Source: Cliona cf. orientalis
Taxonomy: Eukaryota; Porifera; Demospongiae; Clionaida; Clionaidae
Length of the DNA: 64,000 bases
Assembly (NCBI GenBank): GCA_963930775.1
Contig: OZ005696.1
Location: forward strand, 5,332,001 to 5,396,000
Reading direction: 5' to 3'
Part shown: positions 1 through 64,000 of the stretch, piece after piece
Layout: every line of letters begins with the position of its first letter
How positions within the stretch are numbered: position 1 is the stretch's first letter
Translations under genes and position numbers: made by a program
The notes under the pieces: model-generated
Database searches by the model: none
The model's input: only the letters and a program-made list of their open reading frames with translations
Told to the model about the DNA's origin: nothing

Positions 1-2
1 GA

Positions 3-323
3 TCTGGAGGTGCTACTGTTCCAACCAGAACAGTTGTTGCACTAACAAACTATGAAGAATCTACAGCAGTTGCAATTCCTTCAAGCCAACCCATCACTAC
101 TGGGGAGCACTCATCATCAGTGGTTCACAGTGATCAACTGGAACAAGATAGTAACGAATCTGCAGTGAATGCATTCAGGAATTTCACCAGTAAATCAGCC
201 CAAGAGACAATGCAATTTCAAGGAACAGGAAAAAGAGCTAAACCACAATTATTATACTACTCCACTGAACATTATAGCAAGAGTATCACAAAACCACTAC
301 TGGATGATGAAGATAATCTCTAA
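3..323 (+). CDS. 3' terminal exon of an unidentified gene (partial, enters from left edge)
   Basis: An open frame runs from the window edge to a TAA at 321-323, giving about 106 residues rich in Ser, Thr and Asn with no recognisable domain and an acidic end (LLDDEDNL). No splice site or start is needed inside the window, so this is probably the last coding exon of a plus-strand gene whose body lies to the left. A decayed relative of this exon lies at about 15690-15990, just after the kinase-kelch gene. The missing upstream part may therefore be another kinase-kelch paralogue, but that is inference. The gene converges tail-to-tail with the Death-domain gene ending at 686. Function unknown. Confidence 0.6.
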   Translation, partial: SGGATVPTRTVVALTNYEESTAVAIPSSQPITTGEHSSSVVHSDQLEQDSNESAVNAFRNFTSKSAQETMQFQGTGKRAKPQLLYYSTEHYSKSITKPLLDDEDNL

Positions 324-685
324 AATTTTAATATTATTATAGTATAATAATAGCTCTATTGCTAACTTAATTGTATGTGTACCTGGCATTGTTAGTATAC
401 GACATTAAATTTTGTGCAATGCTCATAATGTCATGATCAATAGTTTGACAGCTAGTATAATAATAATTATTAAATACTATAAAATTATTATGAGCCCAGT
501 AGAATTACCTAATAACCGCAATAAAGTAAATTGCTACTGGGGATGTAATTATTATATTATTGTGTCATAGTACTCTTCATTTGCAGTACAGTGCACAAAA
601 TCATAGTATCACTGTGATAATAAACATGCTGAATCATGATTACACAACAACACACGTACAATACATTAGCTACTGTAACAATGCT
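324..685. other. Convergent intergenic spacer
   Basis: AT-rich 3' flank shared by two convergent genes. It holds a short piece of the CCCAGTAGC repeat family near 494-536 (AATAACCGC...GTAAATTGCTACTGGGG), also seen at 14045-14085. I see no gene here. Confidence 0.5.
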
Positions 686-3600
686 TTATATACAATATTT
701 TGTTTTAATTTGTGAGGCAATATCTTCATAGCCCTCAATCTCTAGAGCTTCGACCAGTTGTGACCAGGATGGTGGAGGACAGACACGTGTCAACCAGGTT
801 CTCAACATGTCACGAAGACAAGCTTTACTATCACCAGGATTGTTTGACTTTATTTGCCTCAATTGTCCATCTTCTACATCCAATTGGATACCAATATTCT
901 CCCACTCAGTAGAAACTGTGTTCTTAAGCACTCTCAGAATATTCTTTAGACTCGGCTTTTCTGATTCATCTGACTGCTGATGTGAATAATCTACAATAAT
1001 GGCAAGGAAACAAATCATAAGAGTATAGCTATAATAATTATTATGCAGCAACTTTAATAATACAAAGGTATAATAACCTCATATTCAACTGGTTCCTAAA
1101 ATTAATACCATAATATTATGGCGGGTAATTTTTGTGGGTGCTAATTTTCAAAATAGGCCCTCAAAATTAATTTCATGGTTTTAAACTTCGTGACAGCAAC
1201 CAGTCCAGGGGCGTGGCACAGCACAAGTGATGATGTAATCGATACATGTACTTGATCTATAGCTCGCTCGCAATCTTCTTTATTACTAAGCCATACTTGC
1301 AGAAACTTGGACAAATATAATATTATAGCACGAGATAGAAGAATATTATTGTCAAAGACACTATCAGCTGGATAATAGTGGCTACTGTTGCTTGTTAACA
1401 CTGGGAAGTGTTGGCCGTGCGCTACCACGTCATGCCCGTCATCATAGACTCAAATAATAAAATTTTCGTGGGTGGGAAAATTTCGTGACTATCAAGTCAA
1501 CCATGAAAATAACGAAAATTACCCACTATACAGTACTTGAAAGCATTAAGTATCCACACTGTCTTTACACTGTACAGAAAGTATGGATTTATAGTTTAAT
1601 TTTGTAGCCTCATCCAAATTGCTTGGCCATTACGAGCTATGATAACACTACTAATGCTATACCTATAATTAACTGTACGGGGGCCTATGGATTATTTTCA
1701 CGTTGGAAAATATAGGGAATGCATGTTGTACACACACACGTACATGTAGCAGCAGCATGCTTGGACCTCACATACATGTACCTACCTGCATGCAGCTTGG
1801 GTGGCTCAACTGGGATAATTTCAATGGTAAGATCAACACCACGTACTAACTATTATAGCAAACTATCTGTAGGGATAAGTGATGTCCATATTTGCGTCCC
1901 ACCAGGGGATGGTCATCCCATCAGGAATAGCTTGCATTTCTCATAATGATCCATACATAAGGAATGCTGCAAGAGTTGCTAGACCCTTCCCCTCCACTAA
2001 CTAATACTCTGGAGAGGTGACAAGGGTCTAGCTGGCCAGACTAGGGATTTATCTGCTTCATTACAGCTATAGATAATATTGAAAGAGGTACCTGGAGAAT
2101 CACTGGAAGTGTCAGAAATTTTCAACTTCTCTCCTTCACTTGAGTTTGAATGTGAAAATTGTCGGAGGGAGTTAGTGGCACTCTCTGCAATTAACACAGT
2201 AGCAATCACGGATTTATCCGGGGGGGGGGGGGGGGGGGTGGACAGGGGAAACTTTCCCCCTAAAACTTTGACTTAGATTAATAAATATCACAACAAATCA
2301 ACAATTTATTATTATTATCAAACTACAGGTGACATTATAGTATTTTCAAGGTATTTATCATGTGACTTTTGTTGAAAAGCCTTCGTTCAAAACTTTTGGT
2401 ACCATTTGGTACGAGCTCATGATGGGCAGAGACAGTGATGGCTTCTTTTCAACAAAACTAGTTAGTATGTCTAGTGATACATGTAGTTCCTCTAACATGA
2501 CTAACTTATCACACTAATCCTCAGAACTGTCTTAGCTTTCCTCATGCATGGCATAATATGGCACGGCACTTGCGCACCGTTAGTGTACGTGTACCGTAAT
2601 TCATGTTAATTTCGTTTGCAAAATTTCTGTGCTAGAACTTTTTGTGTTATAATATTTTCGTCAAATGCATACCATCTATTTGCTATAGTATACATTAGTA
2701 CTGGTAAACTAAAAAAAATTTCGTCATTTTGCATAAACGAATTTTTTATGAATTACGGTACTAAAATGTCAAGAATACAACAATTGGGTGCAGCAGGGAG
2801 CAAGCGAAGTGAGTCCCTGCTATATTATACTGTACTTGCTCTAATTATCCAAATGGCCAAACAAACAAATAATAATATCATTGTTCTGTTCGGCATTAAA
2901 TGGAAAGTAAATCAATGGCTTGTTCAAGTGTAAATAGAACAGGTTCGATAAAAATAATTGAGAAAGCACTAGCGATGAAGAAATAGCAGTTGATATCCAG
3001 CAATACATTTATCGTTGTTAGCTATATATAATTTGTCACTGTGCTCTCTGAGCGATAGCAAAAATGATTGTCAGTGTGAGTCTGTGTTACCATTCCACTC
3101 TTAGACATTGTCCAAGATGTGCCTTCGATGAATATGGAAGAACTGTTTGGGGTCCTGCCATGCCGTGCCGTGTGGCCGTTTGGTTAATCGATTAGAACTT
3201 AAAATTCAAAGATGTTCGATGAATTAGGAAGGAAATAAAATACTTAACTTGCTGTTTGGGCTATTAAAAATGTTCAAATGATTAGAGCGAGTATGTTATA
3301 GGGATATACCATGTACCAAATTACATAACCAGATAATATGAACTAGCAGCATATAATATTATGTACAATGTTATGTACGTGTACGTATGTACTGCATGAC
3401 TTAGTCCATTTCACCTCAGTGCTGCACAATGGTCTTGTATACCTGTAATGATGCACTAATGATGCACAATAATATTGCTACCAGACTCCTATAATATGGA
3501 CAATTGTACACTGTGCCACTACTCTTTCCAATGGTGCATGGCCACAGGCCAGAGTGCAAGTATAATTAACCCTTGCCACAAAGTGTAGGCGGAGGGTTAC

Positions 3601-6600
3601 TGCAATCGTTTGGCGATTTTTGTCCGTCCGTCTGTCCGTCTGTCCTGTGTTAAGTGGTAGGGGTCGTCTGACATTAAAGGTATGCCAGGCATCAAGGAAG
3701 AGTGGTCACGTTAAGTCCTGCCCAGTGGTGTATATAGTAGTGTGCACAGCTGCAGTCTGTGTTTACATGGCACCCACCTCAGCTATGTGACTGATTGCCA
3801 CACTGCCTTGCTGGTCAGTCCTCAATGCAGTGACAGTGAAAATAGGCAGTAGCTCTTAAGTGCATAACTAATTCAGTTCAGTTCACGGAGGCTTTCAGTT
3901 TATATAGTGACATAGCCAGGCAACTCCTAGATCATTCACTGACTCTGGTACCAGACCCTGTTTAGGTGCAGGGTGTAGCTAGTTCAATACTCCTCAGTAG
4001 GCATACACATGAGACATGCTATAGATCTACAAGTGCATGAGTCATGCATGCATGTAGCGGTGAAGGTTCTGCACTCCTGTGCATTCATTGCAACCGCAGA
4101 TATCCCTGGCATAGGGGGTATACCGCTATTTAAATGAATAGGACTACTATCAGCAAATCTAGTGGCTACAAATGTGTGTGTATATAATGATATTATAATA
4201 TGCACCTTGAACTGGTGGTTTGATGGTGAACATATTGTAGGGCTCCTTTGCTCCTATTAGCTGGACATGGTACTCAAGAGCAGGAATTGGTTTAGCTTCT
4301 GTGGAGACCGGCTTAAACTCAGCATAAAGCTGGCATCTTGGTATCCTCCGACCTGGCTGGTAGCTGTCTATATGCTTCTTTGTAACCTACGTGTAATAAC
4401 ATCAAATTACATGTATTATACTTATATTAATGACTGATCACTCTGATCAAAATTACACTTGTACGCTGTATATATATAGCCGAAATTCTTCACTGTGCAC
4501 CACGCCCAGGTGCCTTTGCAGTAAAAGAAATAACTAGAGCACTGAAGTGCAGAACGCTCAGCAAATGTAGCATATTAAATGTTTGACAGTAAAACGTTAA
4601 TGATGGTTGATATAGTGCAAGATTATAAATCAGGATTGGTGGTAAATGTACTAGTAATTTTGTGATAAAGATAATATTTTGGCTGTTCTACAATAATTGT
4701 GCTGGTGCAGTGTGTGGCTCTGAAATATTGTTACCATTGAGAGCTATATAGCTGACACTATAATTTCAAAGAACAATACTGGCTAGGTTGCTAGGCTGCA
4801 GACAGCTACTGTCATCTAAAGATATGGCACATACAACCAAGCTTGGCCTCATGCACTATAAAAGTTATAATAGGATGGTGACTACAACTCACTCAATTCT
4901 AAGATGAGACCATAGCTATGATCTGGTCTCGAATCCAGGTGTACATGTAATCAGGATGAATGGTGAGAATTTATTAGACACTGCCACGTGGCAACTACAG
5001 ACTGCGCAATTCTGTTTGCCTTATAGCCTAGCGCCTATGAACTGTATCCTGTAGCCATATTATATATTATACGGTTATAGACTTTACCATAAATAGTATA
5101 CGGAGGGGACTTACCGATTACAGTATAGGGAACTAAAAAACGGCTGACTTCGCTGTGCTAAAAACGAAAAATAAGCTATAACTCGTGAGAGAAAGCTTTT
5201 TTAGCAAAATCCCTTAATTGAAAATCTTTGGAGTTTGGCACAAACGTGGCTGGTATATTCATTTTGTTGCATAAATGTACTACGCAGGCAGTACACTGGT
5301 AACAAACAGAATAAACAAGTACTGTATTTCTTCTAAAAATTCGGCATGAAAATAATAATATTGCTTTACCTTCGCCGAATTTTTAGAGGTTAATATTCAA
5401 CATTCTGTCTGTGCGCCCGTTTATAGCATATACGCATGACGACCTTTGCCGAAAAATTAGAGACTATATTCAATCATTTGGTAAAGGGTACCGAATAATT
5501 AGAAGGGCCTAATTTTTAGAAGAAATACGGTAGACAGACTACTGAAACCCTCGTGTCCATGCGTGCTGAGCGTTAATGAATACACTGAGTGCAGAACCCT
5601 CACCACTACTGCATGCATGACTCATGCGCATGTATACAGCGTGGCTCACAGTGTATGCTTATTCAATATCAAGAGTATTAAACTACATACTCGACACTTA
5701 AACAGGGTTCTGGTATTATTCCGAGTGAAGCAAGGTCTCTACTCGGGTTCGAGAGTCACATAGTATGGCTTCCGGACATATCTATTGCGTGCATCTAAAT
5801 TTTCTTTTTTATTCTCTTCAGCAACTGAGGCCACGTTACCACGTGTTACTGAGTCAAAAGTTGTGGGCTCTCCCAAGATGGTCATGCAAGGCCTACAAAC
5901 TGTATGGTTTGGCTGGACTGTGCTTACCGGGTAAATCAATGTTCACACGGCCAAAAATGATCGCACCTTCTTGGCCCAAAGTTATTCGTCCTGTCGCTGA
6001 TGGTAAAGATCTTGCTACCCGTGGCCTGTCAATTTGCATATTCTTGGCTTTACTATGATAAACTGAACGCCTCTGCATGCGACATACCAAAACTTAATTA
6101 TGCACTTAAGAGCCACTGCATGTTTACACTATCGCTGTATTCACAATCGACCAGCAAAGCACAGAAGGGCAATCAGTGATGTAGTTGAGGTGCCATGTAA
6201 ACACAGACTGGCATGCAGCTGCACACTACTACACCACTGGGCAGGACTACATTACCACTATTCCTTTATGCTGAGTACACCTCGAATGTGCACTTTCTCT
6301 CAGACAACCCTTACCATTTAACACAGGAGGGTTGCAACAGACGGATGAACGGAATTCGCCAAACGATTGCAGTAAGCCTACATAATTATATGCTTTGTGG
6401 CGAGGGAGTAATGTGGTAAAGGTTGCCATATCTTTTAATTATCAATACCAGATAAAATTTTACCAATGGCGAAATCAGTAAAATTTTCTCCTATTGAAAA
6501 TTTTGGCTTTAATTAGATGTTTATGGCATCATATCAAATCAGGGCAGAGGTTGCCCTCAAATGAGAGCAACCACAGACTCTGGTAAATAGGTAATGTGAT

Positions 6601-9600
6601 CATTTACATGCAATGGATTATACAGAAAATAAGCTCCCGTTATGTAGTGTTTACGCATTGGTAGATATAAACTAGGGGTGTTATCATTTGTACAATAATT
6701 GTTATTATGCTTGACTAGATCTATACTTCACCATGACCCAAGTGTAACTTAGTAAGTATTGGTTCAAAACTTATTGACATGTCTATTATTTATAAACACA
6801 TGCATTCCTGACTTAATCCTGAATGTGAGCAAATACATGTACAAAATTATGTATGCTTAACAAGTATTTTGACGTCACAATCCTGGGATGATGTGGCTAC
6901 TATACATTACATGCTCAGAAAAATCTAAACAGTGTCCTGCCTATACATACAATATGGAAGTGGAGTGAACTTTAAACCTACTATTGCGTAGGTCAAACCT
7001 CTCACTACATGTCAACAGCAGCTGCTTGAATTTACCACTAAGAAGTGTGCAATGGCGATGTTCTCACTCTGCTCAAACATTAAATCTACCGGACTATTGA
7101 CAGGCATCACAAAGAAAATATCTCGCCTCTCGTTTCACTTGAGGCTCGGTGGTATATGGTCTGCAAAACGCACGGCGAGAATGCATCCATGGCCATAGGT
7201 AAGTGTCTCTATGGCCTAAGGCCATCCCCTTCTTTGTGCACATGGCCCTATAGTTCTAAGCAATCCTGAGTCTTGTAGTACGGACTTTCTCTCCGCCCAC
7301 GCGCCGGCGCTGCATATTCATAGCAACTGAGATGCGTATCAGAGACAAATAGCGATCGTGATTTACCATTAGTAACCATGGTATATAATATTACAAGTAT
7401 AATACATAATACATGTATATATTATAATAATATTATAGAATTGGCATATGTAGTACACATACTTACCACAGGGGCGATCAGAGGTACAAGCCTCCATCCC
7501 TCTTTCAAATCGATGCCTCTAAATGGAATATCAAGTCTAATTTGATCGGTTTCAAATTCTACTGGCTGGTCAGGACCAGACAGAACTCGCTGCTGTTGAT
7601 GGTAGGTTTTTTCCACATCCTATTAGTAGCGAAATCATATTAATCATTGTATTATTATAGGTCACTTCTGGATAACTCACAGTGAGATGTGCTTCAATGT
7701 TCCATGTCACCACCAAGTGAATATCACAATTGGAGATACTTGGATTCAGGTAGAATAACCTCGCAATATACTCCCTGTCTTGTGGTCCTTCCTGAGTGAT
7801 TGCCAAACCCGAGAAGCGTTGCAGTTTAATGAGACCATAGGATGAGCTACTACTAAAGACTGGATTCAGATATTTGAAAGTGTATGGGAGCTTCTCTTGG
7901 TTGCACACTGCTCTCACAAAGCTCAGCTTGGATACAGCCTCTGCTTTGGCACAATGTTGGATCTCCAGAGATAGTAACTTTGTAAATTTGACCATGGGAT
8001 CACATTGAAGCCAGAATACACCACTGACCAGATGGGACTCCTCAGGGTACTCATACTGGCCAGCTAGAGAGGCGAGGATCTTGACGGTGCATTGCTCCAC
8101 ACCTTTAGGAAGGCTGCCTTTTGGAATGTTCAACCTTAGGCCGTATCCTTCCCAATAAAAGCTCTGTTGGTCGTTGGTGACCACTATGGTGGTTTTTCCA
8201 CAAACCTCAACTCCAGGAAGTCCTGTACATGTAACACAACAGTCATAATGATGAAATGCTTCACATTACCATAAAGTCAGGTTACATGCTTATTAAGCGC
8301 ATATTTTTAACAAGCGCATACTTCCTTCCTGTTGTTAAGTACCGTAGAATCCCGCAAATACGCCCCCCCTCGCACATAAGCCCCCCCCTACAATTTTAGC
8401 ACAAGTTCTTGCATATGTATTTTTGCCTCTCGTATAAGCCCCACCCCTCCCTGACCATAAAATGTAAACATAAGCCGATAAAAACAGTAGCTACAACTAG
8501 CAAACTAGCTATTTGTGCCATAGTATGCCTTACTTTGGATTTTCTTGAGTATTGCCCATCAAATAGCCAGAGAAAGTACAGAGATTGCGTGCCCACGTGG
8601 TATTCGATTGTCGGTAATGGAAATGTAAGGATCCCGCGTATAAGCCCCGCCTCACTTTTGCCCAATGCTAGCATGCACAAAGGGGGGATGTAATCGCGGG
8701 ATTCTGCAGTATTGTCTAACAAGTGCATGTGCCCAATAACGATGACAGTAACATTCACAGAGATCAAGAGGCTCTGCATGGCTAGAATTGTATACCAACC
8801 TATTTTTGGAGAGCCAGCTGCATGAGACTGGCTATACTCATCACTGTGGTGTTCCATAATGGTCCACCAAATATTTTCAATGTCAGCTAGTTTGGATCCA
8901 ACTGCCAAATATACTGCAATATTTCCAGCTATACATTACACCTCCCCAGAGGTGCAATGGGGTAAAAAATTGCTGGGAGCTAGTCTCAAAAATGACGTCT
9001 AGCCCTGCTCAAAACCATCATCCGAGATGATACAGCTTCTAGCAGCATAACTAATTATGTGACCTTATCGCACCTCCTCTGACACCTCCCTCTAGACTAC
9101 ATGTACATGTGTATTTTAGTGGGCATATATGTGAATAAGTATAACATAAGAATTATTATGTATAATATTTTATGTGTATCTAGAATTCAAGTATACTAAC
9201 CTAGAGAGATGTCATTATGATCAGTAGAATCGTGAGGCTTTCCTCTTTCATTTATGTGTACACCTGTAGCATTATGTCCAGTAGCACCATCTGTAGCATT
9301 TTGCATAGGCACAGTAGCCCTGCTTGCTGTGGTTTGTCCAGTAGCATTATCGGCAGAATCTTGCCCAGTAGCACTGTCTGTAAACAGTTAACAGAATTTT
9401 TTGTACTCAGTAGCAGTCAAAGCATTAATCTGGCAACTAGCCCCTCCACTTTACTTACAAGAAAGAGAGGAGGGGATAAGAGAGAGGTGGGAATACCTCA
9501 CCAGACCATCAGTATTATTATAACGTACTTGCAACGTATTTCTTATTAGCTAGTATTCATAATACAAGTGCAAAATCCAGTTAGCGAGAAATCTTCTAGG

Positions 9601-11271
9601 GGTCTAAGCTTCCTTATTTTCATTGATAATGGATGAATTGCGAAAATGAATCCTGTATCCACGAAAATTTGATGCTATACAGTAGCCTCATTCCAATTTT
9701 TCAATGCTGCATACTAAAACGCACTGGGGAGGGCCTGCTATCTAAACCGTGTCCGTTACGTACTGCATAGACATAGGAGATTTACATGTACCAGCAAGTA
9801 GGGTACATCAACGATCACCAAGATTTCAAGCTCTCTTATAGTCAATAATCAACAGGTATGATTCAAATGCCTGTTGTTGAGCATAGTAGGATCATTTTAC
9901 AATTGAGTTGAATTTGAACGGCATTCATATGCATATAGTGATTTAGCTAGAATGGTAGCTGCATTTTGTGGTTCTTTTTAGCCACATATAAATTTTCTCG
10001 TTTTTCAATGTGCAACAATGAAAGCAGGGAGGGCCTGGGGATGAGGCTAATGTTAACGTATGTGTTTACAGGCTGTATCCCATAACTTGATATGAAAATT
10101 ATATCTCCCACCCTCCAGTCCAGAAAAAAACCTTACCTAGTTTAGTCTTAGTTGTTCGAGGTGCTGTCTCATCTGCATCCTGAGCATTCATTTCCAATAC
10201 ATACTTTTCGTTGAGGTCGTAATTTTGTACAGTTAATGTTGCCACTTGTGATTGTAAGTGTTCTACGTCACTTTTAAGCAAATTAATTTTTTCTGTCATT
10301 GATTCGCTGTTCTTCTTATCTGCTTCAATGTATCTCAGCATCTCCAGTCGGTTGGCAAAGGAGGCAGGAAACTGCATCACCATCTCTGCCAGTCGCTCCT
10401 TAATCTCGCTTGCATGAGCCCTTGTCTGAGGGTCGTTATGAATGCATTTAAGAATCAGGTCCATTAGAGGATGATCATTTCCAATGGCTCGAAGGAACAC
10501 CTCACGTCGCTCAGCTTCCGATATTGCAATTAATTTATCACCCTCAACATGAATTTGTCCAATCTGTGGTGCTGGCCATTTACCACTAAACATGTGGATC
10601 ATTATAACACCATAAGAAAATTCATCGATACAAGTATCGTAGTTTGGCTTGTCCACCATTGCTTCTGGAGGCATGAAACTATCATTACCAGGTCTGTTTG
10701 TCATTCCGCTACTTGTTTGAACATTCATTAGTATCTTGGCTTTGCCTAAGTCGGATATTTTTGCCGTCATATCGGGGGTGAGGAGGACATTGTGGGAATT
10801 GAGGTTTCGGTGAATGATGGGAGGGATTTGGCTGTGGAGGTAACACAAGCCAAGAGCCACGTCGTGAAGGATAGTGTAGCTGATCTCTTTTGGAAGAATA
10901 CCATATTGCTCAATGCAGGAGGTGAGCTTGATAGGGAGAAACTCCATGACCAGGATGGGCGCTGGCACTTCTACTTGCGGCTGGAAGTAGAATCCCAAGA
11001 AGTGGACAATATTTGGGTGGCGTATTTGACTGAGAAAGTCACACTCTTCAACAAACCGTCTAACCATGTCTTTACTCTTGCTTGATGGATCTTTTAGTAG
11101 CCAGTCATGAACCTTCTTTCCAGCACATTTTAGTCCATTGTAGTCAAGTTCCAACACAGAAGTGAAGGAGCCACCACCTAGCAATTTCTCACGACCAGCT
11201 TCTTTAACGATTTTAATCTTCTGCAGCGTGAACTGTTGCAGGGTACGAGTGTAGTTGTCCGTCGCTGTCAT
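686..11271 (-). CDS. Pseudokinase-ZU5-UPA-like-Death domain protein, 7 exons, 864 aa
   Basis: Exons in transcript order: 10137-11271, 9201-9377, 8800-8901, 7681-8222, 7467-7619, 4206-4386, 686-990. All have GT-AG borders and phases add to 865 codons with stop. Residues 1-300 form a TKL-like kinase domain: glycine loop GGGSF near 32-36, Lys 52/53, DLG 174-176 and MPPEAM near 200. The catalytic HRD is HRN at 154-156, which suggests a pseudokinase. A coiled coil (about 315-360) and a low-complexity linker with repeated NATG follow. Residues 472-652 are a ZU5 domain (GLRLNIPKGSLPKGV), 653-763 match the segment that follows ZU5 in UNC5/PIDD/ankyrin-type proteins (UPA-like), and the last 100 are a Death domain (WENIGIQL...PPPSWSQLVEAL). 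Probable cytosolic adaptor in death or immune signalling. The start ATG matches the aligned start of the divergent paralogue. Domain calls are firm; exons 2 and 3 rest on phase and splice sites. Confidence 0.85.
1122..1526. repeat. MITE-like element, family with GGGTAATTTT ends
   Basis: The left end GGGTAATTTTTGTGGGTG and right end (reverse complement GGGTAATTTTCGTTATTTTC) form terminal inverted repeats. The interior, including GATGTAATCGATACATGT and ACTGGGAAGTGTTGGC, recurs in a second copy at about 39857-40165 inside the third lipase gene. It lies in the last intron of the kinase/Death gene and has no coding capacity. Confidence 0.7.
3574..4105 (+). repeat. Left arm of a large inverted repeat flanking exon 6 of the kinase/Death gene
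   Basis: This segment pairs in inverted orientation with 5555-6412. Matching blocks include TTACTGCAATCGTTTGGCGA (about 3597-3616 against 6361-6380), CTGTGTTTACATGGCACC, CTCTTAAGTGCATAA, CCCTGTTTA and GGTTCTGCACTC. GTCCGTC-type simple repeats sit just inside the outer end. It may be the left copy of a MITE inserted twice in opposite orientation, or a long terminal inverted repeat. Confidence 0.65.
5320..5535. repeat. MITE with about 25-bp terminal inverted repeats
   Basis: The element begins TACTGTATTTCTTCTAAAAA and ends in the near-perfect reverse complement (TTTTTAGAAGAAATACGGTA). A second internal inverted pair has CCGAATTTTTAGAGG-like sequence. Length about 216 bp, noncoding, in intron 5 of the kinase/Death gene. 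Confidence 0.75.
5555..6412 (-). repeat. Right arm of the large inverted repeat
   Basis: Reverse complement of the 3574-4105 arm, with about 300 extra bases at 5720-6058 that the left arm lacks. Open frames of 60-97 codons across the extra piece resemble no protein I know and overlap on both strands, so they are not called. With the left arm it brackets exon 6 (4206-4386) and the MITE at 5320-5535. Confidence 0.6.
8341..8710. repeat. MITE with TAGAATCCCGC termini
   Basis: The left end ACCGTAGAATCCCGC and right end GCGGGATTCTGCAGT are inverted repeats. Inside, paired CATAAGCCCC / ATAAGCCCCGCC motifs repeat. It occupies most of the 577-bp intron 3 of the kinase/Death gene (8223-8799) and creates a spurious minus-strand frame continuous with exon 3. 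Confidence 0.75.
9682..10049. repeat. MITE-like element, GTAGCCTCATYCC termini
   Basis: The left end TAGCCTCATTCC and right end GGGATGAGGCTA are inverted, with GGGAGGGCCTG motifs near both ends. Located in intron 1 of the kinase/Death gene. Termini resemble those of the 56-bp hairpin at 17793-17848 and of 38466-38855. Confidence 0.55.
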
Positions 11272-11406
11272 TTTATAGATCTATACTCATGGACGGTGGT
11301 CGAAACGTCGAATCCAAAATTTGGGACTTGGCACGTGCAGATCAATCAGTGGGAGGGCGCTACCTCGAGGGAGGAGGGGATTCAATTGATTAACCGACTT
11401 GTCCTC
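11272..11406. promoter_or_regulatory. 135-bp bidirectional promoter region between two kinase paralogues
   Basis: Only 135 bp separate the ATG codons of the minus-strand pseudokinase gene (11271) and the plus-strand kinase-kelch gene (11407). Both 5' UTRs and any core promoter must lie here or in unseen upstream exons. I see no clear TATA box. Paralogues head-to-head suggest an inverted duplication sharing regulation; this is inference. Confidence 0.55.
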
Positions 11407-14400
11407 ATGGCTGCTTTTACAAACTTTAATCCCCACAAGCTGACTGGCGTCAGAGTGACAAATCGAGAACTTGGACATGGCTCCTATGCCACTGTACTGG
11501 AACTGGAATACATGGGACTGAAATGTGCTGGCAAGAAGATCCATGAACTGCTTCAACAATTGGATGATTCCAGGTATATCATACATAGATTTGAGGAAGA
11601 GTGTCGTCTACTCAGTCAAGTACGTCACCCAAACATTGTTCAATTTCTGGGAGTCCATTTCCAACAAGGAGTACAAGTTCCAATCCTGGTCATGGAATTT
11701 CTCCCAACCAACCTCACCTCCTGCATTGAAGAGTACGGTATTCTCCCAAGGGAGATCAGCTACTCCATCCTTCATGACGTGGCTCTGGGTTTATGCTACC
11801 TTCACAGTCAAACTCCTCCCATCATTCACCGAGATCTCTCTTCCAACAATGTCCTCCTCACCCCCAACATGACAGCCAAGATCTCGGATCTGGGTGTGGC
11901 CAGGCTCATTGGCAATCTACAGGTCAACAACATGACCCAGACCCCTGGCACACGTGCCTTCATGCCACCAGAGGTGATGGTAGCCAGCCCTAAATATGAC
12001 ACAAGCGTTGATGAATTCTCCTATGGCATAATGATGATCCACATGTTCAGCGGTAGATGGCCAGAGGCACAGGTTGGACAGGTACGTACCGAGGCTGGTA
12101 GGCTGATTCCAGTCTCAGAAGCTGAACGACGTGAGGTTTTCCTTCGAGCCATTGGAGATGATCATCCTCTGATGGATCTCATTCTTAGGTCCATTAAAAA
12201 TGATCCTAGATGTAGAGCTCATGCTACTGAGATTGTGGAGCGAATGGCGGAGTTAATTTTGCTGTATCCTGCCTTTTCCGCTAACCGATTGGAACAAATT
12301 ACGTTGAGAGATGAAGTACAAAAGAAAGACCAAGAGATGAAGAAAAAGGATAAAGCAATACAAGAACTTCAAGCTGAACTTACGTTATTGAGAACGATAA
12401 GTAGTGCTACTGGCCCATCCAAGGTAAGATATATGGGCACAAAAACTATTAGGGTGATGCAAATTATTGATAGGGCAAGACAGCATAATTAATACTCTGA
12501 GTAGAGGGATGATTGGGTCGCCCCACTATTAGAGATCTACCTACATGTATGCTTGTGATGAACCCGTAACTATTCTTGTATGTATAATAATATTGTAGAG
12601 TAGTAGTGCATGGCTTAGCTGACCATGTGGGGTGGGTGTGGAAGGAGGATGTGCCCCCTCCCATCGAAGCTTTTGGCATTAATTTTATACATAGCTCAAC
12701 ATCTATCAACAATCTATTGATGTTCATCTGCATAGCTAAGTAGGCCCAGCCTTATGAAGAACCATGAACTCTCAGTATATTGCTCAAAAGTGCAGGGATT
12801 AATACAGAGGGAGCGGGATTCCCCTCCCCTGAAAATTGCCACATATTTATTTATAGCCAAAAATTTTGGCAGATCAACCAGCCAACCACAAAATTAAAAT
12901 CTACCAATCATTCCTATACAATGTACTTTGCTCATGTAAAGGCAATTGTGCGTTACAAAGTAAATTTGTACTATGTGTGGTCTTTGGGCTCCACGAACGA
13001 TGTACATGTACTGCATGTCACTTGCTTGAATCACTGCTGCTGCGTACTGATCCCTCATGGTTTGTTGCATAATATCAATGGAAGCATAATGTGTAGCAAG
13101 ACACTCTCCTCAATCTGAAATCTTGAGCACGTGCGTGCAGGTACCAAATTCTGTCAGTATTTTTTATTCTCGCTGGTTGTGGTGAATCGGCCCGATTTTC
13201 CAGCTCTACGGTTATAGAGTGACATTTGTGTATGTGGTCTCAGAAGCCACCAGAAACAGTCTCAAAGTTGTAAATTTCCTGGGGAGCATGCCCAAAGACC
13301 CCCTATTTACATGTAGGTATGCTGGAAGTTCTCCCTCTACAATATTATTAATTCCTAAAGTGGGAGGGGGGGCACCTGAAGCCCATGGGTGCCTCCCTAA
13401 CCGTTCCCCCTCCCACTTGCATACTGAATTTCAATTTTCTAGTAAGTAGCTACATGTACATGTATTACGCATGTTGGCCCAAATTATTAATTAAGTGCCC
13501 ATGGGTGCTTATCCGAGACATTGGTACATGTACATGCATGCTTTTGGAAATCGATTGATAACCTTGAAAAACTTGACCACATGCCCAGTAGCTGCATAAT
13601 GGTTCATGTGGTAAAAGGTCGTCAATGTAGTGCGTACACAGTGTGCATAGTCCATGCCACATCGCTTCAATCGCAGAGATGGAATCTGAGACCAACTCTC
13701 GACATCGACACTGACAATTTTCAATCACAGGAGATGAACTCAACAGAGCCTTTCTGAGATTTGAAAATCGGTATAATATATGTAGAGTACATGCATCTGA
13801 CGCATGTATCCAGCGAATACATTACAAGCTAAGTGCTACTTTCTCTGATAAGTACCGCTGGCCGAACTTCATGCGTTTTCTTGGCTGACGTAATCCCGTG
13901 GATAAATAAAGCTAGCCTTGTGCTACATGTGCATATAGCACGCACGCTGTGTGCCATGCCGCGACCAACCAGATGTTCAGAAGCTGTATGGCACTCCATG
14001 GAGGCCCTGAATTTTCTGGCAATTACCTCATAGATTACGTCATCATTATCTAATAACCGCAGAAAAGTAAATTGCTACTGCGCATATAAACTTAGACTAC
14101 ATCCCTCATCCCTCATGAAAAGTATTCACTACACCTACTGTATTCTGCCATTATCGACCTTGGACACATTGACAAACTGCGCATGCTCTGTATTGCATAA
14201 TATTAGGGTGTGCAGAGTGAGCCGGTTTACCCGGACATGACCTCTACCAAGTGCCTGCCATGTGCTAGACTGAATAGGGAAATCCCCTAGTGTACAAGCT
14301 CGCCAAAGAAAGCGAACTGAGAGAATCACCATATCTCATCGATAATCCATGATCTCTTCTACACTAAGTTCGAATTCTGGATCCCAATAACCTTTCACGC

Positions 14401-15558
14401 TACATGTGGCTAAACAATTTGAAATGGTCTTAATTTCATCATAATTTCGTCATAATTTCATCATAACTACCTCATCGGTTGGCTGAATTGTTTTTTGTTG
14501 ATTGGGACTCGGGATGTAACTAATGACCGTAACTACAGTAGGCAAGGTCAAGTTTTCTATCCAAAAGATATGCATTACACATCTTTATTTACACTATACA
14601 GGCTGATATCACCTGGAAAGAATGTGCTGAACTACCGATCAGATTCATTGACATAAAGGCTACAGTCATCAACGGCAAGGTCTACTGCAGAATAGGAAAT
14701 AGTCACGGACATAATTTATATATTGTCCACTGCTATGATCCATCACAAGACAAGTGGACTACCCTACCACCGCTTCCTGTCAGATGGTTTGGTCTTGGTC
14801 AGGTCAATGGCAAGCTAGTAGCTGTTGGGGGAAAGAAGAGGAATAAGCTGGTATCTGTTCAAGTAATGATGAGGAGCAAAGGTGATGCGACTAGCGATAT
14901 TTATGTATACGAGCAGTCACGAGAGTGGAAGCAGACCATTCCTCCCATGCCAACAGCGAGATATTTCCCATGTGTCTTGAGCCTGCAGTCAGCACTAATA
15001 GTTGCAGGTGGAAACACACCATCACTTACGGCTTTAGTTGAGATATTCAAACTAGACACATCACAGTGGTACAGGACTGACCCACTACCATCAGCTTGCC
15101 GTGATGTGTCACTAGTTGCTATCGGTAACTCATGCTATGCACTAGGAGGATACAAGACCCCATCATCTCTCAATCAAGCACTCCATGCCTCAGTTGATGA
15201 ACTCCTTTACAATGCTGTACCAGCCAATCAGATCACCCACAGGTTGAGCTGTGATACTCAGTCAGCTTGGAAGGCACTACCCAATACCTCAACGTATCGA
15301 CCAGCTGCAGCCACGTTAGCGGGCAATCTTCTTGCTGTAGGAGGAGAGGAATCATCCAGAGGAGGAGCGGACATGAAGGAGATCTACATGTATTCACCCT
15401 CAACTAACTCCTGGATCCACATCAGTGACCTACCTTCTCCACGATCTATCACCACAATTGCTATTTTATCATCAACAGAGATTCTTGTGGTTGGAGGTTG
15501 GGACAGTGGCAGAGCGAACGCTGTATACAAAGGAATCCTACATCTAACACCAACATAG
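11407..15558 (+). CDS. Kinase-kelch fusion protein, 2 exons, 657 aa
   Basis: Exon 1 is 11407-12423 and exon 2 is 14602-15558, joined in phase 0 (CCAAG|GTAAGA donor, TATACAG acceptor). Residues 18-290 are a TKL-like kinase: loop GHGSYATV at 23-30, Lys 43/44, intact HRDLSSNN at 141-148, DLG 161-163, MPPEVM. This copy should be catalytic, unlike its divergent neighbour. A short charged coiled coil (KKDQEMKKKDKAIQELQAEL) leads into a kelch propeller from about residue 340. Blades show paired Gly (VAVGGKK, IVAGGN, YALGGYK, LAVGGEE, LVVGGWD) and spaced Trp (KWTTLPPLP, SWIHISDLP). Likely role: a signalling kinase whose propeller binds a partner. The frame remains open upstream of 11407 through non-ATG codons, but alignment to the paralogue favours ATG 11407. 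Confidence 0.88.
12424..14601 (+). other. Intron 1 of the kinase-kelch gene
   Basis: A 2178-bp intron with GTAAGA donor and TATACAG acceptor. Besides the MITE at 13535-14085 it carries a GTGCCCCCTCCC-type inverted motif near 12620-12665 (also at 32295-32335), a GGGAGGGGGGGCACC hairpin near 13360-13425, and tandem ATAATTTCRTC units at about 14440-14470. No coding exon was found in it. Confidence 0.6.
13535..14085 (+). repeat. CCCAGTAGC-family MITE copy in the kinase-kelch intron
   Basis: Starts near CTTGACCACATGCCCAGTAG and ends AAAGTAAATTGCTACTG. The interior (GTATCCAGCGAATACATTAC, GATAAATAAAGCTAGCCTTG) is shared with 49395-49975 in reversed arrangement of ends, and its first half with 35225-35460. 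Noncoding. Confidence 0.65.
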
Positions 15559-15689
15559 CCACAATTTCAAAATAATAATAATAATAATTAATTTTTATGA
15601 TCCACAATAAGGTATGGCATAAAAATTTGACTATTGTAACAGTCAATAATCAGTGCTTTAGTTGAGGATATATTATAGTGGGGCCTTGT

Positions 15690-15990
15690 ATGCATAATAC
15701 TGTTACTTCACTAACAAACCATGAAGAATCTTTAGCAGAAACATCTGATCCACCATACAATTACGTTCATCACTTCTGCCCTCCACTGTTCAAAATGCAG
15801 GAGAAAAAGATAACAGTGAAGGCAACAAATCAATGAAAGCTTTTCCTAGCAAGTCCGTAAAAGTGACCCCACAATTTCAACATGGCAACATGGGCTAAGC
15901 CGAAATTATCCCATTACTTCACTGCATGAACAATGAGACAATTAGGAACGTTTAGATGATAATCTCACCAGGCAAAAAGTAACATTTCTA
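15690..15990 (+). pseudogene. Decayed copy of the 3-323 terminal exon
   Basis: TCACTAACAAACCATGAAGAATCTT matches the 5' part of the exon at 3-323 in order and spacing (shared core CACTAACAAAC, TGAAGAATCT), followed by AAATCA, GACCCCACAATTTCAA-like and GATGATAATCTC blocks in the same order. The copy has in-frame stops (for example AAATCAATGA, GGGCTAAGCC), so it is not coding. It lies 130 bp after the kelch stop codon, suggesting an ancestral kinase-kelch gene had this tail exon or that a neighbouring gene was lost. Confidence 0.6.
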
Positions 15991-16102
15991 TCTTACTACT
16001 ACAGGTTATGTGGCTGAAACATAACTGATTCATAACTGATCCTAATTATATAATAGTAGCTAAAGTACGAAATAGTAGAATACAAATCCTGTCAGTTTTG
16101 TT

Positions 16103-19100
16103 CTAGAAGTCATGTTGCATTGGCTGCATTTGAAGTCTTCCACTCTCTGACATGTTTTCTGCCTCACTACCACTCTCAGCATCATCACAATAATCCAACT
16201 GTGAGTAAGAATCAGTGCGGCTGAAGTAACCGCTGTCTCCAGGGATAATCTCATCTGAAAATTTGACACTACTCTGAGTAGTTGACATCTTTAGCTCACC
16301 AATAATTGACTCTGGAATGAGACCTAAGAATGTGCATACAGGCAGGGTTTCATCCAGTGGGGGGGGGAGCTTCCCCCCCCCCCCCCAAAACACCCAGCTT
16401 CCCCCCCAAAGAGAAAGAGAGAAAGAAGAAAAGAAGAAAACGAGAGAGAGAGAGAAAGAGAAAGAAAGAGAGAGAGGTGCATGGTGTGGGAAGGGGAGCG
16501 TGTACATTTTTGCGTCGCATTGCAAGTGATCAGTAATGAGTATAGTCTCCTACTTCATGACTCAATTATTTAAGAGCACTAGATAAAACTATGCAATACC
16601 TCAGTGACATCAGAAACACAATCATTAATCGATATATATCAATTCTTAATTGGGGGAGGGGTCACGGTGCGTGGAACTGCCACGCCCACTTCTCCCCCAA
16701 AAATTTTTTTCTGGATGAAACCCTGACAGGTGTAGGTAGAGGAAGTCCCTTGACAATTCCAACATTGTACTCAGACTCTTACAATGTCATACAAGCTCAA
16801 TTATTATTCTATGTTAATGATGTGCTTGCACAATACTATTAGAATTGTTTATATCAAGTCCATGCATGTATAGCTGAGCTCATTGCCTTGTTTAAGCTGG
16901 AAATGATATTCTCGTACACTCACCCAATGACCTTTCATAGCTCGTACATGTTTAATTGTATACCCTAATGAGATTTTTGAAAATTGTATTATAATATTAT
17001 GTCACCATCAATCGATCCAGCAACCTGACTCTCTGTATGGAGCACCAAAATTCAAATTCCTTATGTGTTTCATCATACACATGCACATGTATGCAAGATG
17101 AAGCTGGGCATGAAACTATCAGATTTTATAGCTAATTATTAATAGTTTGAAAGTTGTGAAAGAGAGGAGGTGGTACGTAAGAGGCAGAAGCTAACCTTTT
17201 TGTTTGAAGAATCTGAGTGAATCGCTGTAGCCCTGATGAAACATCTCCTCCAGGAATTCTGCTGAGGTGGGATATAGAGACATCTTTAACCGAGACAGGT
17301 TCCGGGAAGTAATTTGGAACGGTTGATTACAGTAGACAACATGGTAAGCAGGGCTGGACTCCATTGGAGGGCAGATGGACGACTCACCACTAAATGGGGT
17401 CACTGAGATGATGTTAGGATCCGACACTAAGGGAATATTGCTTGTAATTCCACCGTCAAAACATCGCTGCAGAGTAGAACAATAATTACATTTTATAGCT
17501 ATTAGCTTGATATTGGTACTAAGCAGTTTACAGCCAATGGCTTAGTTGAGTAATGGAAATAAATTAGCATCCATCTCTATGATAATAATAATAATACTAA
17601 TGAAAATAATTACATACGGTCACATAAAATTAATAATAATATTATTATTCATTATATAGATATATATACCTAAATAACTTGTCTGATCTTATTGTGACAA
17701 CAACCATACATGTTGAAGTGGACTCCATAATATGTAATGGATTAAGGGTCATAGCATGCTCGACAACAGTTGCTGTTGCTCAACAGCTATTGTAGCTTCG
17801 TACCCAGGCCCTTCAAGAGGTGGAGGAGAAGGCCTGGGAACGAGGCTACAGCTATTGCTACACGTTGCCAACTAGTAGCAGACTATTTCCTCTATTCCTA
17901 TTTTAATCTCAAATCTCTACATGTATAATAATATTATGTCAGTTCCTTAGCTGTGTGATCCGACGGTTAATAAGTAGTTTGTTATCCCATCTGTGCAGGT
18001 GCAGCTAGGGGTAAAATAAGATCATTGTCGTCTGTCCATCCATCACCATAAGAAATGCCAGATCTCCACCCAGACCTACTTGAACTTGGCTGATCTTATT
18101 GTCTTATTATAATAACAACACAGGGGCGGAGAAATAGGGGGAGCAGGGGGGCTTCAGCACCCCCCTCCCACTTTTGTTAGCTACCTGTTCTCCGCCCTTG
18201 CAACAATACATATTAGAGCGGCTATGACTTGTACTCCATTACGTACACAGCATGCTCAATAAAAGCTACTATTGCTCAACAGTTACAACTAGACGTCGCC
18301 AACCTATAGCTAGTAGAAGCAGATTATTTCCTCTATATCAAATCTCTATGCCAGTTCCCTATAATTTTATTATGATCGTTAATAGGTGGCTCATTATCCT
18401 GTCTGCGCAGGTACAGCAAGAGGTAAAGCAAAATCTATCCATGGCACCCATCACCATGAGGAGTGTCATGCAGATCTCCAGCTAGACCTAGCTACTTGTA
18501 TCAGTTGAAAAAGTCAATGCTTTTGAATCACTGGGCAAGGCCAATGAGCATTGCAGAATTCACTGCATTTTATTGGCCACACGTACCCAGGCCCATTTAG
18601 CCTGTGCTTTCTGTTCATGCACATAACCTAGCATAATCACAATAGCTAATACGTATGTCTCTAGCTACTAGGTATTAAGGTTATCAACAGGCACACTCAT
18701 GCATGTGAGTAGCAACTTTAGGTTTACCTATAGAGGGGGCCTGAGCTAGTTATTAATATAGTACAGTAGATACTGCGTTAAGTTCTTGGCTACAATAATA
18801 TTATGCTGCTCATAGTGAGCTTGTCCTTGCATTATGCAAAAATATTATAATATTAAGTTCGTGCACACGGATGCATAATAATTAGATTGTGACCAACAGA
18901 GGTAATATCAGGCCCAGGTAGGCCTGCATGTGGCCCCTCAGGCCCCTCCTTTAAACACTCAATTGCAACTGATCATAACTTGCATGCATGCTGCTGCATT
19001 TGTGCACGTGTGGAGTATGTGCACTAGAGAGTTCTGGTTACCCCATGCACATGCGCAAGGGGTAAAGCATAATCGGTTGCCGTCCGTCATTAGCACAAAA

Positions 19101-20966
19101 ATCGCCAGATCTGGAGATTTAGGCATCTGAGTGAGCCAAAGTACAGCATATCCGTCCATATCGTTGAAAACTGGCTTCATTATGCTTCAAATTGCATGGC
19201 AAGGCCCAAAAGCATCGCAAATACTTCAACTTCACCTATGGACACCACCCTCTCAGACCATGTGCTTTCTGCTCATGCACTCATGCGTGCTGCAGCACGT
19301 GGGGTACCGGTATAAGCTTTATAGAGCTCTATAGTATGTAGTTTCCACAAGTGTCTTTCCACTATGGTTTCAACTGTTTGTAATAAAGGAAGGAATGAAG
19401 CACAATTGTGCAAAACGCTCAGTGCAGTTGACATAGTGATCATGATAAAGCCAGAGAATGAACTAGAGAATAACAACCACAATGGAAAATGTGTTGTCAT
19501 AATTATAATATTATTATTATGACAACATATTATTATCAGCTCTGTAAGGCCTAGCTACAGCATGGCCGGCAACCATTATCAGCATGATGTAGCTATATAA
19601 CAATGTCAGTGTACTAGAATGTATATTTTATCAATACGTAACCAATATCAGTAAGACCTGGGCTAGTGTAGTAAGACTGTGCATATATAATACCTACACA
19701 TATTTTATACCTCCCCCACTGACCTTTGGCTAGCACCTTTGGATATGCTCATGGCAGACTTATAGCAGACAGGATATAGGTATTGAAATTTTGTTATTCA
19801 CCTGGTCAGTAGATTAAAATCTGTCTCCCCACACACACCTTCTAGAACCGCATTCTTGCATGTGGCTTAAAAATAGTAAGATAACTACACCTTCTACTGC
19901 CTATGGTGCAATACCTGCTCAGCATGCAAGAGGATAACTGAGAAGGTCTAGAGGATTTAGTGTGCTAATTAGTGACAAGTCAGTCACCTTGTATGAGCTA
20001 ACGCTGACTAATTCTGTTGAAAAGAAGCCATCGCTGTCCATCGGGAGCCCGTCAGGAAGCAGGTCAAGCAGTGGCCATCTGCACAATCATGATACCAAAC
20101 TTTTGAATGAACGGTTTTCAGCGAAAGCCATGCCAAATGATAAAATCTTAAATGCATCATTGAAAGAACCCCACCTTCTTTTCAATTAACATACAAATCA
20201 AGGTATTTCATGTATACAGAGACACACACTCACACAGACGAAATGGCTAACCTTCCAGGGCATTGCATGCACCGAGGGTTAAATAGCTACATGTATACCA
20301 GAAGACACTTTTGAAGAGGTGATACTTGTGCATGAGTATGTATAGCATGCCGATACGAAACTTGACAGAGGTCACACTTACTCTTCCCCTGATTACTGGG
20401 AGTCCATTGATGCCTCCATAGCCTGGCATCATGCAACTGGCAACAGCTGCCTGTAATTGAACATGAAAACAACAACAAAGCAATAATATTAGTAGCTATG
20501 TTACAGTAGAAGAATGTCTCACATTGATTAGCTCTTTGCGAGTCGTAAAATCTGTTAGTAGCCAATTCTTAGGCAATCCAAAACCATCAAACACGCTCAA
20601 TGAAATGTGAACACGATTTCTACACAACCTGTGCGCATCTTGGGGAAGGATTGCCTCAAGGAAGGCTCTCAATCGTGAGAGGATGTCGAACGATGGACTC
20701 GCAGCACCCAAAATGAAGTATTTTCTTGAAAGTTTAAAATTCTCCATTGTCCACTTGTAGATCATCAAGGGGTTGCACTTGCACGCGTAAAAAACTGCAG
20801 CAAATGCCCCCGCAGATGCTCCATACACCTGGTCAAACTCGTCCAGCACATTGTGGTCTGTCAAACACTTGCATACTCCAACGTGATAGACACCGAGCCA
20901 AGCACAGCCACCAAATGAAATCTGTAGTCCAGCTGGCTTTAGAGTTGCATCTTTGCATGATGTCAT
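16103..20966 (-). CDS. ATGL-like patatin phospholipase, copy 1, 4 exons, 334 aa
   Basis: Exons: 20523-20966, 20382-20450, 17196-17466, 16103-16323; lengths 444, 69, 271 and 221 close as 335 codons with stop. Residues 15-170 carry the patatin signature: glycine-rich oxyanion loop FGGCAWLGVYHVG, nucleophile elbow GASAG with Ser 51, and the second dyad residue in FDGG (Asp 175). The stretch after it (SVTPFSGESSICP, NLSRLK, QGYSDSLRFF) matches the PNPLA2 (ATGL)/PNPLA1-5 clade closely. It probably hydrolyses triacylglycerol or phospholipid at lipid droplets or membranes. At 334 aa it lacks the long hydrophobic C-terminus of vertebrate ATGL and ends in an acidic Ser-rich tail (IIPGDSGYFSRTDS). Dyad residues intact. 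Confidence 0.9.
16343..16725. repeat. MITE with CAGGGTTTCATCCAG ends
   Basis: Left end CAGGGTTTCATCCAG and right end CTGGATGAAACCCTG are perfect 15-bp inverted repeats. The interior has long G and C runs and a GA-rich tract that yields spurious low-complexity frames on both strands. It sits in intron 3 of lipase copy 1. A related end (GGTTGGATAAAACCCTGG) occurs near 34550. Confidence 0.8.
17793..17848. repeat. 56-bp hairpin MITE with 9-bp target-site duplication
   Basis: TAGCTTCGTACCCAGGCC at the left end pairs with GGCCTGGGAACGAGGCTA at the right. The flanks are identical CAGCTATTG (17784-17792 and 17849-17857), a clear target-site duplication. Paralogous introns lack the insertion (near 18268, 35550 and 39805), giving empty-site evidence. 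Confidence 0.8.
18121..18200. repeat. 80-bp MITE with CAGGGGCGGAGAA ends
   Basis: CAGGGGCGGAGAA at the left pairs with TTCTCCGCCCTTG at the right. The interior contains GGGGGGCTTCAGCACCCCCC. Termini resemble hAT-type MITE ends starting CAGGGGCGGA; the family assignment is tentative. Confidence 0.7.
19960..20277. repeat. Dispersed repeat ending in CCGAGGGTTAA
   Basis: This segment aligns with 27380-27699: GTTGAAAAGAAGCCAT, AGGAAG, TTTTCAG.GAAAGCCATGC, AACCC, then a CACACACA/GACA tract, then GC...CCGAGGGTTAA. A third relative ends at 31855. It is noncoding and of MITE type. Confidence 0.55.
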
Positions 20967-21552
20967 AATGAAATGATCGATGGGTATAGTAGCTATTTGT
21001 GCACAACTCTCACTTTTATCTCTACTGGAAGCAACGTTTTAATATCAATTATTGCATGCTCTACAAGAATGCAATACGTGAATAGTCATGTGCATTGGCG
21101 AGGTTTTAAATTTGGTGAATTGGCGACTTTGCTTCCATAATAATATATCTAGATAATCATTGCAATACAGCTACATGCAGGAACCTACAAGTATGATATT
21201 TCTATGCTAATCTATCATGTGCCTTCTGGTAGTGCACCTAGTCTAGTATAATTTTATAGCATGTAGCATGTGTGTATATCATCACTGTTGTAATAATATG
21301 CGTCCTGTATACACAAACTAGCTAGCTACCTATGGATAATAGGAAGCGAAACCTTAACAAGGCTGCATGCACTCAAACTGCATTAATTTTATGTCAAGTA
21401 AAACTAGTGTAACATGCAGCTACATAACTGGAGGGGAGGATATTATAATATACTATGATATGTATAGCAAGATTCCCGTGGATGTGTACAAAAAAAGTAG
21501 TATCAATAAAATTAGCTAAAGATCTAGATGGGTGCATGCACATAAACTCACA

Positions 21553-21989
21553 ATGGGCTATTCCATTTAATAGCCATGCACCCCCTATGGATGACTAGTG
21601 AGGAAAATTTAACCCCTGGACATAATTAACTAGCAACCATCCCCCCTAGACGGTTGTTAATTAGGTCACTGTTCCCCCCAGACATAATTAAGAACATTAC
21701 TACTCCCCCTGGATTATTAATCAAATCAAGTTTTGTTCCCCCTCGACGCAAATTAATGCGTTAATTTATGGAAGGGAAATCACCTAAAGGAGCAAAGTGC
21801 CCCCCTGGACACCACAATTAGTGATCATTTCACCCCTAGACATAATTAAATTTGACCAAAATACCCCCTTCCGATCCCTTCATTAAAATCAGTGTTTTAC
21901 CCCCCTAGACAAGCCTCAAAATACCCCCCAGGACATTCGTTAGCAGTCATCCATAGGGGGTGTATGCTTATTAAATGGAAGAGCCCAAT
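21553..21989. repeat. MITE with about 40-bp ends and internal CCCCCTRGACATAATTA units
   Basis: Inverted ends of about 40 bp match with few differences: the left includes GGGCTATTCCATTTAATAG and CACCCCCTATGGATGAC, and the right reads their reverse complement. The interior contains about eight degenerate CCCCC(T/C)GGACATAATTAA units, each ending in an AT-rich ATTAA. A truncated relative occurs at 42225-42350. Confidence 0.8.
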
Positions 21990-22957
21990 GTCATGCATTT
22001 CCTTGGTGATACTACAACTAGCATAATAATTCAATGGTATTGCCTAGCCTGGCTCTCGGTCATTGGAAGGCCCTAGGAGGAAGTGGAAAAAGCTGCTCTA
22101 GTCATGCATAATACTATGCAGCATTGACTACAGCCTCATGCACTGGCTCCTGGTCTTGTATGGGTGGAGGGGGCGGGAAGGATAGACCAGTAAAAAAGAG
22201 CAAATGAGTTTAGTTTTGGAAACTCTATAATGATAATATCATCACACAGTTAGCGCACATCCTACGACATGTGTGCGTGCACGTGCATACATAATGTGTA
22301 TCCAGCTCTGATGCTTATCCTTTAAAAATCCCACATGCGCATGCATATGTGGAAAGGGTGGTCACCATTCTGCACGACAATTGCCAGATCTCAAGATCTG
22401 ATCTAGGCATCTGAACTATTATGTATTAAAGCATAACAAATCCGTCGGAACGGTTGGCGATAAACAAAAGCAGCAGCATCCTAGCTACACATGAAGCCGT
22501 CAAGTTAAAACTTGTGTCATAGCTGGGCTATTTGCATATAATAATATAATAATATTAGTCATGAAACTCAAAATCTTAAGATTTTGGGACTTTTATAAAG
22601 ACGATAATTTCAAATGCAAGATCTCAAGATTGATTTGGGAAGATTTTATAATTTTTAATAAGATTTCAGTTCCAAATAAACACATTGTCAGAATATATGA
22701 CCAAGTAACAGGCCAGATAGGTCTAACTAAATGCACCCTCAGGCCCCTCTTAAAATCAGCTACTGCATGATATCGATGGTGTGTGCAGATGTTATTTAAT
22801 ATACAGATGCAGCACGTGTGAAGTATAATATGCGCTCTACGAAGTTCTAGTGTCTTTCTACTATGGTTTGTAATACAGGAAGGAATTATGAAGCACAATA
22901 ATTGTCCTACACTGAGTTGACTAAGCTCATTAAGATGATAAGCTTAAGGCCTACTGC

Positions 22958-23308
22958 ATGACAAGGGTTATGCACACCATGTACCAATTCCAGTATCAAT
23001 TGAGCTTGGGTCACCTACTTGAATTTTCAGATATTGTTACTCATCTTGGGCATGTGCTACATTGCTCACTTGATGAAGGTCCAGATATTAAGAGAGCTAC
23101 ACTTGAAATGTGTGAGAAAGCTAACATTGTCTTAAGTATTTTCTCTGCCTGTGATCCTCATGTCAAGATAGTCCTTTTCAGCTACCATTGTCTGTCGTTT
23201 TATGGTGGTGTTCTTTGGGACATTATTTGTAACCAAATTAAGTCTTTAGAAGTTACATTTAATAACATTCTTAGGCGTATATGGATGTCCGACAGGAGTA
23301 TTAAATAG
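22958..23308 (+). mobile_element. Fragment of a non-LTR retrotransposon (LINE) reverse transcriptase, C-terminal part
   Basis: A 116-residue frame reads like the end of a LINE reverse transcriptase domain: VTHLGHVLHCSLDEGPDI, then KIVLFSYHCLSFYGGVLW, then NNILRRIW. This order (YLGH-like, SYC-SLYG--LW, N--LR-IW) is typical of CR1/L2/RTE-like elements. Upstream RT motifs, the endonuclease and the 3' tail are absent, so this is a dead 5'-truncated or internal remnant. The frame ends in TAG at 23306-23308. Confidence 0.7.
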
Positions 23309-24233
23309 CGCAGGTGAGAAACTGAGAGAATGTACTACTTAGCAAAGCTGACTTAGACTGGCAGATTTTACTTGAAAAACTATTAGACCAACTTACTAGT
23401 CTATTAAAAACACTGTCAAGACATGCAACTTTATGGAGTATTCGGATGTGGCAATTAAATTTTCTGGGTAACATATGTTTAACTTGATGTAAGACTACGT
23501 AGTACAGCCTTGTAAAGTTTCGCTCAGTAGTATAGCTAGACTATTACTGTGTACTGGATAATGCTGATATGCATGCAGGAATCTAGCTACAAGATTAGTA
23601 TGGCAAAAATTATAATATTATGCTCCTTGAGCTCTCTGGCTGTGCACCTGCATGTTGTACTAGTTTAACTTGACGTAAAATTAATGTAGTTGAGAAGACT
23701 ATGACATTGTATAGTACATGTACAGCCTTATAAAGTTTCGCTCAGTGGTAGCTAATTGTGTACTGGATAAACCACACAGGTGTCTTAGCTTTATGTTATT
23801 ACGTGACTTGAACAGTTCAATAGGTGCACTGCCAGAGTCTGAGAGGTGCTTATTATAATGAAACACTATAATATTATATAGTGCAAAACCCTCGGCGCAA
23901 TGCAATGATATGTTCAAGGATCCAAGCATAATATTATTATGATGCATACATATACCCATACATTTAAATTGTGAGCGTCTCTCACAAGACATATAAATTA
24001 GTTGGCAAAATCATCTGAGGGACACACATTACATGTGACACAGATTGCCCCAGTTGAATGTATTACTCATGTGAGCTGTTTCCAACCCCGTGAGCGTAGG
24101 GATGTATACCACGTGGATATGATTATCACTATAAATCTTGATTGTATACTTTTTGGCATACTTCATCCTTCAATATTTTATTCAATTATTTTTGTACTTG
24201 TAATAAAATGATTTGCAGATAACCATAATAATA

Positions 24234-27200
24234 TTATGTGGAAAAAACAATCTTTAATTCACCAGCAAGTTCAGATAAGTCAGCTTCTTCCAGAACCTTG
24301 ATTAGGGTGTTCCAAGTGGTAGGAGTTCGACCTTTGCCCTCAAGCCATTCGATAAAGACAGTTCGACATGCTTTGACAGTTTGTTGGTGGTAGTCCTCTC
24401 TTATGCGACTAATATCATGGCTCTCAAAGTATAATCTGGTAGCAACTGCCTCCCACTTGGCTGCTGCTTGCTTTATCAACCTCACAGTCTTCCCATTACC
24501 CTCAATGAGATCAAGATGGTGGAGCTTAGGTAGGGAAGAACTGGTAGGAAAATCTAAAGAAAGGAGATGATATTAAATAAAATAACACATTGGTTATTGT
24601 AGCTGGAACCTGAGATACTGCTAGCTGAATCTGTTGAAGTAGCTTGGGTTGGAGAGCTTGCTTTGGGTGGTAAACATATATTCTGTAGAAAAACAGACCA
24701 GTAATATGTTATAGTATTATTATACTAGCTATTACTGTAACACACAATAATTAAATTAGATAATAATAGTGACCTACCTCATCAAACCACACCATGTGTC
24801 CATAAGGGAGATCATAGTAAACTTTTCTTGTCAGCTGACAGGTCATAGTGCAAGGCTCTCCTCTGGGGGAAAAGTTGATGGTGGCAGAGTGTGACTGGTC
24901 GTGTGGAGGTGGCTCAGGGCAGGCAAAGGCAAGGGAATGAGACGCTCTCTGGGTATAGTGGAGTGTTTCAATGACGCTGTGAATGCTGTTTCTAATTTCA
25001 CGTCGTACATCACAGCATACCTGGCCAAGAGGCACTTTTCGATTGCGATCAGTAGTTATGCTCAGAGCGATTTTGATGTACGTTGGAGAAAGTGAAAATT
25101 GAAATGAGTCATACGGTCCAATGGAGAGGCATATCTGATCTCGATAGATTCTGTCTTCCTTCAGCTTGCAGTCATGCTGTAAGATTTTCTGTTGCTTGAG
25201 CAGATTGACAAGAAGTGCTCCAAACATCCCTTTTGGGCAGAAGCCACTCCCAAACACTATCCTGATAGAAGGGATAGCTTCCTCCGACTGTGAGTCTGGA
25301 GGAAGCTCAGCGTGAGACAGAGCAACAGGAGCAAAATACTTGACAACAGTGCCATTCTCCTCAATTGGAGCAATGACGTCAAGGTGCTTCAGTAAAATAG
25401 CCAATTTGTCACCATGCAGGGTATCAGAATCCGTGGTTATGAATTCATTGAATACCTCAGAAGTGAAAAGACCCAATTTCAAAAATTTCTCATGCTTGAG
25501 GGGACTGATGTTATCAAACGTGAAAGTTTGAATAATCAGCTCAGTCACCTTATCAAAGATGTACTGTGGCTCCTTGATGATCACATCCCGGAGCTCAGGA
25601 ACTTCCTGAAAGTGGCGTACGATTCCAACATTGTGATGAAGGAACCAGAGAGCATCATCCAGTTCTTTGCGTTTCTTAATACCACATTCTTTCGCTATTT
25701 TCATGCAATCCTCGATGCTTAGCACTCTATCTGGTAGGTGGCGTAATGTAACTGCAAACAACATCCACGTGTGCGGTGTTCGAATTTTGTAATCGTCAGA
25801 CTGCAAACCGAGTCGTTCAACAGCATCCCTCACTTGTTGAATATCCTTGTCATCGTCAGAAGTATTGTCGAGAGCAAATACCATTTGCTTTTCGGAGCAA
25901 AAAATGATCATTTCTTCCTTGTATGCATCGGTGCTCTTGACAACTTTTTGTAGCTCTTGGTCAATCTTTTGGAGATCTTGCTCTGATCTTAGTTTATCCT
26001 TGTGTGTGGCAATGAAAAGCACTTTGGGAGTGACTGGTTTCCCATCTTCTAGCTTAATGTAGCTCCTAGTTGATGCTATACTGGCCAAAGAGGAAAGCAG
26101 GATCTCTTTTGTTGTGCAACTGGCTTCAAATGGAATAATGGATCTCCCATCGGGATGCTGATACTCAACTGGATATTTTGTGTTTAAGTCTTTGTGTAAA
26201 GGGAATGTGAGGAAGTAGATTGAGGGACCAGAAACAAGGGCGGGCAAAGACTCTTGGAATTCTGGCTGTCCACCAACATCGGAGATATAGAGTGTACACT
26301 GTAAACCTTGTATACGACGTTTGACAATAGCAGACTGCTGCAGAGTAGAATTCAGTATTTGCGTCGGATTGACTGAGGCTAAGGCTATCTCTTGTTGCGA
26401 ATAAGACACAGTCTCAATTGTGCTTGATTTTTGTGCAAGTCTCCTTACTTTACGTACCATCTTCTGCAGTTTGTTTTGAGGTGGACAAGTAGCTCCAGAC
26501 TTCATTATCTTAGTCACCATTTTACTGTTTCCTGAACTATCACAGTCATGAGCAAAATGATCGGTGACATCTTCAACAACTATAGCTGCTTCCTCGCTGA
26601 GGTCAGCTACTTCATTCCATGTGGAGCGGGATAAAAGCTGCACTGTGGTTTTCTCTATGTCCTCTATTTCGATACGGGTCACCTCCTCGGCCACTCCAGT
26701 GCTGGGCGTCTCTAGTGCTGGCTTTTGTCCTGTCAAGCGCTTTTTCGTGGACGTCTTTCCTGATCGTGGAAGTCCAAAAAATATTCCCTGCATCATGATT
26801 TGATTGACAGCTCCCTTTTCTCTGATGGCTCGACGACAAGCTTCCACTTTTTCATGAATAGGTATCGTGTATGCTGAAAATTAATGAGCAACAGTAAATA
26901 AATCCAGCTACTGGGAATTCCTGATACTTGATGCTATTTAAATGCATTGTCAGGGCCAGGCAATCTATATAATATATGGCAGGCAGATATTATCGGTGTG
27001 TAAATCACCGAGAGAAATAGGAGGGCAGAAGAATGAATCTTTCAGTACGCCTAAGTACTCAACACAGAAAGCTTCAAAATTACTGTCAGAGGATCTCAAG
27101 TGCACTCTCTGGGAATAAAAAAAGTTCCTGGGGGGCATGCCCACATGTGAGTTATTCAAAAACATTGTATGTAATGACAATTATTATAATGAGAGGTGAT

Positions 27201-30200
27201 ATGACATCATGGCGATGTGGCATAAATGATACACATGCCATACAAAAATTAAAACAGTCCAAATATCAGTTTATGGCTCGCTGGCAATGGTGCAGTGCAT
27301 GCACATGGACACATTGCATATAGTTACATAATACACATCAGTATCATGCATGTGTGCCATCTCATTCCTACATGAAAGTCAAGTTAGAAGCTAATCTGGC
27401 AGTGTGCTATGATTAATGGTGAGCCAGTTATCTTGTTCAAGTTGAAAAGAAGCCATTGTTGTCTCATTTGTCCATCAAATGCTCACCAGGAAGAGAGGAA
27501 GGTGGCGGTGACCAGCAAATGATGCCAGAACTCTTGAAAGAAGCATTTTCAGGGAAAGCCATGCGACAAAAATCTTGAAAACACCGTAAGAACCCTATGA
27601 TATCTCTTTTTCAATGCATAGGAGGTAGGCAGCAGATTTCATAGTAACAGACACAGACAAACACAATGACTACCACAATCCTACAGCACATGCGCCGAGG
27701 GTTAATAATCATCAGTACACAACCACATACCAGAAACATGCTTCCAATATAGCTGCTTTAGCACATGGTGTTCAGTGAGTCGGCCTCCCCAATTCCTGTA
27801 GAGAGCCCAGGCTACCAGCTTCCAACTTGGAGCTGGATGATTCTGCAGCCATTCTTCCAGCATGGACTCTTTCCCTGTCATCATATCACGCCTGGACTGA
27901 AGCCACACGCCTAGCCCCTCCCAGTCAGCTATACCTTGCAAAGCTGAGAGTAGATGAGGTACTGTCAGTGTTGAATCTGGAAATTACAATTATGAATAAA
28001 AATGTAGTAAATACATAGCTATACTTACAAGTAATACATGTACTAGCAACATTTCAAAACGAACACGTGACCTTGACAACTATAACCAACTGATGAGACC
28101 ATTACTGCTAGCTATATTATGCAGCATGATCAGTATCGACAAAAGTGGGTAGCTACAGTACTTAGTCTCAGACTAGTGAATTCAAGGCTCATATATTATA
28201 GTTACACACATCTGATTCACTAATTTTAATATTATACGTAGAAGTTTTTGCCAGGAGAATAGTTTTGGCAAGTTTACCACCTGCTCTCATTGATAAAAAT
28301 TTTATCACGTAAATTTTTTTAAAGAAATCGATTGCATGAGGATATGGCAACCTTTACTGCTTTGGTGAAAAGTTTCCACAAACTTTTTCTGCAATACAAA
28401 AGCATCTGGAATTGGCGAAATTATCCAGTGAAAATTTGCGTGTATTATACCACTATAATATCCAGAGGAGGTTGCCATGATCAAATTATTCTGATTATTG
28501 GGGCAATACACAATCCTATAGTCAACCCATCGAGTCAGCAAAAATAAATAATTATTATGGCATGCGATGATAATCAAGAATGTAGTTGGCCAAAATTTTG
28601 ACCAACATCATCTGATTGCTAGCCTGGTAACAACATGATTGTATAAGTACATTTCATCTCATCCCAGCACATAGCTTACCTTCCTCCCTTTTTGTGTATC
28701 TTTTTGCTGCCTGTAGTGCTCTTTCCTCGCAGCAAGAGTATAAGGATCCAGCTATAACTTCCCAGGAGATCCCCGGGATGAACTGCACTATGTATGCTGA
28801 CAGTGACACAAGCTGTCGTGACTGATGGTGCCCTCTGATCTCAAACTCCTTAGATGATGGCACATCAAGGTGCCCACACAGACTGAGACCACCTCCTGGA
28901 GAGAGGTCATACCAGTTCCTCTCCAACAAGCTAAGGACATCAGCTACATACTCCACAGTGAGGTTGGGATCTGCATTGCAAAAGTATGGCCCTGGCTATA
29001 TACTCAGTTATGATATTTTTTATCAACAACTGTGGTGATCTTTGTACTGTGTGTAAAAATTAATCCTTTTAATTCTGGAAGCAATTATAAGTATGGTTTA
29101 TTTGATGATTTATTATGGGAATACCTAATACACTCATAAAGTATTAATTATCGCAAGCCATAATATCAGATTCTACAATTATTAATCATCAGTCTAATCT
29201 CATACCACATGGCGGAATGATAGCTAAGAATGTCTGCATACCTGTCACAGATTCAGAGTAATCCTCTATTCGCTCAGCCACTTGTTTCTCCATTCCATGA
29301 AGAGCCCTGATGACACACCTCCAGCTGGATCTAGGATGTAGGGTGAGGGTGTACAGTATCAGCGCCTTCAGTCGCTCTGAGTCATTGGAATGTCGTTTCC
29401 TTATTTCATCCATTGTTTCCTCTGGCACATATAACCAATATCCAATGGTATTCCATCTTTCCTCTATTCCTCTCAGAGCGACCATGATATTCTCGACAGT
29501 GAAAGCTGCAAAGGTAACATAGCTAGTCCATTAACATTGCTGTATGCATGCAATTTGGGGGGAGCTGAAGCGAGCCCCACACAAGTGATGTCAATCGAGA
29601 TTTGCCATTTATATATGTTATTCCGTATATACCTGTTGTCTATTTCAGCGATAATAATTATGCAATATTTCATTCTCGGTTATGCATGTGCATGCATTTA
29701 ATATGACACACAACATGAGAGTCTCCAAGCCAGTGCCAAGTGCAAGAGAGTGAGCAGATACTTAGATAGAGGGAACATGCTCATCAAGCAGCTAAAAAGG
29801 AAGAATGCTAGACCAAGAAACACACAAACAGATCAGAAAAGGAGAGCTGCGGAGACACAAGAACAGACTCAGACTCAGAGAGGCAAGGCTACAGAGGAAA
29901 TGTTCTAGGCAGGCAGAGTGAAACATCTTGAGTGCAGAGGATCCATGTGAGACTCCTAATTCAAGGCCTTAAAGGCTCAGAAACAATGACTGTTGCAGCA
30001 AAACAATTGTGGCTGAACTATGCTACATAGCTAACCTTCATATATTCCAAATTATCTGTATACTGTCAATGAAATACTCTGAATCATTTGTACTTGTGTG
30101 GGGTTCATGGAGGTTCACCCCATTGATGCTTAATAAAACATTGTCTCTAGTAGGTATAGTGGTACGTCTGTCCATCCATCATGGAAGGTCAGCGGAAGTG

Positions 30201-30901
30201 AATTGATCCCATGAAATAAGAGGCTATATATATCTCTAGCCTTCCAGCACTGAGGCTACAACATGGTAATCTCTGTGAACGCCAGCCTTGGCACTAGCTA
30301 CTGCATGGCACGAACACTAGTGTCTTAGATAGATTGTACAAAACCAAGCAACAAATGGTGATCCACATTCATGATCAATGGCCTGGAGTTAGGCAAGCAG
30401 CTTGATTTGTGAGAAGACTCGTTGTCCGAGTGGTCATCACGGAAGTAGTAGATTCTGATTTTGACCTCTCACATCCTCAAGTCTTGCAAGGAGAGCTACA
30501 AGCAAGCTAATGATTTTTTGGGACAGTTCAACATGTGCTCAAACAGCATACTATAATGCGCATGCTCGATAGAATGTTCCAGAACACAGGTATACGTAGC
30601 TAAAGTGCGATCTTAGCCGCTTGCTTAATTAAACAAGCACTCTGGTCTGTGCCCATACATCCTTTGTAAGAGTACTGGCATAGTGTTCAAATGAGATTAA
30701 TTGAGTATAATAATACATGTGCCGAATATAATAATTATTATAACAATCAGGTGCAGGGGTGAAATAATCATGATATTATGCACCACTGGAATATCCCTCA
30801 ATTGACACTCACTATAAATATAAGTAATAAGCTAGTGATTCTCTCTCTGTTAGTCTTCCCCCAGCATTTGACTCACCTTTCTTTCTCCCTTCCTCAGCCA
30901 T
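24234..30901 (-). CDS. Multi-Death-like, Roc-type GTPase and Death domain protein, 7 exons, 1104 aa
   Basis: Exons in order: 30877-30901, 29242-29505, 28680-28970, 27731-27976, 24778-26873, 24610-24682, 24234-24553; phases add to 1105 codons with stop. Three N-terminal modules (residues 9-275), each on its own phase 1-1 exon, resemble Death-fold domains (W-x-x-[IL]G..L, then [SP]SW..V..AL). Exon 5 carries a Roc-like GTPase: GLPRSGKT (about 309-316), DVGGQPEF (about 474), THKD (about 565). A COR-like region follows to about 974. The C-terminus is a Death domain (WEAVATRLYF...TTWNTLIKVLEEADL). G1 to G3 spacing, about 160 residues, is far longer than in most GTPases. DAPK1-like Roc-COR-Death logic suggests a cytosolic death or defence switch; that role is inference. 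Start ATG 30901 sits in a 25-bp first exon. Confidence 0.85.
27380..27699. repeat. Dispersed repeat, second copy, ending in CCGAGGGTTAA
   Basis: It aligns with 19960-20277 over most of its length and ends ACATGCGCCGAGGGTTAA. It lies in the intron between the third Death-like exon and the GTPase exon (26874-27730). Confidence 0.55.
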
Positions 30902-31196
30902 TGTAGGATAATTGCTACCAGATATGTCCACCTCCTGGACAATGATCAAACAATTGCAACCAGCCTACACAAATAATATTAATGATAGCACAATAGCATT
31001 CGTACAATAAAACTGTCATAATATTATTATAATAATTGCTGCTGCCTGGATTTCACTATGCATATTGATTATGAATTTTGCCAGGTGCCTAGTTGCATGC
31101 CGCCCTCTTCTCCTTTAGGAGTTGGTGACTTACCAAGTACATGAATGAAGCCCAATAAATTACCACTCACACATATTTATTATATGAACACCACTG

Positions 31197-31772
31197 GTGC
31201 TAAACCCTTGGCGCTGTCAGATTTATAATAATGATATTATACTACGCAGGTAGCTATAAAGATGATCGTATAATATTAGGCTGTGTCTAAAATTTAATGC
31301 TTTGAACTATCCCACCAAAAAAGCTTAGAAAATTTTCGAAAATGGAAGAAAAAAAGAAAAAAATCCAAATATCAAGACAGATTCGAACCCCTGACCACCG
31401 CTCCACCAGCACCAGCCCTAGTCCACTCAGCCAACCCAGCTCAACGTTCCTGGATGCTGTTTTTTGCCTACTTGATACATCTGTCTCCTGACCCCGCCTT
31501 CGTAACCGTTGTGCATGCGTATAACTATTTGGCCTATGCCGTATATAGCGTGACACACTCAGCGTTCTATTTATACGAAAGTTAGCTGGCCGAGATCGGA
31601 GAAGTCAAGAAGCTTAGAATCAGCAAATGACTCCAAAACTAGCGAACAAAGCGTTCTCTACGAAATCCACACAAATCATTAGTTTGGAACGCCATAAGGA
31701 ACCTTATAACATCGCAATTTGGACTCGCAAACGAGGTATGTAGCAGTTAGCGTGGTAACAGACAGACAGACA

Positions 31773-31815
<43 letters not shown>

Positions 31816-31855
31816 CGACTACTGTAACCCTCGCGCATGCGCCAAGGGTTAAATA
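31197..31855. repeat. Element with TTAACCCTTGGCGC-type ends and a CA-rich tract
   Basis: The left end CTAAACCCTTGGCGC and right end GCGCCAAGGGTTAA are inverted. Inside the right end is a GACA/CA microsatellite (about 31759-31812) followed by CTACTGTAACCCTCGCGCATGC. The right-hand architecture matches the repeats ending at 20277 and 27699. Confidence 0.6.
31372..31448 (-). repeat. tRNA-derived SINE-like segment
   Basis: On the minus strand a pol III A box (TGGCTGAGTGG) is followed about 45 bp later by a B box (GGGTTCGAATC), the arrangement of tRNA genes. A T-rich tract with TTTTTTTC runs follows. The acceptor and T stems do not pair properly, so it is a tRNA relic or SINE head rather than a working tRNA gene. 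Confidence 0.55.
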
Positions 31856-34123
31856 TATCAAGAAGACTTAGTATGATCGAGGAAATGGCTATCCTAATAT
31901 GGACTGTAATTGATAAACCCTCAAATTGAATACAGAGTTTATGTACTAGTTGTCGCTACTATGGTTTCTATTGTGTGTGGGTACGAATGTGATATAGTAT
32001 TATTATACGTATTCTGAGGAAGAAACCTGAGGAATATCAATTACCCCACACAGCAAAGGGTAAAATAATTGTTTTTGTCTGCATGGCTGTCGTCTACATG
32101 AAAATTGCCACATCTGAAGATCTAGGTAGCTATCTGAGTGACTCATATAAAGCATAGAGAATCCAATTGTCAAAAAAACTGGCTCCATTATGCCTCGAAT
32201 TGTTTAGTGAAGCCCATGAGTGTTACATTTTTCTGGCCACACCTATCAACCCCACCCACATCAGGCCAAGTTCTTAATGGGCACCTTGGCGGCCCAAGGG
32301 GGTGGGTGTGGGAAGGGGATGTGCCCCCTCCCGCACAAAGCGCGGGAAGCTAAAGCATAAATTAATGTTAATGTTCCCATATTAAAAGGCACCTAAGTAA
32401 CACTTCAACATAATTATTAGTGATATTATGAAAACTTGACCATGCACTCAGTAGCTGCATAGATGAAATGGTGTATGTGGTAAAGGTCGTCAATATAATG
32501 TGTTTTTGTAAAAATTTGGGGGGGGGGGGGGGGGGGGCACACCCTGCTGGGCTCTATGCAGATAAACCCCTAATGTGTGAGACCAAGGGACCCAAAGGGG
32601 AAGAGGCCATGCAACTGCCATAGCTACTGTCCAGTATACCGAGCAAAATTCAAAGTGGTTTGCAACTAATTATACTTGCAGTAGCTATACTAGGGCCTCT
32701 AGGATGGCAAGATCTATAGATACACAGGGTAAGATAAACTGGGATAATTTCGTATGCGGGGCAATTTCGTATCTTTGTGATTCCTGCTACACAACGCGCG
32801 TAATCTCCGCGCTGTCAGGCGTCCTACATAGCTACCAATAGCTACTAGTTAGTACCGCTGACTCACTCCGTAATAACTCGGATTGTGGAACGGAGAATGC
32901 GAGGATACGGAATTGCCCTGCATACGAAATTACCCCGGTTTACCTTACATAGCTACATCATCTAGGCCTAGGTATCTTTGATCTGGTTATCAATCCCTAT
33001 TCAAATTAAAGCCTAAGGACCACATTTATATATATAATCAGTATACAAGCTTACCTCGTTAACCAACAGTTAGCTACTGCTTCCAAGATCCTTCTGGACT
33101 AAAAGTACATGTGCTTGGATTGTAACTTTTCTTAGCCAGTTATACTTCAGAGATGCACTTTTCATCAGAAGCACACTGGCTATATGATAGGAAATTACGT
33201 CAAGTACATACAAATGAATCACTTAGAGATAATTCTTTATAAATACTGAAGTACTACACTCACCCCGAGCAAGACGATCGACTTGGTCTGGTTTATTACG
33301 AGACTAAACAGCAAGTTGGTTTTATGTCGACGGACTGTCAGACTGCGAGAGTAGGTGTGGTTCCGTCAACTCAACCGCATTATGCGCATGCGCAAACTGT
33401 TAAAGTGATGTGTTGGACAAGCAAGACCATAAAATTTAATGACATCATGATTCATACTAATAGTCTGGGGTGCCAGCCCCTTCATAAGAGCGGTCTAATA
33501 TTATAATACTATATTATGCTGGCACCCAGCCTGGGACTACGACCATCATTCAGCTATTTCTCACGTTTCCGATAGTCATCCATTCCATGAAAAGGTGATT
33601 TATAGTGCTTGCTCATCACAACATTCCAGCATAAACTTTTAGTAGAAGGGTAGGATTATAAAGATTAAATGTCATACAGTCCTGTAAAGTTCCATTCAGT
33701 AGTAGCTACATTGTATTGAATTTGTGTATGTATCATGCCTGATTAAATTCAGTAATCATTAAATTTCATGATTAGTATGATTTGTCAAACCTGATCACTA
33801 AGTCTTGGATGCTGTGTACAGACATTCTTTAACCATTACAGATAATAATAAAAATGTCAATCAACCTATAGCATGCACCTAGCTGCATGGGTATATTATG
33901 TATTACATGTCATTATTATTGTTGGTGCACATCATTAAAATTTGTGGATGCAACAATAATTAATTTTCTGTACAGCCACACATGGAGATGGTCGTTAGAA
34001 ATACAGAATAGCTAGGGCATGCATCAAGGCACTCCTGATACGATCAAAGTTATGATCATCACCATTGCAATGCTATAGAACCACTTGATAATCTTTATAA
34101 TGATAAGTCTAGTAAGTCTGAAG

Positions 34124-36460
34124 CTAAATCTGGACAGTAGTTCTGGTATTCTTTGATCCCAGTTTTATGAGCTCGCTAGAAGTCACTTTTGGGTCCATGA
34201 GTAACCGTCTGTTAGTTTGACAGTGATCCAGGGGCTGCATTTGAAGTCTTCCACTCTCTGAAGTCTCACTACCACTCTCTGTATCATCATAGTTGTCCAA
34301 CTGTGAGCAAGAATCAGTGCGGCTGAAGTAACCGCTGTCTCCAGGGATAATCTCGTCAGAGAGTTTAACACCACTCTGGGTAGTTTTAGGCGCACCAGTA
34401 ATCGACTCCGGAATGAAACCTAATTATTAGTGTAAATAGAGCAATTCATACCTTTAAGTTTGCGCCTAGTCTCTTACAATGTCAGGGATTTATGTGCATA
34501 GCGCACAATAGGGTGTATCCCCCCCTCCCCCCCCCTCCCCCCCATTTCAGGTTGGATAAAACCCTGGATATCATACAAGATCAATTCAATTTCAAGCAAG
34601 TTTGTGATGCAATGCACACACAATTCTATTAAAATGTTTCATATCAATCCATGTGCACCAAAATTATTGAATATAAACACCCTATGTGACACATCATACT
34701 CTATTATGCAAAAATGAACCTGGGCACAAAACCAGTAATAATGATATTATAGCTATATACATGTAAGCAGTTGGTACACCAGAGGCAGAAGTGGGTAGCT
34801 ACTAACCTCTTTGTTTGAAGTATCTGAGTGAATCGCTGTAGCCCTGATGAAACAGCTCCTCCAGGGCTTCTGCTGAGGTGGGATACAGAGCCATCTTTAA
34901 CCGAGATAGGTTCTGGGAAGTAACTTGAAACGGCTGGTCACAGTAGACAACGTGGCGAGCAGGGCTGGACTCCATTGGAGGGCAGATGGACGACTCACCA
35001 CTGAATGGGGTCACTGAGATGATGTTAGGATCCGATACTAAGGGAATGTTGCTGGTAAGTCCACCATCAAAGCATCGCTACAGCAAAAAAATTTAATAAT
35101 AGCTAGCTATAGCTTGACATAGACATAGGTACATATACAGCAGTTTTTGAGTGACTTAGTTGAATACCATTATTCTCATTTCCAGACTCCTATGGTCATA
35201 ATATTATTTTATCCCCACTAGCAATTTACTTTCTGTGGTCATGAAAAACTTGACCATATCCCAGGCCCAGCAGCTGCTTCATATGGTAAAGGGTCGTTAA
35301 TATAGTGCGTACACAGTCCAAGCCATATCAATGCTGGGACCTCAATCACAGAGATGGAGTCTGAGACGGACTCTTGACCTCGATAGTGACAAGTTTCAAT
35401 CACAGGAGACAAATTCGATAGAGCCATACAGCTTCCGAACATCAGGTTGGTCGCAGCATGGTACCCTAATTTAGTTTTTGCAGGTACATGTAGCTCTCAA
35501 ACTATGAAATTTGTGCCCTCAAAATTTTCCCGGCCACTATATAGGTGTTGCTCAACAGCCATAGCTAGCCACACATTGCTAATATGAAGCAAACTACTAT
35601 CTCTATTCACAAACTCGTGCTGCACTATTACTATGAGCTCATTTCCTCATGTGTCTTCCCACTATGCTGCAATTAAATATTATAGGAAGGAAATTCCACC
35701 TTTGAAGTATCAATACTGCAAGGATATGAGACACCTTTGAAGTGTAAATACAGGAAGGAATTACCAAGATATGCGACCTCTTTGAAGTGCAGTGACATGC
35801 CATACACATGTACATGTACATATATAGCATACAGATATGAAATTTGATAGACGTAATACACTTACTCTTCCCCTGATTACTGGGAGTCCATTGATGCCTC
35901 CATAACCTGGCATCATGCTACTGCCAACAATTGCCTGCAATAGAACATAACAAAAACGAAGTAATATTCATTATATTATCTGTAATTACAGTAGAAGAAT
36001 GCCTCACATTGATTAGCTCTTTGCGAGTCGTAAAGTCCGTTAGTAGCCAATTCGTAGGTAATCCAAAACCATCAAACACGCTCAACGAAATGTGAACACG
36101 ATTTCTACACAACCTGTGTGCATCTTGGGGAAGGATTGCCTCAAGAAAGTCTCTCACTCGTGAGAGGAGGTTAAATGATGGACTCGCAAAACCCAAAATG
36201 GAGTATTCTCTTGAAAGTTTAAACGTCTCCAATGCCCACTCGTAGGTCATCAAGAAGTCACACTTGCATGCGACACACACCGCAGCAAATGCCCCCGCAG
36301 AGGCTCCATACAGCTGCTCAAACTCGTCCAGCACGTCAGGCGCGTGGTCTCTTAAACACTGGCACACTCCAACATAATAGACACTGAGAGCACCACAGCC
36401 ACCAAACGAAATCTGGAGTCCTGATGACTTGAGAATAGCGGCACCTTCGCATGAGGTCAT
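34124..36460 (-). CDS. ATGL-like patatin phospholipase, copy 2, 4 exons, 362 aa
   Basis: Exons: 36008-36460, 35866-35934, 34807-35077, 34124-34419, with the same intron phases as copies 1 and 3 and a total of 363 codons. The dyad is intact: GASAG (Ser 54) and FDGG (Asp 178). One oddity is in the glycine-rich loop, FGGCGALSVYYVG, where copies 1 and 3 and ATGL have Gly in place of the Ser. This may reduce activity. The tail is longer than in copy 1 (ending SKNTRTTVQI). It is the upstream partner of a segmental duplication with copy 3. Cell role as for copy 1; substrate not determined from sequence. Confidence 0.9.
35195..35460. repeat. CCCAGTAGC-family MITE fragment
   Basis: CCCCACTAGCAATTTACTTTCTGTGGTCATGA is followed by CTTGACCATATCCCAGGCCCAGCAGCTGC and an interior like 13535-13760 (GGTAAAGGGTCGT, AGTGCGTACACAGT, TTTCAATCACAGGAGA). 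It looks like two element ends fused. It lies in intron 2 of lipase copy 2. Confidence 0.6.
35685..35800. repeat. Intronic minisatellite, about 45-bp unit, about three copies
   Basis: Units share CCTTTGAAGTGTAAATAC, AGGAAGGAATTACCA and AGGATATGAGACA. The same array occupies the same place in lipase copy 3 (40188-40300), and a single degenerate unit remains in copy 1 near 20300. Confidence 0.75.
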
Positions 36461-38039
36461 AATTCAACCGTGAATGACAAGAGGAACGTCAAATCGTTGA
36501 TATCTGATTTTCGAAACTATACTGAACGCAAGAACGGTCACTTTGGCGAATTGGCGATTCGGCAACCATGGCCATTTATAAGCAGCACTGACAGGGGGAT
36601 CGCACATCGAACCCGTGTACTTTTCTACTATAGACGACGTCAGTAATAAGTCATTGTTACTCAATATAATAATTATTATTGATTAACCATTCTGGGGGTG
36701 TGGTCTCGTCGTAGTCGCTCTACATGTACGAGTGGATGCTCTGAAAATCGATTGAGCGCTCATGCCTCTCAGCCTCTATCTACCAAGAATGTTGCTCATT
36801 AATAACTGCTGTGATACTGGAAATGGAGCAGATATAGAGCACCGGTCTATTAAATCATTTGTTGGGGGTGTGGTATCGATTAATATCACGATTGTCCCTT
36901 GCGTGATTTGGAGTATCCGAGAGATAATTTGTGAGGCCTAATCAATCAACTGGCCAAAAAAGTCATTAATTTTAGCTTGCTCATAGCTCCCATTGCAAGA
37001 CTTGAGAATGCATGCAAGAAATCAGTCAGAATCTACTTGGGGGGGGGGCAAAAATGAGTTCCTGGGGGATCATTTCATAATTAAATTTTGCTGTACACCT
37101 GTTGCTCTGTTTGTGTAATAACATGTAGACTTAGACACCTGTGTATGATCATCAGATTCTGATGTCAATATTATCAGTACTAGTATGGTGCATCCAGTAC
37201 ACAATCTATATACCGGTAGCTACCAGAATTGAGCAAAACTCTATAAGGCTGCATATAATTATGACAAACTGCATTAATTTTATGTCTAGTTAGCCCAGCA
37301 CAACATGCAGCTGCAGGTGCACAGCCAGAGAGCTTGAGGAGGATCGACAGCTAGTGCATGTGTATCCTTTAAGCCACACTGATCCATGAGTGCATGCTCT
37401 TTCTGCCCTGCGAGACTAGGCTCCATTATGGTTGGTGTGTTTCCACTGCTTAATTTTCCAAGTAGAAGGGGCAACCATTCCATGGCCAATTCTACCCTTC
37501 TACTATCAATAATATTATTAAATTATGCTATGAGTGGCCCCTTTCGGTCGTGGATCATCATCACATCATCCTAATAATTTTACAGTGTCATGACATTGCA
37601 TTGTGTATGTATTGTGCCTGATCAAGTTCAGTAGTCATCTCACAATTAAATAAATCAGTAGATATACCGTAGTTAATCGAATACAGTGTATGATCCAATC
37701 TAACGTAAGAAATTAGCATTAAGACTTCTCATAACATGTAAAATTGAAATTATTTTTTTTTCATACGTAGTATTAGATTGGTATAATTATTATAATATTA
37801 TTATACTAAGTGTTGGATGCTGTGCACATGTATTATGAATTTCTTTAACAATTATGGACATGCGTATGTATGCAAAACGAGCTTGACTCAGTATTTAAAT
37901 TTGGAAATGGTCGTTAGAAATACACAAGCTTCAAGGCACAGTTGACGATGGTCACCATTATTGGAGTATGCAATGCTATAGACCCACTTAACAATCTTCA
38001 TAATATTAAACAAAAACTAACAATCTAGTAACTCTAAAG
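36461..38039. other. Spacer between lipase copies 2 and 3
   Basis: Contains the copy 2 promoter, a GGGGGTGTGGT motif repeated near 36690 and 36865, and a block at 37260-37350 that is an inverted relative of 23630-23690 and 21365-21420. From about 37590 it aligns with the downstream flank of copy 2. No gene seen. Confidence 0.5.
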
Positions 38040-41000
38040 CTAAAGCTGGACATTAGTTCTGGTATTCTTTGATCCTAGTTTTACAAATCCTGCAAGCTTC
38101 TTACTAGATGTCATTTTTGAGTCCACGAGTAACCATCTGTCAGTTTGACAGTGATCCAGGGGCTGCATTTGAAGTCTTCCACTCTCTGAAGTCTCACTAC
38201 CACTCTCTGTATCATCATAGTTGTCCAACTGTGAGCAAGAATCAGTGCGGCTGAAGTAACCGCTGTCTCCAGGGATAATCTCGTCAGAGAGTTTAATACC
38301 ACTCTGGGTAGTCTTAGGCTCACCAATAATCGACTCCGGAATGAAACCTAATAGTAATGTAGATACATGTACAGGAAGTCAGAATCTTTCAGATTCACAT
38401 CATCATAATAAATTATTTGTGTCCAGACTTTATTATCATACAAAAGTCAGTCAAGAAAGTTTATAATCTCGTCCCCAGACCCCACCCTCGAGGAGGAAAA
38501 GGGTCTGGTGAACTTAGGCTGAATCCTTGGTTCTCACTCTATGGCGCACACTGACAAGGCCATGCAAACCTCGGTTCTGACTGGTCGCTATGGCTGCATT
38601 TGCATGTGACTGCAACCACAGGTAAAGCATAATAGTAGTCTATATTATCTATGGGTAAAGCGAACTGTGAACCTGATTGGTCAGCGAAATTGAATAGCTT
38701 ATACAGCTATACAGCAATGTTGTATTCCCGCGGTATGCTTGTCATGTGACCGAGCCAGAGCTGGTAGGTGGAAATTCCTCAGCGCAGGTCCATGGATTCT
38801 GCCCAAGTTCACCAGACCCTTTTCCTCCTTGGAGGTTGGATCTGGGGACGAGACTAGAAGTTGGTGATGTGCTATCATGCAACATGTTGGGTAATTTTGG
38901 GGTGAGCATTACATTTGGCGAAATGGCTCTCCATTGGTATTGACAAAGTTTGAATTGGCTATCGGAATGCTTGGCGTGTTTTTAATTTGGTGATCTATAC
39001 CAAATTCGCCAAATAGAAAACCTCACCGAAGCTTCCCGCTATAGTACGGTATCTAGCATTCGAAGGTTATGAAAAGGAAGGGTTGGTATGTCAGAGGTGG
39101 AGGTGGGTAGCTACTGACCTCTTTGTTTGAAGTATCTGAGTGAATCACTGTAGCCCTGATGAAACAGCTCCTCCAGGGCTTCTGCTGAGGTGGGATACAG
39201 AGCCATCTTTAACCGAGATAGGTTCTGGGAAGTAACTTGGAACGGCTGGTCACAGTAGACAACGTGGCGAGCAGGGCTGGACTCCATTGGAGGGCAGATG
39301 GACGACTCACCACTGAATGGGGTCACTGAGATGATGTTAGGATCCGACACCAAGGGAATATTGCTGGTAAATCCACCATCAAAACATCGCTGCAGCAAAA
39401 TAATACATGTACATGTATATAGCAAGTGAGTACTGGTATTCTCATTCCCAGACTCCACTAGCAATAATTTACTTTTCTGTGGTTACGAGGTAATTTTATG
39501 TATAATGAAACCAATGATGTAAGTATGAAGTAATCTATGAGTAGGGCCTTACTTGATTGAACTTTTCTGAGACTTAAAAATTAGAACAGTTACTGTTAAT
39601 ATGTAGAGTATCTGATGCATGTATCCAATGAATACCTTATAAGCTACATATTACTTTCTGACTGGACAAATTTCACGTTGCCTTGGGTGGGGCATGCCCT
39701 AATTTAGTGGAGAAAACGTTTGCAGGTAGCTCTCAAACCACGAAATTCATGAAAGTTTTCTACCTCAAAATTTTCCCGATATACGTATATTATTATGGTG
39801 TTGCTCAACAGCCATAGCTAGCTACACATTGCTAATTTGAAGCCGACTACCGTATGATGGGTAATTTTTATGGAAAGTCCAAAAAGGCTCTCAAAATTAA
39901 TTTTCGTGGTTTTAAATTTCAGGACAGCAGCGGTATGGCACTGCACAAGCAATGATGTAATCGATACATGTGCTCAATCTCACTTGCAATCATTTTGTTA
40001 CTAAGCTATACCTACAGAGACTTGGAGCATGAGACAGAAGAATATTAGTGTTGAAGATGCTATATCAGCTGGATGGCAGTTGCTTGCTACCACTGGGAAG
40101 TGTTGGCTACGCTGTCACAATGTTTGTGGCCACGCCCATCATCATGGACTTGAATTATCACCGTAGGCATTACTTTTACACTGTAGCTAGGAAATACCAC
40201 CTTCGAAGTGTAAATACTGCAAGGATACGAGATGCCTTTGAAGTGTAAATACTGGAAGGAACTACCAGGATATGAGGCACCTTTGAAGTGCAGTTACATG
40301 TACGTGCCACACACATGTACATGTACATGTATAGCATACAGATGTGAAATTTGATAGAGGTTACACTTACTCTTCCCCTGATTACTGGGAGTCCATTGAT
40401 GCCTCCATAACCTGGCATCATGCTACTGCCAACAACTGCCTGTAATTGAACATAATAACAATGAAGTAATATTCATTATACCTGTAATTACAGTAGAAGA
40501 ATGTCTCACATTGATTATCTCTTTGCGAGTCGTAAGTAATAGTAATCTTGAGAGCCAGACCTTCACACGTAAAAGGGGAAGGTCTGGTGACATGCGTATA
40601 CCCGCGTTTGTGACAATTACCGGAAACTGGTAAGGACTAATCAGATCAAAAACGAATAACTACAAACACTGCAAATGTTAGCGCATACCTTGATTTCGCG
40701 ACAAAATGGTGATTCAGTGTAGTTATTTACTCGCACAATTTGTGGTTTGTGATGAACAAAAAAATCACATTCCATGGTATACGCATGTTACCAGACCTTC
40801 CCCCTTTTGCATATGAAGGTCCGCTCGCAAGACTAATTTAAATAATAGTATGTATATTCGAGTGACTAGCTTACATTGATCAGCTCTTTACGAGTTGTAA
40901 AGTCTGTTAGCAGCCAATTCTTAGGTAGTCCAAAACCATCAAACACGCTCAGTGAGATGTGAACACGATTTCTACACAACCTGTGTGCATCTTGGGGAAG

Positions 41001-41324
41001 GATTGCCTCAAGAAAGTCTCTCAATCGTGAGAAGAGGTTGAACGATGGACTCACAACACCCAAAATGGAATATTTTCTTGAGAGTTTAAATATCTCCATT
41101 ATCCACTCATAGACCATCAACGGCTTGCACTTGCATGCGAGGCACACCGCAGCAAATGCCCCTGCAGATGCTCCATACAGCTGCTCAAACTCGTCCAGCA
41201 AATCAGGGGCGTGGTCTGTCAAACACTTGCAGACTCCTGTATGGTAGACACCAAGAGCAGCACAGCCACCAAACGAAATCTGGAGTCCAGATGATTTTAG
41301 AATAGTACCTTCACAAGAGGTCAT
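38040..41324 (-). CDS. ATGL-like patatin phospholipase, copy 3, 4 exons, 365 aa
   Basis: Exons: 40875-41324, 40371-40439, 39119-39389, 38040-38347; total 366 codons. Dyad residues GASAG (Ser 53) and FDGG (Asp 177) are intact, with oxyanion loop FGGCAALGVYHTG. Exons 3 and 4 are almost identical to copy 2, while exon 1 differs more. A leftover piece of a second exon-1 3' end sits at about 40497-40535. The C-terminal tail carries a short insertion relative to copy 2 (SSKKLAGFVKLGSK). The likely function is lipid hydrolysis as for copies 1 and 2. It is divergent from the CNOT6 gene. Confidence 0.9.
38466..38855. repeat. MITE with CTCGTCCCCAGA ends
   Basis: The left end CTCGTCCCCAGACCC and right end GGATCTGGGGACGAG are inverted, and each is followed inward by AAAAGGGTCTGGTGAACTT or its complement (inverted ends of about 55 bp). 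Located in intron 3 of lipase copy 3. Confidence 0.8.
39857..40165. repeat. Second copy of the GGGTAATTTT MITE family
   Basis: Shares with 1122-1526 the blocks CTCAAAATTAATTT, GATGTAATCGATACATGT, ATCAGCTGGAT and CACTGGGAAGTGTTGGC. The right end is truncated. It lies in intron 2 of lipase copy 3. Confidence 0.7.
40188..40300. repeat. Intronic minisatellite in lipase copy 3
   Basis: Two to three units with GAAGTGTAAATACTG, AAGGAACTACCAGGATA and GAGGCACCTTT, positionally equivalent to the array at 35685-35800. Confidence 0.7.
40497..40535 (-). pseudogene. Relic of a lipase exon 1 3' end with splice donor
   Basis: The sequence GAATGTCTCACATTGATTA and CTCTTTGCGAGTCGTAA reproduces, on the minus strand, the last codons of exon 1 and its GTGAGACATTC donor as in copies 1 and 2. 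The functional exon 1 end of copy 3 lies about 340 bp further on and uses a different donor (GTAAGCTAG). Confidence 0.75.
40543..40836. repeat. MITE with about 60-bp terminal inverted repeats
   Basis: Left TAATCTTGAGAGCCAGACC and right inverse (GGTCCGCTCGCAAGACTA) continue inward with AAGGTCTGGTRACATGCGTATACC on both sides. It separates the exon 1 relic from the working exon 1 of lipase copy 3. Confidence 0.8.
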
Positions 41325-42677
41325 AATTTGACATAGAACTGATTGGTCAGTACCGGGGTATTACGATCGTTCTGCTGAACGTTTACTCTGTGTCTTGCAC
41401 TAGCACTTGCGGACCACAAAAATGACCGCATTGCGCCGCGCGCGCCGCGTAATTAATTTAGTCTAAATAAGCGGAAAGTGGAAATTGAAGAGAAAATATT
41501 TTCAGCCAAGCTAAAGGTTTGAAGCTGGTCAGGTTTGGTTGCTTTCTGATACGAGGACAGGCTCTCAGCAAGGTAGCGCGAGTGACCCGTGGACTCCTCA
41601 CACTGTTCTTGGGCTCGTCTGCAAGCTTACTAAACGCTGCAGATCTCTCAGTGTCAAAGGTAAGTTATTAAAACATGCTTGTATACTGTCAGAGTGGGTC
41701 GCGCTTCATACTGGGAAGAAAATTAATGTTCATTGTTTTCTGGAGTTCTTAGCTTGAGAAAGCTTTTATGTTCGGGGTATTTATTGTAGTATCACATTTT
41801 GAAACCCCTCCATACCAGGGTGTTGTACTGCTTGTATATGTTTGGATGTGTACTAGCTGTGTGGGTGGTAGTATCTACTGAGCTAGCCTTGTCTCCAGGC
41901 TCTCTTCGAGCAGGAGGCTCGAAAGAGAGCAGGTAATGATTGCTTGTGTATGTGTGAACCCTTACCAACAAAACATGGTAAGCCAGTTTTCACAACAAAA
42001 TGGCTTTCTGAAGGGCCAAAAATCAATGTATGCATTTTGTTTATATCATTTAAACACTAGCTGATGGCAACACCTTTTTTAGTGCCTGGGTGGCTTTTAA
42101 CCTTGACTGGCATAGTGTACAACTGTGTAATCAACTGGTCCATGGATAGACTCAGGCGCATGCAGTGGCTACATGGCTCATTATCTCTAATAGAGTCTGG
42201 GGATCAGGTTTAATACTGTGGGCTATTCCATTTATTGACGCTACACCCCAGTGGAGAAACGGTCTGGACATTTGATGTAATTAACGGGCAAAATCAGGCC
42301 AGGGTGCAATTAATTATGATATTTTTACCCCTAGACTACATTAAGATGTGCAACTGAACATTTTTTTGTTTTCTCACATCTTTCATACATTTTCATGACA
42401 GAGTGAAGTGAAACAATGATATTGCACTGTTCACCAAACATAGCATCACAAAGAATCTTCCACAAACACTCTTGATCCATTTCTATTCACCGAAATATTC
42501 TATCTCACAAAGAGCTGTAGATCATTCAGAGTAGCTAGTTGACCAATTTCAAGTATTTAGAAATAGTTATATAGTAGAAGTAGATCTATTTTTGAAACAA
42601 AGTTGTCGAGTCGCCTGAGAACTAGATGTGACTGGTTTGAATGTTGTGCTATTACTGGAATATGCAAGCAGTGTTGG
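41325..42677. promoter_or_regulatory. Divergent region lipase copy 3 / CNOT6, with probable 5' UTR exon
   Basis: A GC-rich stretch (41430-41455) and a strong splice donor CAAAG|GTAAGTT ending at 41659 suggest a noncoding first exon of the CNOT6 gene at about 41500-41659. The putative intron holds a truncated copy of the 21553-21989 MITE near 42225-42350. The exon border upstream of the coding ATG is uncertain. Confidence 0.45.
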
Positions 42678-43279
42678 ATGGCTTTAGTGAAAATGGATAG
42701 AGATAGACTATACGAGCCAGCTCGGCGTGGCTACACCATCATGTCCAGGGAAGACCAAAAGAATGGGAAGAAGTCCACCTTGAAGGGACTGGAGATACAC
42801 GGATACATCAAGAACCTCAGCTTAGAGCTATGGACCTTCACACACATAACGTCACTGCTACTCAGTGATAACAACCTACAGGTGGGTTAGTGATAGTGAT
42901 GAATGATATCCCATACTCCCCCGTCTCGCCACCCCCCCTCCCCCCCCCCCCCCCCCCCACACACACACACGAGTAAGCCTCCACATACTTTTGCACACAC
43001 ACACACACACACACACACACTGCTGATTGCAACCTGTTGAGTGTATCAATTAAGGCTTTGTTTATGACTGCTGTGCTAGTACTTGGTTCAGAGATAACAT
43101 TGTTAGGAGTGGTTTGGCATTGTCCTGCTTTCACTGATGCCTGTTGTTGCATGCAAAAGAATACCATAATTGTATCACAGGGATGAAATCAGTTACCACA
43201 TTCCCATTTCCCTTCACACACTCCTAATCCTACAACGTACCCATAATGTACTCACCCTCCTGTATCATTACGCCACTCA

Positions 43280-43311
<32 letters not shown>

Positions 43312-46300
43312 TCCTACTGCAGAGAATTCCCCCAGATATTGTGAAGTTGACATCACTTGTTCACTTAGACCTCTCTGGTAACAAGCTCCGTAGCCTGCCC
43401 TCTGAGCTGGGGGACATGACTCACCTCAAGGAGCTACTTCTCAACAACAATGCCCTCAGGTCCCTACCATATGAGCTGGGAAAGCTCTTCCTCTTGACGG
43501 TAAATAACCCTTTGCTTAGCAAGCACACAGAGAATCTGCCTGGATAGAGTTCTCCCTTAGACTACTGTACATGTATTTAAAGTACCCATACTCCAGAAGT
43601 GTATTATTGATCCAGTAGTGGAAGGGGCTTTTGCATACTTCATCCAAACCACAACACATGCACGTGTATTGTGTAAATTTTCCTACCTAGAGTCTATAAG
43701 CCCTTGGTAGAACTACATCAGTTGTCCTGTATGTTGTCACCGAATTGTGTTGTGTAGAAGCAAAACTCTGTTTCAGGGCTAGTGCGTTCTGTTGCTTTGA
43801 GGACAAATTACAATGTGTTCACAACAGCGGGCAGGGAGGCAGGGAGGCAGTGTTGTCTGTATTAGTAGGAAATGTGTTTTGTTTGTCGAGCTTGCGGTGG
43901 CGCAGTGCACGGACATGGCTGCCCTTTCAGCCAGTGAGGCTAACCAGATAATTACCTAACTAGAGAGGAGGCCATATCTGACAAAGTAACCACATGTAGC
44001 TGTAACTGTACATGTACATGCACCCTAGGTGTAAGTGTAAAATAACATAAGTTTTACAGGTTGCATGCGCCATGCATGCGCTATTCATAGTCAAAACTGT
44101 GTGCACGTATATTGTAAATTGTACAATGTCATGTTTATTGTAACAGCTGAGGCTCCAGACCCTATGCACCGACCGCAGGACAGGCTATCTAGCATTTATT
44201 GTAAAGTCCTTGGCTGCCTAGCTGCTTTGCTTGAGCAAATATGATGAATAATGTGCAGTTGATGACTACCACATTTTGCTGTGTCACATGAGTATCTCAG
44301 TATAATTCCTTGCCAACGGTTAAACTGATAGTACTCATTGTTTTGCTACAAGTTCCACATGGGTGCTAATTAGACCTCACCCCTGGCCATTTTGGCACTG
44401 TTGTTATCCTTCCAGACCCTGGGCATTATGGGGAATCCCCTCCAGCCAGATATACTGGAAATGGTGAAGGAGGTGAATGGAACGGCCAAACTACTCACCT
44501 TTCTCCTTGACAACCTCAACGCCCCTCCTCGACCACCAGACAGGGAGTGGCTACAGCTCTCTTCGCGGCAGAGCAGATCCTCTGGTCAGTGCTCTCTCTT
44601 ATTCTCATTTCTCCTCTCTCATCATTCTATCCATCTCTGTCAACAATACTGACTTGTTCACTTTGTCTTTTTCCTCCTTCCATATTGGTTCTCTCCCTTC
44701 CCTCTCTCTCTCTCTCTCTCCTAGTTGGTGTCACAGTGATGTCCTATAATGTGCTCTGTGACAAGTATGCTACTCGTCAGATGTATGGCTACTGTCCAAC
44801 GTGGGCCCTGAGCTGGGAGTATCGTAGAGGTATTCTGCTAAAGGAGATCATCGACAGCTCAGCAGACATCATTGCTCTTCAGGTATGCTTCTCATGTTCT
44901 GTACATAGCAATGCAAATTAGATGTACATGTTGGTGGACAAACATGATACTAGCTTGTGTACGTTGTGTACACTTTATTCACTTCCATGTTTGCAATGTC
45001 CGGTTGAATGCATGGAATAATCTGTAGTGATCTTTCAGAGTTACATGCCCTGTCATGGAACATTCGTCCCTGGAAACATATTCAGATATTTATGGTGATG
45101 AGAGATATTTACCTTTCAGGATTTATATTAAGTATGCAAGTACATGCAGTATCCAAAAGCAGCTCCTCCCTCATATAGAACCCTTGAAGTATGTATTACT
45201 GAAATGGCCCCCCACCTAAGGGTCGTCCTTTAAGAGCTCTAGGTTCAATTGTGTGTCAACATTAATTTTTATACTTGGAGTGCAGATGAGATTTTTATTT
45301 TACAAGTGTGAATATGTGATTTTCAGGAGGTTGAGACGGACCAGTACAACTCGTTCTTCTACCCTGAGCTGAGCAGGCAGGGCTATGAGGGCATCTTCAG
45401 CCCAAAGTCGAGGGCCAGGACTATGGCAGAGAGGGACAGAAAGTACGTCGATGGGTGTGCCATATTCTTCCACAAGGCAAAGTAAGTGAAACAAGGATGC
45501 ATTATAATACATGTATACATGTATATGTACGTGTAGATAATCGGGTATTATCAGTAGTGGGCATTCACTGTCCTCATGCTCATCAGATATTCACTAAGCA
45601 AACTCATTATGGATAAGTTTAGCTGCTGACCCAGGTACTATTTTCAGGGTACTAGTTTTCTTTGTGGTTCATCTATTGTTGCTCTACACAGACAGACACA
45701 TGTGGTGTACTGTAGCCATGTAGCATTAGTGCATTGTGCAATTGCTGGACATACTACTGATTACAATTTTGCAAGAATGAACCTGCAAGGTCTAATCCAG
45801 CCAGAGTGAATTGACAATAATTTCACTGGATGACCCTGATATCCTATACTGTATTATAGAGATTACATTTCTCCCACTTAAACCCATCCTAGCAGTGAAG
45901 GTGGAGTGAGTGAAGCTATGTAGGATTTGCGATGTGCAACGTGAAGTACACGTATGTAGTAGGGTAGGGATTAGGGCTAGGGCCTGGGTACATGAAGCTA
46001 CTGGTTATCATGACATTGTATGTATGCATAATAGTAGTACATCTATTATTATGTACGAAACTCTTCTTAACCAAAATTCAGGTTTAACCAGCTGAACCAG
46101 TACCTGATCGAGTTCAACCAGCTAGCCATGGCCCACGCGGAGGGTTCAGAGTCCATGCTGAACCGAGTCATGCCCCGAGATAACATTGGTATCGCCGTTC
46201 TACTCGAACTACAGACAAACAGTGGTGTACGGTTGCCATGCCAACACATCCTTGTGGCCAACGCCCACATTCACTGGGACCCTGAATTTGCAGATGTGAA

Positions 46301-46844
46301 GCTCATCCAGACTGTGATGTTGATGAACGAGCTGGACACAATCGTCATGACAGCGCAAGCAGAGAGGGGCATTGGATGCAAGACAGCTGTCCCTGGAATG
46401 CCCGGCATCCCTATAGTGTTCTGTGGAGACTTGAACTCTCTCCCTGACTCGAGTGTGGTGCAGTATCTGATCAACGGGCGAGTACCGATTGACCATCCTG
46501 ATCTACAGAACCATGGCTACGAGGGTTTCCTGGCGAGATTCAGTGCATCGGTGAGACCGGGTATGCGCTCTCCACTCGGCAAACCAGAGCTGATACACCA
46601 GTTCAACTTGAAGCACGCATACAGCAGCATTCCCATGCAGTTTACCAACTACACTTACGATTTCAAGGGAGTCATTGACTACATTCTCTACAGTGCTGAC
46701 TTTTTCAACCCGATTGGTCTGCTGGGCCCCACCAGCTCAGACTGGTTGAAACAGTGCAAGATTATCGGCTGTCCCAATCCCCATTTCCCTTCGGACCACT
46801 TCCCCCTGCTCTGCGAGTTTGAGCTCTACCCCACCCAGCACTAG
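42678..46844 (+). CDS. CNOT6: CCR4-NOT deadenylase catalytic subunit, 6 coding exons, 541 aa
   Basis: Exons: 42678-42881, 43323-43499, 44416-44584, 44725-44882, 45327-45481, 46082-46844; total 542 codons. The protein shows YTIMS near the N-terminus as in CNOT6/6L, three to four leucine-rich repeats (LDLSGNKLRSLPSELG, LLLNNNALRSLPYELG) that dock on the NOT1 complex, and an EEP nuclease domain from VMSYNVLCDKYATRQMYGYCP. Catalytic motifs are LQEVET, NAHIHWDPE, GDLNSLPDS and PSDHFPL. It shortens mRNA poly(A) tails in the cytoplasm. Length matches human CNOT6 (about 557 aa). ATG 42678 is first in frame; ATG 42693 has a better context (AAAATGG) and would give 536 aa. Confidence 0.95.
42934..43020. 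repeat. C run and CA microsatellite in CNOT6 intron
   Basis: A run of C (42934-42957) is followed by two blocks of (CA)n. Another simple tract, (TC)n, forms the polypyrimidine stretch before the exon at 43323. Confidence 0.8.
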
Positions 46845-48097
46845 GCTGTGGATCATTTATCTTTTGTGGCACTCCTTTTTGGTTTATCTGCATTGTATGC
46901 ATTCATATTATAGGGTGGGTGCTATTCTAAACAGTGCCCACCAGATTCTAATTAAAGCACATCACATTCTTTCACATGCAAGAAATAAAAGGCGCCTAGA
47001 ACCACCAGTGATAAATTGTCACATTTTGTATTTTAGTTATATATTGCAGTTTTTTTCATCACCATACATGTATAGTATACAGTTATAATAGTATATGTGA
47101 ACATATCAAATAAAAAGGAAACTTAAAGCACAGTTTCAATTTAAGAAAATCAAGAGTTATTGTTAAAGGACCATTTCTGTTTATTGCCTCAATATCCACT
47201 TGCATGCTTCTACAAATTATTGTGAGTATGCTTGTACCAGAGTAGCTATTACCCACAAATACAGAGTAAATCCACTACACATAGAGTACATTGCATGGTA
47301 CATAATAATGTTTGAAGCTACACACTACAAACTACTACTTTAGTACTATAATAATGTAGTTGTGAGTGTACTTGTACCAGACCAGTGTAGCTTTAGACAT
47401 GCATAAACACTCTGCAGAGAGCTGTAACAGTACATTACATGCTACATGCACAAACAAAACAATTCCAAACAGTCCCTTTTCTCACAACTGCATGGTCAAA
47501 TAATATTATAATCATGCCAGGTATATATTATGCCTAAAGTTTCCTTTTTACTTGATGCATTCACATATATAATCTATAGTACTTGCATCAAGACACAAGT
47601 GAAAACTTTCATGTTCTGACACAAAATCTTAACTCGGTACACATCATGATATCATGGCTAAGCCTCCTGTGTTAGCACTCACACTAAGTCTTATAATTAG
47701 GTGCTTTAACATGCGACATAAAAATATTAAATTACAGTATGTGTACACGTCTCACTATTTCAGCCTGCCATGATGCATGTGTGCACCTACAAACATAACG
47801 CACATGGAAGCAGCTACTACAAAATCTGGCATATTATATAGTACACATGCACTTATTACACCCTGGGATACTGATATGATAATGTTGTATGGTGGTTATG
47901 TTGGTATGCATCCTGCATATCCAAGCATAGATGTATGCTGCGCATGTAGTACACATGTAACTTTAACACAGACAACGTCATGTAGAAAATTGGTACGTGT
48001 ACATAGACTACTGGACACGATTAAAAAGAAATAACACTGAACATAATGATAATGTTTCCTTGTTATAGTGCACTGTGAGTTAGAGCTGGGTTACTGC
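46845..48097. other. Convergent 3' flanks of CNOT6 and TMEM222
   Basis: AAATAAAAGG near 46983 and AAATAAAAAGG near 47108 are candidate polyadenylation signals for CNOT6. The rest is AT-rich unique sequence with no frame worth calling. Confidence 0.5.
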
Positions 48098-50495
48098 TCA
48101 CTTGGAGTGAGTGACAGCCACGGCAATGACTGTGATGGTTATTGCCAGGAGGGACAGGATGATGAACGGAAGCCATGTCTTCAAGAAACCACCAACCCTG
48201 CATCACAACAGAGAAGAGAATCAATGAAAATCACCAGGGGAGGTTGGACTTGATCATGTGTGCACAAAAAGTGGGTGTGTTGCATGTACCTCCAGTGAGG
48301 GCTGGGATTGTAGATTAACCAAACTAGGAAAGACTTAGTCCTTATTAACTTTGGGAAAAAAATCATAAAAGACTTTCATAGAGCAAGTTCCAACCATCTT
48401 TTAAGTTTTTAATGTAATTGCCTTACCCAGTGAACTTTCCCTTGAAGACCATGAGGAATCCCAGCTTGTACATATTCCAGGAGGAGGAGCCACCATAACG
48501 CATCAGGTTCAGCGACCGAGCAACGTGAGAGTGACAGTTATCACAGAACAAATTATGCTGCATACAGAGGCATAGAGTGTAAATACAATTGTTCATGAGC
48601 ATGCATGTATGCATTAGTTCACAACACAAAATGTGGGTAAGAGCATAATGACTCCCCAAGAAAAGGAGGATAGAATTCTAGTAGCTGCATCTGCAATGAC
48701 TGACCATGCGGTGGCTGTATTCCTCAGAGGCCTGGTGGACAGCACTGTCCCAGGCTGAGGACTCTGCCTTCGACGGACACAGCCGCCAGTACCTACAGTG
48801 TACATGTATGTGGAGGAGTAAAGGATAACCAACATGTAGTGGTGAGAAGCAAGGGCTTATAGAGGTAGCTCAACATGCCATTGATACAAGTACATTATGA
48901 GTACTCACATCGTAGGATTTCCAAATCCCATGTTGTCCTCCTGAAGGGTATAATATACATGTATCATAAATACCAATCTGGCATTATTTTACACAACAAT
49001 GGAAACTACTTGATTTAGGGATTAGTGAAATTCCAGATTGTGTACATGTACAAGTATATATGTACTGTAGGAGCATTCAAGCTGTCCCAGCTATGAGCTT
49101 GTCACTGGGGCAATGCGCAGAGTATACTCCGATCCCTTGCTATACCATTGACTGGCTAGTGCTCAGAGGCAGACAGTCAGAGAACTGACCAAGCACAGCC
49201 ACCAGCCAACGGATATTCACAAGTATCAAGATCAATGCATACATACATTTACATGTGTACATGCAAAGTCACACAAATTCTTAATGCATACATACATGTA
49301 CATGTGTCAAAGTCACACAAATTTGTACTACTTCTAGCAAGCTCTTCTAGTGCTCTTATTCTAAACACATTCTTGATTGACTCAAGTTATCTCCCCAGTA
49401 GCAATTTACTTTTCTGTGGTTATGAGGTAATTGTGGTGTAACCTATGATGAAATTATGACGAAATTATGATGAAATTATGATGCAACCTATGAGGTAACT
49501 ATGAGAAAATCCAGAGCCTCGCTGGAGCCTTTCTGGGACTTGAAAATCAGTAAATATGTAGAGTATCTTACGCGTGTATCCAGCGAATACATTACAAGCT
49601 GAGTGCTACTTTCTCTGAGAAGTACTGTTGGTTGAACTTCACGTGTTTTCTTGGCTTACGTAATGCCGTGGATAAATAAAGCTAGCCTTGCGCTATATAT
49701 AGCACGCATTATTGTCACAAGGGGCTGGCCCGCACGCATACACGCGCGACTGCAGCAGCGTGACCAACCTGAAGTTCGGAAGGAATACTGTGCTGTCGAG
49801 TTCGTCTCTGTGATTGAAGCATCGAAACTTGTCGCTATCAAGGTTAAGAGTCGATCTTAGACGCCATCTCCATGATTTCTGGGGCCAGCATCGATCGATG
49901 TGTAACGCATTCTATTGACGACCTTTTACCACATGCACCATTACACTGTGCAGCTACTGGGGAGATGGTCAAGTGTTCATAATAATAATATTATATTATC
50001 TATCCAAAGTCTCCAGAACACCCTGCCATAAAGAATAGTGTTCTCCCAAATATCAAATCACATCTCAAAACCTATCGGCAACTGCCTTTGACCCTCATGT
50101 GCATATGTCGGTGCCTTAAGTATAATTAAATTTTATTGATCTTTGAAAGTTTCATCCTAAACACTATCAAACTGAGTAAATGTAACACCACACATGTATG
50201 CAACATATCTTACGGAAACAAAGTACGGTCCAGCAAAGTCACGGATGATTCCAGCACTGGTGCAGATACCCATATGACCAATGAACGGAATAAACCACCT
50301 GAAACAGGAACAATAGTCGATCATGAGCAATCAAACAAAGCCTATTAAAGATATCGCTTATTCTCTCTCTCTCCTTCCTTACGTAATCAGAGGTAGCGGT
50401 GTCCACACTATACAGTATGGGTATCTGTTCCTAGCAACGTCAATCGGCTTCTCTACGTCCATCTTTCTGCTGCCCATCTCCTCGTCCACGTCCAT
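48098..50495 (-). CDS. TMEM222: TMEM222 homologue, 6 exons, 182 aa
   Basis: Exons: 50383-50495, 50214-50298, 48909-48940, 48705-48792, 48427-48557, 48098-48197; total 183 codons. Motifs are those of the DUF778/TMEM222 family: YPYCIVWTPLPLITWFIPF, GHMGICTS, GIIRDFAGPYFV, then WD-AVHQASEEYSHRMHNLFCDN, CHSHVARSLNLMRYGGSSSW and C-terminal GFLKTWLPFIILSLLAI. Conserved His and Cys residues (CDNCHSH) are intact. A membrane segment near residues 24-45 and a C-terminal hydrophobic helix imply a membrane protein; biochemical function is unknown in any animal as far as I know. Its start is 135 bp from the spermidine synthase ATG. Confidence 0.95.
49395..49975 (+). repeat. CCCAGTAGC-family MITE in TMEM222 intron 2
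   Basis: Begins CCCCAGTAGCAATTTACTTT and ends CAGCTACTGGGGAGATGGTCAAG, giving inverted CCCCAGTAGC termini. Includes tandem GATGAAATTATGA units near 49447-49485 and the shared core GTATCCAGCGAATACATTAC. It is the most complete copy in the window. Confidence 0.75.
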
Positions 50496-50630
50496 GCGTA
50501 GTGCAAAAACAAAAACTAAGAAAAGTTAACCCTTTGATTTCCTGTAATGTCGTGAGAGATGGGTTATAGGCCTGAAATCACAGACCCCACCCACTGACTC
50601 CACGTGTAGCAAGACAGCTAGCTAGATAGT
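50496..50630. promoter_or_regulatory. 135-bp bidirectional promoter region TMEM222 / spermidine synthase
   Basis: The ATG codons of the two divergent housekeeping genes are 135 bp apart, so the core promoters must be shared or abutting. No TATA box is evident. Confidence 0.55.
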
Positions 50631-53513
<2,883 letters not shown>

Positions 53514-54049
53514 GGTACTTGGTATTGTTACTATGACGTAGATAAGATCTAGATGCTAAGAGCTAGGGGTATGCATGGGGACTCATTATACTGCTATAGC
53601 TGATGACTATTATTATTAATTTTTGATAAATGCAATGGTCATGTTTCTCCCATGTAGGCACTCGGAGTCTGATCGAACCACCAATCATCTTGTATGTAGT
53701 GATGTACAATTATATGACATTGTATATAATATTATGACATTGTATGTATTATCATGTCATGACCACACCATGTGAAGCATAATAATATGTAAATGAGCCA
53801 GTCTTGTAGTTGCACAATGTCTTACATGATCATTAATACATGTACCAATGACACCATACAGACCCAATAATAATATTATAGATCAAGTTTTGTGCAAAAA
53901 AAAGGTTAAAACCATGGCAAACAATATTGTCAGGAAAGGCACAGTTATACACTTAAAAAATAATTAAGGAATCGATCATAGAGTAACATCAACGATAGCT
54001 ATGTGTACATAATACATCTTTTGTGTTCAACAAGTTCACTCGATACCTC
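53514..54049. other. Convergent spacer between spermidine synthase and R-SNARE
   Basis: AT-rich 3' flanks containing repeated ATATTATGACATTGTATGTA-like words near 53715-53760. No gene seen. Confidence 0.5.
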
Positions 54050-57000
54050 TTAATTTCTGTTCCGGTTTGAAAGAACTGCCGCCACAATTATAACTAAAGG
54101 CAGGAAAGAGATGATGACATGAAAGGTCATTAATAAATTAAGGCTATAATAATGTAGCTGTGATCAATAAGTCAGTGCTATAATACTCAGAAGAATTATT
54201 TGGTTAAGGTTACGGGATAGTGTTCCGCCCACGCATGGTCAAAGTTCACATGAATAATAAAAGAGACAGTTGTATTCCAGTTTTTGTCCACGTACTTTGC
54301 ACAGTCAAGGCACAGGTAAGTATATAGCTCTCCTGATGTCTGCCCCATGGTCCACAAAAACAAAAAGCAAACCTGCCACCATCTGTCTGCAAGTGCGGGT
54401 AGGTATTGCAATTTTCTGTGTCAGTTTATGCCAAGGTAAACAGCCTCTATGTAATGGCGTACAAACGAAACAATAGCTTACGAGTCTCTACAGGGCCAAG
54501 TATAGTGTTTGAACTCTGTCGAGTTACACGAACAGAAAGCAAACAAAACCTTACTGCTCAGCTGCCATGTGACTCGCTTAATGGTGGTCCTCCAGGACAA
54601 AACCTTGTCTGACGACTCACCATCTTAGAGTTTTCGAAAAAGCGCTATACTTGGCCCTGCTCCGATCGATAGACTATCGTGAACGACAGCAAAGTCAGTT
54701 CGTTCGAGTCTCTGGTCTTCAAAAGTTGATGCAGAAATTAGGACTTTGTTTACATCTGGAAATGGTCGATGTTCGTTCGGATTTCCGACTAAACCGCATT
54801 AAACATACGTGAATTGTGTCTGTGCGCAATCATTTATAAATTGTGCGTCGAATACTATCCCGTAAGCTTAAAGTGTTGGCAGTATGGATTGTATGAGTGT
54901 GCAGTTGTATACATGTACGTGTACATGAAACCACTGAACATGCACACATGTACAGAAGTATGACATTGTGCCCTGTAGCTCTATAACATTGATTCACTTA
55001 CTTATGATGACAATGACAATCACGAGGATTATGACTATCAGGATAATCCACAGCTTCACATTCTGCCACCAGAGCTTGCGCTTGAGGCGGGTGGCTGTGC
55101 GCTGAAACATATCAGCATTCTGGTTGAGGTAGTCTGTTAGCAAGAGGAGAAAGAGGGAGAGAGAGAACATACACACAGTCATGTATATGTATGGCCTAAT
55201 ACCATGTAGCGAAATTTTTGAGGGAGAAAACCTTCATGAATTTCACAATTTTACAGCCAGCCATCCGCAAAAATTTTTATCATGAAATTTCAGGCATACA
55301 TATGTACATCCATCCATCCATACATACATTCTTCGCAAAATACTTCCATCTGACAGTGGCGTATCTAGCATGGAGCTCAGGGTGCTGGAGCACCCCCCTC
55401 AGCTCTGGCACAACAGCCAGCTCAGTACCTCAGCACAAATATTATTGTCAATGATAATCGATAACTGGCAGCTCCTACCAACAATAAACTTACTGGCCTC
55501 TAAAATTCGCTCTTCAAACAGCGTTTTCTCATCGTCACTAGGCCTAAAACAGCCTTCTTTGTCAGCCAGCTATCTTCAAAAACGCATAAATGAGGGGCAT
55601 GGTCAACGGTTTGGGGGCGTGGCCAATTTTTTGCGCGCACGATCGACATAGCACCTCCCTCCTTCAAATCCTGGATACGCCACTGTCTGATAGATACGTG
55701 AAATTTTTCTCTCTTGAAAATTTCTTGTGATATGGTACACACCCAGAATACAAATGCAACCAACCTGCTCTCTCTCCAAGGTCATCCAGTTTGTCTCCTC
55801 TCTGAGTGACTTTCTCAATGTTGGACACCATCACTCCCTTCACCTGCACAGTACGAAAATATGATGTATGAAGTAGGACCACAAGTTACTGTAGTGGCTA
55901 CACCTCGGTGCATATTTATACATATTACATAGGCGTGCCCAAGTGGGCACTAGAACAGCTTCCCTGTATGAGATTCAGAGATTAGCTATAATATACTGTG
56001 AATCAAAAACTATGTGTACTCGTTTCTTGAGGTCCATTTTGATGGATTCACATAATATTTTTTCACCTATGTAATTGTAACACCATAGTCAAGCAATCTA
56101 GTCAACAGTACATTATGTTTTTTATAATGCTCATATCTCTACTGATACAGCATACAGGCACATGCAGTGTACATGTATTTGTATATCACATGGGTACATT
56201 CCACATTATATGTATCCATTAAGGTTACGGGATAGTGTTCGACGCGCAATTTATAAATGATTGCGCATGGACACAATTCATGTATGTTTTAATGCGGTTT
56301 AGTCGGGAACGCGAACGAACGTCGACCATTTTTCAGATGCAAACAAAGTCCAAGTTCCTGCGTCAAATTTTGAAGACTAGAGACTCGAACGAACTGACTT
56401 CGCTGTTGTTCACGCTAGTCCATCGATCGGAGCAGGGCCAGGTATAGCGCTTTTTCGAAAACTCTAGGATGGTGAGTTGTCAGACAAGGTTTTGTCCTGG
56501 AGGGCCGCCATTAAGCGAGTCACATGGCAGCTGAGCAGTAAGTTTTTATGTTCGCTTTCTGTTCGTGTAACTCGATAGAGTTCAAACGCTATACCTGGCC
56601 TGTAGAGGCTCGTAAGCTATCGTTTCGTTTGTATATCATTACATAGAGGCTGTTTACCTTGGCAAAAACTGACGCAGGAAATTGCAAAACTTACCTGCGC
56701 TTGCAGACAGACAGTGGCAGGTTTGCTTTTCGTTTTTGTGGACCATGGGGCAGGCATCAGGAGAGCTACTTACCTGTGCCTTGACTGTGCAAAGAACGTG
56801 GACAAAAACTGGAATATAACTGTCTCATTTATTATTCATGTTAACTTTGACCATGCGTGGGCGGAACACTATCCCGTAACCTTAATGCATGTATAATTAA
56901 TTTTACTGATGCCAAAAGGAGAGGATTATGTTGCCAGAGCTTTATGTTGGCTTTGTTGCTAGCAATATGCACACTGCCATGCCAGACTCTACAGTGTAGG

Positions 57001-59145
57001 TGTGCTACAATACTATAGTATGTACATGTACATTGCATCCGAACTACACACAAAGCACTTTTTGACAATTACACAATATCATGGTTTGAGAAGTGGATTG
57101 AAAGGGGTGGACCATCTCAATAGGGAGTATGCAACCTGTACACACAACACAGTCACATAACTGCAAGTTGGTAAACCATAGCTCAAATCAGAACCAAGCA
57201 ATTGTCAGATGATGGTCACATACTAGCCTGGATGCTGAGACAGCATGCAGTAGACGAGAGATGCCTACACGTGAAAGGAATGCTACGGTTGGACAGACAC
57301 ACACACACTGGGTATTCCTTGAGAGCCAAGGAAATCCCATCATCCTCTCATAACAGTGTCCTCCATGAATCTTCCTACGGCATGATGGAGGGGTGTGTTT
57401 TGGGAGAGTAACCACATCAAAGGTTTCATACTTCATTACTTGCTGAATGCTATTAATGTGAGCACTTACAGTACATGTATGCTGGGGAGATCACTGTCCC
57501 CAGTCTGATCTGGTTAGTGATCTATGTGATCATCCATGACCACTCCATCTGTATTTTCAACTAATATGATATACATGTACACCGGTATGCTGGAGAGGGA
57601 TCAATTTCAAAGCACACTTTCTGATTAGGTGAGATACAGTAATAATTCCTGTCTCCCATGGGACAGAATGTGCCAAGCAGGGCTCCGATAGCTAGACGAA
57701 CATTCCCTCCCCAAGTAGGGGTATTCCCACCGATAACAGAGACACCCAGACTCTGGTAGTGTAAACTGAGAGTCTGCTTCATGTTAGCTATGTGTAAACT
57801 GCAGTTTAGGGGAACATAATATTACTAGAAAGATGATAATCATCATGCGGGGCGAGCCTTCGCTCATGCAGTGAAATTTGCTATAACATTGATGTTCTCA
57901 AGGAGACGAAAGTTGTATCTCATTATTAACATTGTAAAATGACATTTCGTATATATATTTATGTGATTGATATTTAACTCTTTGATATTTCTATGACTTT
58001 TAATATTGATGATTAAAAATTTTAAAGCGCGCTAGCTACAACATCAAAGTTGCATGATTCTATTTAAAGCACAGTCTTCATAAGTAGCCGAGTTAGTTCC
58101 ATAGTCAAGCATTAATTACTTAAAGTTGGCTTAGACCGTACCTTCTCCTTCTCTTCTTACATTGCAGGTTGGAACAGCACACTCACGATCACAGATGCTT
58201 CAGACTTGTCGACTACGCACACTGTACGTACGCGTATATGTACGTATAATTTAATACATGTATGTACAATGTCAGCATTATGACCATCTTTACCTAGTAC
58301 CTGTACGTAATGACCATCTTTACCGATTGACATCATGACCATACGCGCATGCGTGATAAGCACGTGGACGACGTATCGCTACATACATACATACATACAT
58401 AGGTACAGCGAATTTGCCATATGTTACTCTTGCATTCGGGGCTCGCTCAGGCTCGCCCCGAATTATACATGTAAGTGCTGCTGGGCAATCAACCATTGGT
58501 TAAGCTCTGATAATCCACCACAGGAAACTGGAATCACAGCGCTTAAGTTGTGAATAATACGTTAAACTAGGGAGGCACCAAGTGCAATCTTCACTCGGTG
58601 TGTAATCTCAAATCGTTCCCCAAATCCCACACATGCATTGTATTTTATGCACATCAATTCTCACAGTTGATAGTGTGTAAAAAGATAAACAAAATATTTT
58701 ATTATTATGACATTTCTAGAATGTATTGGTACTGATCATGGTCTAAAAGTCAGGCCACACACTGGTGACCCAATGTATCACGTTTAGTCGTCAGGCATCG
58801 AGGTGTAGTACTGATGCGGAAGCACCTCATCATCACCACCACTAAAACTTCGACACCGACATACCTTGCTTTGCTCAGAATAATATAAATTACTACAAGA
58901 AGCTTCCCCCACTCTACATGATTGCAGCAAATGTACTGTATGGTGCTGTGTGTGCACCTGTAGACAATGGCAGGAAGACAACGCACACAGGGCCTGGATG
59001 GTACTGTAAGCCCTTGATAGTACTCAGACATAAACAGACACCATTTCAATTCACTGGTACCCTAACACGGACTTTCCCACACAAAACACGTGTACACAAG
59101 GCACCTAACAGTTGGTATACCACTAGTTGCTAGGTGAGGCAACGC

Positions 59146-59183
<38 letters not shown>

Positions 59184-59471
59184 AGAATCACAACCTCAGT
59201 ACATGTGCACACAACATACAGAACACTATTATAATATTATTATACACATGCACACACATCCTATGGTGCTACAATATATAAGCAACACCCATATTATTAT
59301 TGTGTCACACAAACTTAATTTGCATAATCCAGACAATGGAATACTTCCGCTCCCCATGCTTGGAGTGGGGAGGGGGGGAGGGTTAGATATTCTCACCTCA
59401 TCCACTTGCCCACGGAGTTGGTTTATCCGTGATGTCTCACCGGGTTCACTGGCACCATACGACCTACGCAT
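54050..59471 (-). CDS. VAMP/synaptobrevin-type R-SNARE, 4 exons, 109 aa (97 aa alternative)
   Basis: Exons: 59397-59471, 55765-55843, 55002-55133, 54050-54093; total 110 codons. The short N-terminus leads into a v-SNARE motif starting at LRGQVDEVKGVMVSNIEKV, with the zero-layer Arg in VTQRGDKLDDL, then the juxtamembrane LKRKLWWQNVKLW and a C-terminal membrane anchor. It has no longin domain, so it belongs with VAMP1-4/8 rather than VAMP7. It drives vesicle fusion. The last exon uses ATAA|GTAAGT and CCTTTAG, adding IIIVAAVLSNRNRN; if unspliced, the frame ends at TGA 54994-54996 (97 aa, ending IISK). Both forms keep the anchor. Start ATG 59471 is chosen as the first in the exon. Confidence 0.88.
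54204..54871 (+). repeat. 668-bp TTAA-flanked inverted-repeat element, copy 1
   Basis: The element is bounded by TTAA on both sides with ends GGTTACGGGATAGTGTTC and GAATACTATCCCGTAAGC. TTAA duplication with short inverted ends is the hallmark of piggyBac-like elements. It has no transposase frame. If the four-exon R-SNARE model is right, it lies in the last intron. Confidence 0.8.
55354..55685. repeat. 332-bp MITE with CAGTGGCGTATC ends
   Basis: Left CAGTGGCGTATCTAG and right CTGGATACGCCACTG are inverted. TCTGA occurs on both flanks and may be part of a target duplication. Located in intron 2 of the R-SNARE gene. Ends of this type occur in hAT-like MITEs; the family is tentative. Confidence 0.75.
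56219..56885 (-). repeat. 667-bp TTAA-flanked element, copy 2 (inverted relative to copy 1)
   Basis: Starts TTAAGGTTACGGGATAGTGTTC and ends with the near-perfect reverse complement before TTAA. The whole length aligns with the reverse complement of 54204-54871 with modest divergence, so both derive from the same family and jumped fairly recently. Located in intron 1 of the R-SNARE gene. Confidence 0.85.
57561..57782 (-). CDS. Unidentified exon-like frame inside R-SNARE intron 1
   Basis: A 73-residue minus-strand frame reads MKQTLSLHYQSLGVSVIGG..., then GGNVRLAIGALLGTFCPMGD and NYYCISPNQKVCFEIDPSPA, followed by a possible donor CCG|GTGTAC. A possible acceptor TTTACACATAG lies 5 bp upstream of the ATG. 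It has protein-like composition (Cys pairs, no low complexity) but I do not recognise a family. A second frame at about 57310-57436 might be a partner exon. It could be an exon of a nested gene, part of a decayed gene, or chance. Confidence 0.3.
   Translation of the reverse strand: MKQTLSLHYQSLGVSVIGGNTPTWGGNVRLAIGALLGTFCPMGDRNYYCISPNQKVCFEIDPSPAYRCTCISY
59149..59181. repeat. CA microsatellite
   Basis: Uninterrupted (CA)n of about 16 units in R-SNARE intron 1. A short (ATAC)n tract lies at about 58382-58400. Confidence 0.85.
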
Positions 59472-60295
59472 GCCAACAGTATAATACAAAACAGATCATG
59501 ATAATAATTATGCGAATGGTCAAGGGATTCTCTGTACAACACAATGCGATAAAACTAATGATGAAGACCCTATGTAAATCGCAAATATTTTGTGCTAAAA
59601 CTATTTCATGCACAAAACTTTGTCCCTAGCATACACCCAGTAAGGCGTTGCAATCATGATGTAGAGGCTGGAGGCTAGTAGTTGCTACCTCGAGAAATAC
59701 TTGACATTATGTTGGCCTTAGCACTGCTTAGGCATGTTTGATATGTTTGCCCTGCCTACTCAAAGTTTAGCCCTATTAATTAAGCACATAATATTTCTGT
59801 GCTGCCACGAGCTTTGAGCGCACGGATTTTACAACCAGCTGGTATTGGCACTGTGGAGTGTACCAGGGCAAATCAACACAACCACCATGAAAATTGCCAC
59901 CTTGGTGGCGTGCTATAAAGCAAAAACTAGTACATGTACAGATGAATAAGCAGCAGAGATCGAGAAGTGAGTGTCAATGATTGAGAGGCAGCTGTATGCA
60001 AGCTACAATACCATAAGCATAATAATATAGTATTTCATTGGTAATAATATTTTCATTCATGAAAATTTCCCAATCTATGGTACATTACTATAATACACAA
60101 TTGAAAACACAACCTACTATTATCTCATCGGAGAATAACCAAGAATTGTGTGCATAAAAGGGCAGTTAAGCCAATGAGCGGTGCCTCGTGCCAAAGATGT
60201 GGTAGTTGTTTCTTAGTTAGTAATAACTTTGGCACCTGCTAACAATACCGTACACCATACAGTGTCGTATACCCGGGTTATTCTCTCTCTCCCCC

Positions 60296-60450
60296 TCCCT
60301 CCCTCTACCTCCAAGGACTCTCCTACCCCCCCCTCTCTCCCCCCTTCCCCTCCCTGTCCTTCTCCCTCCCTCTTCCTCAGAGGACCCTCCTACCCACCCC
60401 CCCTCTCTCCCCCCTTGCCCTCCCTGTCCTTCTCCCTCCCACTCCCAATC
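60296..60450. repeat. CT-rich tract with tandem duplication
   Basis: Two imperfect copies of a unit containing CTCTCTCCCCCCTTSCCCTC and CCTGTCCTTCTCCCTCCC. It generates long low-complexity frames on both strands that are not genes. Confidence 0.8.
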
Positions 60451-61283
60451 CATCTTCGCTACAACCTTGTCTCTGAACTGGGTGGGTGCTGCAACATGGA
60501 TTACTGTCTGGAAAAACCATTGCTTTGTCGTGCTGATTGGTAAAATTGTAGCTAATTTGTCAGTCTGTGTTTTCTTCAATGGAATGAGCACACTTCTACA
60601 CGACACTCACAGGATTACACATGCAACCTTTTGCTAGCACCTATGGTCATCTGGAGATAAAGCTTGACCTCATACACACTTGGCCGTTGGTGATGTGGGA
60701 TCGGGAGAAACAAAAATGTTGGCAATTGCACACCCGGATGGCTTTGCCAACAGTGCATGGTTAAGTTACATTATGCTTTCTGTGATACGTAAATAAATAA
60801 ATTTAATGTTGCATGAGGCTGGTCATATCGGTTGGTACGCTTCGTTCAGTGTCTGCAAATAAGCAACGTACACACTGAAAGCCTCAAGTTGGGATGGAGT
60901 ATATACATGTGTGTGTTTATCCTTTGTACTGGCTTGAATAGTGAAGATGTGATCAAGTACTGGTACATGATACATGATATCCTGTGCCCAGATATACTGC
61001 ACTGGAGAGCCATGGTGGTACTGCTAAGCCTCAGCTCATACTAAAACACCCAATATTGTGGATAAAAATGAGGTCCACCACTTCTGAGGCTTAGCATTAA
61101 TTGCCACATGCTAGCGTAATAGAGTCTAAGGTTGCTAGTCTAGGGTTTCAGGTTAATCTTTGCAATGCAGAAAATTTGGTGCCCTAGCCTTAACCAAATT
61201 GACAATTGGAGATTGAGACAATAGTAGTCCTGTCAGCCATACGCCAATACCACCCCTGACTTGCAGATATTGTGGCGTACCAA

Positions 61284-61494
61284 TGGGAGGGTCACTCCCA
61301 TAGGTGCTGTGTTCAGAGCTGCGACCGTGATCAAGATGCAGTCAAAGGGTAGCCACTTTTTGGGGGGGGGGGGGGGGGGGGGGGGGGGTTGATCAAATGG
61401 TCAGGTGGTGTTTTGGGCCCTATCTCTGGCACTGCATCTCGAACACAGTTGCAGCTCTAAACACAGCAAAAATAATATATGGGAGTGCCCCCCT
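61284..61494. repeat. MITE with internal 25-plus G run
   Basis: The left block GGGAGGGTCACTCCCATAG...TGCTGTGTTCAGAGCTGC is inverted at the right (GCAGCTCTAAACACAGCA...GGGAGTGCCCCCC). The two arms are separated by a run of about 28 G (about 61360-61388). Confidence 0.65.
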
Positions 61495-62238
61495 AAACTG
61501 AAATACTAGAGTGTGGAGTCTGGAACGGCTCTCCCAAGAAGATCAGTGAAGGATTTTTCCTGGTAAAAGGCTATTATACACAAGCAAGCAGTACACTACT
61601 TGTACATCATAGGATAATACTATGGGTACGTCCTTCAAATTCAAAATATTTGCAGAACTTCGTACTTTATAGACAATAGCATTAAACTTCAACTTGTTTT
61701 CAGTCTGTACTACTTACATTGTGGCGGCTGTTTCGTCTTTGTCACTTTATAACAGCAATTTCAAGACACAAACTTCACCACCGAGTCAGGTTGAACGAAA
61801 AGACGTAGCTATGTTCTGAGGCACAAAAGATAACAAGTAACGCAACGTTTGTCAGAGTGAACCGATACAACTCACTTGTCCTTTAGTAAAGCTTACTGAG
61901 TATTGAAAATGAGAGAAAGCGTCGATCCTTTCTTGTGAATCATGAACGACGCTCCCAGAACTGGTGATGTCATTCATTACTGTCACATGATCTAAGTGTG
62001 ACTTTTAATTTTCCCCTCACAACATTAAATTTTAATGCGCATGCTCAGCTCAGCAATAAACTCAATAAAGATGCCAATTGGCTTCAGTTGCTGCTGAGTG
62101 ACAATCAAACATACAATTCCTTAAGACCAAAGCGTTTCCATGCACGTCAATGCATAGCTACACTGATAGCAGTAAATTTGAGTACAGCTACATGCTAATA
62201 GAATAGCTAGCTACCATTTATAGCCTTGATCACTGAAA

Positions 62239-62914
62239 ATGAATCAATTTATAGTGAAGTTCTTAGCCTTATTCCTCTACAGTATTGCTCTCCTAGTTTC
62301 AAGATCAGATGGAATGAAGAACAATGGAAGGGAGACTAGGCTCAATGGACGCTTCAAGCCAAGCACTGGTAACTGGTGCTCATGGACAGAAGAATTATCC
62401 AGTGAGACTAGTACCATCATCTCTGTTGCCTGTCAGTGCATGGGAAAGACTGGAAAGCGCCAAGCCTATACCTGCCAGTATATCTCACAAGGGGAGTTGC
62501 TTCATGACTGCAAAGCATCACGACCCAAGTCAAAAGATGTCTATGATGAAATTGGAGCTATTTTAGCAGGTAAAGCCATAATCAGTACTATAAGCTTAAC
62601 AGCATTGTTCATGATCATCTTGTGTGAGACTTCTGAAGTATTTGGACTCCCTCTATGAATGCTAATTTTGTTGGGCTCACATAATACCAATAATATTATT
62701 AATTATATCACATAATTATTGTAAGCACATAAATAATGACAACTGATTGTGCTTTACATCTTTTTAAACAGAGGGTGGTGATGGATGTGGTCATGAAGAA
62801 GTCGACCTTGATGCTCTCAACTCACATGACCAACAAATTTGCACTGGAGCCACAGTGAAGAGGGAGAATCGCTACTACCCTGGAGGGCCCTGCGCTGGAC
62901 ACGATGAACTATAA
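62239..62914 (+). CDS. Small secreted cysteine-containing protein, 2 exons, 157 aa
   Basis: Exon 1 is 62239-62569 and exon 2 is 62772-62914, joined through a split codon (GCAG|GTAAAG donor, TTAAACAG acceptor); 158 codons with stop. The N-terminus MNQFIVKFLALFLYSIALLVS is a clear signal peptide. The mature part has about eight Cys (WCSWTEELSS, VACQCMGK, YTCQYIS, LHDCK, DGCGHEE, QICTGA, GGPCAGHDEL), suggesting a disulphide-bonded extracellular fold. I do not recognise the family. The exon 2 end (RYYPGGPCAGHDEL) is compact with no membrane segment. If intron 1 is retained, the frame runs on to a hydrophobic end at 62658, which would give a membrane-anchored variant. Confidence 0.75.
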
Positions 62915-64000
62915 TTTGAACCCAATTCGGGATTTTATATTGATTCCTAGGCCTATAGCTAGGTTAACATCAACGTACAGTGTACCAGCACTTATTAAAA
63001 TTTATTTTATGCATGGATGTAGTCTGCAGTATCATTAAATAATAATGATCCCTGTCGCATTAATTAGTAGAACCTCACTGGATTTTAATAGGGAGTCGTG
63101 TCACGTTGTAAATAGCTAGGGATGCGTATAAAACTGGTATATAAGCAAAAGAAGGCATAATAATAAACAAATTGCTAGGCTATTAATTACTATTATTATG
63201 GCATAAATGTAGTCTTGGCCTGGGATCATAGTTCAAGTCACTATTGGCTCCAATTTATATGTACACTCCCACTCAATATTAAGTAATGCGTAGACTAATT
63301 ATTGAGGGTGTGGCGTGTAAGAGGGTGAAAGGTGCTTTTCTCAGAGCAGTGACAGCTATAATAAACAGGTAAGCAACGAAGCTACTACCTTGTTAGCTAG
63401 CCTGCGTATATTGTAGGCCTCGTACTTCGATCTGTCGTAGACGAGGGTGAAAATTTTTACCGATATGTCATGATAATTTTCTTCGATTACAAGGCATTCG
63501 CCAGTTCTGTCAGACAGGACTACTGACCGCCGCTACTTCTCTACCCAGCATCAGAGTCACTAAGAATCACATAATCATGTGAGTTCAATGCTTGATGTGA
63601 CATCTACACTCTGGTACAGGTTCAGTAACATCCGTGGTACAAGTACTGGGCTTCTTTAATACACTGTAGCTGAACCTGGACCGCACTGCTATGATTGTAT
63701 GACAGTACAGGGGATATCATCACTAGTATGTTACGATCACCCCTGACAGAGTTTTCATTTCTAGGCAACGAAATCCCAGATGGATTAAACCATTAATATG
63801 TTATGGCTATGTACTGACAATGGTAATAGCCATCCCCTACCATTATAACGAGGGATTAAATTTGATTGCTATAATAGTATCCTGCATGTATCTCTGCCCT
63901 ATTAAAAGTCCTAAAATTAATTGTATCTGACAAAAATAATGTGTAATAATATGGTCGGCTACTGTACAATGGTGTGTGATCGGCAATAGCCATGCACACG
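62915..64000. other. Right-hand flank
   Basis: AT-rich sequence with frequent ATAATTATTA words, likely 3' UTR and intergenic DNA after the secreted-protein gene. No frame, RNA or element that I can support. Confidence 0.4.

Follow-up and report, generated by a model that had tools for sequence, protein, structure and literature searches.

In RIPK1 and the IRAK family, a TKL-type kinase domain and a Death domain are combined in one protein (with the Death domain first in IRAK). A Death domain behind ZU5 is found in the UNC5 netrin receptors, which possess a ZU5-UPA-Death cytoplasmic part (PDB 3g5b), and in PIDD1 (LRR-ZU5-ZU5-UPA-Death); the ZU5-UPA-Death supermodule is also that of ankyrins. 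One report tabulates the LRR, ZU5, and Death positions of PIDD1 and includes an amphioxus protein, LOC118406448 (XP_035662392.1), predicted to hold LRRs, a ZU5 domain, and a RIPK-like kinase (PMC9573974).

Within the stretch of DNA analysed (64,000 nt, hereafter the window), a seven-exon gene model on the minus strand (gene A) combines predicted kinase, ZU5, and Death domains, an architecture supported by domain matches, with ZU5 borderline. Compared to UNC5, gene A shares the succession of ZU5, about 190 residues, a linker, and Death, but has a kinase-like domain in front. Compared to PIDD1, it likewise has no membrane segment and places ZU5 before Death, but a kinase-like domain stands where PIDD1 has LRRs (no Pfam LRR match in the 861 residues, E up to 1) and there is one ZU5. 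A Death domain and a kinase-like domain, putatively of TKL type, are shared with RIPK1 and IRAK, with gene A alone placing a ZU5 between the two. The amphioxus LOC118406448 resembles gene A in joining ZU5 to a RIPK-like kinase, but has LRRs, a C-terminal kinase, and no listed Death domain (PMC9573974). No animal protein with all three domains was found in the literature searched (mostly outside subscription journals, and in part only), which is not taken as absence, and the amphioxus prediction gives the combination a partial precedent.

Two roles suggested by these systems were rejected. A hydropathy scan revealed no transmembrane segment of the UNC5 kind in gene A (peak 19-residue hydropathy, 1.5), and the kinase match begins already at residue 28, which speaks against an ectodomain; for want of a hydrophobic segment, the membrane receptor of the original prediction was abandoned. 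Self-cleavage as in PIDD was set aside because the protein contains no HFS, the PIDD autocleavage motif.

The gene A model and its exon joins

The gene A model consists of seven minus-strand exons (11271-686) encoding 861 residues in a single frame. Exon 1 (10137..11271) includes the start codon, a TKL-like kinase domain in which HRN replaces HRD (the domain spanning residues 28-292), and a coiled-coil-like stretch (approximately residues 314-356), and is followed by an ATG(Q/H)/NAT-rich linker in exon 2 (9201..9377). Exon 3 (7681..8222) encompasses the putative ZU5 (Pfam match, residues 462-532) and the beginning of the region in the position of UPA, which continues through exon 4 (7467..7619, preceded by a 61-bp intron) and exon 5 (4206..4386). 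A Ser-rich linker in exon 6 (2092..2184), the weakest exon of the model, leads to exon 7 (686..990), which carries the stop codon after a Death domain at residues 784-857. The predicted joining of seven exons without a frame break was borne out, with GT-AG at all six introns, every join in frame, and no internal stop in the modelled frame across the seven exons; the length of 864 residues given with it was not, the model yielding 861.

Compared with MAG|GTRAGT, all six donors score 7/9; of the 642 GTs in the region, 28 do at least as well (those six included), and the acceptors are not distinctive (scores 9–12, reached by 222 of 690 AGs in the region). Against an independent background, composed of author-picked, unannotated stretches elsewhere in the window that may hold some coding sequence, the modelled frame had a higher codon score than either of the other two sense frames in all seven exons. 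When the introns of gene A served as both background and null, which is circular, it was best in six of seven, exon 5 scoring 0.090 compared to 0.102 for a frame with three stops. In draws from non-coding pieces elsewhere in the window (4000 each for exons 2, 4, 5, 6, and 7), an equally long open frame with as good a score turned up 30 times for exon 2, 32 for exon 5, 98 for exon 6, and never for exons 4 and 7. Taken together, the donor and codon scores exceed chance.

On balance, it is held probable, with considerable reserve, that 11271-686 on the minus strand is one gene for a cytosolic, 861-residue kinase-like scaffold with a ZU5-Death tail that arose by exon shuffling; a single transcript would then span all seven exons. 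An unlikely alternative divides the locus into a kinase gene consisting of exon 1 only and a separate ZU5-Death gene, starting at the Met of exon 2 or in an unseen exon. The frame of exon 1 does stay open for 12 residues into intron 1 before a stop, and exon 2 does contain a Met, but the donor of exon 1 is good (7/9), the phases of exons 1 and 2 match (1 to 1), and the codon score of exon 2 is already positive upstream of its sole Met, at 0.169 bits per codon for those 23 codons compared to 0.049 for the 35 codons after it (raw scores). The first Met of exon 3 comes no earlier than residue 76 of its 180, and the open stretch in front of the exon contains none, such that coding sequence from a preceding exon is required. 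Neither AATAAA nor ATTAAA occurs in introns 1 and 2, which favours one gene weakly because 180 of 2000 shuffles also lacked them. The sister gene described below is likewise best read as a kinase exon spliced to a tail. Further downstream, the long introns 4–6 (3080, 2021, and 1101 bp) contain eight polyadenylation-like hexamers, such that the tail of the single gene could end or begin elsewhere.

The kinase-like domain and the head-to-head sister gene

Pfam searches of the 861-residue protein matched Pkinase (E = 1.9e-33) and PK_Tyr_Ser-Thr (E = 1.6e-30), and the only NCBIfam models found for exon 1 were bacterial kinase models far under their cut-offs. The closest PDB sequence matches of the domain were TNNI3K (E = 4e-23) and CTR1 (E = 7.5e-21), then WNK chains, with RIPK2 and RIPK4 chains ranked below these (best 60 of 2213 matches); the TKL group label is tentative. 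Where TNNI3K has HRDLNSHN, gene A reads HRNLNSHN, and both HRN and the ZU5-Death tail distinguish it from the TNNI3K and CTR1 kinase domains. The original reading of HRN at residues 154-156 proved correct (Asn156; codon AAC, 10804-10806, minus strand), and gene A has thus lost a canonical catalytic residue. All other catalytic positions examined are kept and are the same in the sister gene (Lys52, Glu75/76, Asn161, the DLG Asp174, PPE 201-203, and Asp216).

The sister gene (gene B) is arranged head-to-head with gene A, 135 bp away on the plus strand. Its kinase exon (11407..12423) is 59% identical to that of gene A with HRD intact, and continues in frame to an exon of Kelch repeats (14602..15558) that has no in-frame Met upstream of, or inside, its first Kelch match. 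That one kinase exon stands beside two unlike tails points to exon shuffling and speaks for a genuine fusion in gene A. The start codons of A and B lie 135 bp apart, and this interval (11272..11406) would be a candidate for a shared promoter. Two scans of prokaryotic genome contigs and three of viral contigs gave no close relatives, an absence that says little of animals; the single confirmed locus, from the prokaryotic contigs, is a bacterial kinase with 26% identity and was set aside. Neither an Rfam family (at gathering scores) nor a tRNA was found in the window.

Between A and B, kinase dN is low relative to dS (0.225 vs 1.45, NG86; 0.238 vs 1.38 and 0.224 vs 0.99 by two other methods; 279 codons), an average over both sister lineages that gives no date for the loss of the Asp, and one that argues against long-standing decay. 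A change of the HRD-to-HRN type usually abolishes catalysis, although HRN kinases such as HER3 can retain some and the same is reported of JAK2 (PMC7586955). The gene A domain is therefore graded as likely inactive, a single-residue pseudokinase; of the pseudokinase scaffold first proposed, the HRN stands, and the loss of activity is likely. The converse, one gene whose kinase stays active despite HRN and acts as a Death-domain kinase in the manner of RIPK or IRAK, would be consistent with the positions kept in common with B and with the precedent of HER3 and JAK2, but is considered improbable given the usual effect of the change (PMC7586955) and the HRD retained in B. Highly improbable is a fusion produced by annotation or assembly error or a gene in decay, for which the weak exon 6 might speak, but against which stand a window without N, exons that are all open with positive codon scores, and the purifying pattern in the kinase.

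The ZU5, UPA-position, and Death regions

On sequence, the putative ZU5 domain is borderline. Its Pfam score is 19.4 bits on the whole protein and 21.4 bits for the region alone (cut-off, 21), so that the ZU5 originally claimed falls short in the first search and passes in the second. It is further supported by alignment to the UNC5B ZU5, which exceeds shuffles (z = 4.6 glocal, 5.6 local), and by an AlphaFold2 model of exon 3 (mean pLDDT, 53.5; unreliable across the UPA-position region), for which the top Foldseek match in the PDB was the ZO-1 ZU5 (2kxs; probability 1.00, E = 0.014), with none of 127 matches reaching E = 0.001. The whole ZU5-plus-UPA stretch is weakly above shuffles against UNC5B (glocal z = 2.2, 40 of 1000 as high; local z = 3.0, 13 of 1000), a similarity carried by ZU5.

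The region between ZU5 and Death has the right place and length for UPA, and the ‘UPA-like’ label finds no further backing: there was no Pfam UPA match in gene A at E up to 10 (a search whose filters discard most matches above about 0.1), no phmmer match in the PDB, and no better alignment to the UNC5B UPA region than shuffles (z = −0.7 and −0.05). The Death domain is clear in Pfam (30.4 bits, cut-off 22.6, E = 4.3e-7) at the C-terminus. The 11 PDB matches of the tail are weak, with THO complex subunit 1 first (E = 0.005) and PIDD Death domains next (E = 0.013 and 0.02), and NCBIfam found nothing on the tail. The claim that kinase, ZU5, and Death domains occur together thus holds for the gene model, with the ZU5 at its Pfam cut-off.

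A possible mechanism and origin

The gene A protein would run from a TKL-like kinase domain without the catalytic Asp through a coiled-coil-like stretch, a low-complexity linker, ZU5, and the UPA-position region to Death. The kinase-like part probably binds a partner or ATP and pairs by way of the coiled coil; at residues 314-356, hydrophobic residues occupy nine of 12 a/d heptad positions (stretch author-chosen, best of seven registers). In UNC5, the ZU5 part keeps the Death domain closed in the absence of a signal, and by analogy the ZU5 part of gene A may block its Death domain until signalling releases it for the recruitment of other Death-domain proteins. As to origin, the kinase exon may have been duplicated, the copy facing its sister across 135 bp becoming joined to a ZU5/Death tail and the sister to Kelch repeats. 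If true, a kinase-like scaffold would be tied directly to a tail that known animals carry on receptors or on PIDD, and gene A would be an unusual signalling adaptor should transcripts confirm the model. The A/B locus may thus represent a compact case of Death-domain signalling proteins built by exon shuffling, and of how a kinase may become a pseudokinase after duplication.

HER3 and STRAD are inactive kinase partners that switch on active ones. By the same logic, A and B could act as a unit under a shared promoter, with the dead ZU5-Death kinase pairing with the live Kelch kinase through the kinase and coiled-coil parts of both, switching B on, and routing the signal to Death-domain assemblies, though this extension is regarded as quite unlikely.

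Exon structure and extent of gene A

Reassembled from minus-strand splice sites, gene A (the predicted kinase-ZU5-Death gene) comprised seven exons (11271-10137, 9377-9201, 8222-7681, 7619-7467, 4386-4206, 2184-2092 and 990-686, the last ending in a stop codon) joined in frame into a predicted product of 861 residues. The outer coordinates are identical to those of the original prediction, and the product is three residues shorter than the 864 proposed. All six introns were bounded by GT-AG, and each of the six donors scored 7/9 against the animal donor consensus (MAG|GTRAGT); counting these six, 28 of the gene region's 642 GTs score at least as well. The acceptors (scores 9-12) were not distinctive, because 222 of 690 AGs in the region scored 9 or more. 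Read in the modelled frame, every exon was free of internal stops. Among the three sense frames, this one gave the highest codon score in all seven exons with an independent background and in six with gene A's own introns as background, the exception being exon 5 (0.090 vs 0.102 in an alternative frame interrupted by three stops). Compared with 4000 random pieces per exon from stretches elsewhere in the window, for exons 2 and 4-7 only, pieces that were open and scored as high numbered 30 (exon 2), 0 (exon 4), 32 (exon 5), 98 (exon 6) and 0 (exon 7), with exon 6 the least secure; the kinase and ZU5 domains are carried by exons 1 and 3, respectively, which lie outside this null.

An in-frame stop lies three codons 5′ of the start codon, so exon 1 is likely the first coding exon, although a still earlier exon could conceivably join at the AG that follows this stop and precedes the start codon. 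Of the 180 residues of exon 3, the first 75 include no Met, and the open stretch preceding the exon lacks one too; the ZU5 tail therefore requires a coding exon further 5′. A separate gene could in principle start at a Met within exon 2, but the 23 codons ahead of this Met score 0.169 bits per codon, compared to 0.049 for the 35 codons after it. AATAAA and ATTAAA are absent from introns 1 and 2, as in 180 of 2000 shuffles, and occur eight times in introns 4 to 6. On the sequence evidence, the odds were judged to be roughly three to one in favour of a single gene spanning 11271-686 over two genes.

The kinase-like domain and its sister

Residues 28-292 match Pkinase (Pfam, E 1.9e-33). Among the best 60 of 2213 PDB sequence matches, TNNI3K, CTR1 and WNK chains ranked first, followed by Roco4, plant receptor kinases, RIPK4, TAK1, RIPK2 and B-Raf, a list that fits loosely with the TKL group. 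The catalytic loop reads HRNLNSHN, confirming the predicted HRN in place of HRD. According to a passage in PMC7586955, PSKH2 carries the same Asp to Asn change, likened there to HER3 and JAK2; the change usually abolishes catalysis, with some catalysis found in HER3 and JAK2. HRN entries are also tabulated in part of PMC2754085. After the kinase domain, 9 of 12 a/d positions in residues 314-356 (chosen by eye) are hydrophobic in the best of seven registers (58% in the best register of the wider stretch 296-378), so a coiled coil is likely.

Gene B, a predicted model, begins with a kinase exon at 11407 on the plus strand, opposite gene A. The two sister kinase genes are head to head, with starts 135 bp apart (11272-11406), one with ZU5-Death and the other with Kelch. 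The gene B kinase is 59% identical to that of gene A (199/335 aligned positions) and keeps HRD; the remaining catalytic positions examined (Lys52, Glu75/76, Asn161, Asp174 of DLG, PPE and Asp216) are all shared by A and B. The low dN relative to dS (NG86, 0.225 and 1.45; two other methods, 0.238 and 1.38, 0.224 and 0.99) indicates that selection has retained both kinases on average, an average over A and B not specific to A after its loss of the Asp. In the gene B model, the kinase exon joins the Kelch exon in frame across a 2178-bp intron, and the Kelch exon has no in-frame Met upstream of or inside the first Kelch match. The intron phase at the kinase exon end (1 in A, 0 in B) fits a separate joining of the tails.

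The ZU5-Death tail and a proposed mode of action

Of the ZU5/UPA-like/Death tail originally predicted, Death and ZU5 were recovered, while UPA was not. Death matched at residues 784-857 (Pfam, E 4.3e-7). ZU5, at residues 462-532, scored 19.4 bits in the whole protein, just under the Pfam cut-off of 21, and 21.4 bits when the ZU5-to-UPA region was scanned alone. An AlphaFold2 model of exon 3 alone, run without relatives, had a mean pLDDT of 53.5 (62-83 across the five N-terminal ten-residue blocks), and its top Foldseek match was the ZO-1 ZU5 domain (probability 1.00, E 0.014, 14% identity); none of 127 matches reached E 0.001. Aligned with the UNC5B ZU5, the domain exceeded shuffled sequences (glocal, z 4.6, 0/1000 as high; local, z 5.6, 1/1000), whereas the 193 residues after it did not do so against the UNC5B UPA region (z -0.7 and -0.05). 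At the level of predicted fold, then, ZU5 is reasonably supported; its assignment to the sequence family is borderline, and UPA is a guess from position.

No kinase-ZU5-Death protein was found described in the open-access papers searched. The amphioxus predicted protein LOC118406448 resembles gene A in combining ZU5 (448-546) with a RIPK-like kinase (956-1222), but differs in its LRRs (between 55 and 315) and in having no Death listed in the table passage of PMC9573974. NACHT-ZU5 proteins from sponges and cnidarians have been described, as have 128 Death genes in a single sponge (PMC12909245, PMC8260672) and domain shuffling in amphioxus innate immunity (PMC2575513).

The gene A protein is probably cytosolic, as it has no hydrophobic segment. 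The kinase-like platform and coiled coil may gather partners, and the ZU5 tail, acting as it does in UNC5, would keep the Death domain covered until it is released. A PIDD-like self-cleaving route is unlikely because HFS, the PIDD self-cleavage motif, is absent from the protein.

Other features of the window

Within gene A intron 2, the stretch 8335-8710 contains the motif TAAGCCCC several times (by eye) and an 18-base tandem pair (8353-8387), and is perhaps a small mobile element. On the minus strand at 24234-26880, a long ORF with COR-A (E 3.6e-11) and a sub-threshold Roc match is followed closely downstream by a Death-domain ORF (E 8.6e-8), possibly as one Roc-COR-Death gene; this Death domain is 21.5% identical to that of gene A over 79 residues. 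Two further minus-strand ORFs (28654-28995 and 29189-29530) align with each other in pairwise BLASTP at E 4.3e-5 (25% identity across 96 residues), the second with a Death match below threshold (E 0.18) and the first with none. Three minus-strand patatin-like phospholipase ORFs (20496-21038, 35918-36463 and 40866-41360), 79-86% identical to one another, are by their sequence a local repeat of one gene. On the plus strand, an LRR ORF (43170-43547) is followed by an endonuclease/exonuclease/phosphatase ORF (46071-46844), the order known from CCR4/CNOT6-type deadenylases.
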